Assembly: GCA_024280215.1 (NCBI GenBank)
Contig: JAJRQO010000021.1
Span: forward strand, 115,523-179,522
DNA: 64,000 nucleotides
Direction: 5' to 3'
Source: Candidatus Zixiibacteriota bacterium
GTDB taxonomy: Bacteria; Zixibacteria; MSB-5A5; GN15; FEB-12
Of this stretch, positions 1 to 64,000 are shown piece after piece. Every line of letters begins with the position of its first letter. Positions within the stretch are counted from its first letter, which is position 1. The position numbers were made by a program, and so were the translations under genes. Under the pieces are notes generated by a model, which had not been told where the DNA came from, searched no databases, and was given only the letters and a program-made list of their open reading frames with translations.

Positions 1-663
1 ACCACCGATCCCTTTGATAGCTATAATTTTTCCATCTTGTAACAATGAGATAACATCTTCAATAGGACTCTCTGTACTCATTTCACTTGTACCATCATGC
101 AACGAAAGTTGTGGACCACAGACTGAACATGCATTTGGTTGTGCGTGGAAGCGTCGATTTGAAGGGTCATCGTATTCTGTCTGACAGTTTGAGCATAGAG
201 GGAATTCTGACATTGACGTTAATGTTCTATCATACGGTGTTCCTTTTATAATTGTGTAACGAGGTCCGCAGTTTGTACAATTTATAAATGGGTACTTATA
301 GCGACGGTCATTTGCGTCAAACAGCTCCTCTAAGCAGTCATCACAAGTAGCTATATCGGGAGAAATGAATGTCGTCGGTTTCGTAATATGAGAGCTTTTC
401 TGAATTTTAAAATCGACATCATGACATACAAGAATATCATCAATTCTGTAATCAGTGATTTGTGCAAGAGGAGGTGGGGCAGTTTTAAGTTGTGAATGAA
501 AACTTTCAAGATTGTTTTTCTCCCCCTCAATTTCTATAACAACTCCCTCAGAATTATTACTTACATATCCGCACAGAGTTAATTCTTTGGCAAGACGATA
601 GACATGTGGTCTGAAACCAACACCTTGTACGATACCATTAATTCTGATTTTCTCTCTTTTCAT
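1..663 (-). CDS. hypF: Carbamoyltransferase HypF, 3'-truncated by window edge
   Basis: HypF makes the thiocarbamate that supplies the CN ligands of the [NiFe] hydrogenase active site. About 221 N-terminal residues are present; the rest lies beyond position 1. An acylphosphatase domain comes first (GIVQGVGFRPH near residues 10-20). Next is the zinc-finger pair CDDC...NCTNC (about 107-131) and LCSNC...ACSVC (about 156-181). The final residues, IIAIKGIGG, are the start of the YrdC-like domain. The start is the ATG whose complement ends at 663, 16 nt after the hypB stop, so it is the last visible gene of the hydrogenase operon. Family assignment is firm; whether the C-terminal carbamoyltransferase domain is intact cannot be seen. 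Confidence 0.93.
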   Translation of the reverse strand, partial: MKREKIRINGIVQGVGFRPHVYRLAKELTLCGYVSNNSEGVVIEIEGEKNNLESFHSQLKTAPPPLAQITDYRIDDILVCHDVDFKIQKSSHITKPTTFISPDIATCDDCLEELFDANDRRYKYPFINCTNCGPRYTIIKGTPYDRTLTSMSEFPLCSNCQTEYDDPSNRRFHAQPNACSVCGPQLSLHDGTSEMSTESPIEDVISLLQDGKIIAIKGIGG

Positions 664-679
664 ACACATACAAATATAT

Positions 680-1354
680 CTACCAGTTGTCAGATTTCTT
701 AAAGGCAACTTGTTCAACAAGCCAATCAAACCATTTAGGTAACCCATCACCTGTGCGACAGGATAGTTCAAAAACCTTAAGTTGTCCGTTTATTTTTTTG
801 GCGTTTTCTTTTACGGTGTGAAGTTCAAAATCAGAGAAGCCAAGCAAGTCAGTTTTATTTACAATCATCACCGACGACCTTCGAAACATACCTGGATATT
901 TAAGAGGTTTATCATCTCCTTCTGTCGTACTAATCAACACAATTTTCATATCCTCACCAAGATCATAGCTTGATGGACAAACCAAATTGCCAACATTTTC
1001 AATCACAAAAAGGTCAATTTTTGCAAGGTCAAACTGCTCAATAGATTTTAGAATCATACTGGCATCAAGATGACAACTTCCGCCAGTTACAATCGGACGA
1101 ACCATTTTCCCGCCTGCCTTGATAAGACGGTTAGCATCATTTTCAGTTTGAACATCCCCCGCAACCAATGCAATATTGAGTTTGTCATTTAGTTGTCCAA
1201 TGGTTTTCTCAAGCAACGATGTCTTTCCCGACCCAGGTGAGCTAACAAGATTGATGACAAAAACAGAATGCTCTTGAAATTTTTTTCGAAGTTCTTGTGC
1301 TAAAATGTCATTTTCTGAGAGAACTTTTTTTTCAATCATAATTTTTTCAGGCAT
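680..1354 (-). CDS. hypB: Hydrogenase nickel-incorporation GTPase HypB
   Basis: HypB is a SIMIBI-class GTPase that works with HypA to load nickel into the hydrogenase large subunit. The 224 residues show a P-loop (SSPGSGKT, about 38-45), the metal-site Cys-His pair in GGSCHLDA (C94, H95), the conserved Cys of NVGNLVCP (C126) and the guanine-recognition motif NKTD. There is no N-terminal histidine-rich nickel-storage stretch. The length is typical of the short bacterial form. A clear AAAGGA ribosome site precedes the ATG, 12 nt beyond the hypA stop. It sits between hypA and hypF in the hydrogenase operon, so it most likely serves the hydrogenase encoded upstream. Confidence 0.95.
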   Translation of the reverse strand: MPEKIMIEKKVLSENDILAQELRKKFQEHSVFVINLVSSPGSGKTSLLEKTIGQLNDKLNIALVAGDVQTENDANRLIKAGGKMVRPIVTGGSCHLDASMILKSIEQFDLAKIDLFVIENVGNLVCPSSYDLGEDMKIVLISTTEGDDKPLKYPGMFRRSSVMIVNKTDLLGFSDFELHTVKENAKKINGQLKVFELSCRTGDGLPKWFDWLVEQVAFKKSDNW

Positions 1355-1366
1355 GATAATTCCTTT

Positions 1367-1711
1367 TTATTCATCTGCTTCGATGTAAGCGATTTCAAGT
1401 TCGTTGCCTTGATTCATATTTATATCATTTGATTGACAGTTTGGACAGATAAAAATAAATTCCATCACTTCAAAATTAGTCTGACATTTCTTGCAGTACC
1501 CTTTAACTCGGATTATTTCTATCAAAAGTTTTGTTTGAGCTAATTCGGTATTTTTCGTGATTGCTGCAAACCCAAACTGTAGAGAATCAGGTACGATATC
1601 AGTCAAGGCTCCAATTTTCAAGCCTATCTTAGACACAGATTTAATATTACGAGTTTTCACTTCTTGTATTACGGTATTCACTATTGAGGATGCTATTGAA
1701 AGTTCATGCAT
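1367..1711 (-). CDS. hypA: Hydrogenase nickel metallochaperone HypA
   Basis: HypA delivers nickel to the hydrogenase large subunit together with HypB. The 114-residue protein begins MHELS, whose N-terminal Met-His-Glu is the nickel site. It carries the structural zinc site as two CxxC pairs (CKKC near 73-76 and CPNC near 89-92). Length and layout are those of the family. The start overlaps the preceding protease stop by one base (TAATG), indicating translational coupling. Genes on both sides are hydrogenase maturation factors. Confidence 0.95.
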   Translation of the reverse strand: MHELSIASSIVNTVIQEVKTRNIKSVSKIGLKIGALTDIVPDSLQFGFAAITKNTELAQTKLLIEIIRVKGYCKKCQTNFEVMEFIFICPNCQSNDINMNQGNELEIAYIEADE

Positions 1712-2178
1712 TACGAAGTATATGTTTTAATATTGTTAATGTCAGCTTTTAATAATTCAATCAATTCTATCTTAGCATGCTCCACTTCAGGCGAAAGCTC
1801 TGTGCCATAGTCAAAATTTTCCCCTTCGATACCATAGACTTGCATTGTTTTAGGAAGTTTGTGAAGTGTCTTCGCAAGTTTTACAGCTTCAGGAAGAGCA
1901 AACAGATGTGATGAAGTTTGAAACAAATCAGATTCTAATTTGTCTTTTGACAGGTCGATTTGATGAATCGCCCCCACTTCTCGGTCAGAATTAACAGCAT
2001 CAATAAGAATCACATGGTCAAAATCTTCCCATAAATTTATAAGAGCAATCCCTTCACCCGACGATCTCTGAATAGTGACCTCTTCTAATTCACAGGTTGA
2101 TAAACTGTCGGCTATTTCCAAACCGACAGCATCATCTGAACGAAACTGATTACCTATCCCAATTACAAGAATTGACAT
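1711..2178 (-). CDS. Hydrogenase maturation endopeptidase (HycI/HybD family)
   Basis: This 155-residue peptidase of the HycI/HybD/HoxW family removes the C-terminal tail of the hydrogenase large subunit after nickel insertion. It opens with the family signature ILVIGIGNQFRSDDAVG. The expected nickel-contacting residues are the acid in FRSDD (D15/D16), the Asp of VILIDAV (D60) and the His of SSHLFALP (H91). It starts 1 nt after the hydA stop. HydA keeps a 9-residue tail after its terminal DPCxxCxxH motif, which is the substrate this peptidase needs, so enzyme and substrate are adjacent. Family is secure; the exact orthologue name is not. Confidence 0.92.
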   Translation of the reverse strand: MSILVIGIGNQFRSDDAVGLEIADSLSTCELEEVTIQRSSGEGIALINLWEDFDHVILIDAVNSDREVGAIHQIDLSKDKLESDLFQTSSHLFALPEAVKLAKTLHKLPKTMQVYGIEGENFDYGTELSPEVEHAKIELIELLKADINNIKTYTS

Positions 2179-2179
2179 T

Positions 2180-3478
2180 TTATTCTCTATCTATTGATAC
2201 TTTTAAAAAGTGACAGGAACAAGAAATACATGGATCATAGTTTCTGATTGCCTGTTCACATTTCCAAGTTATCTCTTCATCCGACAAATTAATAATTAAT
2301 GGAATCAACTCACGTAAATCAGACTCAATTGATTTTTGATTTTGCGATGTAGGTGGTACAATATTTGCATTGGTTACTAATCCATTTGAATCAAGATTAT
2401 AGCGATGATAACAAATCCCGCGTGGAGCCTCTGTGCAACCATAGCCAACAGATTCTTTAGGATTGATTTCTATATACGGTTTTTTAGGTTCTACATAATT
2501 TTCAATAATTCGAATGGCCTCATTGACGGCATGAAGAGTTTCTACCGATCGAATGATAATAGACTTAAATGGATTATAACATTCCTCTTTTAAGCCAGCA
2601 TCTTTGGCAGCTTTTTGTACCTCAGAAGAAAACTTATCAAAATTTAAAGCATATCGAGCTAATGGTCCAACTTTATATTTACCACGTTCTTTTAATTTAC
2701 AATGAAGCGAAGTAGAGTGTTCAACTTGTTCTTCCTCAAAATGTTTTTCAAAATCAGCGACATCTATATCGAGTCCTTTGTTAGAAACAATTCGTCCTTC
2801 ATTAAATGGATATTCATCAGGATGTCTAAGAGCAACAAACTCATAATCCTGTTCAAAATCAGGATAAGTGAGAGTTGATGTTAGTTTTATCATACTATGA
2901 GCAGCAGTACGAGCCCATTTTAAATTTTCAAGCAAAGAATTAAAATCTTTCTTTGTAGGTAGTTTGTAAAAGCCACCAACTTTTACATTGATAGGATGAA
3001 TCTCACGACCACCTAAAAGAGTAACAATTTCATTACCAATTTTTTTTAACCGCAACCCTTCATTGACTACTTCGGGATGATCTTTAGCAAGTTGTATTGC
3101 ATCTTGATATCCTAAGAAATCTGGAGCATGCAACATATAGACATGTAGCACATGACTTTCTATCCACTCACCACAATAAATTAAACGTCGTAGCTCTCGT
3201 AAATTATTATCAAGCGATGCCCCCAAGGCATTTTCTATCGCATGTACTGCTCCCATTTGGTATGCGACTGGACAGATACCACAAATACGAGCAGTAATAT
3301 CAGGAACTTCGGAAAAATGTCGTTCTCTTAAAAATGCTTCGAAAAACCGAGGTGGTTCAAATATCTTAAATTTTATATCTTGAACTTTATCATCTTTTAT
3401 TTTTAGATAGAGAGATCCTTCGCCCTCAACTCTGGCAAGGTAATCAACGTTTATAATTTTTGTTTTACTTTTGTTCAT
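2180..3478 (-). CDS. hydA: Group 3b-type [NiFe] hydrogenase large (alpha) subunit
   Basis: This is the catalytic subunit that binds the NiFe(CN)2CO centre of a cytosolic NAD(P)-linked hydrogenase. With the start used here (432 aa) the first ligand motif is RICGIC (C66, C69) and the second is DPCISCSCH (C417, C420, H423). The nine residues after H423 are the tail expected to be cut off during maturation. A longer reading begins at 3517, but the ATG at 3478 puts about 15 residues before the conserved ARVEG motif. This matches known HydA proteins as I recall them. It also leaves a modest 14-nt overlap with hydD, preceded by GAGAG. The partner subunits lie directly upstream in the HydBGDA order known from Pyrococcus sulfhydrogenase. 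Confidence 0.93.
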
Positions 3479-4253
3479 GGAAGATACTCTCATTTTTAAA
3501 TTCTTCAGCGTTTGCATTTATCCCACGGTAGATTCTAATCAATTCGTCTTTTGACATTCCCATCTCTTCAAATTGATTGCTCAAAGATTTGACATTTGGA
3601 TCTTCCGACGGACCAAAACAGCTATAACATCCACGATTGTATGCGGGGCAAATAGCATCGCATCCCGCATGGGTCACAGGACCAAGACATGGAATCCCCT
3701 TTGAAACCATCACACAGATATTTCCACGTCGTTTACATTCGATACAAACAGAATGTGTTGGAATATTTGGTTTTCGTCTATTAAGATATGCATTACACAC
3801 TTCAACAAGTGCCAATTTATTGATTGGACAACCTCGAAGTTCAAAATCAACTTTGACATGTTCGGCAATAGGCGTAGAATTTTTAAGTGATGAAATATAG
3901 TCTGGTTTGGCATAGACGATATTAATAAAATCGTTTACATCTTTAAAATTCTTTAATGCTTGTATCCCTCCAGACGTAGCACATGCTCCGATTGTTATCA
4001 AAGTTTTTGACATCCGACGGATTTTATGAATCCGTTCAGCATCATGGGCAGAGGTAATTGATCCTTCTACAAGTGAGATCTCATAGGGACCTTTGATAAT
4101 TTCTCGAGATGCTTCAGGAAATGATGCAATTACGATTTTATCAGCAATTGCGAGTAAGGCATCTTCACAATCTAAAAGAGATAATTGACAACCGTCACAA
4201 GAAGCAAATTTCCATACCGCTAATTTTGGCTTAGATGTTTTGTTCAAAGGCAT
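3465..4253 (-). CDS. hydD: [NiFe] hydrogenase small (delta) subunit
   Basis: This 262-residue Fe-S subunit passes electrons between the NiFe site and the flavin subunit. Proximal-cluster ligands are visible as SCDGC (C19, C22), GAC and RGCP. The C-terminal half has further cysteines, among them VCIEC, ICVMV..IPC, GC, ICP and GCYSC, consistent with medial and distal clusters. There is no twin-arginine signal, so the enzyme is cytosolic. The ATG follows the hydG stop by one base. Its 3' end overlaps the hydA start by 14 nt. The length and Cys layout fit the group 3 small subunit. Confidence 0.93.
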
Positions 4254-4254
4254 C

Positions 4255-5124
4255 TTAAATCTCCCTCTTATTAATTAAATCTTTTACTAAATCATAATTA
4301 AAGACAGGACCATCTTTGCAGATAATTTTTCCCGTATACTGACAATGACCGCACAAGCCAACACCACATTTCATATTTCGCTCAAGTGAGACAAATATAT
4401 TTTCTGGAGCCAACTCCTGTTGCTGAAGAGCAACTGCGGTATAACGCATCATAATTTCTGGGCCACAGAGAAAAGCCGTCGTATTAGTAGGGTCAAAATT
4501 ACTATTTTTAATAAGTGTTGTCACGACTCCGACATTTCCCATCCATTTTTGATCAGCACGATCAACAGTCACATATAAGTCAACATCAAAACGCCCTCGT
4601 AGTGATTCTAATTCTTTTTGATAGATAATATCAGAAGGTGTCCGTGTACCATATAAGATAGAAATACGTTTATATTTTTCTCTGTTATTTAAAATATGAT
4701 ATACAATCGGGCGAACAGGTGCTAAACCAATCCCACCTGCTACAATGACAATATCTTTTCCTTCCGATTTATCAATCGGCCAATAGGAACCATAAGGTCC
4801 CCGAACACCAAGCATATCACCAACTTTAAGACGACGAATCGCTCTGGTTACATCACCGACCATACGAATAGTATGAACAAGTTTATCTGGTCTATCAGGG
4901 CTTCCACTTATAGAAATAGGTACTTCGCCACAACCATGTACATAGAGCATATTAAATTGACCAGGTTTAAAATCAAAGGAGGTTGTACCATCTTCAACTG
5001 CTAATTCAATAGTGAATGTATCTTCTGTTTCTTTTCGAATTCTGTTTATTACAAACATCTCAGGAATAAATGCTGAGGTTGTAATTTGAGTTTCGATTTG
5101 TTTATTATTTGATAGGAGTGTCAT
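4255..5124 (-). CDS. hydG: Hydrogenase FAD/NAD(P)-binding (gamma) subunit
   Basis: This subunit transfers electrons between Fe-S clusters and NAD(P). The 289 residues follow the ferredoxin-NADP reductase fold. An FAD-binding beta barrel includes [18 protein letters not shown], the nucleotide-binding half carries [10 protein letters not shown] and CGPEIMMR, and the C-terminal [2Fe-2S] site has C253, C258, C261 and C269 (spacing x4, x2, x7). Such proteins are annotated as sulfhydrogenase gamma or dihydroorotate-dehydrogenase electron-transfer subunits; the operon decides in favour of hydrogenase. Its start overlaps the preceding gene by 20 nt. Whether NADP or NAD is preferred is not readable here. 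Confidence 0.92.
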
Positions 5125-5569
5125 ATATATCCAATAGTTGTAATCTTAATGCCATTAATTCATCTTCCATAAGGTTGACAAATCGTTTCATCATATCATA
5201 ACCGAGTTCGTGATCTTCATCACATTTTTTTCTCAGACAATTTCCATCTAAAGCAATCGCTCTGGTTACTTCCATAGCCCGACAATCAAAATGTCTGAAA
5301 TACGGAGCAACCAACCATGACCACCCCAAAACATCGTTATCACCAAGGGTGTTAAACACAATCCCCCCTTTATTTGGACGAAAAACTTCCATAGCCAATT
5401 TTCCTTCACGAATAAAATAGAAAAGGTCAGCTTCGTCCCCTTCGTGAAACAGATATTCTCCAGGATTTATCCGAACATTTTTAGCACATCCAACTATTAG
5501 TTCAATATGCTTTTTCTCCATCCCTTTTAAAAAAGGATGCTCTGCCAAATAAGATTCTAAATTTTTCAT
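5105..5569 (-). CDS. Cyclic-nucleotide-binding-like domain protein of the hydrogenase operon
   Basis: This 154-residue protein is a single CRP-type effector domain (PF00027-like) with no DNA-binding helix-turn-helix. It begins with a short helix, then the jelly-roll motifs INPGEYLFHEGDEADLFYFI and VFNTLGDNDVLG, and ends in a long helix. In canonical cAMP sites the phosphate cassette reads GE...RxA. Here the corresponding stretch is LGWSWLV...CRAME, so the ribose-contacting Glu is replaced by Trp while an Arg is kept. Canonical cAMP binding is therefore doubtful. It lies inside the operon between hydB and hydG and overlaps hydG by 20 nt. I infer a regulatory or structural subunit of the hydrogenase; the role is unproven. 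Confidence 0.85.
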   Translation of the reverse strand: MKNLESYLAEHPFLKGMEKKHIELIVGCAKNVRINPGEYLFHEGDEADLFYFIREGKLAMEVFRPNKGGIVFNTLGDNDVLGWSWLVAPYFRHFDCRAMEVTRAIALDGNCLRKKCDEDHELGYDMMKRFVNLMEDELMALRLQLLDIYDTPIK

Positions 5570-5570
5570 A

Positions 5571-6737
5571 TTAGTTCTCCACCTCGGCTAATTGTTCTGC
5601 TTGAGCAGTTACTTGTTTTTGGATAGTTTGAGTTTCTTTGGTAATATCAATTCCAACTTGACACCAAACAATACATCGTCCACAACCAACGCATCCAAGC
5701 GTATCGAACTGTTCTTGCCAACTTGCTAATTTATGTGTCATCCATTGACGGTAGCGAGATTTTATTGATGCACGAACTGCCCCACCATGAATATAAGAAT
5801 ACTCCATACTAAAACAGGAATCCCAGCTACGGACTCGTTCGTTTTCCACACCATCCAACGAAGTAACATCTTCGATATTGGAACAAAAACAAGTTGGGCA
5901 TACCATCGTGCAGTTTCCACAGGAGGTACAACGTTTAGCAATATCTTCCCAATGGGGATGATTGAGATTTTCAAGCAACAAATCTTTCAGATTTGTCGTA
6001 TTAAGTTTTCGTCCCATATTGTTTTTTGCTGAATCTAATTTTTGAATCTCAATGTTTATCAAATCGGCAGATGCTTTTTTTATATCTAATTCTTTTAAAA
6101 CTTTCAAGCCACTTTTTGAACCTGCTTCAATTAAAAATGAATGGTCGTTATCAATAATCATTTCTGTAATTGCTAAATCAAAACCAGACTTAGCTTCAGG
6201 ACCTGAATCGGTTGACGTACAAAAACAAGAACTACCCGCTTCGGTACAATTTGTCGTAACGATAAAAAGAGCGTCACGTTGTTTTTTATAATAATTGTCA
6301 ACATACTCACCATCGATAAAAATTTTATCCTGAATGAGTATTGCTTGAAGTTCGCAAGGTTTGACTCCAAAGAATGCAAGCTTATCAAGATGTTCGTCTT
6401 TTCTGATAATTGAAATTTTTCCATCAACTCGTTTTGTTTTTAAAATTGTCAAACGAGGTGGAAACAGATACTTTTTAAAAGAAAAAGGACCAACATTGTA
6501 ACCAAACAATGCTTTATCGGCTCTCTCTATTAAACGATATGAACCCGATTCGTGGACATCAGTTATTCCAATCGGTAGCTCACTTATGTTGTCTAACTCA
6601 TCATAGATAATAACTTCATCTCTGATAGTAGGACCAATTGTTTTGTAATTTTGTTCTTTAAGCGATGTTAATATTGATTCAATAGCATCAACACCAACAA
6701 CATACTTAGTTCCTTTAGTGATTTTCACCTTGCTCAT
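5571..6737 (-). CDS. hydB: Hydrogenase 4Fe-4S (beta) subunit
   Basis: This 388-residue electron-transfer subunit resembles sulfhydrogenase beta and anaerobic sulfite reductase subunit A. Two [4Fe-4S] motifs are visible near the C-terminus: RCTSCGNCTMVCPTC (around residue 270) and GCVGCGRCIVWC (C349, C352, C355, C359). A mid-protein EAGSSCFC element is also present. It is the first gene of the operon. AGGATAAG precedes the ATG, giving a good ribosome site. The promoter must lie in the 320 bases upstream, where a CRP-like palindrome is found. It pairs with hydG to make the NAD(P)-reducing half of the enzyme. Confidence 0.92.
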   Translation of the reverse strand: MSKVKITKGTKYVVGVDAIESILTSLKEQNYKTIGPTIRDEVIIYDELDNISELPIGITDVHESGSYRLIERADKALFGYNVGPFSFKKYLFPPRLTILKTKRVDGKISIIRKDEHLDKLAFFGVKPCELQAILIQDKIFIDGEYVDNYYKKQRDALFIVTTNCTEAGSSCFCTSTDSGPEAKSGFDLAITEMIIDNDHSFLIEAGSKSGLKVLKELDIKKASADLINIEIQKLDSAKNNMGRKLNTTNLKDLLLENLNHPHWEDIAKRCTSCGNCTMVCPTCFCSNIEDVTSLDGVENERVRSWDSCFSMEYSYIHGGAVRASIKSRYRQWMTHKLASWQEQFDTLGCVGCGRCIVWCQVGIDITKETQTIQKQVTAQAEQLAEVEN

Positions 6738-7057
6738 CTTATCCTATCACAATTATTGAAATAATGGATTTAGTTAGCTTCTATTATTTTATCGACACTC
6801 AATTACCAATTATTAGTTAATATCATAGTTACTACTAATACATATACCAATTTACCCACGTAAAAGCAAGTGATATTTTTCACAAACTTACTTTAAACCC
6901 CACCTGACAACAAATCTCTTATCGTTCACCTTATCTTATTGGATAACTGATAGTTAAGAGATTATAAGCATGGTAGGAATCAGTAATTATAGGGACATGT
7001 ATATAAAAATAATAGGAGATAGTTTTAATAAATGATTAAACGTTGAATTAAAATAAT
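6738..7057 (-). other. Upstream region of the hydrogenase operon
   Basis: This 320-base AT-rich stretch has no convincing gene. It must hold the promoter of hydB. The clearest site is the CRP-like palindrome at 6869-6884. Around 6916-6960, CTCTTA and TAAGAG could pair around a smaller TTATC/GATAA hairpin, which may be leader structure. No GG-N10-GC sigma-54 signature was found on the operon strand. Confidence 0.5.
6869..6884. promoter_or_regulatory. CRP/FNR-family palindromic operator candidate
   Basis: The sequence contains GTGA, six bases (TATTTT), TCAC, flanked by A on both sides. This is the core of the CRP consensus TGTGA-N6-TCACA. It lies about 130 bases before the hydB start, a usual distance for an activator site. 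The binding protein is not encoded in this window. Confidence 0.5.
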
Positions 7058-7093
7058 AAGCCCGTTGGCTGGGGGACATTAGCTAACGGGCTT
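7058..7093 (-). terminator. Terminator closing the 7.1-22.5 kb gene run
   Basis: The inverted repeat is AAGCCCGTTGGCT / AGCTAACGGGCTT, 13 bp with one G-T pair and a 10-nt loop. It begins 14 nt after the stop of the last gene. On the minus strand it is followed by the moderately U-rich TTATTATTTT. Confidence 0.75.
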
Positions 7094-7106
7094 TTAAAAG
7101 ATATTG

Positions 7107-9032
7107 TCAAGGACAAGCTACGGGTGGTGCTCCAGATGGAGTACCAAACATAAAACTTACCAACCCAACAATATCAGAAATATCAATTATCCCACTCCCA
7201 TCAATATCTGCTTCTTCAAAACAAGGTGGTGGGCTTCCTCCTTGAAAAGAAAATGCTACCATATAAACTAAATCAGCAATATCAACGGAACCCGCAAGGG
7301 TGCCATCATCAGATCCATAATCAACGTTACCACGAACAACAACACAACATGCAGGTTGACCTGTAGTAAATGATAAATTTAAAGTTTGATTTGTATTCAT
7401 AGTATAGTTGAGTACTTCTGTTGAATCTATATATCCAGACAAAGTATCAGTGCGGCAGAACACATTAAAGCTGCCAGATGGTATCAACACAGAATATTGA
7501 CCAAACAAGTTTGTCTTATCATGTGGAGTATATACAGTATCGCCAGTACTAACATAGGCAACACAAATTTCAGCATTAGAAACCGGTGAGCCAACATTGT
7601 CGGTTACTGTTCCAGACAAAACAAGTCCTGTGTCCAAAGTTACAAACAATGTTGTATCTTGTGTAAAAGAGACATTAAATATTTTTTGAGCCGTTAAAAA
7701 ATCCGTAGCCAATGGTTCAAACTCAACATCATAGGTACCTGTCTCAATTACAACAGTAAAAGCGCCACTCGCATCGGTATTATCACCTACAATTGGAATC
7801 TTCAATTGAGTAGCTGACACTTTCACATCAATATCAGAATTAACAACAGCTCCTCCAGCAGTTTTATCCATAACACCAGACAGAAAAATCCCATCAGCTA
7901 AGACAACATCTTGATTATAATCAGCCATTACTAAAACATTTAAAAATTGTGCAGGAGCTAACCCCGTAGGTACTTGAGGTTGATAAATTAAATTATATGT
8001 TCCGCTTGGGACAATAACTTGGTAAAATCCACTTGCATCAGTTTTATCACCTGAAGTAACTAATTTAGTACCAGTAGTAAAATCAACAATATCAATATCG
8101 ACTAATTCAATAGGATTAAATAGAGAGTTCGTGATTGTACCTGAAATTAACAAACCTGACTCAAGAGTATAATTTAAAGTAGTTGCACCTGATATTACTA
8201 CACCAAAATCATCAAGAGGTACAAAAGGATCACCTGCTTGTGGGGTAACATTAACATCATAGGTACCAAGTGGAACAACCACCGAATAAAAACCTGTACC
8301 ATCGGTATTATCACCAGGAGTAACTTGCAGAATACCAGTAGAACTGTTTGTAAAGTCTAAATCCGCATTTACAACAGGAGCACCACCTAATTGCGTAATA
8401 ATCCCAGAGACTTCATACCCCAAAGTCATAGTAACATCTATACTTGTATCACTTGCTATTAAAACATTGTTGAGTTCTATTGGTAACCACGGATCCGCAA
8501 ATAATCCTACTGGGCGGTATCGAATACGATATTCGCCTGGAGGTACTGTAATATGGTAAAACCCATTAATATCAGTATTATCTCCTGAAGTAACTAATTT
8601 ATTACCCGACACTTGTTCATACACATTTAAATCAATATCAAATATTCCTTGTCCTAAGCTATCTCTCACAAAACCTGACAGATTATATCCAGCAGCAAGC
8701 ATGACATCAAAAGTTGTGTTCCCACTTACAGAAATACCAGTAAAAGTTTCTCCAAGATGCCCTTGTACAGAAGGGACAAATTCTAAACCATAGATACCGA
8801 TAGGCAAGCCAGCAATAGAATAAAATCCTGAGGCATCCGTCACTGTCGCCGGAATCCCAATCGGCCCACCAAACTCATCAAAGAGCAAAACACTAACAGC
8901 GGATATAGGTACAAGAGCTGAATCTGTAACTGTTCCTGAGAGCGTAAACTGTGCAGAAACTGATGATGCTGTTAGAATAATGACCGCGAATAAAACTACA
9001 TAGACCTTTTTAATCAAACTAAATCTTTTCAT
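7107..9032 (-). CDS. Secreted protein: six carboxypeptidase-regulatory-like repeats plus dockerin
   Basis: This 641-residue exported protein starts with a signal peptide (to about residue 28, ending VSAQ). It continues as six repeats of about 90 residues, each opening with a [YLIF]xSGxV-type strand and containing a turn such as SGDNTDxxGFY. This is the prealbumin-like CarboxypepD_reg fold. The last 75 or so residues are a type I dockerin: GNVDYGSDDG...VDIADLVYMV and ADIDGSGIIDISDIV, two EF-hand-like calcium loops. GGAGG sits 9 nt before the ATG. It is the last gene of the long run and is followed by a terminator. Dockerins normally attach to a cohesin; which one is unknown. A surface or extracellular structural role is inferred. 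Confidence 0.85.
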   Translation of the reverse strand: MKRFSLIKKVYVVLFAVIILTASSVSAQFTLSGTVTDSALVPISAVSVLLFDEFGGPIGIPATVTDASGFYSIAGLPIGIYGLEFVPSVQGHLGETFTGISVSGNTTFDVMLAAGYNLSGFVRDSLGQGIFDIDLNVYEQVSGNKLVTSGDNTDINGFYHITVPPGEYRIRYRPVGLFADPWLPIELNNVLIASDTSIDVTMTLGYEVSGIITQLGGAPVVNADLDFTNSSTGILQVTPGDNTDGTGFYSVVVPLGTYDVNVTPQAGDPFVPLDDFGVVISGATTLNYTLESGLLISGTITNSLFNPIELVDIDIVDFTTGTKLVTSGDKTDASGFYQVIVPSGTYNLIYQPQVPTGLAPAQFLNVLVMADYNQDVVLADGIFLSGVMDKTAGGAVVNSDIDVKVSATQLKIPIVGDNTDASGAFTVVIETGTYDVEFEPLATDFLTAQKIFNVSFTQDTTLFVTLDTGLVLSGTVTDNVGSPVSNAEICVAYVSTGDTVYTPHDKTNLFGQYSVLIPSGSFNVFCRTDTLSGYIDSTEVLNYTMNTNQTLNLSFTTGQPACCVVVRGNVDYGSDDGTLAGSVDIADLVYMVAFSFQGGSPPPCFEEADIDGSGIIDISDIVGLVSFMFGTPSGAPPVACP

Positions 9033-9073
9033 TTCCCATGGACCTCCATAAAAATATACTTACGTTTCTTTTT

Positions 9074-11041
9074 CTATTTTAACAATACAATCTTACGGGA
9101 ATCACTTCCCATTGAAGTAATAATACGATAAATATAAAGACCAGTAGCAACTTTTTCACTTTGTTCATTGTTGCCGTCCCAATGGATTGCATATTCGCCT
9201 GGTGTATATATTTTGCTCGTTAACCGCTTAACTTTTTGTCCTAATATATTAAAAATATCGAGTTGTACATCAGTTCGTTGTAAAATTTCAAAATTTATAG
9301 TAGTTGTAGAATTAAACGGATTCGGAAAATTCTGTTGTAATATAAAATTATTGCCGTTTGAAGAAGTTGGTCTTGTAAATAACTTAAAAGTAAAATTACT
9401 ATCTTCCTGTACTAAGATATTCGAATACTGCCCAGTACGCAAGTTTGTTTCTTGTGGCGGATTTACTTTTATATGATACATCCCACTTGGTAAAACTGCT
9501 TCACCTTTACCGCTTATATCAGTAATAGCATAAGGAGTAAATAATTTCGAAGAAGTTACCGCATCAATTATTTCTATCTCAGAGAACTGAATTGTTTGAT
9601 CTAAATCATCAACAATTGTGAACAACGTTAAAAGACCTTCATCAAGTGTAATCTGACCAGCCGAGGAATCCACAGAAAAAGTAGTTTGTAAAAACTTTTT
9701 TGCGATATAGTGTGAACCTCGTTGCGGTAAGAATGAAATATCAAAGTTACCCTGTGGAACAAAAAAATTAAAAAAACCTAAACTGTCAGTAAAATTATTA
9801 AAAAGATTTATCTTATAATTTAAATTATAAGTAACCATAGACAGTTCTACATTACGTATACCCAACCCAAAACTATCTACAACTTGCCCTGAAAAATTAA
9901 TTCTGGGTGTTTGAAACATAACTAATTCAATAAGCGTATCCTGACTAATAGTAACATTAGGTATAAGTATTTGTTTAAAATCAGATCCCAAAGGAGGGTC
10001 AAATTTTAGATCATATAATCCTTGAGGAACTGTAACGATAGATTCACCTTCCGTATTGGTCTTATCGTTCGGAGTAAATATTTTTATACCATTATTAGGT
10101 AATTTAAAATCTACATCAGCTTTCGTAATAGGATTACCTAAGGTATCGACAATTCTAATTGTACATACGATACCCTCATCAAGAACTTCATTATAAACAG
10201 AGTCTGCAACAAAATTAAAACTATCTATTAGAACTCCTATATACCTTGAACCTCTTTTGGGAGCGAAACGTAATTGATAGAAACCAGGGTCAACAGCAAC
10301 ATTATAATTCCCTAAAGTATCGGTACTGTTGTTTGATGTAAACACTTTAGCACCCGTGATAGCATCACGCAAATCAATATCTACATCAAAAATTGGAAGA
10401 CTATTTATATCCGTTACTGTGCCCGAGAGAAGATTGGTTGGCAACATTGTTATATTAATGATTGTATCATTCGTAATAAGAACTGTATCAAGTTGTACAC
10501 CTTTAAACCTGCTATTGAGAGGTGAATCATATCGGATACGAAATAAACCTGGTGGCACCACAACTTCATAAAAACCATTTATAATAAAGGTATTATCGTT
10601 TGGAGTAAATACTCTTCCCCCATTAATAGAATCCACATCTAAATCAACTTCACCAATCGGGTTTCCAAGAAAATCAGAAACAACACCTGATATTGCAATC
10701 CCATTTTCAAGAGTCACATCAAGACGCTGACTGGTAGTTAAATCGAAATCGAAAACTTGTTTACCTAATAATCCACTACCAATACGAGGAGCAAAAGTAA
10801 CTCGATAAAATGTAGAATTTAGTACTGTAATAGAATACCATCCAGTAATATCGGTATTATCACCTAATGTTATGAGTTTCACACCAGTTTGAGAGTCGAT
10901 TAAATCTAAATCAACATTATCAACTGGGTTACCATTACTGTCACGAACGAAGCCAGAAATAGTTGACAACGCAGATGATACATCATACGAAAAAATTATA
11001 ATAACTATTAAAAATAGTATTTGTTTAATTCTGAGCAGCAT
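9074..11041 (-). CDS. Secreted repeat protein with NPFN-type C-terminal sorting domain
   Basis: This 655-residue paralogue of the next gene has a signal peptide (about residues 1-25) and six CarboxypepD_reg-like repeats (STISGFVRDSNGNP, IAISGVVSDFLGNP, NLLSGTVTD and more divergent copies). It ends in a FlgD-like sorting domain of about 85 residues (QQNFPNPFNSTTTINF ... GLYIYRI ... KIVLLK). In place of a dockerin it therefore carries the tail that FCB bacteria use for type IX-like surface delivery. It starts 9 nt after the upstream porin-like gene, so it is co-transcribed with it. I infer an outer-surface protein that acts with the glycan system; its partner is unknown. Confidence 0.84.
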   Translation of the reverse strand: MLLRIKQILFLIVIIIFSYDVSSALSTISGFVRDSNGNPVDNVDLDLIDSQTGVKLITLGDNTDITGWYSITVLNSTFYRVTFAPRIGSGLLGKQVFDFDLTTSQRLDVTLENGIAISGVVSDFLGNPIGEVDLDVDSINGGRVFTPNDNTFIINGFYEVVVPPGLFRIRYDSPLNSRFKGVQLDTVLITNDTIINITMLPTNLLSGTVTDINSLPIFDVDIDLRDAITGAKVFTSNNSTDTLGNYNVAVDPGFYQLRFAPKRGSRYIGVLIDSFNFVADSVYNEVLDEGIVCTIRIVDTLGNPITKADVDFKLPNNGIKIFTPNDKTNTEGESIVTVPQGLYDLKFDPPLGSDFKQILIPNVTISQDTLIELVMFQTPRINFSGQVVDSFGLGIRNVELSMVTYNLNYKINLFNNFTDSLGFFNFFVPQGNFDISFLPQRGSHYIAKKFLQTTFSVDSSAGQITLDEGLLTLFTIVDDLDQTIQFSEIEIIDAVTSSKLFTPYAITDISGKGEAVLPSGMYHIKVNPPQETNLRTGQYSNILVQEDSNFTFKLFTRPTSSNGNNFILQQNFPNPFNSTTTINFEILQRTDVQLDIFNILGQKVKRLTSKIYTPGEYAIHWDGNNEQSEKVATGLYIYRIITSMGSDSRKIVLLK

Positions 11042-11050
11042 AAATCTCTC

Positions 11051-12880
11051 TTAAATTATAAAACTTAAATTCAGTTTCGCATAGGTTGCAGTTTCTTGAG
11101 ATGAAGCAAAAGCTTCACCAGGTGTAAACATACTTAATACCAAAGTAGGTTCAACTATTTCAAACAGAACAGGAAAAGCTGTAATAAAATCAATGCCTGA
11201 ACCAATATCATCAGAAAAGCCATTAGGTCTGGCAGGAGGATCATTCAGGTTGCTTCCTTTAATAGTGTTATCAGGAAAGTGCTGTTTGTAGTTATGATAC
11301 ACAATATCAAAAGAAATATTACTGGTAGGATAAACTCCAAAACCTAATGTAAATATTTTTAAATTGCTTAGTTCGGGATCGAGCAAGGTTCCATAATAGT
11401 ACAAAGAACTCTGTCCATTAAATGAAGCGACATTATCCTGATACGCTGTCTGTCGAAAACGTTCATTCACTAATGGAGTCGATGGGTCATCACCAGTAGC
11501 AAAGGCATACGCTAAAGTAATCGACGGGTTGTATGTCATATCAGATTTGAAAATAGTAGCTCCAATATCAAACGCCTTTCCTTTGGTTTCGTCTCCCTTA
11601 TCTACCCCACTCATAAATGACAACTCAGCCCAAGGTTTAATATTCTCCATCTCTCCAAGATAGCGAACCCCAATCCATTTTGGTTCTCTATTTCGTATGT
11701 CAGTATCAGACCTTTTTAAATAATATGCAGACATTTGATTATCTTTTTGAAAAAACCAAGTCACCTGCCCAAACAGATCAGTCCAAGTATCAAACTTACT
11801 TTTTATCGGATTTATAGCAGTGATATATGCCGATTCAAAAATCAAATTTTCTTTTCCATAATAAAAAACTCTAACCGCGTCCATGTAATCATCAAAAAGC
11901 CATTCGCGAGGTTCATCAAAATCTTGACGACCAACTGAAACAGCAAAACCAGCATCAGCTATGTTATGCCAGAGATAATATAGTTGAGTTATATTGGCTT
12001 CAAAATCTCTTGATGGTAAACCTTGTTCACTTGATAAGACATACCGTTTACGTAAACGTACTTGTGCAAAAGCTGAATGAGAACTATTTATTATCGCGGT
12101 TAACTCAGTACGAATATCATGTTCGGAATCCTCTTGATCAGTGTTATCAAACGTAGACAGATCATATTCATTTTTACTTAACCAATTTTGTCGGTATTTT
12201 ATGACACCATTAAAATAATCATTCAACATATACCCTTTACCTAAAGAATAGACAGAATTTTTTCTCAAATGCCCAAAAAGATACTTTTCTACTTTATTCA
12301 AACTGCTGGTAGCATTATTTACATCCGTTTTGTTATTAAGAATGATAATCAATCCGGAAACTTCAATTGTATCAGGAGCATTACCATCAATAGCAACCCT
12401 TGTCACTGTACCTTTTACTTTATGATTCTTCTTCACATCACGAATTTTAATTTTTGTAGCTTTCCAGCTTCCATCTTTGCGAATACGACATGTTACCTGA
12501 ACAAGTTGTTTCTTTTTTAAATTTGCTATTGTATTCTTGCTCGTACCATCACTAATAAATTTAGTTTTAGAAGTTATATCAATTTTTTTTCCAAAGAGAG
12601 TAATTGTTTCTTCTTCTAAATCAATTGATTCAATTTGTCCTCGTAATTTTGGTTTACGAGGTTTTGGTAGTGCCTCAATTTCCAAAGCTATAAAAGATAA
12701 GGATTCTTTAAAGTATCCTTCTACCTCATACGCTTTGCCAACTTCGATGTTAAGCGAAATATATTCTGGTTCCTTGGCATCTATCTCATGAATACACAAT
12801 AAAAGTGCTATCATTAAAATTAGATACGCTCTTAATGTAATCTTTTTATGATTTCCCATTCTTTTACTTATTCCTTTCAT
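11051..12880 (-). CDS. AlgE-like outer-membrane beta-barrel with N-terminal DUF5666-like domains
   Basis: This 609-residue protein has a signal peptide (MKGISKRMGNHKK..., hydrophobic LILMIALLLC, cut near IDAKEP). Then come two short OB-like modules (RGQIESIDLEEETITLFGK and VKGTVTRVAIDGN), which resemble DUF5666. The rest is a long barrel of alternating strands with VSVGRQDFDEPREW, WIGVRYLGE and a terminal aromatic-rich strand ending LNLSFII. The middle resembles the alginate export (PF13372) family. The start is taken at 12880, where GAAGGAAGCA precedes ATG and 23 nt separate it from the upstream gene. A longer reading from 12958 would overlap that gene by 55 nt. A role as the outer-membrane exit of the operon's product is inferred. 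Confidence 0.75.
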   Translation of the reverse strand: MKGISKRMGNHKKITLRAYLILMIALLLCIHEIDAKEPEYISLNIEVGKAYEVEGYFKESLSFIALEIEALPKPRKPKLRGQIESIDLEEETITLFGKKIDITSKTKFISDGTSKNTIANLKKKQLVQVTCRIRKDGSWKATKIKIRDVKKNHKVKGTVTRVAIDGNAPDTIEVSGLIIILNNKTDVNNATSSLNKVEKYLFGHLRKNSVYSLGKGYMLNDYFNGVIKYRQNWLSKNEYDLSTFDNTDQEDSEHDIRTELTAIINSSHSAFAQVRLRKRYVLSSEQGLPSRDFEANITQLYYLWHNIADAGFAVSVGRQDFDEPREWLFDDYMDAVRVFYYGKENLIFESAYITAINPIKSKFDTWTDLFGQVTWFFQKDNQMSAYYLKRSDTDIRNREPKWIGVRYLGEMENIKPWAELSFMSGVDKGDETKGKAFDIGATIFKSDMTYNPSITLAYAFATGDDPSTPLVNERFRQTAYQDNVASFNGQSSLYYYGTLLDPELSNLKIFTLGFGVYPTSNISFDIVYHNYKQHFPDNTIKGSNLNDPPARPNGFSDDIGSGIDFITAFPVLFEIVEPTLVLSMFTPGEAFASSQETATYAKLNLSFII

Positions 12881-12903
12881 TGCTTCCTTCTGTCCCCACA
12901 CTA

Positions 12904-14196
12904 TTAGCTTAAACAGCTTATAGATTTTCTTAATAAATGTACAGTTAACTTTTTCCATCTCGGTCTAAAGAGGTAAATAGTTGCTATTCTCAAAAGTGAA
13001 GCCGATTCCCACCATATAGCTCTCTCAAGAAATTGGTCATTGCCATCATAAGTATCTTGAAATAATTTCACACCTTCAAGAATCTCCTTTGTGTTCTCGG
13101 GTGTTTGGTAGAGTCGAAGATACAAGTGTGCAATAAAATTGCCAAAATCTAATGCTGGATCGCCAGCAGACAGATTATCAAAATCAACAATTGTCGTTCG
13201 ATTCTTAGAATAAAGAACCTGCTTATCATAAAAATCTCTATGAATACATTTTAAATTTGTAACTTGATTAAGTTTTGTACTTGCAGTTTCTAATATTTCA
13301 AGAGCTTCTGTAAACAACTTTGTTTCATTTGGATAAACAGACTGAACAATCGCAATTTGTTTAGATAAATTTCTTAATTCATGTAAAACTGAAAACTCAC
13401 TGAGTCCATCTGTTGGTACTGTATGAACTTTTTTGATTATATTAGCAGCTTGTTGGCAACCGATGCCAAAAGAACTTTGACTAATAAGTTCATGAAGAGT
13501 TGTTCCTTGAACTTTTTCCATAAGTAATGAACCTTGCTTCTCATCATACCCATAAATCTTTGGAATTGAGAATGATTCGTTAACAGATGAACCTAATCCA
13601 TATTTTTCAAGAAGTCTTGACTTATCAAACAAATCTTTACTTTTATTCTTCTTAACTAATTTTATTATAAAGCTGTTCTTTTTCTGTCCACAAACGCTAA
13701 TTTTATCTTTAGTGAATAATTCTAAGACAGCTCTCCGTTCAAGTCTATAACCTAATACATTAAATTTTATTATATCAAAATTGTTACCTTGAACATCGTT
13801 CTGCAATAAATGTCGAATATTAAACGGTTCATTTTGTTCCGAACAAATTTCTGTAAGAATCTTCAATTTGGGATCATATGGAAAAGATAATACAACTAAA
13901 TTATATTCATCAATTGAAAAATAATAATCAGTATCTAACTTACTTTTATATTTTTCAAAATCATCTTTTACATGAAAGAGTTTACCATAATAAATTGTAT
14001 AATTTTTCGAATCATCAAAATATACATGGTACTGCAACACTAACGCTTTGTTTCGATAGTATAGCCTTGTCATATACACTTTGTCAACATGAACAGTCTT
14101 TTCTAACCCCTTCCTAAAAACAGAAGTGACTAAATCAGAGTCAGTAACAAAATCATAATAATTAAATTCCATATGTAGTTTTGTTTTTGAGAACAT
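12904..14196 (-). CDS. Aminoglycoside-phosphotransferase-fold kinase, copy 3 of 3
   Basis: This 430-residue member of the APH/choline-kinase superfamily is the third of three tandem relatives. Catalytic motifs near the C-terminus read CIHRDFYDKQVLY and TIVDFDNLSAGDPALDFGNF. The Brenner motif HxDxxxxN has Gln at the last position and Arg in place of Gly. The DFD metal site is intact. Two N-lobe-like stretches (VYMTRLYYRNKALVLQY and IIKFNVLGYRLERRAVLEL) suggest a doubled N-lobe. The ATG at 14196 overlaps the previous gene by 35 nt; an in-frame ATG at 14172 with 11-nt overlap is equally possible. The substrate is unknown. Operon context suggests a sugar or glycolipid. Confidence 0.72.
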   Translation of the reverse strand: MFSKTKLHMEFNYYDFVTDSDLVTSVFRKGLEKTVHVDKVYMTRLYYRNKALVLQYHVYFDDSKNYTIYYGKLFHVKDDFEKYKSKLDTDYYFSIDEYNLVVLSFPYDPKLKILTEICSEQNEPFNIRHLLQNDVQGNNFDIIKFNVLGYRLERRAVLELFTKDKISVCGQKKNSFIIKLVKKNKSKDLFDKSRLLEKYGLGSSVNESFSIPKIYGYDEKQGSLLMEKVQGTTLHELISQSSFGIGCQQAANIIKKVHTVPTDGLSEFSVLHELRNLSKQIAIVQSVYPNETKLFTEALEILETASTKLNQVTNLKCIHRDFYDKQVLYSKNRTTIVDFDNLSAGDPALDFGNFIAHLYLRLYQTPENTKEILEGVKLFQDTYDGNDQFLERAIWWESASLLRIATIYLFRPRWKKLTVHLLRKSISCLS

Positions 14197-15544
14197 CTAA
14201 AACAACTTTCAATATTTTTTGAATTTTCTTTTCCCATTTATTTTCAAACAATCGAAATGGCTTAATTGATAATGACAACAATGAGAAACCAACACAGTAA
14301 TTTAATTTTGTATGGTTAATTTTAAAAACTGTATTATTACTATATGAATCTATAAACTCTATTATAAATAATTTCGCATCAAACTCAATAGCAAATATCT
14401 CTTTATACAACAAATGAGCGATATAATTCCCTATATCTACATGAAAATCTCCAAAAGTAAATCGGTCAAAATCGAGTATTTTCATCTTGTTTCCCTGAAA
14501 CAATAGCTGTTCGTAAGAAAAATCACCATGGATAAGTACTTCATTATTCGCTTTTTTATTTACTGAAATAGTAGTAAATTCCTTTTCGACTTCATCTATC
14601 AATTTTTTATTTTCGGGAAGAATACTCTTTAGTGACTCGATTGTAGCTGATAAATTGTATTCAGAATTATTTACTGCTTTGAGTGTGTCTCTATTGATTG
14701 ACAATTTATGAATATTTGAAATCAACGATGCTGCCATCATATTAATTTTATGAAATTTTTCACTTTCAATAATTGAACATACATCATCGGCTTGGGCATC
14801 TTTATAAATCATAAACTGCTTTTCAATATCATAACAAATTGGAACGATTACATTAGGAATATCATTTGAAATAGTATTGAGTAATTCAAAAATAGATTTT
14901 CCTTTTCGTGAAACATCACACTTAATAAAATAATTAATAACTTCTTTTGTTCCCGACTTAATATGTGTTCTCAATGTTGTTACTTTGAGCAAAATTCTTT
15001 TTTCAGGTTTGTATCTTAAAATTTCATATTTCATATTCTTATGAGAAATTCTATATTCATTATTATTTAATAGAGAATCATGACGATAAAGTATTCTTCT
15101 TAATTTACGAGAATCTAAAATTGAATCGAGAGATTTTATTTCAGAGTCTCCATAAAAAGGATAAAATATTATTTTTGCAGAATCAAAACAGATAGAAACA
15201 GAATCTTGCTTTCTCACACTCAGATGTAGTCCAAGTGATTTGTTTTTGGCAAGATCATAATTCTCTATAGTATATGCTTTCGCATAAAAATAACTCGTAG
15301 AATTTTCGTTTGATATTTTATGCTGTAGAACAACTTTATAAGTCACAATACAACTTGTATCAGGTTTATATCTGACATAAGAAATCTGATATGATACAAG
15401 AGAATAATTTGAGCTACGAAAAAACTGCTCTAACGCGTCTTGAACAAACTGATTAGTAAAAAGTATATTTAATCCGCTAATTTTATCATCAACGGGTAAT
15501 TTACTTACAGAATTATCTTTTATGTTATTTTTTGTCATATTCAT
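14162..15544 (-). CDS. Aminoglycoside-phosphotransferase-fold kinase, copy 2 of 3
   Basis: This 460-residue APH-fold protein has VLIHGDFSYEQLLFQ and MKILDFDRFTFGDFHVDIGNYIAHL as its catalytic and metal-binding motifs. The usual Asn of HGDxxxxN is again Gln. The N-terminal third contains two RYKP-type segments, YVRYKPDTSCIVTYKV and ILRYKPEKRILLKV. Each resembles the first strands of a kinase N-lobe. No membrane segment or signal peptide is seen, so it is cytosolic. It begins 2 nt after the upstream copy and overlaps the downstream one, so the three are translated together. It is probably a small-molecule or glycan kinase; substrate and activity are not known. Confidence 0.74.
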   Translation of the reverse strand: MNMTKNNIKDNSVSKLPVDDKISGLNILFTNQFVQDALEQFFRSSNYSLVSYQISYVRYKPDTSCIVTYKVVLQHKISNENSTSYFYAKAYTIENYDLAKNKSLGLHLSVRKQDSVSICFDSAKIIFYPFYGDSEIKSLDSILDSRKLRRILYRHDSLLNNNEYRISHKNMKYEILRYKPEKRILLKVTTLRTHIKSGTKEVINYFIKCDVSRKGKSIFELLNTISNDIPNVIVPICYDIEKQFMIYKDAQADDVCSIIESEKFHKINMMAASLISNIHKLSINRDTLKAVNNSEYNLSATIESLKSILPENKKLIDEVEKEFTTISVNKKANNEVLIHGDFSYEQLLFQGNKMKILDFDRFTFGDFHVDIGNYIAHLLYKEIFAIEFDAKLFIIEFIDSYSNNTVFKINHTKLNYCVGFSLLSLSIKPFRLFENKWEKKIQKILKVVLDVLKNKTTYGI

Positions 15545-15546
15545 AA

Positions 15547-16803
15547 TTATTTTAGAACAATCAAACTTTCATCAAGTAGCTGCATTACTTTTACAAACCA
15601 GTTCTTCCTTAGCCTTCGTAATTCTTTTACTGTCAATTCAACCAAAGCACATCCAGTATAAAATTTTAATTCATTGTTATCAATTTCAATATTAGTTTTG
15701 TTCTTATAAGAGAGTAAAAATGATTCAAATATTTTTTCTGATGATTCGACCAATGACTTAAATTCCAATTTTTTTAATTGAGCATAAAAATTTCCTAAAT
15801 CAGCAATTGGTGATCCGATAGCAATACTATCCAAATCAATTATCCAGTTTTTTGATTCCCCAATTAATACTTGTCCTTGATGAAAATCACCATGTATAAC
15901 AACATTGTCTGCATTTTTTAGATTTTGTAGTTTCAACATAAGTGCTATTCTTATTTTATTTATTTTCTTTTGTATTTCAACATTGCCATAAGTAATAATT
16001 TTTGATGACCTTTCAAATTGATTCACAAATGATAATGGAGCTTTATTTTCAAGGTCACAAATTTTCAATGAGTGAAATTCTGATATAGTATTAGCGAAAA
16101 CAGATAAATCAGCATTATTAATATTGTGAAGCTTATCAGCAAAAGAGATAGCATCAACTTTTTCTTGGATAAGAAGTGAATCTTCTTGAGAGAAATGAAG
16201 TACCTGAGGAACAAATAATGTCTTATGTCCTTTTAATGCTTCAACTACCTTCATGGTTTTCTTGTAAGAATTTTGCACTTTATCAGGTAATTCAATACGT
16301 GCGATTACATTTTTAAAAGATTGTGATTTATACGAAAGTAATTTATATGTGGCTACAAATCTTGTCTCAGGCTTATATCTAATTGTTTCATACGAGTCAT
16401 TTTGAACATCCTGAAGAAGTGGTGATAATTTAAGTTTTCCATCAGCGGGGAACTTACAAATAAGAATATTTGATTCATCAATTAAGACAAAATTTTCACA
16501 AGAACTTTTCCCAACAAATTCTTGCTTTACTTTTAAATAAATATCATCATTCATACACCTAATATAGTATGTATCGCATTCATTTTTATTCCCAGACTTC
16601 ACTCTAAGACTGAGTTGGCAACTTTTTTTAGGGCTATAACGAATATGTTCTATTTTAACTTCAGTATATTCTTTCATAATAGAATTTGAAAAGCTTGAAT
16701 TCAAGAGAGTTAAAATTTCTTGGGAATCAATTAGTTTTGCCAAAGGAAGATTTTTATCCTCTGGCAACATACGATTCTTTTTTGTCATTAGTTTTGTTTT
16801 CAA
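15547..16803 (-). CDS. Aminoglycoside-phosphotransferase-fold kinase, copy 1 of 3
   Basis: This 418-residue APH-fold protein is the first of the tandem trio. Motifs are VVIHGDFHQGQVLIG (Gln in place of the canonical Asn) and WIIDLDSIAIGSPIADLGNF. Two RY(S/K)P segments, HIRYSPKKSCQLSLRV and TIRYKPETRFVATYKL, again imply a repeated N-lobe. The start is TTG at 16803, preceded by AGGTG at suitable distance. The in-frame ATG at 16788 has no ribosome site. It lies 11 nt after the ABC exporter gene. The kinase fold is clear, but phosphotransfer and substrate are inference. Confidence 0.74.
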   Translation of the reverse strand: MKTKLMTKKNRMLPEDKNLPLAKLIDSQEILTLLNSSFSNSIMKEYTEVKIEHIRYSPKKSCQLSLRVKSGNKNECDTYYIRCMNDDIYLKVKQEFVGKSSCENFVLIDESNILICKFPADGKLKLSPLLQDVQNDSYETIRYKPETRFVATYKLLSYKSQSFKNVIARIELPDKVQNSYKKTMKVVEALKGHKTLFVPQVLHFSQEDSLLIQEKVDAISFADKLHNINNADLSVFANTISEFHSLKICDLENKAPLSFVNQFERSSKIITYGNVEIQKKINKIRIALMLKLQNLKNADNVVIHGDFHQGQVLIGESKNWIIDLDSIAIGSPIADLGNFYAQLKKLEFKSLVESSEKIFESFLLSYKNKTNIEIDNNELKFYTGCALVELTVKELRRLRKNWFVKVMQLLDESLIVLK

Positions 16804-16814
16804 ATTTTCACCTA

Positions 16815-18656
16815 CTATTTCAACAGAGAAAAATGTTCTTTTAACATTCTCTCGTCTATTGAAAAGAATTTTTTAAACTCACCATTTTTTTCAAATAATT
16901 CTTGTGGCGTCCCTTGTTCAACCATTCTACCATCATTTATAAATATAACCCAATCAGCCAATGATAAGAAATTAATTCTATGAGTTATAATAAGCATCGT
17001 TCGATTTTGTTTTAATTGAGCTAAAATATTTTTTGAATCTTTTTCAGCATGCACATCAAGCCCTGTTGCAGGCTCATCAAATATCATAACTGGTGAATTT
17101 CGCATAGCAGCTCTTGCAAATGATATCTTTTGTCGCTGACCTCCAGATAAAGTCAATCCTCCTTCGCCAACCATAGTCTCATACCCATTCCCTAATTCCA
17201 TAATAAACTCATGAGCTCCAGCCAACTTTGCCGCTTCTACGATCTGTTCTTGAGAGGCACTATTTTTACTAAATGCAATATTTTCAGCAATACTTGTTCT
17301 AAATAAAAACGTCTCTTGCGCAAGAGGCGTTATACGTTTTCGTAAGCTTCTAACTTTATACTCATCAATATTTTTATCGTCGATAATAATTTCACCGTCA
17401 GACGGTTTATATAATCGTAAAATTAACTTTGCTATTGTCGATTTACCTGCCCCAGTCGGTCCAAAAATTATTGTCGTCTTATTTTGAGGTATCGTACATG
17501 AAAAATCTTTTAATATTTTCTGTTCTGAATTATAGCTAAAGTTAATAGACTTAAACTGAATATCACCTTTTATTTCTTTGGCAGAGAGTCCATCAGTTTT
17601 TTCCAATATTTCAGGTTCCATTTCAAGTAACTCAATTGTCTTCTCGCCACGAACAGTAGCTTTTGCAATTTTAGATGATAGCTGTGCGACAGTTTTTAAC
17701 GGACGATAAATTCCTCTGAGATATGACAAAAATATCAACAAGTCACCAGGGGTAATTTCATTCGCCAGTGCTTTATTTGTGCCAACCCATAGCACTGCGC
17801 ACATACCTACTGCCGTTATAATATCAACAATTCGAGCATAGTTTGCGGTTAGCTTAGCGGTTTTCACATTCGCGGTAACATCTTTGTCAATTGAACGTCC
17901 GATTAAGCGTTCTCTTCGTTTCTCTTGTGAGTATGTTTTCACCTGTGAAATACCAGCAAAAGTTTCTTGTACGGATGCAACGATTTTCCCATACATGAGT
18001 CTCTGTTTGCGAGCTGAATCTTTGATTTGAAATGAAAACTTAATCGCAGCTAAGGCAAAAAATGGAAGAGCTGCCAACGCAATAGCGGCAAGTTGCCAAT
18101 CGAGCCAAAACATAATTCCAAACATACAGACAATAAGAATAATCTGGCTGGCTAAATTAATAACCATTGATATAAGTAAATCCTGCAATAAACTTATATC
18201 ACTGGTCATCCGAGTCATCAGCTCACCTGTTTCTCGATAATCATGATATGACAATGGTAATCTTTGTACATGAGAAAATAATTGCATGCGAATGTTGGCT
18301 ACAAGATTGTGACCTATAATTTTGGAATAGACACCATACGTATACGTAAGAAGTCCTCTTAAAACAGCAATGAGTAAAATACCAAATGCGGCTATAAACA
18401 ATACCTCCATCGGTTCTAAATTATTTAGAAACGACAAAGCTGAATCAGCTGTTGCATCAATATCTTTAATAAGAATAAAATCAAAAACAATTTTAAGTGG
18501 CCATGGTCGTAAGAGAGACAATAGCGTTACACCGAGCAGAGACATAGAACCAACAAAAAGACGCATCTTATGTTTTTTAAGATGCCCGCCAAAATGTTGA
18601 AAAATTCTTCGGAGCGATTTAAATTTAATTTTGGGTAAATTATATTTTATTCGCAT
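16815..18656 (-). CDS. MsbA-like ABC exporter (fused membrane and ATPase domains)
   Basis: This 613-residue half-transporter forms an inner-membrane homodimer that flips or exports a substrate. An N-terminal six-helix type I exporter domain (about 30-330) is followed by a complete ATPase. The ATPase has Walker A GPTGAGKST, Q-loop TPLAQETFLF, signature LSGGQRQKISFARA, Walker B VMIFDEPA and H-loop ITHR. All catalytic residues are present. The ATG overlaps the upstream glycosyltransferase gene by 17 nt. With three glycosyltransferases before it and three kinases after it, a glycolipid or oligosaccharide-lipid is the likely cargo, as with MsbA or PglK. The actual substrate is unknown. Confidence 0.88.
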   Translation of the reverse strand: MRIKYNLPKIKFKSLRRIFQHFGGHLKKHKMRLFVGSMSLLGVTLLSLLRPWPLKIVFDFILIKDIDATADSALSFLNNLEPMEVLFIAAFGILLIAVLRGLLTYTYGVYSKIIGHNLVANIRMQLFSHVQRLPLSYHDYRETGELMTRMTSDISLLQDLLISMVINLASQIILIVCMFGIMFWLDWQLAAIALAALPFFALAAIKFSFQIKDSARKQRLMYGKIVASVQETFAGISQVKTYSQEKRRERLIGRSIDKDVTANVKTAKLTANYARIVDIITAVGMCAVLWVGTNKALANEITPGDLLIFLSYLRGIYRPLKTVAQLSSKIAKATVRGEKTIELLEMEPEILEKTDGLSAKEIKGDIQFKSINFSYNSEQKILKDFSCTIPQNKTTIIFGPTGAGKSTIAKLILRLYKPSDGEIIIDDKNIDEYKVRSLRKRITPLAQETFLFRTSIAENIAFSKNSASQEQIVEAAKLAGAHEFIMELGNGYETMVGEGGLTLSGGQRQKISFARAAMRNSPVMIFDEPATGLDVHAEKDSKNILAQLKQNRTMLIITHRINFLSLADWVIFINDGRMVEQGTPQELFEKNGEFKKFFSIDERMLKEHFSLLK

Positions 18657-19905
18657 GTTCTTCTTTCAGCTCATTTGCTACTTTTATTTTTGCAATTGAA
18701 AATATCTTTTCAACATCGCCTAAGCGTGACTCCCAGGAATGCTTCGTCTTAGCATCTTCTAAAGCTTGTGAACTAATTTTTTTTCGTAAACTCACATCAT
18801 TTTTCAAACGAACAATTGCTTCACCTAATTCTTCTTTGCTACCCGCATCGACCAAAAGAGCATTTTTCTCATTAACAAGTAAATCAGAAATTTGACCTAT
18901 TGCTGATGCAACTATCGGTTTTCCTGCGGCCAAATATTCAAATACTTTCAATGGTGAAAAATAAAAATTATCTAACTTTGGATATGGAGCAGTAACAATA
19001 TCAAGTTTTGCTATATGTGAAGGAATTGTATTATGCTCTACGGCACCTACAAACTCAACTTTATCAATAAGATCAAGAGCTTCGCATTGGTTTTGAAGTT
19101 GCTCTATATAATCTTTCTGTCCACCTCCGACCAATCGAAGTCTTAACGATTCATCAACCTGATGTATCGCAGCAAAAGCATCAATCAGAATATCTACACC
19201 ATGCCAAGGCTTAATAGAGCCTACAAAGCCAATAACAAATTCATCAACAGCATCAGAAGATTTTTTGAGGGTGCGATTATTATCATAATTATCAAGTGAT
19301 ACACCATTTGGAACAGTGGTCACCGCTGTCTTTGGAGCAATATTCAATACATATTCTTTTAATTTATCCGATACTGTTATAACATGATCAGCAGTCGTAA
19401 ATAAAAATTTCTCAACCGACTTCGCCAACGCTAATTGATTGAGTTGTCTAAATTCCGATGCTTCAAGCACCAAGGGTGCATTTACTTCAAGAATAAATGG
19501 AATCTTAAAATTTTTCGCAAAAACTAATCCAGCAGTTGAAAAAATAGAATAACGTTCATACAAAAGTTCAAATTCGTGATTTTGATAAATAGTAGATATC
19601 ATCTGCCCTATTGCTTCATTACGATAATAGTCCGAGGCTTCTTTCATTGTATGTTTATCTTCATTTTGCTTATCTGAACCATTCATGAATTCTATATTAG
19701 CAAAGCCTGGGAGTTGATAGACAGGATACTCATGGTTCTCTGGATTCTCCAACGCAAGCCTTGATGCTGCAATAATTGGTTCATACCCTTTGAGAACTAA
19801 AGTTTTTAAAAACTCCCTAATATGAATAGAAGCACCTTTAGTGCCTCCATATGGAATACCTCTATCAGAGGACAAGTAGAGAACTTTACCTTTTGTATTT
19901 GCCAT
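18640..19905 (-). CDS. Glycosyltransferase family 4 protein
   Basis: This GT-B glycosyltransferase of about 421 residues transfers a sugar from a nucleotide donor on the cytosolic side of the membrane. The N-terminal domain has YLSSDRGIPYGGTKGASIHI. The C-terminal donor domain has VPNGVSLDNYD, FVGSIKPWHGVDILIDAF and FEYLAAGKPIVAS, with the acid/EX-type region intact. A reading from TTG at 19923 would overlap the upstream gene. The ATG at 19905, just 4 nt after that gene's stop, is preferred. Donor and acceptor cannot be told from sequence. It is the third of three consecutive glycosyltransferases. Confidence 0.85.
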   Translation of the reverse strand: MANTKGKVLYLSSDRGIPYGGTKGASIHIREFLKTLVLKGYEPIIAASRLALENPENHEYPVYQLPGFANIEFMNGSDKQNEDKHTMKEASDYYRNEAIGQMISTIYQNHEFELLYERYSIFSTAGLVFAKNFKIPFILEVNAPLVLEASEFRQLNQLALAKSVEKFLFTTADHVITVSDKLKEYVLNIAPKTAVTTVPNGVSLDNYDNNRTLKKSSDAVDEFVIGFVGSIKPWHGVDILIDAFAAIHQVDESLRLRLVGGGQKDYIEQLQNQCEALDLIDKVEFVGAVEHNTIPSHIAKLDIVTAPYPKLDNFYFSPLKVFEYLAAGKPIVASAIGQISDLLVNEKNALLVDAGSKEELGEAIVRLKNDVSLRKKISSQALEDAKTKHSWESRLGDVEKIFSIAKIKVANELKEEHANKI

Positions 19906-19909
19906 CTTT

Positions 19910-21166
19910 TTAATTTGCCTCAATAGTTTTCAATTTTTTTGGAGCGGCAATATTTTTTAAATCATCTATATACATTTCGTATAATTTTCCCGCATTATTT
20001 TTAAGTGAAAAATTGTTTTCAGCAAAGACTCTTCCTTTTTTGGCATATTCTTCACGAAGCTCTTCAGACAAGAGCAACCTCTCAAGCATTTCAGCAAGTT
20101 GAACAGGTTTTTTTTCTTCGACTAATAATCCGTTATGCTCATGTTTAATAATTTCTGGAATTCCGGAAATCCTTGTAGATATCGATGGAAGCCCAACCGC
20201 TAATGCTTCAAGTAAAACTGTTGGTAGAGCATCAATATTATTATCTTTCGCAATAATACAAGGTAGACAAAACAGAGTCGCTTCATTCATTAACGATATA
20301 ACTTCATCAGATGTTTTAGCTCCTATAAATTGTACATCATCCTGAAGCTGCAATTCCTCCTGAAGTGCCAACAAGTCTTCCTGTTCAGGTCCAGACCCGG
20401 CAATGACACATTCAAAATCTATTTTCTTTTCTTTTAAGATTTTTAAGGCTTTAAGAAGATCATCAAAGCCTTTCTTCTCAACCAGCCTACCCACTCCTAA
20501 AATAGTTTTTGTTTTCCTTTTAGAAACCGGTACTGGTTGTAATGAATTCAAATTTACACCATTGTATAAAACTTTAATTCTATCCATATTTATTTCAGGA
20601 GCTTGTTCAAATAGATAATTTTTATTAAAATTAGTTACGGTAACTATAAAAGATGCATACTGAAGTTTTTCGCGTAAATAGTGTTCATCCATATCATACA
20701 CAAAAATATCTTTTGCATGAGCAGTAAAACTAAAAGGGATTCCACAAATACGATGCGACAAATACGCGATAGTACTCGGGAGTGAAGCAAAGTGAGCGTG
20801 TAGTCTCTCGATTCCTAAACTTTCTACTTTCGAAGTTATCCATGCTGACCGCCAAATATTTTCTATTCTACTGGTATCTTTTGTGCGTAAAGCTTCGTTG
20901 ATTAAGTTCCAAATATTGCTATTATATTTTTCTAAACAATCCCACTCATTTGAAATCCATCCTGACCATTTTTTTACATCAAAGTCTTCTAAATAATGAA
21001 TATGTGCTTTTAACTCGCCTATCTGTGGATGAAACTTTCCTTCATTTGGTTTTTTAAGTGAGAAAATTGTAACTTCTGCACCTTGTCTCTCCAGTTCTAA
21101 AATTTCATTTAAAATAAAAGTTTCAGAAATCCGTGGGAACATTTTAACTACATATCCGATTTTCAT
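19910..21166 (-). CDS. Glycosyltransferase family 4 protein (colanic-acid WcaL-like)
   Basis: This 418-residue GT-B enzyme begins MKIGYVVKMFPRISETFILNE, the typical start of WcaL/AmsK-like glycosyltransferases of exopolysaccharide clusters. It carries LHAHFASLPSTIAYL, VLYNGVNLNSL, GVGRLVEKKGFDDLLKAL and LLEALAVGLPSISTRISGIPEII. The last contains the usual donor-binding Glu pattern. It is cytosolic and probably membrane-associated. It lies 36 nt after the COG4671-like gene. Its similarity to colanic-acid-type enzymes supports a polysaccharide or glycolipid product for the operon. Confidence 0.86.
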   Translation of the reverse strand: MKIGYVVKMFPRISETFILNEILELERQGAEVTIFSLKKPNEGKFHPQIGELKAHIHYLEDFDVKKWSGWISNEWDCLEKYNSNIWNLINEALRTKDTSRIENIWRSAWITSKVESLGIERLHAHFASLPSTIAYLSHRICGIPFSFTAHAKDIFVYDMDEHYLREKLQYASFIVTVTNFNKNYLFEQAPEINMDRIKVLYNGVNLNSLQPVPVSKRKTKTILGVGRLVEKKGFDDLLKALKILKEKKIDFECVIAGSGPEQEDLLALQEELQLQDDVQFIGAKTSDEVISLMNEATLFCLPCIIAKDNNIDALPTVLLEALAVGLPSISTRISGIPEIIKHEHNGLLVEEKKPVQLAEMLERLLLSEELREEYAKKGRVFAENNFSLKNNAGKLYEMYIDDLKNIAAPKKLKTIEAN

Positions 21167-21202
21167 TTTAAAATTTCCTTCAGTAAAGAAGTTACGAGTT
21201 AT

Positions 21203-22510
21203 TTATTTGTTGATAAATAATTCACCACAAAAGCGAGCAAGGTTATTTGTACCGTTTAGTTCAATACTATTTTGTGCTCTCGCATTTGTTAAAGGTTGTT
21301 GTGGATTTTTAAGTTGAGAAAATATTTTTTCTGACAACGACTGAGCTGAGACATCATCAGGATGAAGCATCTCAACCAGATTTAATTCATTTAAACATGT
21401 TGCCCGAATTAGTTGCTCTTTTCGATGCATCACTCTTGGAATCAATAAAGCACGTTTTGCACATCCAAGTAATTCCGTAACTGTGTTATAACCAGCAGTG
21501 CTAACCACTAAATCACTCTTCTTAAAGTATAATTCGGCATTTTTCACAAAACTTTTAATTGAAACAGGTAGCCCAACAGCTTCTTTTTTAAACCGCTTCA
21601 CAAGATGTTCCTCTAAAAAGGACCCCATTAGAATAACAGTATCAAAATTTATTTCATTTTTATATTCCCGAAGCATTTGCAAATAATTGCCAATAATAAT
21701 CTCTCCGGCACCATCACCACCACCGATAGTAACGGTTACCAGAGAGTTATTGCCAGAGTACCTTGGAGGTATTTTACTCGGCAATTTTTTTACAATGTAA
21801 TTACAATAAAAAGTTTTTTTCAGTAAATGTTTCGGAAAATTATAATTCTTTGCTGTCTGATAGACGTTTGGAGAACCATAGACCATAACAAAATCATATA
21901 ACTCATCCAACACTTCGTAAATCCCGTCTTTATTCCAAAGCTCACACACATTTTTGGGTGAGTCAATAATATCACGAAGACCTAAAATTTTTACACAATC
22001 TGAACCAGATTTTTTAAGCCATTCAAGTGATGGTTGCATTTCTGATTTCATTCCAAGAGGAGAATGGTCAACTAAAAGTAGATGCGGATTATAGTCCTGT
22101 ATCGTCTGAAGTAAAATATTTGTTCTGATAGTTAAAATACGTCGATAGGTTGTCCCAAGCGTTCGTGCTTCATATGCTTCAGGACCAACTTTTCGTACGG
22201 CTGGTAATTTCACATAGTCTACACCATCAGGGATTTTAAAACGGTCGACAACAGGAGAACCAGTCACCAACAATATCGAAAGCTTCGGATAATTTTCAAT
22301 CAAGGCATTGGCAATTTTTAAACATCTCTGTAAATGTCCTAAGCCAAAAGTATCATGCGAATAAATCATCACCCGCTGACCATAACCAGAAACTTGCTCT
22401 CTCAATTGCTCCAAGCTCATATTGCTATTAGCAAAATCCAATACATTTGTATTCTTAGATTCATCTTTTCTGAACTGATTAGGAATGGCAATTGTATCTA
22501 TTTTATTCAT
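21203..22510 (-). CDS. COG4671-type predicted glycosyltransferase, first gene of the long run
   Basis: This 435-residue GT-B-fold protein begins its domain with VMIYSHDTFGLGHLQRC, the signature of the uncharacterised COG4671 glycosyltransferases. A MurG-like C-terminal half follows: VTVTIGGGDGAG, SDLVVSTAGYNTVTELLGCAKRALLIPR and KEQLIRA. The roughly 45-residue N-terminal extension (MNKIDTIAIPNQFRKD...) is low in complexity. The ATG is preceded only by a weak GAGA, with about 36 nt of leader after the predicted sigma-54 start site. Donor and acceptor are unknown. Confidence 0.82.
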   Translation of the reverse strand: MNKIDTIAIPNQFRKDESKNTNVLDFANSNMSLEQLREQVSGYGQRVMIYSHDTFGLGHLQRCLKIANALIENYPKLSILLVTGSPVVDRFKIPDGVDYVKLPAVRKVGPEAYEARTLGTTYRRILTIRTNILLQTIQDYNPHLLLVDHSPLGMKSEMQPSLEWLKKSGSDCVKILGLRDIIDSPKNVCELWNKDGIYEVLDELYDFVMVYGSPNVYQTAKNYNFPKHLLKKTFYCNYIVKKLPSKIPPRYSGNNSLVTVTIGGGDGAGEIIIGNYLQMLREYKNEINFDTVILMGSFLEEHLVKRFKKEAVGLPVSIKSFVKNAELYFKKSDLVVSTAGYNTVTELLGCAKRALLIPRVMHRKEQLIRATCLNELNLVEMLHPDDVSAQSLSEKIFSQLKNPQQPLTNARAQNSIELNGTNNLARFCGELFINK

Positions 22511-22555
22511 TAATTCTCATAGTTTTAGAAAACTCATTTTCTCTGAGTTACATTG

Positions 22556-22573
22556 AAGCAAATTCGAAGCCAA
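22556..22573 (-). promoter_or_regulatory. Sigma-54 (-24/-12) promoter
   Basis: On the minus strand the sequence reads TTGGC, CTT-like spacer and TTGCT. GG (22571-22570) and GC (22559-22558) are exactly 10 nt apart, and TTGC and TGGC are both complete. It matches 14 of 17 positions of the YTGGCACGRNNNTTGCW consensus, with all invariant bases kept. The predicted start site is near 22546, about 36 nt before the first gene. Confidence 0.72.
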
Positions 22574-22657
22574 ACAGCCCAATATTCTGTATCATATTAC
22601 GGCGTATAAAGTTATAAAATTACTACATAGACATAACTGGTCGACAATACAGGGATG

Positions 22658-22677
22658 ATTGGTTCATATAAACCAAT
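22658..22677. promoter_or_regulatory. Palindrome: candidate activator (enhancer) site
   Basis: ATTGGTT, a 6-nt spacer and AACCAAT form a perfect 7-bp inverted repeat. It lies about 110 bases upstream of the predicted sigma-54 start, the normal distance for an NtrC-family enhancer. It is also 9 nt after the regulator's stop, so a weak terminator is the alternative, but no U tract follows. Confidence 0.42.
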
Positions 22678-22685
22678 TGGGTGAT

Positions 22686-24092
22686 TTAATCAACAATGTT
22701 AATTATTTTGAAGATTTCATGCTTTTTGATGCGATAACGGAGAGCTTCACGACCGAGATGAAGTTTTCGAGCTGTCATGCTCACATTTCCATCAAATTGT
22801 CGTAATGCCTGCAGGATAATCTGTTTGTCTAACTTTTCCAAGTCGATTCCATTTTCAGGAATATTAATTTCAATTTGAGAGTCTGAGTTAATGAGTAGTT
22901 TGTGTGATACTTCGTGTGAATCGTCAGAGATATTTAAATCTTTTACAAGAATTTCTCTATCTTTTTTAATAAAAGTAACCCGTTCCATCAACTGACGTAA
23001 CTCTCTTACGTTTCCAGGCCATTTATAGGAAACAAGCAATTCCTTCGCTTCATCAGTTAAAACTTTATCAACTTTATACTTTTTGCTAAAACTGCTTAAA
23101 AAGAATTCCGCTAAATCACAAATATCTTCTTTTCGTTCTCGAAGAGGTGGTAAGCTGATGGTCAGGTTATTAAGACGGTAATACAAGTCAGATCGAAATT
23201 TTTCCGTATCCTTTAAATCTCTGTTAGATGCCGCAACTATATGAACATCAACATCAATATCTTTTAGCCCACCGACTCGTCTGATAGTCTTCTGTTCAAT
23301 CACCTGCAATAGCTTGACTTGTGTTTCAAGAGTCAAATCACCAATTTCATTTAAGAAAATTGTTCCGCCATTGGCAGTATCAAAGAGGCCAACTTTAAAT
23401 CGGTCAGCACCAGTAAAAGCACCTTTTTCATATCCAAATAATTCAGCCTCTTCAAGTCCTTTTGGAAGCGTTGTACAATTAACTTCGATAAATGGTTTTT
23501 CCGCAAGCTTACCACGGTAATGAATAATTCGTGACAACAAATCTTTTCCAACTCCAGTTTCACCAACAATTAAAACAGGCGGATAATCAGATGCCGATGG
23601 AAGGTCCATCGATATAACGCTTTCAATAATTTTTACAATCTCCTGCATCTTAACAGAATTAAAAATCATCTTATCATCATCTGCTTTTTCTGCTTCAATC
23701 TCGTGATAATATGAAATCTCCTGCTTTAGCCTCGTATCGTTCAATGTACGTTCGATAGCCAAAACAACTTCATCGATATCCAATGGTTTCCGAAGAAAAT
23801 CCGATGCCCCAAACCTCAAAGCTTCTACAACCGAATTCATTGTTGCGTATGCTGAAGTTATAATCACAGAAATACCAGGGTCATATTTTTTTATTTCCTG
23901 CAAACACTCAATACCTGACATACCCGGTAATTGAATATCAAGCAAAACAATATTTACTGGATTTTTTTTCAAAAACTCTAAGCCATCTTCTGATGATGTT
24001 ACTGTTGAGCAATCATGCTTATTTTCCTGCAAAGCTCGACAAATTGATTTACCGAGTAATATTTCATCTTCTATAAAAAGTATTTGTGCCAT
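22686..24092 (-). CDS. NtrC-family sigma-54-dependent response regulator
   Basis: This 468-residue activator has three domains. The receiver (1-118) has phospho-acceptor D52 in LLDIQLPG. The AAA+ ATPase has Walker A GETGVGKD (177-184), the sigma-54-contacting GAFTGA loop (224-229) and Walker B IFLNEIGD. A Fis-type helix-turn-helix ends the protein (NVSMTARKLHLGREALRYRIK). The first Walker B Asp, usual in NtrC, is Asn (N248). It follows its histidine kinase by 39 nt. The next downstream promoter on the same strand is a good sigma-54 site, so the glycosyltransferase/exporter run is its likely target. The signal is unknown. Confidence 0.93.
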   Translation of the reverse strand: MAQILFIEDEILLGKSICRALQENKHDCSTVTSSEDGLEFLKKNPVNIVLLDIQLPGMSGIECLQEIKKYDPGISVIITSAYATMNSVVEALRFGASDFLRKPLDIDEVVLAIERTLNDTRLKQEISYYHEIEAEKADDDKMIFNSVKMQEIVKIIESVISMDLPSASDYPPVLIVGETGVGKDLLSRIIHYRGKLAEKPFIEVNCTTLPKGLEEAELFGYEKGAFTGADRFKVGLFDTANGGTIFLNEIGDLTLETQVKLLQVIEQKTIRRVGGLKDIDVDVHIVAASNRDLKDTEKFRSDLYYRLNNLTISLPPLRERKEDICDLAEFFLSSFSKKYKVDKVLTDEAKELLVSYKWPGNVRELRQLMERVTFIKKDREILVKDLNISDDSHEVSHKLLINSDSQIEINIPENGIDLEKLDKQIILQALRQFDGNVSMTARKLHLGREALRYRIKKHEIFKIINIVD

Positions 24093-24131
24093 AACACCCT
24101 ATCTATACAATTTTTCTCAAAAAAGCAATCA

Positions 24132-25571
24132 TCAATTTTTCACTGGTATTTTTATAATTATCTTAGTACCTAATTTTTCAACACTCTCAACAAGTAACTT
24201 CCCATAATGTAAATCTATAATTTTCTTCGCTTGTGATAAGCCTAAGCCAGTTCCCTTTTGTTTAGTAGTCACAAATGCCTGAAACAATTTCTTTTTAATT
24301 TTTTCGGAAATACCATCACCATCATCTTCAATCGTTACGACGACAATTGAAAAACCATCAGCATCTTGCTCCATCACAGTACAAATATTTATTTTTTCAG
24401 AATTTGCTTCCAAAGCATTATTTACAAAAACAGAAAATACTTGTTCAAGAAGAATCTGATCAGCTTGGATATCTAACAGCTCTCCGTAAGTTGTACTAAC
24501 ATTTACACCAGTAGCATCTATCTTAGATTTTACTGCTCGTAATGATAATGTAACAATTTTATTTATATCAATTATTTCTTTAGTTATTTGTAATGGTTTG
24601 GCAAAGTCCAAAAATCGCTTTATCCAAAGATTGAGCCTGTCAATTGACTCTATAATATCATCAAAATATTCAACAAGCTCTGAATCATTTTCTCTTTTTC
24701 CTTTTAAGTACTGCACAGCCGCTCGAATTCCCGCCAAAGGGTTTTGAAGATTATGAGCGGTGTATGCTGCAACCTCACCCAAAGCTAAAACTCTTTCTTG
24801 ATTTCTAACTCCTATTTCATACTCTTGAAGCGACCGAGCCATGCTGTTGATTGACAAAGCTAAATCACCCCATTCATCTTTTTGAATATCTTCAACGCGG
24901 GTGGTAAAATTACCAAGAGAAATTTTTTGAGTGACTTGATTTACAGATTCAATTGGATGTAGAAGCCAGCGCTGATTAAGTACAAGCAGTATAATCAATA
25001 AAACTAAAACTACTGCAACAGACGATGCTATCAAAAAAACAGCTTTTTCACCAGCATCTTTTGATGAATCAATCGATCTCGCTCTTTGGTCTTGATAATA
25101 TTTATTAAAAATAAAAATATCATCGCTCACTTCATCAACAATTTCGTTTAGTCGTTGTCGAAGCTCACTTTTATCAAATTCCTTTTTAGAGTTTTCTTTT
25201 TGATTAATAATACCATTTAGAATCCATTGAAGTTCCACTGAAGTTTCAGCAAGAGCTTCATAATGATCTCTTTCTTCTTCTAATGTTGCAATATTTTCAA
25301 ATTCTTTAATCTTTAAATCAACAAAAGAGCCTATTTCAACAATCCTATTCGGTGACATCAAATCATCGTTGATATAGTCTCTACCCAAAGCAATCTGTTG
25401 ATACATCATTGAACGAAGATTTTCTACAAGAGTTGACTTCACTTGTATAGACGTAAGACTATCTGCTGTTTCATTCCATTTTAAGATGGAAAAAAAAGAA
25501 ATACTGCTGACAATTATAAAAATTATCAACAGTATAGTATAAGAGATAAAAAGTTTCGATTTAATAGTCAT
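24132..25571 (-). CDS. Membrane sensor histidine kinase
   Basis: This 479-residue kinase has two membrane helices (about 10-30 and 178-198) that bracket a helical, 4HB-like extracytoplasmic sensor. A HAMP segment (about 200-250), a dimerisation/phospho-acceptor helix (ALGEVAAYTAHNLQNPLAGI, H273) and an ATPase domain (NNALEAN N-box, DDGDGI G1, GTGLGLSQ G2) follow. The residue after the phospho-His is Asn, where NtrB-type kinases have Glu or Asp. It lies 39 nt before the NtrC-family gene, so the two form a pair. The sensor domain has no recognisable ligand motif. Confidence 0.92.
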   Translation of the reverse strand: MTIKSKLFISYTILLIIFIIVSSISFFSILKWNETADSLTSIQVKSTLVENLRSMMYQQIALGRDYINDDLMSPNRIVEIGSFVDLKIKEFENIATLEEERDHYEALAETSVELQWILNGIINQKENSKKEFDKSELRQRLNEIVDEVSDDIFIFNKYYQDQRARSIDSSKDAGEKAVFLIASSVAVVLVLLIILLVLNQRWLLHPIESVNQVTQKISLGNFTTRVEDIQKDEWGDLALSINSMARSLQEYEIGVRNQERVLALGEVAAYTAHNLQNPLAGIRAAVQYLKGKRENDSELVEYFDDIIESIDRLNLWIKRFLDFAKPLQITKEIIDINKIVTLSLRAVKSKIDATGVNVSTTYGELLDIQADQILLEQVFSVFVNNALEANSEKINICTVMEQDADGFSIVVVTIEDDGDGISEKIKKKLFQAFVTTKQKGTGLGLSQAKKIIDLHYGKLLVESVEKLGTKIIIKIPVKN

Positions 25572-25586
25572 AGGAGAAAAGTAATT

Positions 25587-26270
25587 CTATTTATATGCTT
25601 TTACAAGCATTCTTCGTTCAGAAAAACCAGGAACTTTTCTTGCGGGCTTTAATTCATGATCACGATGAGTCCCCAAGATTTCTACTTTTGAAAAACCTGT
25701 CTGTTCTAATATCTCTAAAATAAAATTTTTGGTCGGTAACATATGCAGATGACCTTTTTTACTCATTTTTCGAACTAATGCTGACAGTTCAGGATGTTCA
25801 AGTGGCACCGCTTCTACAAATTCCAAAAACGCAATATGCTCAGTTAGGTCATAAACACGGTCTAATACTTGCATTGGGAATTTCAGATGATGAAATACCG
25901 CAAGAAAAAGCACATAGTCAAACCGACCTAATTCTTTTCTTTTCAATGAAAGAATATCAGTCGCCATAAATTTAACTTTGGAATTAAAGAGTGATTTTAC
26001 AAATTCAAATTTCTCTTTAGCCTTCGGGCTTTTATCGACAGCAATTATTTTCGATGCACCTCGTTTTTCAAATTCGAAGGAATAAAACCCTTCATTGCTC
26101 CCTATATCCAAAACAGATTTTCCTGAAAGGTCAGCAGGTAACCCCATCAACTCGATTTTTTTTGATTCAGACTCACCAGTTTCTCCGTCCGTCACAATAC
26201 CGTTGCCAAGTGGAATAGACTGATACCAATTAAATTTATTTGCTTTTTCTTGTATAGTTTTGCTATCCAA
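25587..26270 (-). CDS. Class I SAM-dependent methyltransferase (DUF1698/CmoB-like)
   Basis: This 227-residue methyltransferase has FNWYQSIPLGNGIVTDG near the start, typical of the DUF1698/Methyltransf_9 group. The SAM-binding motif VLDIGSNEGFYSFEFEKRGA, an acid at IAVDKS and the motif FDYVLFLAVFHHLKFP follow. The start is TTG at 26270, with AAGGA 9 nt upstream; no in-frame ATG fits. It lies between the epimerase and the histidine kinase, with gaps of 15-17 nt. CmoB-type tRNA modification is possible, but the setting favours O-methylation of a sugar or lipid. The substrate is unproven. Confidence 0.8.
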   Translation of the reverse strand: MDSKTIQEKANKFNWYQSIPLGNGIVTDGETGESESKKIELMGLPADLSGKSVLDIGSNEGFYSFEFEKRGASKIIAVDKSPKAKEKFEFVKSLFNSKVKFMATDILSLKRKELGRFDYVLFLAVFHHLKFPMQVLDRVYDLTEHIAFLEFVEAVPLEHPELSALVRKMSKKGHLHMLPTKNFILEILEQTGFSKVEILGTHRDHELKPARKVPGFSERRMLVKAYK

Positions 26271-26287
26271 CTGATAACATCCTTTCT

Positions 26288-27244
26288 TTATTTGTAATTA
26301 TCTTTAAACCACAAAATTGTTTTTCTTAAGCCAGCTTGAAATGGCTGGAATTTTTGCAACCCTAACACATTTATTACTTTTGTAGGATCCGCAAGAGTAC
26401 ATGGATCATCACCAGCTTTTAATGGAAGAAATGTAGGGGTTATATTCGTTTTTAATATTTTCTGAATCCCATCAAGTAAATCATTCACCGATGTTAATTG
26501 CCCAGGGCCAACATTAAAAACCTCACCTATCGCAGATTTTTTACGAGATGCTAACCTAAGAGCTTTGACAATATCACCAACATAGACAAAATCACGGGTT
26601 TGTTTCCCATCGCCATAAATTATCGGTTGAATACCACTAAGCAGCTTTGTCGCAAAACTTGGAATAACATTGGAATACTGTGAGCGAGGATTTTGTCTTG
26701 GTCCATACACAGAGAAAAATCGCATCGATACAGTTTCAAGTTTATATAAATTCAAATACAAATCACACAGTTGCTCACCTATCAATTTTGATGCTGCATA
26801 GGGTGACGACCCTTTTACAACCATCGACTCTTTAAACGGAACCTTATTGCCAGCACCGTACACCGATGCCGACGAGACATACACAACTCGTTTGACATTA
26901 TTTTGCCGTGCTGCTTCCAGAACATTCTGAGTACCACCAATATTTACATCCGATGTTTCAATAGGATTATCGACAGAATAAGGAACCGATGAAATCGCAG
27001 CAAGATGATAAACTTCCACGGCATTTTTCATTACCTTTTTTAAGGCAGTATAATTACGTACATCATTCTTGACAAACGTTACATTTTTTAAGACTGTTGA
27101 AATATTTTTCTTTATACCAGTAGAAAGATTATCGTATACAAAAACATCAAAGCCAGAGTTCACCAAACTTTCGACAAGATGCGATCCAATAAATCCCGCC
27201 CCACCTGTTACTACTACTTTTTTCTTTATATTATTTTTGATAAT
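26288..27244 (-). CDS. NAD-dependent sugar epimerase/dehydratase without a standard start codon
   Basis: This extended SDR enzyme is related to UDP-glucose and UDP-GlcNAc 4-epimerases. The first ATG (27166) would remove the NAD-binding motif, yet reading upstream in frame gives KKKVVVTGGAGFIGSHLV, which matches the paralogue at 35.5 kb. The in-frame TGA at 27253-27251 limits the start. Between it and the motif there is no ATG, GTG or TTG. The best candidate is ATT at 27244, four bases after GAGG (318 aa). ATA at 27229 aligns with the paralogue's Met. The catalytic YxxxK is in SPYAASK and the serine region is VSSASVYG. It is first in the minus-strand operon with the methyltransferase and two-component system. 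Confidence 0.72.
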   Translation of the reverse strand: MIKNNIKKKVVVTGGAGFIGSHLVESLVNSGFDVFVYDNLSTGIKKNISTVLKNVTFVKNDVRNYTALKKVMKNAVEVYHLAAISSVPYSVDNPIETSDVNIGGTQNVLEAARQNNVKRVVYVSSASVYGAGNKVPFKESMVVKGSSPYAASKLIGEQLCDLYLNLYKLETVSMRFFSVYGPRQNPRSQYSNVIPSFATKLLSGIQPIIYGDGKQTRDFVYVGDIVKALRLASRKKSAIGEVFNVGPGQLTSVNDLLDGIQKILKTNITPTFLPLKAGDDPCTLADPTKVINVLGLQKFQPFQAGLRKTILWFKDNYK

Positions 27245-27908
27245 ACGACCTCATCTTAAAATAGATTTTATAATTATTTAATCGGTTAGTTTATTAAATA
27301 TATAAAAAGAGTTTTTTATACAAGGAAAATCTTTTGAGATTATACATTTTAGTGTTTTGCACTATATATAGGAAAAAAATATTTTAACCATTGTAATTTA
27401 TTACAAAATCTACTTTTTTTAGAAGATTTTATAAACAATTAAGGTTTACCTTTTTTTATCGCTGATCTATTTTTAATATATTTCCTCAACAGTAAGCAAT
27501 CTCTTTAGTTTCTAACCATCAACATGGTGCGACCTTTTATCTTTAATGCAAGCTCTATTAAAGCTAACTCAGTAGGATATTTTAGAAGTATCTATACGGA
27601 CTTAAAATCTTCTTCAATTAAATTTATATCCCCTCACACAGCATTCACATTACTAATAATAAGTTGGGTAGATGTTTGTATAACCTTTTGTAACAAGACC
27701 AAGTAGTTAGTATTATTTGGAATGTTATGGCCGAGAACTTGAGAGACATATCGAACTTTGTTATATGAAAAATCGTAATAATTGGAAAAGTTTTCGTACT
27801 AATAAAGCCATTATTTTATGGCCGAGAACTTGGGATTTATAGCGGATTTACATTTATGATAAATAGTAACATTGGGGAAATTTATAATTTGAATAAAGCC
27901 ATTTAAAA
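27245..27908. other. Non-coding interval between epimerase operon and tRNA-Ser
   Basis: This 664-base, very AT-rich stretch has no reading frame I would call a gene. It must contain the promoter of the epimerase operon, but I see no clear -35/-10 pair. Towards the tRNA it carries two copies of TTATGGCCGAGAACTTG (27725-27741 and 27816-27832) and two AATAAAGCC-led hairpins (27801 and 27892). These suggest small duplications downstream of the tRNA gene. Confidence 0.5.
27725..27832. repeat. Duplicated 17-nt sequence downstream of tRNA-Ser
   Basis: TTATGGCCGAGAACTTG occurs identically at 27725-27741 and 27816-27832. The second copy overlaps a GCCAT/ATGGC hairpin. A similar hairpin at 27898-27912 overlaps the CCA end of the tRNA gene. 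It may be a relic of duplication. Confidence 0.55.
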
Positions 27909-27996
27909 TGGCGGAGGAGGTAGGATTCGAACCCACGGTACCTTGCGGCACAACGGTTTTCAAGACCGCCGCATTCGACCACTCTGCCACTCCTCC
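27909..27996 (-). tRNA. tRNA-Ser(UGA)
   Basis: On the minus strand an 88-nt class II tRNA is read. The acceptor arm GGAGGAG/CTCCTCC pairs fully. The anticodon loop CTTGAAA gives anticodon UGA. A long variable arm is present, the T arm contains GGTTCGAATCC, and discriminator G and CCA are encoded. The long variable arm and anticodon both indicate serine. A small GCCAT/ATGGC hairpin with TTTATT follows at once and may end transcription. Confidence 0.96.
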
Positions 27997-28066
27997 GAAG
28001 GATTGTAGAGACAAGCGATAATAACAGATTTTATCGGTCGTTTGTCAAGAAATTATTTTATCAAAT

Positions 28067-28099
28067 TAAAAAAGAGGAAGGCATACAGCCTTCCTCTTT
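28067..28099 (-). terminator. Strong intrinsic terminator after the 28.1 kb lipoprotein
   Basis: AAAGAGGAAGGC / GCCTTCCTCTTT form a perfect 12-bp stem around a 5-nt loop. On the minus strand it is followed by a run of Ts. It lies 23 nt after the stop. Confidence 0.9.
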
Positions 28100-28121
28100 G
28101 TGACTTTCGATGATATGAAGA

Positions 28122-29030
28122 TTATTTTCTCGATGAAATTTTCCCCAACTTTGCCCCAATAGCAGTCGGTCCGCAGGTTTCCGTCACTGACCAAGTTGTT
28201 GTTCCATCACTATACGTGACAATTTCAGATGTTCCGTTAAAGGTTATTGTAATAGTCCAAGTACCGTCAATATTCAATGAATCAAGAGATGAACCTTGAC
28301 CGCCTATACAATTTAGCATAATATTTTGAGTCCCAACAATTTGACCAGATGTTATACAATCGTCAAGTGCATCAATAACAAATACTAAGTTCGTTATTGT
28401 AAGAGTGTTATTCATATCTAAACTACAAGTATCAGTTAACTCTACATAAGTTGCTGTAAGTGTATCATTTGTATTTCCATTAATTGTAACAACTCCAAGA
28501 GAATCAAACGTTGTTGCAGAAAGATCAAAGGACTGATGTCCTACACCTGAGCCGAAAGTATTATTTTGAAATGCATATTGTGCACGAATTTTGATTCCAT
28601 TCATTGTTGAATCAGGTAATGCAACAGGTGTATTATTAACAAGTGTTTGAATTGAATCAATTCCCTCTACTATTGTCGTATCGGAAAATTCAACAAATGT
28701 CGCAGCATAATCGAAGATATGCCAACCGTTGGAATATGAATAATTATTTGAAATGACAATTACAGTATCTGCTGTAGCTTTTGTATAAGCAATTTTAGAT
28801 GGTGCTGCTGATGGAAATTGCATTTCTAGTAATTCAAAAGATAAGTCCAAACCGTTACCAGCCATTTCTGATGAAACAGTTCCAATAGAATCAGCAACAA
28901 ATTGGAAAGATGCTGAACTCGTATCACCTATAATTAAATTTGACTCTGTTGCTGAATCTGAACCACAACCAATCATGCTTATCACAGTAATACAGACTGC
29001 AACAATCGTTAATAAACTAAATTTTTTCAT
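28122..29030 (-). CDS. Lipoprotein of unknown function
   Basis: This secreted lipoprotein of about 302 residues has the signal MKKFSLLTIVAVCITVISMIGC, with the lipobox Cys in MIGCGSD. The mature part is Ser/Thr/Asp-rich and beta-strand-like, with many short TITNLVFVIDA-type segments and no recognised domain. Three scattered cysteines could form disulfides. The second ATG (29030) is preferred over 29036, because AAGGA is then 6 nt away. It has its own promoter (29071-29099) with a palindrome in the spacer and its own terminator, so it is a single-gene unit divergent from the metal-regulator operon. I do not recognise its function. Confidence 0.8.
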   Translation of the reverse strand: MKKFSLLTIVAVCITVISMIGCGSDSATESNLIIGDTSSASFQFVADSIGTVSSEMAGNGLDLSFELLEMQFPSAAPSKIAYTKATADTVIVISNNYSYSNGWHIFDYAATFVEFSDTTIVEGIDSIQTLVNNTPVALPDSTMNGIKIRAQYAFQNNTFGSGVGHQSFDLSATTFDSLGVVTINGNTNDTLTATYVELTDTCSLDMNNTLTITNLVFVIDALDDCITSGQIVGTQNIMLNCIGGQGSSLDSLNIDGTWTITITFNGTSEIVTYSDGTTTWSVTETCGPTAIGAKLGKISSRK

Positions 29031-29070
29031 TTTCATTCCTTCTTGTAGAAGTTATTATTTTAATACGTTT

Positions 29071-29099
29071 ATTATATATCGACTAAATATTTAGTACAA
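29071..29099 (-). promoter_or_regulatory. Promoter of the lipoprotein with palindromic operator
   Basis: On the minus strand TTGTAC, 17 nt and TATAAT form a strong sigma-70-type promoter. The perfect palindrome ACTAAATATTTAGT (29082-29095) overlaps the -35 element and spacer, where a repressor would block polymerase. Confidence 0.65.
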
Positions 29100-29147
29100 C
29101 TTAGATAAATTTAATCCAATTTCAACAAAAATATTACCATAATATTT

Positions 29148-29163
29148 ATTACCTTAAGGTAAT
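29148..29163. promoter_or_regulatory. Metal-regulator operator, upstream copy
   Basis: ATTACCTTAAGGTAAT is a perfect 16-nt palindrome just before the -35 box of the DtxR/MntR-like gene. The same sequence with one change recurs at 29206. It is the likely autoregulatory site. Confidence 0.75.
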
Positions 29164-29170
29164 ATTTGTC

Positions 29171-29198
29171 TTGACTTACCATATAAGTGTTATATATT
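29171..29198 (+). promoter_or_regulatory. Promoter of the metal-regulator/ZIP operon
   Basis: TTGACT (29171-29176), 16 nt and TATATT (29193-29198) stand between the two palindromic operators. The downstream operator covers the expected start of transcription. Confidence 0.7.
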
Positions 29199-29205
29199 CA
29201 AATAA

Positions 29206-29221
29206 ATTACCTAAAGGTAAT
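29206..29221. promoter_or_regulatory. Metal-regulator operator, downstream copy
   Basis: ATTACCTAAAGGTAAT differs from the upstream palindrome by one base. It lies just after the -10 box and ends before the GGAG ribosome site. The centre-to-centre distance between the two copies is 58 bp. Confidence 0.75.
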
Positions 29222-29234
29222 ATATGGAGATATG

Positions 29235-29720
29235 ATGATTTTAACTGCTGTACAACAAGATTACATTGAGACTATCTATAAACTATCGTCCGAGCTTACA
29301 GATAAAAAACTTCGGATTACTGATATCGCTGAAGCATTAGGTACTAAACTTCCGACAGTAACCCGCACAATTAAAAAATTAGTTGAATTCGGATACGTAC
29401 ATCATGAAAGCCATGGCGGTGTTCTACTCACTCCAAATGGTACAAAAATAGCTGAAGAACTTGCTCATTTACATAATGACCTCATACGCTTTTTTACTGA
29501 TGTTTTAGGAATGACTAAAAAACAAGCGATGATTGATGCCTGTCAAGCCGAACATGCTTTCTCATCTATCTCAGCACAAAAATTACATGAATTTCTCATC
29601 TACTATCGAAATTTACCAGAAACAGAACAAGAAGTAATTTCGAGATTTAAAAATATTAAAAACAAAAAAAATGCGTTTAAAAATTTGCCGACTAATCAAA
29701 CTTCTGGTTGGCGAGCTTAA
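29235..29720 (+). CDS. DtxR/MntR-family metal-dependent repressor
   Basis: This 161-residue regulator has an N-terminal winged helix (ITDIAEALGTKLPTVTRTIKKLVEFGYV) and a metal/dimerisation domain, with no SH3-like third domain. Aligned to MntR, the ligands are D9, E12, H80, C103, E106 and H107. The Asp resembles MntR D8, while the Cys at the MntR E99 position resembles DtxR C102, so specificity is not obvious. ATG at 29235, 5 nt after GGAG, is chosen over the ATG immediately before it. Two palindromes flank its promoter. It is followed after 17 nt by a ZIP transporter, so it probably represses metal uptake when Mn, Fe or Zn is plentiful. Confidence 0.88.
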   Translation: MILTAVQQDYIETIYKLSSELTDKKLRITDIAEALGTKLPTVTRTIKKLVEFGYVHHESHGGVLLTPNGTKIAEELAHLHNDLIRFFTDVLGMTKKQAMIDACQAEHAFSSISAQKLHEFLIYYRNLPETEQEVISRFKNIKNKKNAFKNLPTNQTSGWRA

Positions 29721-29737
29721 ACATTTAAGGATTTGTA

Positions 29738-30502
29738 ATGACAATAATTGAAATGGGAATACTTGCATCTGTTCTTGCTGGACTCGCGACTGGAGTTGGA
29801 GCTTTGCCTGCCCTCTTTTTTAAAAATGTTCCTGATAGAGTATTAAACACAATGCTTGGCGGAGCTGCTGGTGTTATGCTTGCGGCGACATCGTTCTCCC
29901 TAATTGTTCCAGGTATTGAACATGGTAACGATATTTGGCCTGGCATGGGAGTTTATGTTGTTTCTGCGGGCATGATGTTTGGTGCTATCTTTTTAGACCG
30001 TATTGACAAATGGATTCCGCATGAACATTTCCAGATGGGACATGAAGGACCTTCAAGTAAAATGAAACGTATCTGGCTATTCATCATCGCAATCACAATT
30101 CACAATTTCCCAGAAGGTCTCGCTGTTGGTGTCGGATTTGGAGCTGGTGATGTAGGGGCTGGTACTTCACTTGCAATCGGTATTGGACTACAAAATATGC
30201 CAGAAGGTCTCGCTGTTGCTCTTCCTCTTCTCAGTTTAGGGTATAGCAAATGGAAATCTGTCGGTATTGCGACCGCTACTGGGCTTGTCGAACCTATCGG
30301 AGGTCTGCTTGGTGTTGGTATGGTCACCGAATTTCAACAAGTGCTTCCAATCGGTTTAGCTTTTGCTGCTGGTGCGATGTTATTTGTTATTTCAGATGAA
30401 ATTATTCCAGAGACACATTCCAAAGGTCGCTCACGTACCGCAACATTCGGCGTCATGATTGGTTTTATCATTATGATGGCAATGGATAACTTATTAGGAT
30501 AA
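29738..30502 (+). CDS. ZIP-family divalent metal transporter (ZupT/GufA-like)
   Basis: This 254-residue inner-membrane transporter has about eight helices. The two metal-binding signatures are present: AITIHNFPEGLAVG in helix 4 and GLQNMPEGLAVALP in helix 5. These carry the His, Asn, Pro and Glu ligands of the binuclear site. A short His-containing cytosolic loop (HEHFQMGHEG) may bind metal. Imported metal could be zinc, iron or manganese. It follows the DtxR/MntR-like gene and shares its double operator, which supports metal-repressed uptake. Confidence 0.9.
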   Translation: MTIIEMGILASVLAGLATGVGALPALFFKNVPDRVLNTMLGGAAGVMLAATSFSLIVPGIEHGNDIWPGMGVYVVSAGMMFGAIFLDRIDKWIPHEHFQMGHEGPSSKMKRIWLFIIAITIHNFPEGLAVGVGFGAGDVGAGTSLAIGIGLQNMPEGLAVALPLLSLGYSKWKSVGIATATGLVEPIGGLLGVGMVTEFQQVLPIGLAFAAGAMLFVISDEIIPETHSKGRSRTATFGVMIGFIIMMAMDNLLG

Positions 30503-30503
30503 C

Positions 30504-31595
30504 ATGTCATCTACAAAAATTGCAATTTTAAACTCACGGCAAGGCTTATACCCTTGCCGTTTGCATGAATGGGTTAAACAAACTCTCAAAGTTCTTCACT
30601 CGCTACGAAAGTCAGAAACAATTATTGTTTCATCTATTGGTATGTCGACATGGGACATAGTCACAATTATCGCATCAAAATTACAGCTTCGTTTAGAACT
30701 TCATATACAACAATCCGAAAATATTTCAGATGAAAACATGAAAAATATTATTGTTAGAGAGTACAACCTAAACTCATCTCTTGTATCGTTTATTATGATA
30801 GATAAAAATGAATATAATAAATTTCAAATAGCCAGAGATATATCAATTTTAGATTCAGCGGAAAGACTCATTCCAATTTCTGTTCGACCGAATGGAAATT
30901 TAGAAAAACTTCTTCTTACACATGACAAAAAAACAGACAACTCCTTTCAGCTACCATATAAGAAAAAAAGAGATAAAATATCATACACTCTAAAAGAAAA
31001 TGAGTCAAACCCAATAATAAGAACTATCAAAGATACATATATTTGCCATTGGACAAGAACCTCAAAATCAAAATACAACCACGAACGGGAATATGATTTC
31101 TACAATAAAATTCTACAATCAGATTTATATCCACGGACTGCAATTCAAAATTTATTACATATAATCGAGCATCAAACTATTTATGCAACCGCTACTCATA
31201 TGTCACAAAACATTCCGACAGTCTCTTTTACATCACTTACTCCAATAGAGATGATACCTCTTTTCAAATGGCGAAGTCGTTATAGTGAGATGTCATTTGA
31301 ACCGTATGGCATTGGTATAAAAAAAGAAGTCACTTTCAGCAATAATATTCAAGAAGTTATCTACTATGACAAAACTCAAAAAAATATATTTACTGAATCA
31401 GATGAAGAAATCTGGCTTACACAATCAAATGGGATTGTTACAAATTGGGAGAAAGAATGCGAACTTCGTCACTTGGGTAATTTTAATTTCTCGAATATAT
31501 CAGTTGAAAATATCCTGCTTTTTACTCGTTATAAAAAAGAAGCCAGTCAACTTCATGAGTTAACCGGCTATAAAACTATCTCTTTTGAAATCTAA
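30504..31595 (+). CDS. Unknown two-domain protein, possibly SLOG-like plus AbiGi-like
   Basis: This 363-residue cytosolic protein starts one base after the ZIP stop, with AGGA 6 nt upstream, so it belongs to the metal operon. The N-terminal half (about 1-140) alternates strands and helices (ETIIVSSIGMSTWDIVTIIA, RLIPISVRPNGNLEKLL) in a Rossmann-like way that recalls nucleotide-sensing SLOG folds. The C-terminal half (about 175-340) has CHWTR, PTVSFTSLTPIEMIPLFKWR and EPYGIGIKKE...EVIYYD. These resemble abortive-infection AbiGi-type proteins. Both resemblances are from memory and weak. I do not claim a function. Confidence 0.6.
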   Translation: MSSTKIAILNSRQGLYPCRLHEWVKQTLKVLHSLRKSETIIVSSIGMSTWDIVTIIASKLQLRLELHIQQSENISDENMKNIIVREYNLNSSLVSFIMIDKNEYNKFQIARDISILDSAERLIPISVRPNGNLEKLLLTHDKKTDNSFQLPYKKKRDKISYTLKENESNPIIRTIKDTYICHWTRTSKSKYNHEREYDFYNKILQSDLYPRTAIQNLLHIIEHQTIYATATHMSQNIPTVSFTSLTPIEMIPLFKWRSRYSEMSFEPYGIGIKKEVTFSNNIQEVIYYDKTQKNIFTESDEEIWLTQSNGIVTNWEKECELRHLGNFNFSNISVENILLFTRYKKEASQLHELTGYKTISFEI

Positions 31596-31615
31596 TCTAT
31601 TTAGTATTATTTGTT

Positions 31616-31708
31616 GTGTCGGGTGTTTTCACACTTTAGTGTGATACACCTGACATTTCTACAAATCTGTCAGTTCTCAATTCGCTAAAGCGAATAAGGA
31701 ACTAACAG
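31616..31708. repeat. Twin-hairpin dispersed element, copy A (inverted)
   Basis: Two palindromes 12 nt apart. The first (31616-31654) pairs GTCGGGTGT with ACACCTGAC around CACAC-TTTA-GTGTG. The second (31667-31708) pairs CTGTCAGTTCT with AGGAACTAACAG around the core TTCGC-TAAA-GCGAA. It is the reverse complement of the arrangement at 47524-47617. It lies after the 3' end of the metal operon. Confidence 0.75.
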
Positions 31709-31721
31709 AACAATTAACATT

Positions 31722-31750
31722 GGCAGAACCACTAAAGGGTTCTTCCCTAC
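31722..31750. repeat. Short dispersed palindrome, copy 1
   Basis: GGCAGAACC, ACTAAA and GGGTTCT then TCCCTAC. The same sequence of about 28 nt recurs at 47470-47497. Here it ends on the stop codon of the subtilase gene. Confidence 0.75.
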
Positions 31751-34680
31751 TATTTTAGTAATAACATCTTTCTACTTTGACTAAATGAATCTGTTGTCAG
31801 CTTATACAAATAGATTCCCGATGCGACATCTGATGCATCCCATATAATTGTATGCACTCCCGCTTCGGCAGTTTGTCTTTGATTGAAAACTTTTTGTCCA
31901 ACAAGATTAAATATTTCAAAATTATATTCTGTCGAATTAGGTAATTCAAACTGTATAGACGTTGTCGGATTAAATGGATTTGGAAAGTTCTGGTTCAGCG
32001 AAAAACTTTGAGGTAGTTCACCTGGTCCAAAATCATCTCCGATATCTGTCACAAATCCAGCATAGGCAGATTCGGCATCCATAGAAGTTTGCTGTATTGC
32101 TGGATATGTATCACCAGCAATCAGAGCAAAAGCAACCGTATCGGTTTGCCCATCCGCAAGTGAAATTTGAGCAGTTGTAAATTGTAATAAATCAGCTTTA
32201 GAAGTTTTAAATGTCTCACTACCGATGAATCCATTTGACAATGCAATCGCTTTATCGTTTTCTGTAAATCCATCCAATGCTCCGAAGCCTGGATCGATAA
32301 AATCACTCGTTTCGGTAAATGATCCCGATGGTGACGGTTGTAAAACTTTTACTCCACGATAATTCATAATTATTCCCGAAGAATCTGTTGCAAGCCAAGA
32401 AAATTTATCAAAAAGTTCATAGCCACCAACGTTATTCCACCAAACTGGTTCTACATCCCAGTTCATGTAAATACTCACATTCAAATTATTCACCGCAGCA
32501 CCTGAATTGTTTCTTATTAAGTATCTCAAAATTAACAGATCTTGATATGGACCATAATCAAATGCATAACTTTGTTGTACCACTTCCAGTCCAATAGGAT
32601 TCTCGGCTCTTGAATCAGAAAATTTTGCGTAGGTTTGTTGTGTTACTCCAATTTTAGGAGAGACAAATCGGATATCACCTCCAGGCATAATCTGAAAGTC
32701 GCCATCAGGCTCTTGTGCTACATTGAAGACACCATCAGAAATCTGTAACGAATCCAATCCGATAAGCAATCCACCCTCATACAATTCATTTGGGCCTCCC
32801 GTATATCTAAATCCTCTTCCATCAACAACAGGAAATACAGACAGAGCATTAAAACCAAACGCTCCAAAATTAGAAAGTGAAAATTCGATATTACCGACAT
32901 TATGGGTAACAAATGAACGAGATGTTTTTGGCTCTACAAGAAAATATATTTTGATTGTATCGGTTAGTTCATCACTTACTAATTCAACATCCAAAGAAAG
33001 TATCGTTCCAGCAAGCAGTGTGTCATCAATAGCAACATCAAATGTCGTTACTGCTCTCAAAGTATCACCCTCATTAATATCTCCTAATGCTGTAAATCCT
33101 GAGATGACATGTAAGGCAGAATTCAAACCTATAATAGTTGCAGAGACATTTGATGCCAACGCACCCGTATTTTGAATTACGATTGTTCCAACAACTGTAT
33201 CACCTGCAACAATCGGCGGTGTATCAAATGAATAGAGTGCAAAATTTGGAGTTGTATTCACAGCAGACAAAGCAGTCAAAGCAGCTACACAATCAATCCT
33301 ACCCCATCCGTAATCATTATCTGGTCCTACACTTCCCATATCTATAGCAGATGTCAATATTGCTTCTTTAATTTCAGCAACGGTAGCATTTGGGTTCTTC
33401 TGACGCAACAATGCCACCAACCCAGAAACATGTGGTGCCGCCATAGATGTACCAGTACTCACAGAATATAAACCATTTGGCATAGTAGATCTCACAGTTA
33501 CACCAGGTGCTGAAACATTTGGCTTAATCTTCCCTAATGGACAGATTGACGGACCACGTGAAGAAAGATTATTGATGAGTCCTGTCGTATGGTCGAGATT
33601 TCCAACCGCAAAACAATCAAGAGAGTCATTGGCACGATTGGCAGGATTTCGAATCGTAGATGCACCACTAGTTCCTTCATTGCCAGCAGCAAAGATATTG
33701 ACCGTTCCCAAAGCTTCTGAATTCTCAATCAAATCATAAAAAATATTTTTACAATCAATGTTAGGCACTCCCCAACTATGATTAATAACATCAGGTAAAT
33801 CGTCTATTGTATTTGGGTTGCCATCAGGATCAGCCGCCCATTCAAAGGCATCAATGATAGATGCATACACGTCGATGACCGCAGCAGAAATCCATTTTGC
33901 CTCTGGAGCGACACCAACCGTATCACCCGTAAGGGTATCAATACCAACCATCAACCCCATAGTGTGAGTTCCATGATACCTGCAAACCGAACCGATACAA
34001 TTAGTAAAACTATGTGGAGCTAAAACTTTTAATGAGGGATCAAACCATGCTGCCAACGAGTCGCCATCAAGACCTTTCCAACTATGCTTCAAAGCAGGGT
34101 GTTCCCCGTCTACTCCTGTATCAAATGAACAGACAACTGAACCAGCACCCGTAAACCCCATACCCCATGCGACTGGAGCATTGATGTACGTCAGGTTAGA
34201 CTCTATACCAGCAGTAGCTTTTGATGAACTTGTTTTCACATCCTCTGGTTCAATCGAAACCAACTGAGGGATTGTTTGTATTTTTATAATATCAGAGCGA
34301 CTCGATAGTTTTTCAATTTCCACAACAGACAACTCAACATCTATTATATTCACCATCCAATGAGGTTTAATGTTTTGAACAGAAGTTTGAGGCAGCCCAT
34401 GTAAATAGTTGAGCAAAGATTGTTGAGCTTGCTCGTGCGAATTTTTCAGACTTCCGACAACAGCGGTATACCGCTCTGCACGTGATTGTCTGGCTGCCGT
34501 ACTCATTGAATGAATCAGTCTTTTATCAACAACCTTGGGAAGCTCAAGCCACACACGAATGAGTTGATTCGATTGTGTAAGGTTCATCTGCGCCTGTAAT
34601 TCTTCTGATATTTCAGATGAGAATCCTGTTAATGGTAAACTTATAAATATTATGACAAGAATTGTTCGTAAAAATCGCAT
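31750..34680 (-). CDS. Secreted subtilisin-like serine protease with sorting domain
   Basis: This 976-residue exported S8 peptidase has a signal peptide (about 1-21) and an I9-like inhibitory propeptide (about 35-145). The catalytic domain has D187 (SFDTGVDG), H236 (YHGTHT), oxyanion N334 (AAGNEG) and S412 (GTSMAAP). Beta-rich repeats follow (around 480-600). The C-terminal domain begins near NQNFPNPFNPTTSIQF and ends GIYLYKL...KMLLLK. All triad residues are intact. The sorting tail suggests delivery to the surface or outside by a type IX-like route. It is divergent from the gene at 34841. A nutrient-protein-degrading or processing role is likely; the target is unknown. Confidence 0.93.
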   Translation of the reverse strand: MRFLRTILVIIFISLPLTGFSSEISEELQAQMNLTQSNQLIRVWLELPKVVDKRLIHSMSTAARQSRAERYTAVVGSLKNSHEQAQQSLLNYLHGLPQTSVQNIKPHWMVNIIDVELSVVEIEKLSSRSDIIKIQTIPQLVSIEPEDVKTSSSKATAGIESNLTYINAPVAWGMGFTGAGSVVCSFDTGVDGEHPALKHSWKGLDGDSLAAWFDPSLKVLAPHSFTNCIGSVCRYHGTHTMGLMVGIDTLTGDTVGVAPEAKWISAAVIDVYASIIDAFEWAADPDGNPNTIDDLPDVINHSWGVPNIDCKNIFYDLIENSEALGTVNIFAAGNEGTSGASTIRNPANRANDSLDCFAVGNLDHTTGLINNLSSRGPSICPLGKIKPNVSAPGVTVRSTMPNGLYSVSTGTSMAAPHVSGLVALLRQKNPNATVAEIKEAILTSAIDMGSVGPDNDYGWGRIDCVAALTALSAVNTTPNFALYSFDTPPIVAGDTVVGTIVIQNTGALASNVSATIIGLNSALHVISGFTALGDINEGDTLRAVTTFDVAIDDTLLAGTILSLDVELVSDELTDTIKIYFLVEPKTSRSFVTHNVGNIEFSLSNFGAFGFNALSVFPVVDGRGFRYTGGPNELYEGGLLIGLDSLQISDGVFNVAQEPDGDFQIMPGGDIRFVSPKIGVTQQTYAKFSDSRAENPIGLEVVQQSYAFDYGPYQDLLILRYLIRNNSGAAVNNLNVSIYMNWDVEPVWWNNVGGYELFDKFSWLATDSSGIIMNYRGVKVLQPSPSGSFTETSDFIDPGFGALDGFTENDKAIALSNGFIGSETFKTSKADLLQFTTAQISLADGQTDTVAFALIAGDTYPAIQQTSMDAESAYAGFVTDIGDDFGPGELPQSFSLNQNFPNPFNPTTSIQFELPNSTEYNFEIFNLVGQKVFNQRQTAEAGVHTIIWDASDVASGIYLYKLTTDSFSQSRKMLLLK

Positions 34681-34840
34681 ATTTTTCTCCAGTACTATAT
34701 TGACGAAAGATGTTGTCAGTCGTTTAAATCTTTATACTCTTTAAAATAGCTATCTTTTGAAAAAAGAACAGGGAAAAATTTGATTTTTGAGTATAAATCA
34801 CATACTATTTAGACAAAGTTATTTTAAGAAGGATTAACTC

Positions 34841-35353
34841 ATGAATTTTAAAGATTTAGATAAAGAACAACTTTTAGGAGTAATTGAAGATTTTTCAAAA
34901 AACTGGCTTGCCCATGATGGTCTCTGGTTTCAGGCTGTCGAACGTGGTAGTGACATGAAAACCGCTATTCAGTATGACTCCGAAGCATGGGAAAAGTTCA
35001 CGATAATCGAAGCAAAACGAATCATGAAACGTCATAACATAGCCGAGAACTCAGGCTTGGACGGACTTAAAAAAGCTCTCGGTTTCAGACTCTATGCTGC
35101 TATCAATGTACAAGCGATTAAAAATGAAACCGACAATTCATTTGAATTTTACATGATTGAGTGTCGGGTACAGACAGCCCGTGTCAGAAAAAATATGCCT
35201 CTCTTCCCATGTAAAGAAGTTGGCATTGTCGAATACACAGGCTTTGCCAAAACTATCGACCCACGAATTAAAACCGAAGTCATCTGTTGCCCTCCAGATT
35301 TAGAGGCTGGCGATAAATTCTACTGTGGTTGGAAATTCAGCATTGATGAATAA
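34841..35353 (+). CDS. DUF6125-like protein
   Basis: This 170-residue cytosolic protein resembles, from memory, the DUF6125 family. The hallmark features are WFQAVE near residue 30, IIEAKRIM, a block CRVQTARVRK...FPCKEVGIVEY and DPRIKTEVICCPPD...FYCGWKF, with five conserved-looking cysteines. Some relatives are described as thiazoline-hydrolase-like, but I cannot confirm a reaction. AGAAGGA precedes the ATG. It ends at a bidirectional terminator shared with the convergent epimerase gene. Confidence 0.75.
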   Translation: MNFKDLDKEQLLGVIEDFSKNWLAHDGLWFQAVERGSDMKTAIQYDSEAWEKFTIIEAKRIMKRHNIAENSGLDGLKKALGFRLYAAINVQAIKNETDNSFEFYMIECRVQTARVRKNMPLFPCKEVGIVEYTGFAKTIDPRIKTEVICCPPDLEAGDKFYCGWKFSIDE

Positions 35354-35362
35354 TAATTTGTA

Positions 35363-35406
35363 GGTCGCGTTCCAAGCAACTTGTTTACAAGTTGCAGAAC
35401 CCGACA
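35363..35406. repeat. Intergenic palindrome of the TAGGTCG...CCCGACA type
   Basis: Outer arms GTCGCGTTC and GAACCCGAC flank an inner hairpin GCAACTTGT-TTA-CAAGTTGC. Related flanks occur near 47403 and in the groEL terminator at 46884. Confidence 0.6.
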
Positions 35407-35428
35407 GTATTATAAATTATGTGCAATA

Positions 35429-35465
35429 AAAAAAGTCACCCATCTTACCGACAGGTGACTTTTTT
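35429..35465. terminator. Bidirectional terminator between convergent genes
   Basis: AAAAAAGTCACC / GGTGACTTTTTT form a perfect 12-bp stem with a 13-nt loop. It gives a U tract on both strands and serves the genes ending at 35353 and 35520. Confidence 0.92.
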
Positions 35466-35484
35466 ATTATATTTTACTGTGCAT

Positions 35485-35504
35485 GGCAGACGTCCTCGTC
35501 TGCC
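35485..35504. repeat. Small perfect hairpin
   Basis: GGCAGACG, TCCT and CGTCTGCC. It is 15 nt before the stop of the minus-strand epimerase gene. It resembles dispersed palindromes seen elsewhere in the window. Confidence 0.55.
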
Positions 35505-35519
35505 TTAAGATAATATCTT

Positions 35520-36455
35520 CTACAATCCTAACTGCTTCCGATAATACTCAACTGTCCGACGGACACCTTCTTTAAATTCTACTTCAGGTTCATAACCAAA
35601 CTTTGCAAGCTTATCAATCGATGCATACGAATGTTTTATATCGCCAGCTCGTTCATCTTCATAAACTGCTTCAATATCACAACCGATAATCTCACGCAAG
35701 ATATCCAATGTCTCGTTAAGTGTAAACTGTCCGTTACATCCGACATTAAAATAGTCACCACAGATATCATCATTAGTTGCCGCAAGCAGATTTGCCTGCA
35801 CACAGTTGTCTATATAAGTAAAGTCACGAGACTGTTCTCCATCACCAAAAACTGTCGGTTGTTTGCCACGTAAAAATGCTTCGATAAATTTTGGAAAGAC
35901 TGCCGCATAAGCAGAATTCGGATCTTGTTGTGGTCCAAAAATATTAAAATATCTGAGTGCCACAGTCGGGAACTTATACAACTCCCAATAGACTTTCAAA
36001 TAATATTCGTTGGTAAGTTTTGTAACTGCGTATGGAGAAAGCGGCGATGGTCTCATCCCTTCATGTTTCGGAAGTTCTTCAGCATCACCATAAACTGATG
36101 ATGATGACGCCATAACCATTTTTTTCACACCAGCAGATTTGGCCGCTTCAAGCAGATGTAAAGTCCCATCGACATTAACAACATTGGATGTAAGCGGATT
36201 TTCAACCGAACGAGGAACTGATGGAAGAGCAGCTTGGTGTAAGATATAATCAATACCTTCAACAGCTTTTTTGACAACCCAAAAATCCCGAATATCACCA
36301 TCAACAATTTCTATATCATTTATAACCGCTTGTAAATTATCAATATTACCAGTTGAAAAATTGTCTAAAACCCGTACAGATTCACCTTTTTCAACTAATT
36401 TTTTGGTTATATTTGAACCAATAAATCCGGCACCACCGGAGACTAAATATTTCAT
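35520..36455 (-). CDS. NAD-dependent sugar-nucleotide 4-epimerase (WbpP/GalE-like)
   Basis: This 311-residue extended SDR enzyme has the NAD-binding motif GGAGFIG near the start and the catalytic Ser-rich ASSSSVYG with YAVTK. The substrate-side blocks are QAALPSVPRSVENPLTSNVVN, LRYFNIFGPQQDP and VFGDGEQSRDFTYIDN. These blocks are most like UDP-GlcNAc(A) 4-epimerases of surface-polysaccharide pathways. AGGGA precedes the ATG by 8 nt. It is a paralogue of the enzyme at 26.3 kb, which lacks a normal start. It could supply a UDP-hexosamine for the glycan made at 7-22 kb; the exact substrate is inference. Confidence 0.88.
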   Translation of the reverse strand: MKYLVSGGAGFIGSNITKKLVEKGESVRVLDNFSTGNIDNLQAVINDIEIVDGDIRDFWVVKKAVEGIDYILHQAALPSVPRSVENPLTSNVVNVDGTLHLLEAAKSAGVKKMVMASSSSVYGDAEELPKHEGMRPSPLSPYAVTKLTNEYYLKVYWELYKFPTVALRYFNIFGPQQDPNSAYAAVFPKFIEAFLRGKQPTVFGDGEQSRDFTYIDNCVQANLLAATNDDICGDYFNVGCNGQFTLNETLDILREIIGCDIEAVYEDERAGDIKHSYASIDKLAKFGYEPEVEFKEGVRRTVEYYRKQLGL

Positions 36456-36575
36456 TTTATGTATCCCTATAAAGTAATCTATTTCATATAAATATCGGCA
36501 AAAAGTTGATTAACTAAATCTATAATGCATAATAACCGTATACAGCTTAATATGATAATCTACTGATGTCCAGTT

Positions 36576-37979
36576 TTATCTTTTAGAATAACAACAATAT
36601 GTTATCTCATCTGATGAAAAACACTTTATCTTTTCATACAATTTCATAAACTTGGATGAATTATAAAACCGAGAAATTGGACTATCGATATACAGCACCA
36701 CCCAGTCAGGTTTATAATCAGCAACCAACTCAAAATATTTCCCTGACCTATTATAGATAACAGCTTCAGGCGAAACTAAACCGTCTCGGTCTAATATTTT
36801 TCGCTTTGAATAATAGCCGATATAGCCAATATCTTCAGCGGCTATAATTTCATCTTCCGATGTATGGGTGTATAAATAATACCCGATTTGTTTATGAACT
36901 TTCTCAAGATTGTGTTGAGATAATTTGTAATATGATACTTTCATATAAACCATAGGTAAAAGCAATAGACAAATCAGAGCAAATATAATTTTTTTATATA
37001 ACAAAACTTGGAGTGTTTGATTTTGAATCTTTTCAATAAGAAAAATAAACCCCGCTCCAATAAATAGAAAATAAATTGGATAAATCGGAGAAACATACCA
37101 TATAAAAAGAGCCGTATTACTCACTGCCAAAGGCAGAATCATTCCACCTAACCAAACAAGTGCCAACAATCCAAAGTTCTGTTTTTTCCAAAGCCAGTAT
37201 GCACCGATACCAGCAAGAAGAATTAAAACGATCCCGTAATAATTATAAATGTTTAATATCAGAAACAGCTTATCAATTATATTTGATGAACCGAATTGCG
37301 AATACAAGGCAAGTTTGGCTGTGATAGAATTTGGTATGACAGAACCAAAATAATAATTTGAAAACAAAAACCACGGAGCGATTATTGAAAATGGAATCGC
37401 AAGCAGTTTGATAAGTTCTTCTCTGTTTTGTATGAGAGTTTTTATGCCTAACAATAAAAGCAGAAGAAACCCCTCTGGTCTTGTCAGCGATGCAAGCGTT
37501 GCCATCCCCCACGCGTAGTAATGTTTTTCTTTATGTGAATAATACATCGAAGTTATAATCAAAAGCGTAAAAAACGAAGTCTCCATCCCTGCTGTATCAG
37601 TCACTAACAGTCTCGGAAATAAGATATACAAAAGCACAGGCACAAATGCAAAATGGTTCATCCGAAGCGAACATGCAAACTTATAAATCAGAACCGCTGT
37701 TATACCTGATGACATCAACGCAACAAGCGTCGCTGCTTGCTGAACTTTGAATCCGATAACATGCACCATTGACAACAACAACGTAAACAGAGGCGTCGTT
37801 GTACCCAGAACATGTTCACCTTTGTTATAGACAAACCCGTCACCAATAGCAAGATTTTCGACATACCGAAAGGTGATGAATGCATCATCGAATGTAAAAT
37901 TTGTCAACCAATGGAAGATAATCCGTACGAGTATAGTTGATAGAAAAATAATTGTAATTTTCTTCTGCATCAATTCCAT
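36576..37979 (-). CDS. Polytopic membrane protein, GT-C glycosyltransferase-like
   Basis: This 467-residue inner-membrane protein has about ten to eleven helices and a soluble C-terminal domain. The first periplasmic loop carries FTFDDAFITFRYVENLAIGDG, an acidic motif like that of GT39/GT83-type polyprenyl-phosphate sugar transferases. LLVTDTAGMETSFFTLL and LTRPEGFLLLL follow. The C-terminal part (EDIGYIGYYSKRKILDRDGLVSPE) is typical of these enzymes in my recollection. It would transfer a sugar from a lipid carrier on the outer face of the membrane. The start may be ATG at 37979 or 37970; neither has a strong ribosome site. Confidence 0.72.
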   Translation of the reverse strand: MELMQKKITIIFLSTILVRIIFHWLTNFTFDDAFITFRYVENLAIGDGFVYNKGEHVLGTTTPLFTLLLSMVHVIGFKVQQAATLVALMSSGITAVLIYKFACSLRMNHFAFVPVLLYILFPRLLVTDTAGMETSFFTLLIITSMYYSHKEKHYYAWGMATLASLTRPEGFLLLLLLGIKTLIQNREELIKLLAIPFSIIAPWFLFSNYYFGSVIPNSITAKLALYSQFGSSNIIDKLFLILNIYNYYGIVLILLAGIGAYWLWKKQNFGLLALVWLGGMILPLAVSNTALFIWYVSPIYPIYFLFIGAGFIFLIEKIQNQTLQVLLYKKIIFALICLLLLPMVYMKVSYYKLSQHNLEKVHKQIGYYLYTHTSEDEIIAAEDIGYIGYYSKRKILDRDGLVSPEAVIYNRSGKYFELVADYKPDWVVLYIDSPISRFYNSSKFMKLYEKIKCFSSDEITYCCYSKR

Positions 37980-38033
37980 ACAAAAATATAGGAGAGTTTA
38001 ATAATGAGGTCAAGTTAAAGGAGTTTGTGTTTC

Positions 38034-38123
38034 GTCAGGTCCTGATTTTGATTTATCAAAATTGTGAACTGACGATATAAGTGTCAGGTCACAATTCTCT
38101 TTCAGAGAATCAGGACCTGACAC
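38034..38123. repeat. Twin-hairpin dispersed element, copy C
   Basis: The first palindrome (38034-38073) runs GTCAGGTCCTGATT, core TTGA-TTTA-TCAA, AATTGTGAACTGAC. The second (38081-38123) is in the opposite orientation with core CTCT-TTC-AGAG. They are 7 nt apart. The terminal ACCTGACACAAC is shared with other copies. Confidence 0.78.
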
Positions 38124-38200
38124 AACATAAAATTATATAACTTGTGAATAGATTGTTCAAGTTTTATAATGAAAACATAATTTAACTATTGAGGAATTTT

Positions 38201-39091
38201 ATGGCTAAATATATCTATTGGAGCAAAGAAACAATTTGTGACTGGTCTTTCACTATTATTTACCCTCCTATAGTGGAAGAGACAAATCATATAATTAAAG
38301 AGAAATTTAGAGATGGAAACTTTTTGTTTCTTAATTTTCTATTTGATAATAATTTTCAAAAAAAGTTTTCAAAACTAGGTATTAAGCACTCTGAATATAC
38401 TCATAAGAATAAGAAAACAAAATTCGCTTCAATTAGCTCACATGATATTGACGCTTTTAATGATGTTGGCAAATTTTATGAACATTCCTATATTGAAATT
38501 TCGAAATCACTCTCTAAAGAAAAAATTCATAATATTCCTGATTTAAACTACTCTGAATCTCTTCATTTTGGAGAAGATAAAAAAGTAATATCAATTCTAG
38601 ATTCGTTAGAAAGTTCATTTCTATTCACTCAAAATGATGGAAGAGAAATTCGTTTATTCTCACGTCATGGTGATTTAACAAATAATTATTTAATAGAGTT
38701 GTTTCGATTTCATATTAAAAATTTAGATATTGAAATAAAAAATAAATTTTCTGACCAAATTATTCTAAAGATTGCTTATTTTTGTAAAAACACTAATGAA
38801 ATTTCAGATAATATAATCATTGATTCTACTGGATTAGTCAAATTTCAATTATGGAATAGTAAAATTATTGATAGAGGACCTAAGCTAGAGGAATTTATTC
38901 AAGTGTGTAATGTTTGTATCAATAATGATGAGATTACATTTTCGGAATGGGGAAAAGTTTCTTCTAGTGAATTACCATCAAACATTGCTAACAGAAAAGC
39001 TGGAAAAAGCTGCTTAACATTTATGGTTGGTATATTACTAATTATAATTTGTTTATACTATCTGATTAAGTTTTTGATTGGGTTATTCTAA
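38201..39091 (+). CDS. Hypothetical tail-anchored protein
   Basis: This 296-residue protein is charged and Asn/Lys-rich, with one strongly hydrophobic helix at the very C-terminus (LTFMVGILLIIICLYYLIKFLIGLF). That suggests a tail-anchored membrane protein facing the cytosol. There is no signal peptide and no motif I recognise. The ATG at 38201 follows GAGGA at 5-6 nt; a TTG at 38189 would extend it. Its AT content is higher than that of neighbouring metabolic genes. It ends convergently with the symporter gene, overlapping by 4 nt. It may be recently acquired; the function is unknown. Confidence 0.75.
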   Translation: MAKYIYWSKETICDWSFTIIYPPIVEETNHIIKEKFRDGNFLFLNFLFDNNFQKKFSKLGIKHSEYTHKNKKTKFASISSHDIDAFNDVGKFYEHSYIEISKSLSKEKIHNIPDLNYSESLHFGEDKKVISILDSLESSFLFTQNDGREIRLFSRHGDLTNNYLIELFRFHIKNLDIEIKNKFSDQIILKIAYFCKNTNEISDNIIIDSTGLVKFQLWNSKIIDRGPKLEEFIQVCNVCINNDEITFSEWGKVSSSELPSNIANRKAGKSCLTFMVGILLIIICLYYLIKFLIGLF

Positions 39092-40488
39092 CGGTCTTTG
39101 TATGGCAAGTGCTTGCCAGCTTTTTTCTCATCCATATACTTCTTAGACATTTTGACAACCGCACCCGACATGAAGATAAGAGCAATAAGGTTCGGTGCCG
39201 ACATCAATCCATTGGCCGCATCGGCAAAGTTCCAGACAGGTTCCAAGTCAAGCGTCGCACCCATGAGAGTAAAGATAATATAAATCCATTTATACGGAAG
39301 TTTTGATTTTGCTCCACCAAGATACTCAACACCTTTTTCGCCATAATATGACCATGCCACCACCGTTGAAAAAGCAAAGAGCATGATACCAACAACAACC
39401 ATCCATCGTCCAAAACCAGGAAGAGCAATTTCAAATGCGGTCATCGTCAGCACCGCACCATTTTGACCATTCGCCCAAACACCTGTTGAGATAATTACCA
39501 AGGCTGTCATCGAGCAGATAACAATCGTATCGATAAATGGTCCAAGCATCGCAACCAAACCTTCACGCACAGGCTCGTCAACTTTTGCAGTAGCATGTGC
39601 CATCGCAGCCGACCCCTGCCCTGCCTCATTTGAGAACAAGCCACGGCGAAGTCCCCACGCAAATGTCATCCAGATAGTCGCACCACCAGCGGCACCACCG
39701 ACAACAGCAGTTGGGTTAAAAGCATGATAAAATATAAGTTCAAACGATGGTAATATCTGTTCGTAATTCATAAACAATGCGACCATCGCAGATAAGACAT
39801 AGACAACCGACATGCCAGGCACCAAATATGTCGCAACCGAGCCGATTCGTTTGATACCTCCAATAATAACGGCACCCGTCAGACCTGCTAAGATAAATCC
39901 GAATATCCAGCGAAACATTGTTTCGCTTTCAGCGGAAACCTCAAAGACATCAATCAACGAATGAGCCATCGTATTTGACTGCACCATATTTCCCGCACCC
40001 AATGCACCAATCGCTACAAACGATGCAAACATGTAGGCAAGCGGTTTGAAATACTTTGGCATACCCATTTCAATATAATACATCGGACCACCACGGACAT
40101 TTCCGTCAGGATCGATTTTACGATACTTAATTGCTAAAGTACACTCGGCAAATTTAATCGCCATACCAAAAAATGCCGTAACCCACATCCAAAATATCGC
40201 TCCCGGTCCACCCCAATACAATGCAACCGCCACACCAGCGATATTTCCGATACCGATTGTCGCCGAAAGAGCTGCCGACAATGCCTGAAAATGAGTAAGC
40301 TGACCTTTGTGGTTCGGGTCATCATATTTCCCTGTCGCAATTGCAACACCATGGGAAAATCCACGTACTTGGATAAGCACCATACGCACTGTCAGGACTA
40401 AACCAGTCGCCAACAATAGCGATGCCATGTATGGTCCCCAAACAAAGCCAGAGATTGAATTGATTATATTTGTAATGGATTCTAACAT
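39088..40488 (-). CDS. Sodium:alanine/glycine symporter (AGCS family)
   Basis: This transporter of about 466 residues has roughly eleven membrane helices. Family signatures are visible: GQLTHFQALSAALSATIGIGNIAGVAVAL, GGPGAIFWMWVTAFFGMAIKFAEC, RGGPMYYIEMG and the late block RRGLFSNEAGQGSAAMAHA. It imports alanine or glycine with sodium. The start is placed at the ATG at 40488 (MLESITNI); a TTG at 40542 would overlap the enolase region and is unlikely. It is divergent from enolase. Family is certain; substrate preference is not. Confidence 0.94.
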   Translation of the reverse strand: MLESITNIINSISGFVWGPYMASLLLATGLVLTVRMVLIQVRGFSHGVAIATGKYDDPNHKGQLTHFQALSAALSATIGIGNIAGVAVALYWGGPGAIFWMWVTAFFGMAIKFAECTLAIKYRKIDPDGNVRGGPMYYIEMGMPKYFKPLAYMFASFVAIGALGAGNMVQSNTMAHSLIDVFEVSAESETMFRWIFGFILAGLTGAVIIGGIKRIGSVATYLVPGMSVVYVLSAMVALFMNYEQILPSFELIFYHAFNPTAVVGGAAGGATIWMTFAWGLRRGLFSNEAGQGSAAMAHATAKVDEPVREGLVAMLGPFIDTIVICSMTALVIISTGVWANGQNGAVLTMTAFEIALPGFGRWMVVVGIMLFAFSTVVAWSYYGEKGVEYLGGAKSKLPYKWIYIIFTLMGATLDLEPVWNFADAANGLMSAPNLIALIFMSGAVVKMSKKYMDEKKAGKHLPYKDR

Positions 40489-40536
40489 TGGTATAAATAT
40501 TACAATTTTAGTTTTTTTCCGCAAGTAAAAAAATAA

Positions 40537-41940
<1,404 letters not shown>

Positions 41941-42356
41941 CATTTTGTCAGGAATGGGTTCCTGACAACGCAAAGTCCCCCATCCTCGACTTGATCGGGG
42001 AACCATATAATTGTAGCAGGGCAGGTCTCTCCGAGACCTGTCCTTTTTTTGTAGAGGCGTTACATGTAACGCACCTACAACGGAACAGGCAAGCCTGTTC
42101 CCTACAAACAAAAACTCCGAACCCCTTCTCTGGCTTGACCGTGCCTGAAGGCACACCAGAGATCCAGTCCTTTCGTAATTTCTAAATGGGTTCAGTCGCA
42201 TATAAAACATCTTAAATTACTCTATTTATGCTTCTCATTTTCGTTATAAATAATTCACCCGCAGGGTGTTACAGAGAAATGGCTTTGGCTGAAAAAATGG
42301 CTTAAAGCCATTTTCGTCTATTAAACTTGTAGTGTTTTTGTGCATCGATTTTCTCT
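41941..42356. other. Palindrome-rich non-coding interval after enolase
   Basis: There is no gene here. In order it holds: a hairpin GTCAGGAA-TGGG-TTCCTGAC (41947-41966); a CTCGACTTGATCGGGG segment (41985-42000); a terminator-like CAGGTCTC-TCC-GAGACCTG plus seven Ts (42022-42050); and a GTAGAGGCG...CGCACCTAC palindrome (42051-42078). GGAACAGGC-AA-GCCTGTTCC (42082-42101), a TCTCTGG...CCAGAGA palindrome with GTGCC-TGAA-GGCAC core (42127-42161) and AAAATGGCTT-A-AAGCCATTTT (42294-42314) follow. Reading frames across it are by-products of these repeats. Confidence 0.7.
42022..42050 (+). terminator. Terminator-like hairpin after enolase
   Basis: CAGGTCTC, TCC and GAGACCTG form an 8-bp stem with a 3-nt loop, followed by TCC and seven Ts. 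It is about 80 nt past the enolase stop. Confidence 0.65.
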
Positions 42357-42499
42357 TTCAAAATTTAGTCGTTCATTGCGTGTTATGTCAGTTCCTGATT
42401 CATTGAAAATGAATTGTGAACTGACAGTTTATCGACAGTTCACAATTTTGATAAATCAAAATCAGGAACTATCGAAACAGTGAATTTTCAAAATTTAGT
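42357..42499. repeat. Twin-hairpin dispersed element, copy D, between 13-nt direct repeats
   Basis: The palindrome at 42387-42425 reads GTCAGTTCCTGATT, CAT-TGAAA-ATG, AATTGTGAACTGAC. A second, inverted palindrome at 42434-42473 has the core TTGATAAATCAA. The pair is bracketed by TTCAAAATTTAGT at 42357-42369 and 42487-42499, which could be a target-site duplication. Confidence 0.72.
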
Positions 42500-42638
42500 T
42501 ATTAATTGAAAGGGATGTGATGTGAATGAAGTAATATTTTGTAAAGAATTTGAAGCGGATGGCTAACTACCATTTTTTTACACACTTTTCTATTTGAATT
42601 CGTTTATATTACAAATAACACGCAGGGAGAAATATTGT

Positions 42639-43469
42639 ATGAGAAAAATTATTTTATTATTATCAGTCGCTTTCGTATTAATTGTCAGTTGTGATAATCC
42701 GTTTTGGAGTAGCCCACCAAGCAAACAACCTGTTTCGCAAGATTCAATTATTAATGATACTATTGTTATAGATACAGTTGTAAAATTAAACTATGATGAT
42801 GAGGCTGAATCAATTGCCGTCTGTTATTTTAATTTATTAGAAGCTCCAGATTCTCTCTCTCAGAGAATTTTTAATGAAATGACACTAATTGACTCTCAAT
42901 GGCATGACTCAATATCATCTTGGAGTAATTTTGTAGGTGGTAGCTTCAATCCCGATGATGATACAACTACTTATTTACGATATGTTCCTCCTTGGAGACC
43001 AAGTCTCTTGTTTTTATATTTTACTAATGCTGATTTTCCTTCAATTGTGGATAGTTCCAATACAGAATTCTACAATACTCTGCAAACTCTAAACTATGAT
43101 TCCCTCGTTCTTTTTTCTTCACCACCTATCGCATATTTATATCTTGAAGGGATACAAAATCCAAGAGTCGCAGCTACAAAGTTCGCAGACAATCCTGCAA
43201 TAAAGTCTACCTCTATATACGAACAATATGGTTTTGGAGAGCATTCAAATATCTATCCTTCATTTGAAGAAGGAAATTCAAAATATTTTTATTTTTTTGG
43301 ATGGGGAGGTTGTGAAGTTGGATGTACAAACGCAAATATATTTTATTTCGAAATTATAGATGGAATTGCAACATTAGCAGGGATATTTAACTCTGATAGA
43401 GATCGAGGTAATGCACCTGATTGGTATTCTATTTATTACGCAGCAAAACAAAAATGGAGAAAAAGTTGA
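42639..43469 (+). CDS. Lipoprotein of unknown function
   Basis: This 276-residue lipoprotein has the signal MRKIILLLSVAFVLIVSC, with the lipobox at VSCDN. Just after it is a short Asp-Ser/Thr tether (DSIINDTIVIDTVVK) of the same style as the long hexapeptide repeat in the lipoprotein at 62.5 kb. The globular part has YLRYVPPWRPSLLFLYF and a C-terminal YFFGWGGCEVGCTNANIFYFE with two cysteines, but no family I recognise. The ATG at 42639 has GGGAG about 9 nt upstream; a TTG at 42594 would extend it needlessly. It is convergent with the Hint-domain lipoprotein. Confidence 0.8.
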   Translation: MRKIILLLSVAFVLIVSCDNPFWSSPPSKQPVSQDSIINDTIVIDTVVKLNYDDEAESIAVCYFNLLEAPDSLSQRIFNEMTLIDSQWHDSISSWSNFVGGSFNPDDDTTTYLRYVPPWRPSLLFLYFTNADFPSIVDSSNTEFYNTLQTLNYDSLVLFSSPPIAYLYLEGIQNPRVAATKFADNPAIKSTSIYEQYGFGEHSNIYPSFEEGNSKYFYFFGWGGCEVGCTNANIFYFEIIDGIATLAGIFNSDRDRGNAPDWYSIYYAAKQKWRKS

Positions 43470-43485
43470 TTCCTATACATAATCC

Positions 43486-44331
43486 CTACAGCATCGAATC
43501 GACAACTACTTTCCCAAAACCAGAATGAAAACCTTTATTTGATATCGTTTGCATGGTAAACCAATACTTTTGATTCGACAATAACCCGATAACCTCAACA
43601 GTATCTTTCGTCCCATATGCACTTGGTGTTGGCATATTCAAAACAGTGTCTTGCTTATACCAAGAGCTTGATACTGATATACTTGAATCTGAAATTCTCA
43701 TATCATAACTTTCTGTAAAAATACTACTATTTCCAGGAACGGTCCAATGCAGTGTAAGAGAACTATCCGACTTACTTATCACTTCTAAATCATCAATTTG
43801 TGCCGTCCCTTCATAAGGTGGTGTTTTATTATGCACTAAAAAACCGTTAGCGATGAAATTTGCGTGCGGTGATTCGACAGTAATATCATAGACAATTTTT
43901 TTTCCAACTGGAACAACTGAGTTACTTGGTAAACTTATATAAGATTGATTTTGATTTATGAAAGCAAACTGAGTTAGTTCTTTCTCTACCCATTTTTCAG
44001 CAAGCTCATACTTGCCTGTTTGTGGTGAATAGAACGGATGAGATGATGTCGCAGTTAATCTAATATTATCTGAAACTCTGAATTGATAACAAAGCTGATT
44101 TGACTTTTTTATAAACATAACTTTTGATGGTTCTAAACTGGAGGTCGCAATATTATAAGAATAAACAATATCTCCGACTTGTAATTTCTCGATTAGTAAT
44201 TGACCAGTTGGAGTTGCAATTTGTGTTCCCTCGGCAATACAATATGTGAGAGGGTCTCCTGTACATCCTAGTAAGCTAACAAGAGCAGATAATACTACTA
44301 TCGACATTAGATTAGTTCTGATTTTTTTCAT
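43486..44331 (-). CDS. Lipoprotein with embedded intein-like (Hint) domain and fibronectin-III domain
   Basis: This 281-residue surface lipoprotein has signal residues 1-22 and lipobox LLGC (C23). Only seven residues later a Hint domain starts at C31 (CIAEGTQIATPTGQLLIEKLQVGD). Block B is TATSSHPF (T95, H98) and the domain ends NFIANGFLVHN (H167, N168). The next residue is Lys, not Cys, Ser or Thr, so it fits bacterial intein-like domains, which tend to cleave rather than splice cleanly. Residues from about 175 form a fibronectin-III-like domain (DLEVISKSDSSLTLHWTVPG). Autocleavage would release that domain from the lipid anchor; this is inference. Confidence 0.8.
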   Translation of the reverse strand: MKKIRTNLMSIVVLSALVSLLGCTGDPLTYCIAEGTQIATPTGQLLIEKLQVGDIVYSYNIATSSLEPSKVMFIKKSNQLCYQFRVSDNIRLTATSSHPFYSPQTGKYELAEKWVEKELTQFAFINQNQSYISLPSNSVVPVGKKIVYDITVESPHANFIANGFLVHNKTPPYEGTAQIDDLEVISKSDSSLTLHWTVPGNSSIFTESYDMRISDSSISVSSSWYKQDTVLNMPTPSAYGTKDTVEVIGLLSNQKYWFTMQTISNKGFHSGFGKVVVDSML

Positions 44332-44740
44332 TATAAAATCTCCCTGACTTTTAAGTTATAACTTATTAAACGTATCAAATCAGTTTTCATCAAAAAAAAT
44401 TTTATTTTTATTATTTGCTCTAAACGTTTCTGCACTGGATTCTGGCTTCGCTGGAAAGGAGTTCAAATAAGAACATACTTCGACAAGCTCAGTATGACAA
44501 ATTATAAAAAGATGAGATAGCCACGTCAACAAGTCACAATGTGACAAGTTGCCTCGCTATGACTGCTGTTTGCTTATTCCAAATTTTTTGTGTTTTGATA
44601 GACTTAAACCAGTTACATACCTTACTATTTTAATATTCTTTACGATTTTCACACAATAGCTACTTTCAAGCTACTCTTATCTCTTTTTCTACCAAATACT
44701 TACCAATAATCTCATTTTTTATACAAATAGTTGAAACTTC
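44332..44740. other. Non-coding interval with mosaic palindromes before groES
   Basis: There is no gene here. The segment at 44435-44563 is a patchwork of three palindromic pieces: CTGGATTCTGGCTTCGCTGG; CATACT...AGTATG (44474-44498); and GATAGCCACGTCAAC...GCCTCGCTATGAC (44514-44563). The last has a GTCAC-AAT-GTGAC core. The rest is AT-rich. Confidence 0.6.
44435..44563. repeat. Cluster of three promiscuous-type palindromes
   Basis: The three elements resemble short palindromes that I recall being scattered through many unrelated bacterial genomes. These are the GGATTCTGG-CTTCG type, the TTCGACAAGCTCAG type and the GTCATAGCGAGG...CGTGGCTATC type. Only the sequence itself was examined here. 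Confidence 0.55.
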
Positions 44741-44768
44741 TTGACAAAAAGTGCGTTTAACATATATT
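44741..44768 (+). promoter_or_regulatory. groESL promoter
   Basis: TTGACA (44741-44746), 16 nt and TATATT (44763-44768). The expected start of transcription falls at the CIRCE element 10 nt downstream. Confidence 0.8.
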
Positions 44769-44777
44769 GATCGCCTA

Positions 44778-44804
44778 TTGGCACTCATCTCTTGTGAGTG
44801 CTAA
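44778..44804. promoter_or_regulatory. CIRCE element (HrcA operator)
   Basis: TTGGCACTC, nine bases and GAGTGCTAA. It matches the CIRCE consensus TTAGCACTC-N9-GAGTGCTAA with one change. HrcA binding here represses groESL until heat shock. hrcA itself is not in the window. Confidence 0.95.
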
Positions 44805-44851
44805 TAAAATATGGTATATTAAAGTAATAACAATTAATAGGAGATTTAAAA

Positions 44852-45145
44852 ATGAATATCAAACCTCTTGCTGACAGAGTCGTTGTAAAAGCGATCGAAG
44901 AACAAGAAGTATCAAAAAGCGGAATCATTATTCCTGATACTGCCAAAGAAAAACCAATGGAAGGTGAAATCATCGAAGTTGGAACTGGTCGTTTAACTGA
45001 TGACGGAAAATTAGTACAATTAGAAGTTAAAAAAGGTGACAAAGTATTGTACGGTAAATATTCCGGCACCGAAATTTCTATTGATGGCGATGATTATCTC
45101 ATCATGCGTGAATCTGATATTTTTGCTGTTATAAACAGCAAATAA
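44852..45145 (+). CDS. groES: Co-chaperonin GroES
   Basis: This 97-residue heptameric lid of the GroEL chamber has the family features [28 protein letters not shown] (mobile loop) and [22 protein letters not shown] precedes the ATG. Expression is set by the CIRCE element upstream. It is 21 nt before groEL and co-transcribed with it. Confidence 0.98.
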
Positions 45146-45151
45146 TTATAA

Positions 45152-46816
<1,665 letters not shown>

Positions 46817-46883
46817 TCTCTGAAGAGACATTCATCACCCCATAAGCTTAGCTTATAAATAGTTTTTTAGTTTTATTATATAT

Positions 46884-46922
46884 AGTAGGTCGGAACCCCT
46901 GTGGTTCCGACCTACTTTTTTA
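46884..46922 (+). terminator. groESL terminator
   Basis: AGTAGGTCGGAAC / GTTCCGACCTACT form a perfect 13-bp stem around a 7-nt loop, followed by a run of Ts. Its outer arm shares GTAGGTCGG with the intergenic palindromes near 35363 and 47403. Confidence 0.92.
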
Positions 46923-46958
46923 TTGAATAAATACAATGTTAAGTAGTATCTTAAATAT

Positions 46959-47405
46959 ATGAATAACCCAAATGACGATAGTTACAAAGAAGAAATCAAA
47001 GCTAAACTTTTAGAAGAAAAAGTTCAGCATAAAAGTTACCTTCAGGACATATTTAAGGGAAGTTTTGCTGGGATGTATTTAGCAGGTCGTGCTCAAGCAC
47101 CTATGTCAGTCGTGCTGACATTTCTCTATGTAGATAAAATTTTGTGGTTGATTGGAGTTTTGCTATTTGTTTCATGTTTTATTTTAGGCATATTTTTTAT
47201 ATTAATAGACAATCTTAACTCTTTTAGATATAGTAGTAATGAAAAAAGTTTCTTTTCATTCTTAGAGTATAAATTACATGTACCTTACGACTACGAAGAA
47301 AAACCAAAACCTATAATTCCACTCAAGAGATTACTACTCTACATGCTCTATACTGAAATAGCTATTTCTTCGTTTTTCATTATCGATTATCTGTTTGGAT
47401 TGTAG
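46959..47405 (+). CDS. Small membrane protein of unknown function
   Basis: This 148-residue protein has a charged N-terminus (about 1-45), a long hydrophobic segment with two likely helices (about 50-82) and a third helix near the C-terminus (about 125-146). The cytosolic loop contains FLEYKLHVPYDYEEKPKPIIP. I recognise no family. The start at 46959 has no strong ribosome site, so expression level or exact start is uncertain. It is flanked by the groEL terminator and by a repeat cluster. Confidence 0.6.
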   Translation: MNNPNDDSYKEEIKAKLLEEKVQHKSYLQDIFKGSFAGMYLAGRAQAPMSVVLTFLYVDKILWLIGVLLFVSCFILGIFFILIDNLNSFRYSSNEKSFFSFLEYKLHVPYDYEEKPKPIIPLKRLLLYMLYTEIAISSFFIIDYLFGL

Positions 47406-47469
47406 GTCAGCATTCCGTTGGTTTGAAATTGTTAGATTTCATAGCCGAGAAACCCGACACAACATGAAT

Positions 47470-47497
47470 GGCAGAACCACTAAAGGGTTCTTCCCTA
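47470..47497. repeat. Short dispersed palindrome, copy 2
   Basis: It is identical to the sequence at 31722-31750 over about 28 nt: GGCAGAACC, ACTAAA, GGGTTCT, TCCCTAC. Confidence 0.75.
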
Positions 47498-47523
47498 CAA
47501 GAGATATTCCGAAATTCCTCGTT

Positions 47524-47617
47524 CAGTCGGTTCCTGATTTGCTGAAAGCAAATTGTGAACTGATTGAATTTCCAAGTGTCAGGTGTCATCACGCTAAAGC
47601 ATGATAGCACCCGACAC
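47524..47617. repeat. Twin-hairpin dispersed element, copy E
   Basis: First palindrome: GTTCCTGATT, TGC-TGAAA-GCA, AATTGTGAAC (inner part 47530-47560). Second (47576-47617): GTGTCAGGTGT, ATCACGC-TAAA-GCATGAT, GCACCCGACAC. It has the same order and orientation as the reverse complement of copy A. Confidence 0.78.
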
Positions 47618-47725
47618 AACAAGTAATATCCCCATCTAATCCTCACTTGCGGAAAAACGATAATTAAGTATATTAAAAGCTAACAAATAAACGGTTCTAC
47701 AACTGACTCTTTGGGGAATTTAAAG

Positions 47726-49297
47726 ATGAAACACAAACTAACTTTTTTTGTTCTTATACTGGTTTCACTTTTTCTATTTAATAGTTGTGAACTGCTCAAT
47801 CCTCTTATTGGAGGTAAAACAAATAAACTTACTCCAATCCCAGACCCTCAAAATTTTGCAATATCAATTGAACGTACTCATGGTACAATTCAAGGCCAAT
47901 CACAAGCGGTTGAAATAACTTTACAAAATAACACAGCAGAAAATTATCAGTTAGGTGGTTTTGATTTTGTCATTGGCTACAATGCCGCTGCCCTCACATT
48001 TCAGTCGGCTGACCCTGGACAATTTTTAGTAGATTGTGGGTGGGAGTATTTTACTTATCGTTATGGAGCAAATGGAAACTGTGAAACCGATTGTCCATCG
48101 GGCGAAATTCGTATTACTGTTATAGCGGAAACAAACAATGGTGCGGGAAATCATCCTGTATGCTTTAACATTGAAGGAGCGATTGCCAATCAACTGACAG
48201 TTTTAAATTTTTTAGTAACAAATGACCGCTCATTTGAATGTGCTTTTGCTCCTATCCAATTCTACTGGTATGATTGTGGTGATAATATTGTTAAAGATGT
48301 TTCAGGTAATCTCACATTTTTGAGTGAGCATATATATATTCAAAACTATTTTACTTTCGACCACACTACTACAATCGACTACAACCTTGATTTTCATATA
48401 GATACTCCTTTTCCATCTTACTCTGGGTCTAATAATAGTTGTGATAATGATAATACCTTTCGTAATATCGACTTTATCAATGGTGGGATTGATATTGTCT
48501 GTGTAGATTCAATTGATGCGCGGGGTGATATTAATTTAAATGAAATTTCTTATGAATTTTCCGATGCCGTTTTATTTTCTAATTATTTCGTATATGGAAT
48601 GAGCGTGTTTTTGATGAATGTTGATGCGTCAACAGCTGCCTCTGATGTGAACGCCGATGGTCTCACACTTACCGTAGCTGATTTAGTATATCTCATTCGT
48701 GTGTTAGTTGGTGATGCTGTCCCATACCCAGCAAATATTGTAAATGATGCTACTTATACAAATGGAGATATTATTAACAATGACGGCATACTTTCTATAG
48801 AGAATATTAATGCAGGTGCTGCACATCTTGTCGTCAAAGGAGATATACAACCTACTCTCCTTGCTAACGGCATGACAATGTTTTCTAATTTTGATGGGGC
48901 TAATACAAATACTCTAATCTACTCGCTTGAATTGAACAGTTTTAGCGGTGAATTTATAAACATTGGGAACAATGAGTTAGTTTCTATGGCTATGGCTGAT
49001 AGAGATGGCAACCAAATTATTCCGAAACTTATTCCTCAAACTTACGTGCTTGGACAAAACTATCCGAACCCATTTAATCCAACGACGACGATACCATTTT
49101 CAATGCCTCAGGATGCATTTGTAACGCTGGATATATATAATACTAACGGTCAAAAAGTAGCCTCATTCTCTGGAAATTATGTAGCAGGTTCTCATGCTTT
49201 TGAATGGGATGCGACCAATTCCCCATCGGGAACTTACAGATATACGTTACGAATAAATAATTTTGTTGACTCTAAAACAATGCTGAAGGTAGGGTAA
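47726..49297 (+). CDS. Cohesin/dockerin-like surface lipoprotein with sorting domain, paralogue 1
   Basis: This 523-residue protein has the lipoprotein signal MKHKLTFFVLILVSLFLFNSC. The N-terminal domain contains LGGFDFVIGYNAAALTFQSA, typical of cohesin-like folds, plus several disulfide-type cysteines. A dockerin-like stretch follows (RGDINLNEISYEFSDAVLFSNYFV and DVNADGLTLTVADLVYLIRVL). The tail is a sorting domain (GQNYPNPFNPTTTIPF...TYRYTL...KTMLKVG). GGGGA lies 8 nt before ATG. It is the first of three tandem relatives and the only one starting with ATG. An extracellular scaffold or adhesin role is inferred. Confidence 0.84.
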   Translation: MKHKLTFFVLILVSLFLFNSCELLNPLIGGKTNKLTPIPDPQNFAISIERTHGTIQGQSQAVEITLQNNTAENYQLGGFDFVIGYNAAALTFQSADPGQFLVDCGWEYFTYRYGANGNCETDCPSGEIRITVIAETNNGAGNHPVCFNIEGAIANQLTVLNFLVTNDRSFECAFAPIQFYWYDCGDNIVKDVSGNLTFLSEHIYIQNYFTFDHTTTIDYNLDFHIDTPFPSYSGSNNSCDNDNTFRNIDFINGGIDIVCVDSIDARGDINLNEISYEFSDAVLFSNYFVYGMSVFLMNVDASTAASDVNADGLTLTVADLVYLIRVLVGDAVPYPANIVNDATYTNGDIINNDGILSIENINAGAAHLVVKGDIQPTLLANGMTMFSNFDGANTNTLIYSLELNSFSGEFINIGNNELVSMAMADRDGNQIIPKLIPQTYVLGQNYPNPFNPTTTIPFSMPQDAFVTLDIYNTNGQKVASFSGNYVAGSHAFEWDATNSPSGTYRYTLRINNFVDSKTMLKVG

Positions 49298-49339
49298 CAT
49301 TGACTAAACACATTTTACTTACTATGGGAGATTTAGAAG

Positions 49340-50677
49340 GTGACTATAAAAAGCTTATCAACTATACTTATATCTACAATTGTCTTATTATTTAACTGTC
49401 AGACCCCTCATACTTATCAAAAGCTGAGTAACAATCAATTCCATCTCTCAGAAAAGATTGAAATTTCTATTGAATATGTTGGAAATGGGTCAAATTATGT
49501 TTTTCAAGGACAGTATGTAAATGTCCCAATTAAATTAACTTCCAACATTGATATAAATGCTTTTAACTTCCTTTTAAGTTATGATAAAAATGCTTTAAAA
49601 TTTCAATCCGCAAGTTTAGGACAAAGTTTAACTGAAAGCAAATGGAAGATTTCTACAGACAATTTAGATGAAGAAGAAAATTGTAATGTGAGTTGTCCTC
49701 CAAGTTTGTTAAGAATAAATGCTTCTGCTGAAACTGAAACTGAAACTGAAACTGAAACTGAAACTGAAAACAATCATTACCAATCCTCTGATTCTAATCA
49801 AATTGAACTTGTCATACTAAAATTTTTAATAACAAATGACCGTACATATGAATGCGATAAGCTTCCTATAAATTTTTACTGGAAAGATTGTAAAGATAAT
49901 ATTTTAAAACCATTAAAAAATTCTCAGGAAAGCTTTATTTATATTTCGAATAATATTTATAATTTTGATCAAGTCAGATATGATTGTCTCAAAAATTATA
50001 GATTCTATGCTTACAATGAAATTCAGAATCATGATACAACCTACCCTACATATCTAGGTGCTCAAAATTTTGATTGTACCGAAAACATTGAAAGTAAACG
50101 GTCTATTGACTTTTATAATGGTGGGGTACAATTAGATTGCAATCATTGGATAGACCCAAGAGGTGATTTGAATGTAAATGAAATTGCTTATGAAGTTGAA
50201 GATGCAATTCTGTTTAGTAAATATTTCATCTTTGGAGATTCTGTTTTTACAATAAACTTGGATGGACAAATTGAAACAACTGATTTAAATGCTGATTGTC
50301 AAACACTTACTGTGGCCGATTTTGTATATCTTGTACGTATAATTATCGGTGATGCTAACCCCTATCCCAAATTAATGCGAGATACTATATTTTACAAACG
50401 TTCCGATTCTGTTTCTTATTCAGACAAAGGGCAAATACATTCAGTGAATAAAAAGGTTGGTGCAGTTAGGCTCGTATTTCCTGGACAACAAAAATTTGAA
50501 TTACTCGCTGATAGCATGGATATTATCTCAAACTATGATGGTGAGAATACACGAATCTTTATATCTTCGTTAGAAGGGAAATTATTTTCAGGTGATTTCT
50601 TACTCTCAGAAAGTAAAGCAGATTCTTTAGAATTTGGTTCAGCATCAGGTTCGACAGTAAGAGTACATTATCAATAG
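49340..50677 (+). CDS. Cohesin/dockerin-like lipoprotein lacking the sorting domain, paralogue 2
   Basis: This 445-residue relative of its two neighbours starts with GTG (GGGAG 8 nt upstream) and has lipobox LLFNC. The cohesin-like part (INAFNFLLSYDKNALKFQSA) and dockerin-like part (RGDLNVNEIAYEVEDAILF, DLNADCQTLTVADFVYLVR) are kept. The protein stops at SGSTVRVHYQ, exactly where paralogue 3 continues into its sorting domain. No remains of that domain follow, and a priA tail relic begins 15 nt on, so the domain was deleted. A seven-copy CTGAAA repeat (49728-49769) encodes a Glu-Thr run. The protein may still be lipid-anchored, or it may be decaying. Confidence 0.78.
   Translation: MTIKSLSTILISTIVLLFNCQTPHTYQKLSNNQFHLSEKIEISIEYVGNGSNYVFQGQYVNVPIKLTSNIDINAFNFLLSYDKNALKFQSASLGQSLTESKWKISTDNLDEEENCNVSCPPSLLRINASAETETETETETETENNHYQSSDSNQIELVILKFLITNDRTYECDKLPINFYWKDCKDNILKPLKNSQESFIYISNNIYNFDQVRYDCLKNYRFYAYNEIQNHDTTYPTYLGAQNFDCTENIESKRSIDFYNGGVQLDCNHWIDPRGDLNVNEIAYEVEDAILFSKYFIFGDSVFTINLDGQIETTDLNADCQTLTVADFVYLVRIIIGDANPYPKLMRDTIFYKRSDSVSYSDKGQIHSVNKKVGAVRLVFPGQQKFELLADSMDIISNYDGENTRIFISSLEGKLFSGDFLLSESKADSLEFGSASGSTVRVHYQ
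49728..49769 (+). repeat. Hexanucleotide repeat (CTGAAA)7 inside paralogue 2
   Basis: Seven perfect CTGAAA units encode alternating Glu and Thr. Neighbouring paralogues lack it. Changes in copy number keep the frame, so length but not reading is expected to vary. Confidence 0.95.
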
Positions 50678-50687
50678 GATAATGTAC
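50663..50687. terminator. Hairpin straddling the paralogue 2 stop codon
   Basis: GTACATTATC, loop AATAG and GATAATGTAC form a perfect 10-bp stem. The TAG stop is in the loop. No clear U tract follows, so termination is only possible. Confidence 0.45.
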
Positions 50688-50692
50688 ATCAT

Positions 50693-50731
50693 TTACATCA
50701 TGTCGTCGGCATCAACATCAATTCTTATTTT
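50693..50731 (-). pseudogene. Relic of the priA 3' end
   Basis: Read on the minus strand this encodes KIRIDVDADDMM and a stop. The intact PriA ends IRINVDVDADDMM and a stop. Only a two-codon deletion and a few base changes separate them. Upstream of the 12 residues the match ends. The relic stop is 15 nt from the paralogue 2 stop; the real priA stop is 16 nt from the paralogue 3 stop. It therefore marks the join of a tandem duplication that carried one surface-protein gene with the tail of priA. Confidence 0.85.
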
Positions 50732-50842
50732 TAATAAAATAATTAATTTTCTACTTACATCCTAACCTTGCAATATAATTAAAACTTTCATATCTTTTTG
50801 TTCAAAATAACAAGCTAACTATCTTTTTTGGGAACAAGTACA

Positions 50843-52354
50843 TTGAAATATACTAAAACGATACTAATTTCCTTACTATTGCTCATGAATGGTTGTGGGA
50901 AGTATAACTCTACTAACAACATAAATAGAGCTGAAAATAAAGACATTTCACAAAATCAGATTGAAGTTAAAATTGGCAATATGGGTTATCAACATAATGA
51001 TATCGTTCTTCAAGGTCAATATGTAGAAGTTCCAATAAACCTTAATTCCGGAATATTAATCGGGGGGTTCGATTTATTGATAGCGTATGATAAAGAAGCA
51101 CTCAAATTTCAATCAGTAACACCTGGCAAAGACTTAACCGATAATAATTGGGAATATTTTACATACGGCTATGATCTGGAAAACAACTGTACCGACAACT
51201 GCCCTTCAGGATTAATTCGTGTTACAGCATTTACCTCGACAAACATTGATACTAATCATCCAACCAAAAAGAAAGTATCAGAACTGGCGATAATGAAATT
51301 TCTTGTAACTAATAACAAAGAATATGATTGTATAAAAGTTCCCCTTAAATTTTACTGGCTCGACTGTGGGGATAATTCTTTCTATTCCTGGAATCAAGAC
51401 ACACTATTTATTGCCAATAAAATATATAACACATTTTCTAAAAAACAATTTTCTGATAAAAATACAGTACAAAACTTTGCTTCAACTTATCCAACGTATT
51501 ATGGAGCTCAAGACCGCGACTGCTTTTCAGAAGATATTCATATCCCGAAGAGAACAGTTACTTTTTACAATGGTTCAGTTCAAATCAATTGTGTAGATAT
51601 AGAAGATTCTCATGGCGATTTAAACCTAAATGAAATCATAAATGAGTTATCAGACGTAGAGTTGTTTAGTGATTATTTCATGACAGGGCTTAGAGCTTTC
51701 ATAATCAATACAAAAAGTCAGACGGCTACTTCAGATGTAAATCATGATGGTAAAACTTTGACTGTTGCAGACTTTGTATATCTCATAAAAATTATCAACG
51801 GCAATGCTCTACCTTACCCGAAACTTAAACCAGATACAGCTCAAATAAAACATACAAACGGTATTCTCTCAGTTGATAAAGAAATGGGGGCAGCACTCAT
51901 AGTTTTAGAAGGAAATGACTTTGCCACTTTGATTGTTAATAATATGGAAATAATGAGCAATTTTGACGGTACCAATACTCAAGTACTTATTTATTCACTT
52001 GATGGAAATACTTTTTCGGGTGAATTCTTAAATGTCAATAGTAACGTTGTATCTGTAGAGTTTGGCTCTACGGAGGGTACAACGGTTGCATTAAAACATT
52101 TAAAGTTAGGGGCAAATTACCCGAACCCATTTGCGGATATAACAACCATACCATTCTATTTAATGAACCAAGCAAAAGTTACATTTATTATAACGACCAA
52201 TGATGGACAAATTGTTTATACACAATCTGAGTATTTTCAAGCTGGTGAAAATACTTTTACATTTGATGGCTCAACCCAGTTAGAGGGTATTTATAGATAT
52301 ACAATCATTGTCAATGGTTTTGAAGAGAATAAATCAATGAATTTAACTAGATAG
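50843..52354 (+). CDS. Cohesin/dockerin-like surface lipoprotein with sorting domain, paralogue 3
   Basis: This 503-residue protein has the lipoprotein signal KYTKTILISLLLLMNGC. The cohesin-like domain (IGGFDLLIAYDKEALKFQSV), dockerin-like segment (HGDLNLNEIINELSDVELF, DVNHDGKTLTVADFVYLIK) and C-terminal sorting domain (GANYPNPFADITTIPF...GIYRYTI...NKSMNLTR) are all present. The start is TTG at 50843: it lines up with the ATG of paralogue 1, each 15 nt after a TTGGG that supplies the ribosome site. Convergent with priA, 16 nt apart. Confidence 0.82.
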   Translation: MKYTKTILISLLLLMNGCGKYNSTNNINRAENKDISQNQIEVKIGNMGYQHNDIVLQGQYVEVPINLNSGILIGGFDLLIAYDKEALKFQSVTPGKDLTDNNWEYFTYGYDLENNCTDNCPSGLIRVTAFTSTNIDTNHPTKKKVSELAIMKFLVTNNKEYDCIKVPLKFYWLDCGDNSFYSWNQDTLFIANKIYNTFSKKQFSDKNTVQNFASTYPTYYGAQDRDCFSEDIHIPKRTVTFYNGSVQINCVDIEDSHGDLNLNEIINELSDVELFSDYFMTGLRAFIINTKSQTATSDVNHDGKTLTVADFVYLIKIINGNALPYPKLKPDTAQIKHTNGILSVDKEMGAALIVLEGNDFATLIVNNMEIMSNFDGTNTQVLIYSLDGNTFSGEFLNVNSNVVSVEFGSTEGTTVALKHLKLGANYPNPFADITTIPFYLMNQAKVTFIITTNDGQIVYTQSEYFQAGENTFTFDGSTQLEGIYRYTIIVNGFEENKSMNLTR

Positions 52355-52370
52355 TTACGAAGTAACTGGA

Positions 52371-54758
52371 CTACATCATATCGTCGGCGTCGACATCAAC
52401 GTTGATTCGTATTGTCGCAGGAAGTTTAAAACGTGCTTCAATATCTTCCCATTCTGAAAGCATCTTGACAAATTTGATGACCTGATTTGTTTTCACAAAC
52501 AGATGTCGTCTATATCTATTCCGTAAAAAATAAATAGGGCATGGTGCTGGTCCTAAGAGTTGTACTTGTAGATTATGAGTTTTAATTTTGTGAGCCAGTT
52601 TCTCACGAAACATAAGGGTCTCTTTTTCAAGCAAATTTTCTTTTTCACATGACAAAGTAAAATTTACAATGCGAGAAAATGGTGGATACCACAACTCTTC
52701 ACGTTCTTTGATTACCCTCTTAAAAAAGCCTGCATAATCCTGACGGGATGCTTCCTGTATGACTGGGTTGTCAGGATCAAATGTCTGTATAAGCACCTCT
52801 CCTCTTTTTTCTGCTCGTCCTGAACGACCTGACACTTGCAGGAGCCGTGCAAACGCTTTCTCGGACGCTCTAAAATCTGGCATATCAAGCGATGCGTCTG
52901 CAGAAAGAACTCCTACCAATGTCACTCCAGGCATATCGAGCCCCTTGGTAACCATCTGTGTTCCGAGTAGAAGATTCGATTTTTTTTCGGCAAAGTGTGT
53001 CAGAATCTCATACGCTTTTTTCCGTCCATCGGCGGAATCAGAATCCATCCGTATCGGTTTAGCACCTTCAAAGAGACGAGGGATGTTTCCTTCAACTTTT
53101 TGAGTTCCAACACCCATGAAATAAAATTCAGTACCATCGCATGCGTCATTTTCACAATGCTCAATGACATGGGAGATATAACCACAATAATGGCAAGTCA
53201 GCTTGTTCCCTTTTTTATGATATGTCAATCTCAATTTACAGTTTGGGCATTCGGGAACATCTCCACATTTCATACATTTCATTTGTGGTGAATGACCACG
53301 ACGATTTAGAAAGAGTATGACCTGTTCATCTTTTTTTATACGTGCTTCAACTTCCTTTTTCAAGGTAAAAGAGATATACGGCAAATCACCTTTGAGCCGA
53401 TCAGTTTTCATATCAACCAAATGCACTGTCGGAAGCAACGCTCCACCTGGTCGCTCGGTCAGTTCCAAAAGCTTATACCTACCAGTTGTAGCATTTTGAT
53501 ATGACTCGACCGATGGAGATGCTGATCCTAAGAGAATCGGGATATTATTTATCTTGGCACGCATGATTGCTGAGTCACGTCCATGAAAACGTGGGGCGGG
53601 GTCATCTTGTTTGTACGAGCTGTCATGTTCTTCATCGACAATTATCAGTCCAAGATTTTTTATCGGAACAAAAAGAGCTGAACGAGGTCCGACAACAATT
53701 TTATATTTACCATCTCGGATACCACTCCAACTTTCCAAACGTTCTTTTTCAGTCATGGCAGAATGAATGACGGTGACTTCATTACCAAAGAAACCTCGAA
53801 AATACGCAAGCGTCGTAGAGGTCAGAGCAATCTCAGGAGTAAGTAAGAGTGCTGATTTCCCCTGTGCTAAAATTTCACGACAGAGATAACAGTATACAAT
53901 TGTTTTCCCCGAACCTGTGACACCATGCAAAAGGGAAGTTGAGAAACCATTAGGAATATTATCAGAAAACTCTTTTACAACACTTTTTTGATTTTCAGTT
54001 AAAACTATTTTATCAAGGTTCTCTTTTGGTTTGATAAAATCAAGCGGGACTCTACTTTCGTCAGCTTCAACAGGTAGGAGAACATTGTGCTCAATTGCTT
54101 TTTTCAGTTGATAGTCCGTCCAGCCATTTGCTATAAGCTCCCCACGGCTTTTTATTCCGTCATACATCTCCGCCTGAAACTGTCGTTCATGAAAATAAAT
54201 TTCCCATCCATCGATTGACTCAATTTTGTAGCCAGCAATTTTAGCTTTTTTGAGATGCGGTTCATCAAGCCAATGTTCGATAACAGCTTTATCTTTTAGC
54301 AATTTTGCAAACAAACTTTTCTTTTGTAGTTGGATATCCTGAATAACTTTTTGGGAAAGTTTTACACCAGGTTTAAAATGCCTAAGAATCGATTGGGGAA
54401 TCTCGCATGGTGCCGTTGTCCAAAAATATTGTGAGGCTTTTTTCTTTTTGAAGCTACTCGGTAGTGCTGCCAAAAAACAATCTGCTGGATTAGCAAAATA
54501 ATAATTGGACATCCATAGTATCAGTTCAAACAAATCTCTTGGGAAGTAAGTTTGACTATCCAATGTCTGAATAATATTTTTATACCTGATGCCTGGAGTA
54601 AATTGAGATTCACCAATATAGAACCCAGTTTTTTTCATTTTACCGAAAGGAACTAAGACCCTTTGCCCTGGGAGTAGTTGTTCTATATGAGATGGTATTT
54701 TATAAGTAAAAGTTTTTCGGAGTGGCCCACTCAGGGCTATGTTGGCATATTTTATCAT
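52371..54758 (-). CDS. priA: Primosomal replication helicase PriA
   Basis: This 795-residue 3'-5' helicase restarts stalled replication forks. An N-terminal 3'-DNA-end-binding domain (about 1-110) is followed by a helicase core with Walker A GVTGSGKT, DEEH box IVDEEHDSSYKQ and motif TQMVTKGLDMPGVTLV. The zinc-binding insert has CMKCGDVPECPNC and CHYCGYISHVIEHCENDAC. All expected motifs and Cys residues are present. Its last codons read VDVDADDMM, and the same tail recurs as a relic at 50693. It is read towards the paralogue array. Confidence 0.97.
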   Translation of the reverse strand: MIKYANIALSGPLRKTFTYKIPSHIEQLLPGQRVLVPFGKMKKTGFYIGESQFTPGIRYKNIIQTLDSQTYFPRDLFELILWMSNYYFANPADCFLAALPSSFKKKKASQYFWTTAPCEIPQSILRHFKPGVKLSQKVIQDIQLQKKSLFAKLLKDKAVIEHWLDEPHLKKAKIAGYKIESIDGWEIYFHERQFQAEMYDGIKSRGELIANGWTDYQLKKAIEHNVLLPVEADESRVPLDFIKPKENLDKIVLTENQKSVVKEFSDNIPNGFSTSLLHGVTGSGKTIVYCYLCREILAQGKSALLLTPEIALTSTTLAYFRGFFGNEVTVIHSAMTEKERLESWSGIRDGKYKIVVGPRSALFVPIKNLGLIIVDEEHDSSYKQDDPAPRFHGRDSAIMRAKINNIPILLGSASPSVESYQNATTGRYKLLELTERPGGALLPTVHLVDMKTDRLKGDLPYISFTLKKEVEARIKKDEQVILFLNRRGHSPQMKCMKCGDVPECPNCKLRLTYHKKGNKLTCHYCGYISHVIEHCENDACDGTEFYFMGVGTQKVEGNIPRLFEGAKPIRMDSDSADGRKKAYEILTHFAEKKSNLLLGTQMVTKGLDMPGVTLVGVLSADASLDMPDFRASEKAFARLLQVSGRSGRAEKRGEVLIQTFDPDNPVIQEASRQDYAGFFKRVIKEREELWYPPFSRIVNFTLSCEKENLLEKETLMFREKLAHKIKTHNLQVQLLGPAPCPIYFLRNRYRRHLFVKTNQVIKFVKMLSEWEDIEARFKLPATIRINVDVDADDMM

Positions 54759-54769
54759 AGAAAGAATAA

Positions 54770-54794
54770 AAGCGGCAGATAAAATCTGCCGCTT
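54770..54794 (-). terminator. Terminator of the TPR gene
   Basis: AAGCGGCAGAT, AAA and ATCTGCCGCTT form a perfect 11-bp stem. On the minus strand TTTATTCTTTC follows. It lies 24 nt after the TPR stop and just before priA. Confidence 0.88.
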
Positions 54795-54817
54795 CGTATC
54801 TGAAAAGCGTTATAAAT

Positions 54818-56218
54818 TTATTTTAAAGCATCAAAATGTTTTTGTGCATTTGCTTTATCTTTAGTTTGTTTTAACTCAGCATACAAACTGATAAGTTGTT
54901 CCCAAACATCTTTATCTTTTGGTTTAATCTCAACAACTTTTTCGTAAGAAGCAGCTGATTTTGCAAACTCTTTTGTTTGGATATAACTATCACCTAATGA
55001 TTTCCAGTAATCAGATTCATTTGGATTTAATTCTGCTGCTGCGGCAAAACCAGCAATTGCGAATTCCCAATTGGAAATAATATAGTTATATGTCGCATAT
55101 AAATATTGAATCTGTTCATTTTTTGGATCAACATCTATGACTCTTTTATAGTACGCCAATGTTGTGTCTATATAATCATCTTTTATTTGTGTCCATTTTT
55201 TTGCCTCAGCATCATTACCTGCGTCAGCATATGAACGTGCTGAATCGGCGGCATCGATAAAGACTTTACGAAAATGATGCCCTGTTGCTTTAAGTGCTTC
55301 CACGTTCACAGGGTCTAATGCAAGAACTCTTTGACTCACAGCAAAAGCTGAGTCAAACATTTTTTGATTTCTGAAACAAATGCCAAGATTACCCAAAGTT
55401 ACAATATCATCAGGTCTTAAATCGGTGTACTCTCTCATATATGGAATCGCTCCACCATAGTCACCCATGTTGATATAATCATAAGCAATTGTTTGTAATA
55501 GTGTCGCTCTGTCTTGAGCATAATCAAGACCTCGCACTAAGGCTTTAATCGCATTTTCATGATCACCCATTTTATCATACAAAGTTCTCATGCCAACAAA
55601 AGCTCTGATATCATTTGGATTTAAAACAATACAAAGTTCGAAATTTGCAATTGATGAATCCGCGTGAGCTTGTAAACTAATTTTAAATTGTTCAATAAGG
55701 GTTGAGTCTGTCTCATTTGCAATATCTTCCAGAATAGAAGTAACATTTTGCGAGGCATCATTTTCGTTCATAAAATTGATACCATTATTATAAAACTGAC
55801 GCCAATAGTTCACAACTAATGAATCATTCTTTTGAATAAGGTTTTTACAACCTTTTTTGTATTTCTTTTTTACATCCTTATTGTCTTTATCACAGGCAAC
55901 ATTAAGAGAGTCCATATAGGCAACTAAAGTTGTTACATGCTGCAACTTCTCTTCTAAACTTACTGATCTGTCAATATAATCAACTTCAATAGAACCACGA
56001 AGTTGGATAGCTTCCGCAGTTGGCCCGTAGTGCATAAACAACGAATCAAGCATAGCAATCGCTGTATTATATCGTTCTAAATCACCAGACAAAATATGGA
56101 TTTTGGCAGATTTGATATAAGCACCCATTGGCAATTTACGAGCTTTTTTGGCATTAGTAGCCATTGGCACCAAGGCGAGCAGAAGTGCGATAATTGCTAA
56201 ATTTCTTAGTAATTTCAA
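54818..56218 (-). CDS. Exported tetratricopeptide-repeat protein
   Basis: This 466-residue protein has a signal peptide (KLLRNLAIIALLLALVPMATNA). The N-terminal half is Lys/Asp-rich helical. At least five TPR units follow (for example CIVLNPNDIRAFVGMRTLYDK, YTDLRPDDIVTLGNLGICF, VIDVDPKNEQIQYLYATYNY, AAELNPNESDYWKSLGDSY and VVEIKPKDKDVWEQLISLY). The start is TTG at 56218, six nt after a perfect AAGGAG; an in-frame TTG at 56254 has no ribosome site. A periplasmic scaffold for protein partners is likely. No enzymatic domain is seen. Confidence 0.83.
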   Translation of the reverse strand: MKLLRNLAIIALLLALVPMATNAKKARKLPMGAYIKSAKIHILSGDLERYNTAIAMLDSLFMHYGPTAEAIQLRGSIEVDYIDRSVSLEEKLQHVTTLVAYMDSLNVACDKDNKDVKKKYKKGCKNLIQKNDSLVVNYWRQFYNNGINFMNENDASQNVTSILEDIANETDSTLIEQFKISLQAHADSSIANFELCIVLNPNDIRAFVGMRTLYDKMGDHENAIKALVRGLDYAQDRATLLQTIAYDYINMGDYGGAIPYMREYTDLRPDDIVTLGNLGICFRNQKMFDSAFAVSQRVLALDPVNVEALKATGHHFRKVFIDAADSARSYADAGNDAEAKKWTQIKDDYIDTTLAYYKRVIDVDPKNEQIQYLYATYNYIISNWEFAIAGFAAAAELNPNESDYWKSLGDSYIQTKEFAKSAASYEKVVEIKPKDKDVWEQLISLYAELKQTKDKANAQKHFDALK

Positions 56219-56301
56219 AATAAACTCCTTACATAAATTTCTTTTCAAATTCAAAGTGGAATCTACAGTATATAAACAGAGATGTCAACATACTTTCACA
56301 T

Positions 56302-57654
56302 CTATCGACGGGTATATCTCACTATGAATTTAGCCGTTTTTGAGCCGTTTTTTGTTACGTTTAAACTGAATTTAATGGTTGAAGCATCTTTTTTTACATA
56401 TTTAAAATCAGATGAAGTTATTTCCCAATATCCGTATAATTTTTTTTCAATCTCGATAGTCACATCTTCATCTTTATGGTTTTTAAGTGTAATTTCAAAT
56501 TCTTGTTCATCAACCTGTTTTGATACTCGATTTTGATTAACTAATTTGTGTTCTGCTTTTAGATCAAAAGCATAGCCAACTTTGATTGTGACATCTTCAT
56601 CTTTTGGAGTGTGAGAAATTCTGTCTTCACCAAGCAGAATCTTACTGCCGTCATCATCGGCTTTAAAAAGACGGAATCGCCCTGCTGGAAGTGGCATGCC
56701 AAGTCCAAATTCTTTTGAGTTTCTAAACTTGAGAGCGACTTCGACTTTTTTATTATCGACTTCCGGTTTGTACAGAAATATCTTTTTCGCTTTTGTGCTG
56801 GCAGGTTTAAAAAGTGAAATCTGTTTGTTTTCGTTGTTTGAAAGTGTTGCTTTTCTTGGAAGGGTATACATGTGGTATTCAAAAAAGGATTTTTCTTCAA
56901 ACCCAGATGATTCCATATCCATTGCAGTCGTCATCATTTTCATAGGTGGATTAGGTCGCCTGCTTTGTTGGGCTCTATTTATATCACCCGCAATAAGTTT
57001 GAGGGTTGCGTCATTATATGTTTTTCCTGATTGATTATTTATTGATGCCCAGCCGCTAATATCAAGCTCTTTGTCATCGGAACTAATAAGCCCGACATAT
57101 TCGGCTGACCAATTCATACCACCAGTTTGGTACGAAATATTGCAATCTGCTTTCCCTTTAAAATCTGATGAGTACTTCCAAAATAGAGTTGGACGGGTGA
57201 TTAGTCCTTCTGGTAAGACAGGGAAATTTACTTCAGTTATCTGATTCATTAAGAGAATTTTAATCCGTCCACCATTATACATAAGAGTCACAGCATCGTG
57301 GTCAGATGCAAGCAAAATCCCAGAGAAAATATTACCATTTTTATCAACTAACTCAATTTTCTTATCAATATATTTTTGATACATCTGCGATGAATTGACC
57401 AAATCATATGCGTAATTCTGTTCTACTATTGAAAGATGTTTTTTGCTGTCAATCAATTCAAACCGTACCGAAGTTCTATCAATCGCTGAAGGGACATCTT
57501 TGAACGAAATCTCATGCATTCCTTTTTCAAATGTCATAGTTCTATTTTCTGAAATCACACCTAAATTAGAATTATAGACTGTAACCGCAATATCATCAGC
57601 GAATACCGAGCATACTACTATAAGCATGATAAAACTTGTAAGAATCTTTTTCAT
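56302..57654 (-). CDS. Secreted DUF4139-type protein
   Basis: This 450-residue exported protein has a signal peptide (about 1-19, ending VFA). The opening DIAVTVYNSNLGVISENRTMTFEKGMHEISFKDVPSAID and the central GGMNWSAEYVGLISSDDKELDISGWASINNQSGKTYNDATLKLIAGDIN are characteristic of DUF4139 proteins. The C-terminal domain is beta-rich. AGGAG is 7 nt before the ATG. The biological role of the family is not established. It stands alone between a TPR gene and an isoprenoid synthase gene. Confidence 0.85.
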   Translation of the reverse strand: MKKILTSFIMLIVVCSVFADDIAVTVYNSNLGVISENRTMTFEKGMHEISFKDVPSAIDRTSVRFELIDSKKHLSIVEQNYAYDLVNSSQMYQKYIDKKIELVDKNGNIFSGILLASDHDAVTLMYNGGRIKILLMNQITEVNFPVLPEGLITRPTLFWKYSSDFKGKADCNISYQTGGMNWSAEYVGLISSDDKELDISGWASINNQSGKTYNDATLKLIAGDINRAQQSRRPNPPMKMMTTAMDMESSGFEEKSFFEYHMYTLPRKATLSNNENKQISLFKPASTKAKKIFLYKPEVDNKKVEVALKFRNSKEFGLGMPLPAGRFRLFKADDDGSKILLGEDRISHTPKDEDVTIKVGYAFDLKAEHKLVNQNRVSKQVDEQEFEITLKNHKDEDVTIEIEKKLYGYWEITSSDFKYVKKDASTIKFSLNVTKNGSKTAKFIVRYTRR

Positions 57655-57782
57655 AATTTATCTCCTAATTGTTATACAATTTAGACTAATTTTTGACTTT
57701 TTATGTGCAATTCTAAATTGGCAATATATTTATTGTACTTACTATACAGATACAACTATTTTTTCTTCCCGAAAAGATTTAA

Positions 57783-58718
57783 TTATTTTTTGTGAAATGA
57801 TTCGACAGTTTTATCGATTTCTAACTTTACTTCAGATGGGGTCGGAAGAAGCTCAGATTGAGAAAAAACACCGATTTTGACATCAATACGACTATAAATC
57901 TGATTATAGAGGGCATAAATGATCTCTAAACTTAGTTGATATCGAGGTGCTAATAATGGCAAAACAGCATCAATTGTCTGTCGAGCTTTATCCCGATAAA
58001 ATGAGGCAAAATGATGATACTGAGCAAAAAGTGATCGAACATTTGCTGAAACCGTACCGCCATCAGCAACTGACCGCAACTCATCTTTTTTGACACCAAA
58101 AATTTCAAGCTGATTTAAGGCGTAGTAGTTCAACCCGTCAAGCTGGTCTTTTTGAAAGTCACGTATAATATGAACTATATAGGAAAAAAGTGCTAAATGA
58201 CGAGCCGCATAGCGAATCTCATAGGCTGGAATTTTATAACTATTTTCAACTTTTGTAACACCAATCAAGTGCATAAAAATCGATGCGGGTGAAATTGCTG
58301 CTCCCTCGGAATATCTGAGAAATATTAAAAACGATTTAAAATCATCATGATACAAATCATAAATCATCGCTTTTGAAAGACGTGTCCATGGCCAGAGTGG
58401 AATGTGGAATTTATCTTTGATATCGATAAGAGCCGTTTGGAAATCGTCGGTTTTATTTCCTTGGACAAAATTGTCGGTCCATTTGTTAATTATCTGTTCA
58501 AACTGTTTTTTCTCATCTATAGAGAGCTTATACCCACCCGCTTTTTGGTCATCAACTAAGTCGTCAATTATTCGCATTGAGCGATAACAGACCTTAAAAG
58601 CATCATAACGGTCATCTTCCCAAAACCGAGCAGCAATATCCAAAATCGGGTTTGTGAGAATATCATCAAAATCAGGTTTCTCTAAAAAATTCAAATATGA
58701 TTGTTCTAACTTTTCCAT
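57783..58718 (-). CDS. Squalene/phytoene synthase family protein
   Basis: This 311-residue all-alpha trans-isoprenyl enzyme condenses two prenyl diphosphates, or a related head-to-head substrate. The two Asp-rich motifs that bind Mg-diphosphate are present: RIIDDLVDDQ (about 50-58) and HIIRDFQKDQLDG (about 187-199). The conserved YC..VAG region is degenerate (YEIRYAARHLALFSYIVH). No desaturase, cyclase or second synthase gene is beside it, so squalene, phytoene or another product cannot be told apart. The neighbouring divergent gene is a glycosyltransferase. Confidence 0.82.
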   Translation of the reverse strand: MEKLEQSYLNFLEKPDFDDILTNPILDIAARFWEDDRYDAFKVCYRSMRIIDDLVDDQKAGGYKLSIDEKKQFEQIINKWTDNFVQGNKTDDFQTALIDIKDKFHIPLWPWTRLSKAMIYDLYHDDFKSFLIFLRYSEGAAISPASIFMHLIGVTKVENSYKIPAYEIRYAARHLALFSYIVHIIRDFQKDQLDGLNYYALNQLEIFGVKKDELRSVADGGTVSANVRSLFAQYHHFASFYRDKARQTIDAVLPLLAPRYQLSLEIIYALYNQIYSRIDVKIGVFSQSELLPTPSEVKLEIDKTVESFHKK

Positions 58719-58796
58719 AAGAATTGAATATAACTAATCTTTAGTCAGTTAAAAAATTATATTTCAATTTCTTCAATTATTTTTTACTTTAGATAT

Positions 58797-59987
58797 ATGA
58801 CTCAACCAATAAAACTGCTTATGCTGACACATAATTACCCTCGGTTCAAGGGAGATTTTGCTGGAGTATTCCTATCGCTTCTGGCAAGAAAGCTCCATCA
58901 CTTCAATATAGAGCCGATAATTCTCGCTCCACATGCCCCTGGTTTAAAAGAATACGAAGAAATGGATGGGGTCAAAGTGTACCGTTTCAGGTACGCTGAG
59001 GATGAAAATGAGGTAATCGCCTATCAAGGAAATATGCATAAAATTGTTTTAGGCTCGGTAAGTGGGATTTTTCAGTTCAAACAATTTTTGAATGCTTTTG
59101 AGAAAAAGGCTCTGCAAGTGATTGCAAAAGAAAATATCGAAGTTATCGCTGGGCATTGGTTAGTACCTGCGGGGATAGTTATGAAATCGCTTGCGAAAAA
59201 AACTGCGATTCCGATGATCCTCTCATCGCATGGCACTGATATTCGATTGATGCGAAAATACTTTGCGGTGTTGTACCGTTATTTGAAAAATTTCTGCCTT
59301 ACTTTAAAAAGTTGGACAGTGGTTTCATCATTTTTACAAAATGGCATTTTAGAAATGGATGACAGACTGCAAAATATTCTGGAAGTTCTCCCCATGCCCC
59401 ACGATGAATCTATTTTCTATAAAGATGAGTCTATCAAACGAGATGAAAATCTGATTGTTGCTGTTACAAGATTTACCGACCAAAAACGGGTTGATAAATT
59501 AGTGCAAGCATTTGCTCTCGCATCAGAAAAAAACAACCAGATAAAATTACAAATATATGGCATTGGACAATTACAAGATGAAATTGAATCTCTTATTGAA
59601 AAATTAGGGATGAAAGAAAATATTTCAATTTATGCACCTCTCCCTCAAGATGAATTACGAGAAATATATAACAAAGCATCTATCGTAATTCTTAACTCAT
59701 TTGAAGAAGGGTTCGGGTTAGCACTCTCTGAATCGATGCTCTGTGGGGCTGCTGTTATTGGAACAGATTCAGGTGGTATCACAGATATAATTCAAGATGA
59801 AAAAACGGGGAGGTTGGTTCCATTAGATAATCCAGAAAAACTTGCCGAAGCAATTCTGAAACTCTCTGGTGATAAATTGCTACGTAATAATATTGCTCAA
59901 AATGGTTATGAGTTTGCCACTGCAACCTACCAATCAAAACTACTTGCGAATCGCTATGCTGATATTGTTAAAGAAGCATTGAAGTAA
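58797..59987 (+). CDS. Glycosyltransferase family 4 protein
   Basis: This 396-residue GT-B enzyme begins IKLLMLTHNYPRFKGDFAGVFL. It carries GHWLVPAGIVMKSLA, ILSSHGTDIRLMRK, AVTRFTDQKRVDKLVQAF (donor domain) and NSFEEGFGLALSESMLCGAAVIGTDSGGI, with the EX7E-type donor motif. It is most like enzymes that add sugars to lipid or polysaccharide acceptors. It is divergent from the synthase gene; the 78-bp gap must contain both promoters. The donor is unknown. Confidence 0.86.
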   Translation: MTQPIKLLMLTHNYPRFKGDFAGVFLSLLARKLHHFNIEPIILAPHAPGLKEYEEMDGVKVYRFRYAEDENEVIAYQGNMHKIVLGSVSGIFQFKQFLNAFEKKALQVIAKENIEVIAGHWLVPAGIVMKSLAKKTAIPMILSSHGTDIRLMRKYFAVLYRYLKNFCLTLKSWTVVSSFLQNGILEMDDRLQNILEVLPMPHDESIFYKDESIKRDENLIVAVTRFTDQKRVDKLVQAFALASEKNNQIKLQIYGIGQLQDEIESLIEKLGMKENISIYAPLPQDELREIYNKASIVILNSFEEGFGLALSESMLCGAAVIGTDSGGITDIIQDEKTGRLVPLDNPEKLAEAILKLSGDKLLRNNIAQNGYEFATATYQSKLLANRYADIVKEALK

Positions 59988-60017
59988 ATTAAAACATCTT
60001 GAACATGACCAGAAATA

Positions 60018-60851
60018 TTAAACTTTTTCTGAACTCATCTTATATGAGCCGAGAATCTTAATAAAATGAGTTATCTCACCTAAATGGTCGAGAGCTTTTT
60101 TGACTCGTTCTTCTTTGACCGACCCTTCAATGTCGACATAGAAATGATATTCCCACGCTTTTTTGCGAAGTGGTCGAGATTCAATTTTTGATAAATCAAT
60201 ATCTCTGAGGGCAAAAACCGAAAGTGCTTTGTATAAAACGCCTGGTTCATTTTTCATTGAGAAGACAATTGAAGTTTTTGTTTTCCCTTTTACAACGACT
60301 TCTTTTTTTGCCAGTAGTAAAAACCGAGTAAAATTAGATTTTTCATCTTCAATTGATTTCCGAATAATATGCATCTTGTAAATTTCAGCAGCATAAGGCG
60401 AGGCAATAGCACCAGCGTTGTACAAACCAGATTCTGAGAGCATCTTTACTGCCCCCGCAGTATCATAATATGAAATCGGAGCAACAGTAGGATGAGCATC
60501 AAAAAAATCTCGGCATTGGTCTAAAGCAGCAGGATGTGAAAAAACTCGTTGAATTTTTGATACTGGGACTTTTTTGGCAGCAATTAAACAATGGTTTATT
60601 CGAAGATACGTCTCACCGATGACTTTAAGATTTCGTTCAAGAAGTAAATCATAATTTTTATGAATTGAACCTATCAGAGAATTTTCAATTGGAATAACGC
60701 CATATTTTGTTTTCCCTTTTTCAACCATATCAAAAAGAGATGCAAATGAACTACACGCGACAGGCATTGCATTTTTGCCTATAAACTTTTTGGAGGCTAC
60801 TTCTGAGAATGCACCCCGTTCACCTTGAAACGCTACTTTAATTTTTGCCAT
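60018..60851 (-). CDS. pheA: Prephenate dehydratase
   Basis: This 277-residue enzyme converts prephenate to phenylpyruvate in phenylalanine synthesis. The catalytic PDT domain opens KVAFQGERGAFSE and contains GVIPIENSLIGSI, FSHPAALDQC and the key SNFTRFLLL (Thr-Arg-Phe). The C-terminal ACT domain (about 195-277) has KNEPGVLYKALSVFA and IESRPLRKK, the phenylalanine feedback-sensing site. No chorismate mutase domain is fused. The convergent neighbour is the glycosyltransferase gene. Confidence 0.96.
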   Translation of the reverse strand: MAKIKVAFQGERGAFSEVASKKFIGKNAMPVACSSFASLFDMVEKGKTKYGVIPIENSLIGSIHKNYDLLLERNLKVIGETYLRINHCLIAAKKVPVSKIQRVFSHPAALDQCRDFFDAHPTVAPISYYDTAGAVKMLSESGLYNAGAIASPYAAEIYKMHIIRKSIEDEKSNFTRFLLLAKKEVVVKGKTKTSIVFSMKNEPGVLYKALSVFALRDIDLSKIESRPLRKKAWEYHFYVDIEGSVKEERVKKALDHLGEITHFIKILGSYKMSSEKV

Positions 60852-60887
60852 ATATACTTTATCGTCAGATTAAAATTTTTCTCAATA

Positions 60888-61268
60888 CTAATACTGACCA
60901 GTTTGAAGCATTACCAGTGTACATGCCTCGACGACTTCAATTCCGTTATCAGATAATTTTTGTGCTAAGGCTGAATTTTCAGACCCTGGGTTAAAGATAA
61001 CCCGTCTTGGTTTCAACGATAGAATATTATCAAATTCTTTATCTGATATTGCTGAGTTGACATACATGGTCAAGGTATCAATATCACCATCAATATCAGC
61101 AAGTGATTTCAGCCCATCAATACCATCAACAGCATGTCCTTTGGGATGAATTGGCAACGGTACAAATCCATGTTCTTTGAGCATATGGACAGCTTTAAAT
61201 GAATAACGATCTTCTTTTGGTGATGCCCCAAGTACGGCGGCTTTTGTTTCTGGAACTGCTTTTGTCAT
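60888..61268 (-). CDS. CoA-binding protein (YccU-like)
   Basis: This 126-residue Rossmann-fold protein of the CoA_binding_2 family begins AAVLGASPKEDRYSFKAVHML and has the motifs LPIHPKG, IDTLTMYVN, RVIFNPGSEN and the closing VVEACTLVML. It is cytosolic and corresponds to the nucleotide-binding domain of succinyl-CoA-synthetase-like proteins. The cellular role is unclear. It lies 36 nt upstream of pheA on the same strand and may be co-transcribed. Confidence 0.88.
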   Translation of the reverse strand: MTKAVPETKAAVLGASPKEDRYSFKAVHMLKEHGFVPLPIHPKGHAVDGIDGLKSLADIDGDIDTLTMYVNSAISDKEFDNILSLKPRRVIFNPGSENSALAQKLSDNGIEVVEACTLVMLQTGQY

Positions 61269-61492
61269 AATACATTTCTCCTACTTTCTAATCCTTTTTA
61301 TTATAAACAGTAATTTTATTATAAAGTTCAAGTATTTTCAGGTATGGAATTTGCCTTATACATAACTAAATAGACATAAGGTCATAGATATCAAGTCATT
61401 TATGGGTAAACAGGATAAAAGTATTTCTGTATCTATGCAGAGCTTACATATAAAGAGCAAATAATTGCAGTTAGAAAAGATTGAGGTTTCTC

Positions 61493-62491
61493 ATGAAATT
61501 TAAAATAATATTATTGGTTTGTCTGCTCCAATTACCTTGTATAGTATCTTCGCAGGAAGTAGTTATATCAGGATTTCCAACTGGTGTAGGAAGATCGGTA
61601 GATGCTGATTTTTTCAAACCATACCAAAAAGATTTACAGATAATTGCCGACAGTCTACACAAATATCCTCTCGCAGTTGCTATAATTACGGGCGGTGCTG
61701 ATGGACAGACATTCAAAGATGGTGATGATTCCAAAAACCCATCATTAGCATTAGGTCGAGCTCATACTCTACGTAGTTTTCTCACAACCCAGTTTCAAAT
61801 AAATCCACTTCAGATTATTATCAGCTCTGAGGAAGTATCCTCAAAAGGTGCAGATGGACGTTATGCTTCAGTTTACATTTCTCACGATTCAAGAGAAATA
61901 ATTCGACTTGGTGACCGTTTGGCGACAATCGAAGCACAACCATCAACAGGTGATTTGCTCACTCGAATCCAAGCCCTTGAAGAACAACCTCCAGTTGAAA
62001 AACATTTTACTGAAGTAACAAGTTTTTCAGAAAAATTCGGACTCCAAGTATCTGCAGGTTTTTCATCCTCGCCTTTTGGTGGAATTCCGATAGTCGGCGG
62101 GGCGGTAACATGGGATAGAACTTTATTCTTTGAATTAAATGCTGGACATACTTTTTGGAAAAATGATTTCTCCCAAGCAAATTTAGATTTAAGAACTAAT
62201 AAATGTTTAATTGGCGGTCAGATACTATTTTTCCCATTTAAGAATAAACAAATTGGTTTACTTGGTGGATGGGTTCGTATTGAAGAAATTTCAAACCAAT
62301 ACCATGAGTATGTAAAAATGTCAGAGGGTGCTTTATTGGGAGCTCGTTTTATACCATTTAAACATTTTTCACTCACCGCGGCTTATAACCCATCAACACA
62401 TAAAATTGTTTCAAATAGAAAGTCAATTTATAAAAATGATCAATTTAACCTCTCTATAAATTATTATGATCTCTTAGGAGGTGGAAGATGA
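61493..62491 (+). CDS. OmpA-like domain followed by a beta-barrel-like domain
   Basis: This 332-residue exported protein has a signal peptide (KFKIILLVCLLQLPCIVSSQ). Residues about 25-140 resemble an OmpA-type peptidoglycan-associated domain (LQIIADSLHKYPLAVAIITGGADGQ, NPSLALGRAHTLRSFL, IISSEEVSSKGADGRYASVYI). The remainder (about 170-332) is a set of amphipathic strands typical of an eight-stranded outer-membrane barrel. The order is reversed compared with OmpA. ATG at 61493 has GAGG at 6 nt. The last codon overlaps the start of the next lipoprotein gene (ATGA), so the two are coupled. Confidence 0.72.
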   Translation: MKFKIILLVCLLQLPCIVSSQEVVISGFPTGVGRSVDADFFKPYQKDLQIIADSLHKYPLAVAIITGGADGQTFKDGDDSKNPSLALGRAHTLRSFLTTQFQINPLQIIISSEEVSSKGADGRYASVYISHDSREIIRLGDRLATIEAQPSTGDLLTRIQALEEQPPVEKHFTEVTSFSEKFGLQVSAGFSSSPFGGIPIVGGAVTWDRTLFFELNAGHTFWKNDFSQANLDLRTNKCLIGGQILFFPFKNKQIGLLGGWVRIEEISNQYHEYVKMSEGALLGARFIPFKHFSLTAAYNPSTHKIVSNRKSIYKNDQFNLSINYYDLLGGGR

Positions 62492-63036
62492 AACGACTAA
62501 TTTTCTTAATTGTACTTACCCTCACGATTTTCTCAACTCAATTTCTTGTCAATTGTTCAAGCCCACTTGAGTTAGAAGATAATACATCTCTGGAACCTGA
62601 ACAACCTGAAGTAACTGTTGATACAATAATACTTACAGACACGTTGTATCTCGCGGACACAACTTCATCTAACGACACTATTTATATTGTAGATACAACT
62701 TTTTTTACGGACTCATCACTCGTTATAGATTCTATAATTATAAATGATACTACTGTTCTAATTGATTCGATAATAATCAACGCAACAGACACATTGTATA
62801 TTGTCGACTCTAACTATACTGACACTTTGCTGTTGAGAGATACTTTTTTTCTTACAGATACGATGGTCATATATGATACAAGTTTTGTCATTGATACTGT
62901 TTTTGTAGATGACGACGATAATGATGATGAGCATGACGATGATGACCACGATGACGATGATGACGATGATGACCATGATGACCATAATGACCATGATGAC
63001 CATGATGACCATGATGACCATGATGATAGTAATTAA
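62488..63036 (+). CDS. Lipoprotein with D[TS] hexapeptide repeat and Asp/His-rich tail
   Basis: This 182-residue lipoprotein has signal RLIFLIVLTLTIFSTQFLVNC. Residues about 45-140 are about sixteen copies of a six-residue unit: Asp, Thr or Ser, then mostly hydrophobic residues (DTIILT, DTLYLA, DTIYIV, DSIIIN, DTMVIY, DTSFVI and others). The last 40 residues are almost only Asp and His, ending in DDH units from a 9-bp repeat. The hexapeptide pattern suggests a beta-solenoid or stalk; the tail suggests binding of divalent metal. It overlaps the OmpA-like gene by 4 nt, so the pair may act together. I know no named family for it. Confidence 0.78.
   Translation: MKRLIFLIVLTLTIFSTQFLVNCSSPLELEDNTSLEPEQPEVTVDTIILTDTLYLADTTSSNDTIYIVDTTFFTDSSLVIDSIIINDTTVLIDSIIINATDTLYIVDSNYTDTLLLRDTFFLTDTMVIYDTSFVIDTVFVDDDDNDDEHDDDDHDDDDDDDDHDDHNDHDDHDDHDDHDDSN
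62968..63021 (+). repeat. Six tandem 9-bp units (GATGACCAT)
   Basis: Six units, one with AAT in place of GAT, encode Asp-Asp-His repeats at the end of the lipoprotein. Copy-number changes would keep the frame. Confidence 0.92.
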
Positions 63037-63102
63037 ATAGAGTAACTAAAGAAATAGAAAAAAACATTCTGAAAAGTGGGCTTTTTTTTAGAAAGAGTAA
63101 TG

Positions 63103-63840
63103 TTATTCTTTTCTATTTTTCTTCTCCTGACGCATCCGTTTGATTTCCGCTTCACCAAGCGGTTCGCTACTTTTAATTTTAAAACTTTCTTTCATCTCTT
63201 TAGCAAAATCTCTTTGTAAACGAGAATTAATAAGAGCTGTAACAATCATCGCTATTACCGCTCCAATCGAGGCTAAACCCATATCTTTGTGTGCATCCCA
63301 AATATCACCTTGTGTACCAAGATACGCTACGCCCAGATCTCCCGCAAAAATTTCAACAGCTGCCCACTCAAACAATTCAAAAAGCATCGAAGTTGACATA
63401 GTAACATCTAACGGTAAAAAATATCCCCAAAAGCCTGATACATTGGCAACCCGATGAAACATTTCACGAATAGGGTATGCTAAAAGAAGACCATAGGAAA
63501 AATGCACCAAACGGTCAAAGTGATTCCGTTCCCATCCAAAGAATGAATTAAATGTCCGTCCAAAAACAGATTCAAACCATTGGTCATACGGAACATTAGC
63601 ATAGGTATAATGCGATCCGACTTCATGAAGACAAAGAAACAAAAATATAAGTGTATAGGAAACTTTAGAAAGTGGGAATTTCTTGGATGTAAAAATCAAA
63701 ATCGGTAATAAAATAACGACTAACAAATTTTCAAGCATCCAGTCATGACGGTCTATTGGATTAAAAGAGAGAGTTATAAAGAAAAATGTAAATAATAATC
63801 CAAGTTTTAATGCATATTTCTGATGAGTTGAAAGATTCAT
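63103..63840 (-). CDS. DUF2238 membrane protein (YjdF-like)
   Basis: This 245-residue inner-membrane protein has about six helices. Family motifs are LHEVGSHYTYANVPYD, WERNHFDRLVHFSYGLLLAYPIRE, LFELFEWAAVE and GTQGDIWDAHKDM. They place several conserved His, Glu and Asp residues in or near the membrane. The reaction or transport role of the family is not known. ATG at 63840 has GAGGA 6 nt upstream; a TTG at 63855 would extend it. It ends convergently with the preceding lipoprotein. Confidence 0.88.
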   Translation of the reverse strand: MNLSTHQKYALKLGLLFTFFFITLSFNPIDRHDWMLENLLVVILLPILIFTSKKFPLSKVSYTLIFLFLCLHEVGSHYTYANVPYDQWFESVFGRTFNSFFGWERNHFDRLVHFSYGLLLAYPIREMFHRVANVSGFWGYFLPLDVTMSTSMLFELFEWAAVEIFAGDLGVAYLGTQGDIWDAHKDMGLASIGAVIAMIVTALINSRLQRDFAKEMKESFKIKSSEPLGEAEIKRMRQEKKNRKE

Positions 63841-63905
63841 ACATTTCCTCTTCAATTTATAATTAAAAGAAGTTATTTACTATCTATATCTTTAACAGAA
63901 ATAAA

Positions 63906-64000
63906 GGCTGTGTCATAAATTTTGTGTAAACAGTTAATTGGTTATCTCAAATTCTTGGTACTCTGTCTCCAAATCGTATAGCAAATTGATGGACAGCCAG
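63906..64000 (-). mobile_element. End of an IS256-like insertion sequence, cut by window edge
   Basis: GGCTGTGTCATAAATTTTGT and the following GTAAA look like a terminal inverted repeat. Inside it a transposase C-terminus is read on the minus strand. The element continues past 64000, so its other end and target duplication cannot be seen. Confidence 0.68.
63947..64000 (-). CDS. IS256-family transposase, C-terminal fragment
   Basis: The last 17 codons and the stop are visible: LAVHQFAIRFGDRVPRI. The pattern of a hydrophobic helix followed by QFAI-RFGDR is typical of the C-terminus of IS256/mutator-type transposases, as I recall. The rest is outside the window, so intactness is unknown. Confidence 0.65.
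   Translation of the reverse strand: MAVHQFAIRFGDRVPRI

Follow-up and report, generated by a model that had tools for sequence, protein, structure and literature searches.

Which export route is encoded by a compact set of glycosyltransferase, transporter, kinase and outer-membrane barrel genes in the genome of a Candidatus Zixiibacteriota bacterium? In the 64,000 nt stretch of DNA analysed here (the window), this set comprises 10 adjacent minus-strand open reading frames at positions 7107-22510, whose nine junctions are either gapped (2-41 nt) or overlapping (14-55 nt). The original prediction had recognised this tight same-strand run but counted 11 genes, although its own listing also adds up to 10. 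The first gene codes for a GT28-type glycosyltransferase (21203-22510; Pfam Glyco_tran_28_C, E = 8e-14), which we take to be COG4671-like, as assumed previously. It is followed by the genes for two GT4 glycosyltransferases, namely GT4 a (19910-21166; Pfam Glycos_transf_1, E = 8e-42), which is EpsE/WcaL-like and scores under the NCBIfam cut-offs, and GT4 b (18640-19923; Pfam Glyco_trans_1_4, E = 9e-27). Next lies the gene for an MsbA/PglK-type ABC exporter with TMD and NBD in one chain (16815-18656; Pfam ABC_membrane and ABC_tran), which reaches 377 bits for MsbA_lipidA, under the 602-bit cut-off of NCBIfam. Genes for three APH-fold kinases, an outer-membrane barrel and the secreted repeat proteins REP1 and REP2 complete the block. 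Downstream of REP2, the intrinsic terminator noted previously (7058-7093, minus strand) was confirmed as the hairpin AAGCCCGTT/AACGGGCTT, with a 9-bp stem and an 18-nt loop, followed by ATTATTTT; it escaped a generic scan because the loop limit of that scan was 8 nt. Sigma-70-like sites on both strands of positions 6000-24000 amounted to 101 versus 81.5 expected (sd 9.0), a count that decides nothing about internal promoters.

Genome comparison shows that the gene set of the block is conserved and not specific to this strain. The barrel gene was identified in 17 of 132 genomes of the phylum and, having served as the query, is present in all 17 loci by construction. As far as the contigs reach, all 17 neighbourhoods share a common order of genes for a histidine kinase (HK), an NtrC-type regulator, in most relatives a UDP-sugar dehydrogenase, GT28, two GT4 enzymes, the MsbA-like ABC exporter, two or three APH-fold kinases, the AlgE-like barrel and repeat proteins. 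The check for conservation beyond the strain, suggested with the original prediction, thus had a positive outcome. The expected co-occurrence of exporter, barrel and kinases also holds in the 17 genomes, within the reach of their contigs, but not for the kinase trio: three kinases were found in 5 of 15 countable loci and two in the other 10 (one of them fused), which rules out three kinases as the core or as a defining feature. The UDP-sugar dehydrogenase is the sole additional gene to join the run from regulator to barrel in the loci read; the window's genus lacks it in the block, and members of its family are encoded elsewhere in the window genome. In G002, G003 and G029, block genes contain stops or frame breaks that stem from assembly errors or decay; the GT28 tree was calculated without G002, and the exporter tree covers 13 of the 17 loci. 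Plasmids of E. coli, identified through a kinase, carry the core of the block as a shorter gene set, and a shorter form is also present on Rhodobacterales plasmids. No barrel homologue was found in the fetched stretches of the Paracoccus and Pseudorhodobacter loci.

Directly upstream of the block and conserved together with it lie minus-strand genes for a membrane histidine kinase (24132-25571; HAMP, HisKA and HATPase by domain search) and an NtrC-type response regulator (RR; 22686-24092), which had been overlooked previously. The same applies to an SDR sugar-nucleotide epimerase/dehydratase of the GalE/TviC/LegB-like type (26288-27166, minus strand; Pfam Epimerase, E = 4e-54), whose actual start may be further upstream, and between epimerase and HK a SAM methyltransferase is encoded (25587-26270, minus strand; Pfam Methyltransf_23, E = 1.5e-11). 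Among 12 relatives examined, an epimerase homologue was found beside the HK in 10 cases, eight of them directly upstream on the same strand and two on the opposite strand, and in neither G116 nor G114. A methyltransferase homologue occupies the same place in three of the 12 (G003, G002 and G069).

Control of the block by sigma-54, as originally predicted, is supported by several predicted elements. The candidate -24/-12 promoter TTGGCTTCGAATTTGCT (22557-22573, minus strand) is the sole exact match to TTGGC-N6-TTTGCW within the 64 kb; if one mismatch is allowed, five matches are obtained versus 3.06 expected, and 17 of 100 shuffles reach five. Judged by window statistics alone the candidate is weak, and comparison across relatives makes it a strong one: the site recurs in 11 of 13 loci together with the dyad TTGGTT-N6-AACCAA about 100 nt upstream, at a spacing that is nearly fixed. 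In the window, the perfect dyad TTGGTTTATATGAACCAA (22659-22676), a predicted regulator (enhancer) site, is one of five genome-wide, and of these it alone has a strong sigma-54 site, which follows 103 nt on. Allowing one mismatch gives 32 dyads genome-wide versus 26 for the reversed control, which is hardly an enrichment. The pair is absent in G029 (124/200 shuffles) and without significance in G026 (52/200 shuffles). When the sigma-54 site is scored by itself, chance is an improbable explanation in eight of 12 loci but not in G026, G029, G049 and G048 (shuffle fractions of 0.42, 0.32, 0.69 and 0.42, respectively); in the latter two, therefore, the dyad carries the joint score. This 12-locus scoring excluded G032, G035, G117 and G130, owing to contig ends, as well as G069, which is part of the 13-locus count. 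The genome encodes rpoN, the RR carries a sigma-54 activation domain with the GAFTGA motif and a Fis-type HTH, an RR orthologue lies ahead of the block wherever the contig reaches that far (13 loci), and an HK orthologue lies upstream of the RR in relatives. Promoter site, sigma factor, enhancer-binding protein and upstream site are all represented. In the proposed sequence of events, the membrane sensor kinase would phosphorylate the NtrC-type regulator, which would bind the dyad and open the sigma-54 promoter. The two-component system, dyad and promoter offer a regulatory handle on the locus.

The barrel protein (11051-12958, minus strand) combines a DUF5666 domain with an outer-membrane barrel that was modelled as an 18-strand AlgE fold, within the 16-18 strands of the AlgE type. 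Its gene probably starts downstream of the first ATG. REP1 (9074-11041, minus strand; CarboxypepD_reg/Big_1 modules) ends in a T9SS type A sorting tail, which scores 41.7 bits for TIGR04183 against a cut-off of 23 bits (NCBIfam), and REP2 (7107-9032, minus strand; CarboxypepD_reg modules) ends in a dockerin-like tail. The sorting tail had been noted correctly, yet its family has 48 matches across the genome, which also encodes an SprA_N domain in a 2049-aa frame. The previously described dockerin of REP2 was not recognised as such by Pfam; the tail itself exists, with 54 matching places in the genome including REP2. Both tails are therefore general signals in this genome, and they were rejected as specific display parts.

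All three kinases of the window, encoded on the minus strand, score above the Pfam APH (PF01636) cut-off: kinase 1 (15547-16803; E = 4.6e-9; A-type loop HGDFHQGQ), kinase 2 (14162-15544; E = 3.2e-6; A-type loop HGDFSYEQ) and kinase 3 (12904-14196; E = 4e-9; B-type loop HRDFYDKQ). Besides the family score they possess the catalytic HxD and metal-binding D loops, and the AlphaFold model of kinase 2 (mean pLDDT 88.9, pTM 0.89) exhibits the kinase fold. Kinase 1 is an extra copy found in some genera. Judged from sequence motifs, the conserved core is one of two kinase types, HGD...Q (A-type) and HRDFY-like..Q (B-type), with catalytic residues kept. In a scan of 37 kinase entries, from which the broken kinases of G002 were left out, the DxD pattern missed four, which by eye read DLE, DTD, DTD and DFE. 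An assignment as antibiotic resistance enzymes was rejected, as the kinases score far under the NCBIfam cut-offs for named APH families and the context speaks against it. Maltokinase and glucosamine kinase, according to the excerpted texts of PMC4306142 and PMC6520443, have an APH-like fold with an HGD loop, a DFD or DFE loop and an extra N-terminal domain, and glucosamine kinase has a catalytic-loop Gln that acts as magnesium ligand. The window kinases resemble these enzymes in fold, in both loops, in the Gln and in an N-terminal domain, but differ from them by an identity of 11-12% over the structural alignment and by forming a pair of A- and B-type inside a glycan locus. They do not reach the NCBIfam cut-offs for these families, the best family scores of kinase 1 being 16.8 of 550 bits (GlcN_kinase) and 16.1 of 375 bits (TreS_Cterm).

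The original reading of the block as a locus for glycan synthesis and export remains the best one, with the order kept in 17 of 17 phylum genomes. In its present form, to which we assign a probability of about 0.6, an acidic and likely uronate-containing glycan would be made, phosphorylated by the A- and B-type kinases and exported via the MsbA-like exporter and the AlgE-like barrel. It draws on the gene content, order and conservation, the kinase types and the dyad/sigma-54 pair read from sequence, and on the barrel fold seen in the model, while we infer the kinase substrates and the glycan structure. UDP-sugar dehydrogenase would provide UDP-glucuronate, which the epimerase may convert. Chain synthesis would be started by GT28 on a lipid carrier and continued by both GT4 enzymes. 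The kinases would phosphorylate chain sugars, with the phosphate serving either to give the chain charge or to cap its end and so license it for export, and the completed chain would be flipped by the ABC exporter. The barrel would take it across the outer membrane, with DUF5666 in place of the OPX or TPR partners used elsewhere. In Zixibacteria, the two co-encoded repeat proteins would provide the surface layer with its protein component. The claim that the block covers every step from cytosol to surface was overstated, as the block yielded no initiating phosphoglycosyltransferase, polymerase or periplasmic bridge and both tails occur genome-wide.

Since the nearest solved folds to kinase 2 act on small molecules (methylthioribose, choline and glucosamine), free sugars are possible kinase substrates. 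The kinases could accordingly act before assembly, supplying sugar phosphates for nucleotide-sugar synthesis, and the exported glycan would then carry no phosphate. We consider this unlikely: a sugar-1-phosphate route would be expected to include a nucleotidyltransferase, whereas in the loci read the genes between regulator and barrel are supplemented by the sugar dehydrogenase only, and joint action on a single substrate better fits two kinase types that are paired beside the exporter and, in several lineages, fused. A product such as an envelope glycolipid or a short lipid-linked oligosaccharide, flipped by the exporter as by MsbA or PglK, with another role for the barrel, would agree with the likeness of the exporter to these proteins and with a block of three glycosyltransferases in which no polymerase was found. 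It appears quite improbable in view of the AlgE-type barrel, a known outlet for uronate polymers, which is present in the 17 phylum genomes retrieved with it as query and, independently of that query, in the E. coli version. Attachment of a flipped oligosaccharide to REP1 and REP2 is hardly credible, for although a PglK-type exporter is among the matches and two secreted proteins stand at the block end in Zixibacteria, no oligosaccharyltransferase domain was found among the window's block proteins and no repeat proteins among the annotated neighbours of the E. coli version.

If the glycan is indeed phosphorylated and exported as proposed, the part set of the block is predicted to fit none of the standard export pathways. 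The excerpted text of PMC9601211 distinguishes three assembly routes for secreted polysaccharides, in which either OPX proteins or a TPR protein plus synthase partner the outer-membrane outlet. In the ABC transporter-dependent route, the chain is assembled in the cytosol by glycosyltransferases and moved by an ABC transporter (PMC9601211, excerpt). The block encodes glycosyltransferases and an ABC exporter that would act likewise, but its exporter is an MsbA-like single chain, and PCP and OPX domains were not found in the window's block proteins. The export components of the route are named Wzm and Wzt, and in E. coli O9a the kinase domain of WbdD caps the chain ahead of export. This kinase-type protein is a further likeness, whereas the kinases described here are APH-fold and paired. 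With regard to the Wzx/Wzy route, a Wzx flippase, a Wzy polymerase and an initiating phosphoglycosyltransferase are absent from the block. Compared with the synthase-dependent alginate secretion of Pseudomonas through AlgE, the block has an ABC exporter and kinases instead, and a membrane-embedded processive synthase and a TPR scaffold are absent from the block proteins scanned. In Myxococcus xanthus, EpsX/EpsY form a composite OPX/beta-barrel translocon, in which EpsX is an 18-strand AlgE-like barrel that operates within a Wzx/Wzy pathway together with a short OPX protein of the periplasm (PMC9601211, excerpt). The two systems are alike in using such a barrel as an outlet outside the synthase pathway; in contrast to EpsX/EpsY, the domain search of the block gave no short periplasmic OPX to go with the barrel, which carries DUF5666 and is encoded beside the ABC exporter and the kinases. 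Outside the block, OPX hits were obtained at three places of the genome, in open frames of 368, 791 and 447 aa, the nearest about 41 kb from the block on the same contig, and these genes could serve the block.

No description of the locus was found among the open-licence papers listed, judged mostly from titles and abstract openings. The block is possibly an unnamed export class. At somewhat less than even odds, we tentatively propose a class of polysaccharide secretion in which the APH-fold pair (HGD...Q and HRDFY..Q) phosphorylates a uronate chain and thereby licenses its passage from the MsbA-like exporter to the AlgE-like barrel, without OPX, polymerase or synthase, in at least three phyla (Zixibacteria, Pseudomonadota including the E. 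coli plasmids, and Nitrospirota). In gene content, the locus joins an AlgE-type outlet, an MsbA-type exporter and a conserved kinase pair, and its core is shared between an uncultured phylum and plasmids of E. coli. If this is true, many genes annotated as aminoglycoside phosphotransferases would be glycan kinases, and a phosphate-dependent export signal would be testable in cultured bacteria such as Paracoccus. The redA-redB loci of Rhizobium etli (pA) and Sinorhizobium meliloti (pSymB) are similar in that GT28 and GT4 homologues adjoin and a sugar dehydrogenase is near; they differ in that kinase and barrel homologues were not detected in the stretches read and the local ABC protein is weakly similar to the window exporter. 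A barrel search of genome contigs yielded one record, Candidatus Zixiibacteriota JAJRXM010000081.1.

On the minus strand, ten ORFs are arranged head to tail between positions 7107 and 22510 of the window; the eleven genes counted in the original prediction were a slip. The junctions consist of gaps of 36, 11, 2, 9 and 41 nt and overlaps of 14, 17, 35 and 55 nt. The 55-nt overlap, at the barrel gene, probably shrinks with a later true start, since a signal-like hydrophobic stretch begins well past the first ATG of this gene. According to Pfam and NCBIfam, the block encodes a protein with a GT28 C-terminal domain, two GT4 enzymes, an MsbA-like ABC exporter, three APH-fold kinases, an AlgE-like barrel protein (DUF5666 and Alginate_exp domains) and two proteins, REP1 and REP2, built of CarboxypepD_reg/Big_1 repeats. 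The run closes at a 9-bp hairpin (7058-7093) followed by a T-rich stretch; the next gene lies 369 nt beyond REP2. On the upstream side, a 175-nt gap lies between GT28 and an NtrC-type regulator gene (22686-24092), and a further 39 nt upstream is a histidine kinase gene (24132-25571). REP1 carries a T9SS type A sorting tail. This tail family occurs at 48 places in the genome and the dockerin-like tail of REP2 at 54, and both are general signals there; SprA_N, a domain of the T9SS translocon, is encoded as well. A subtilase of 976 aa (31750-34680), likewise equipped with a T9SS sorting tail, is one among many T9SS cargo candidates of this genome.

In a search of 41 related genomes, the barrel, kinase 2 and GT28 each matched the same eight genomes, GT28 alone yielding one additional weak match (G025); all three were absent from a congener (G001, 88% complete). 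Across the phylum, 17 of the 132 genomes, from 12 of the 85 genera, encode the barrel; its surroundings were fetched for all 17. GT28 to barrel was found on a single contig with the order kept in 12 of them; the remaining five loci (G002, G032, G035, G117 and G130) are split by contig ends and agree in order over the visible parts. Among 15 countable loci, five have three kinases and ten have two, one of the latter as a 937-aa fusion. Loci of families f7 and f19 exhibit a second, separate gene for the N-terminal DUF5666 part upstream of the barrel gene (fetched stretches L071, 7788-8567; L072, 8046-8681; L073, 7837-8412; L074, 7843-8556; L075, 12116-12718), and REP1 is missing from the f19 loci. 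In a tree of the exporter covering 13 of the 17 loci, the sequences cluster by family (moderately supported for f1 and f16), a pattern that would fit ancient, largely vertical inheritance accompanied by losses. Block genes of genomes G003, G002 and G029 (among them barrel, regulator, REP1, kinase 3 and GT28) contain stops or disrupted frames (L010, 3646-7460 and 17269-18675; L011, 9424-12576; L014, 14880-16217), for which either assembly error or decay may be responsible.

The regulator lies upstream of the block in all 13 loci whose contig is long enough. In 12 loci, a UDP-glucose/GDP-mannose dehydrogenase, whose closest solved structures are UDP-glucose dehydrogenases, is located between regulator and GT28. 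This gap holds no dehydrogenase in the window's genus (G000, G002, G003), and family members are found elsewhere in the window's genome; in G117 and G130 the position falls outside the visible sequence. Ten of the 12 relatives examined have a sugar-nucleotide epimerase gene beside that of the histidine kinase (eight on the same strand), the exceptions being G116 and G114. Between these two genes, the window's genus (including G003 and G002) and G069 carry a methyltransferase (window 25587-26270; L077, 1300-1854; L111, 9368-10057; L110, 1597-2430) that the other relatives examined lack, and the glycan of these loci may be methylated.

In 10 of 12 loci, the gap 3' of the regulator gene contains the dyad TTGGTT-N6-AACCAA (22659-22676 in the window), a predicted regulator site, and a sigma-54 site (22557-22573), 93-112 nt apart. 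Their joint score was matched by 0, 1 or 3 of 200 dinucleotide shuffles, counts that are somewhat generous because the 90-115 nt spacing window was chosen after the sigma-54-only scores were known. The pair is not seen in G026 (52/200) and G029 (124/200). When only the sigma-54 site is scored, it exceeds chance in eight of the 12 loci (shuffle fraction ≤0.027) but not in G026, G029, G049 and G048. In G069, the same fixed rule placed the regulator-dehydrogenase gap (spacing 102) at the top of the whole 8.3-kb stretch. The window's genome, in which rpoN was found, has five perfect dyads, and only that of the block has a strong sigma-54 site downstream (22/25; best score at the others, 18). A comparative study reports a tie between sigma-54 and control of the bacterial exterior (PMC3162934).

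Relatives also occur beyond the phylum. Nine of 43 kinase 2 homologues are double kinases of 750-800 aa, and a plasmid search with one of them (P0012, source name Erwinia endophytica) returned 15 records, 10 from Escherichia. The E. coli plasmid pCFSAN004179G has the order glycosyl transferase family 28, GT4, GT4, ABC transporter, APH, phosphotransferase, alginate export family protein and nucleotide sugar dehydrogenase, and within the query set every protein matched its respective counterpart best. Among 5,426 complete E. coli genomes, 18 contain this cluster; in each case it is plasmid-borne, with at least 99% identity. Paracoccus aestuarii and Pseudorhodobacter turbinis exhibit GT28-GT4-GT4-ABC-double kinase, with no barrel homologue within the fetched stretch. 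Candidatus Manganitrophus plasmids (L089, L096) carry a larger, fragmented version with many split frames, including alginate lyase family protein, radical SAM and histidine phosphatase genes. The rhizobial redA-redB loci (Rhizobium etli pA, L091 9950-13596; Sinorhizobium meliloti pSymB, L090 9977-13629), annotated merely as membrane-anchored protein and glycosyltransferase, share homologues of GT28 and the GT4 enzyme GT4a with the block, whereas its kinases and barrel were not found in the stretches examined. UDP-glucose dehydrogenase and adenylate cyclase genes lie nearby, in Sinorhizobium also a polysaccharide lyase.

The block fits none of the export pathways as defined in PMC9601211: it lacks the PCP or OPX of the ABC-dependent pathway, the synthase and TPR protein of the synthase-dependent pathway, the Wzx, Wzy and initiating enzyme of the Wzx/Wzy pathway, and the short OPX of the composite system. 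Since OPX genes occur elsewhere in the genome, there is room for an OPX partner acting in trans; a bolder, possible reading is a distinct export class. In the best reading, a uronate-containing glycan would be assembled in the cytosol, phosphorylated by the kinase pair, flipped by the ABC exporter and released through the AlgE-like barrel. Gene order, partners, fold and regulatory sites in this scheme are established from sequence or model; what the substrates and the carrier are, how large the polymer is and what DUF5666 and the repeat proteins do is inferred. The idea that the kinases might serve as an export licence is taken over by analogy from WbdD of E. coli O9a.

Elsewhere in the window, a DtxR-like metal repressor gene is directly followed by genes for a ZIP transporter and for a protein of 363 aa that matches no Pfam family (29187-31595). 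On the minus strand at 1711-6737, domain searches identified a cluster of NiFe hydrogenase large subunit, NAD-binding flavoprotein and 4Fe-4S protein genes, together with a protein that resembles cyclic-nucleotide-binding proteins in sequence; the cluster as a whole seems to encode a soluble hydrogenase linked to NAD(P).
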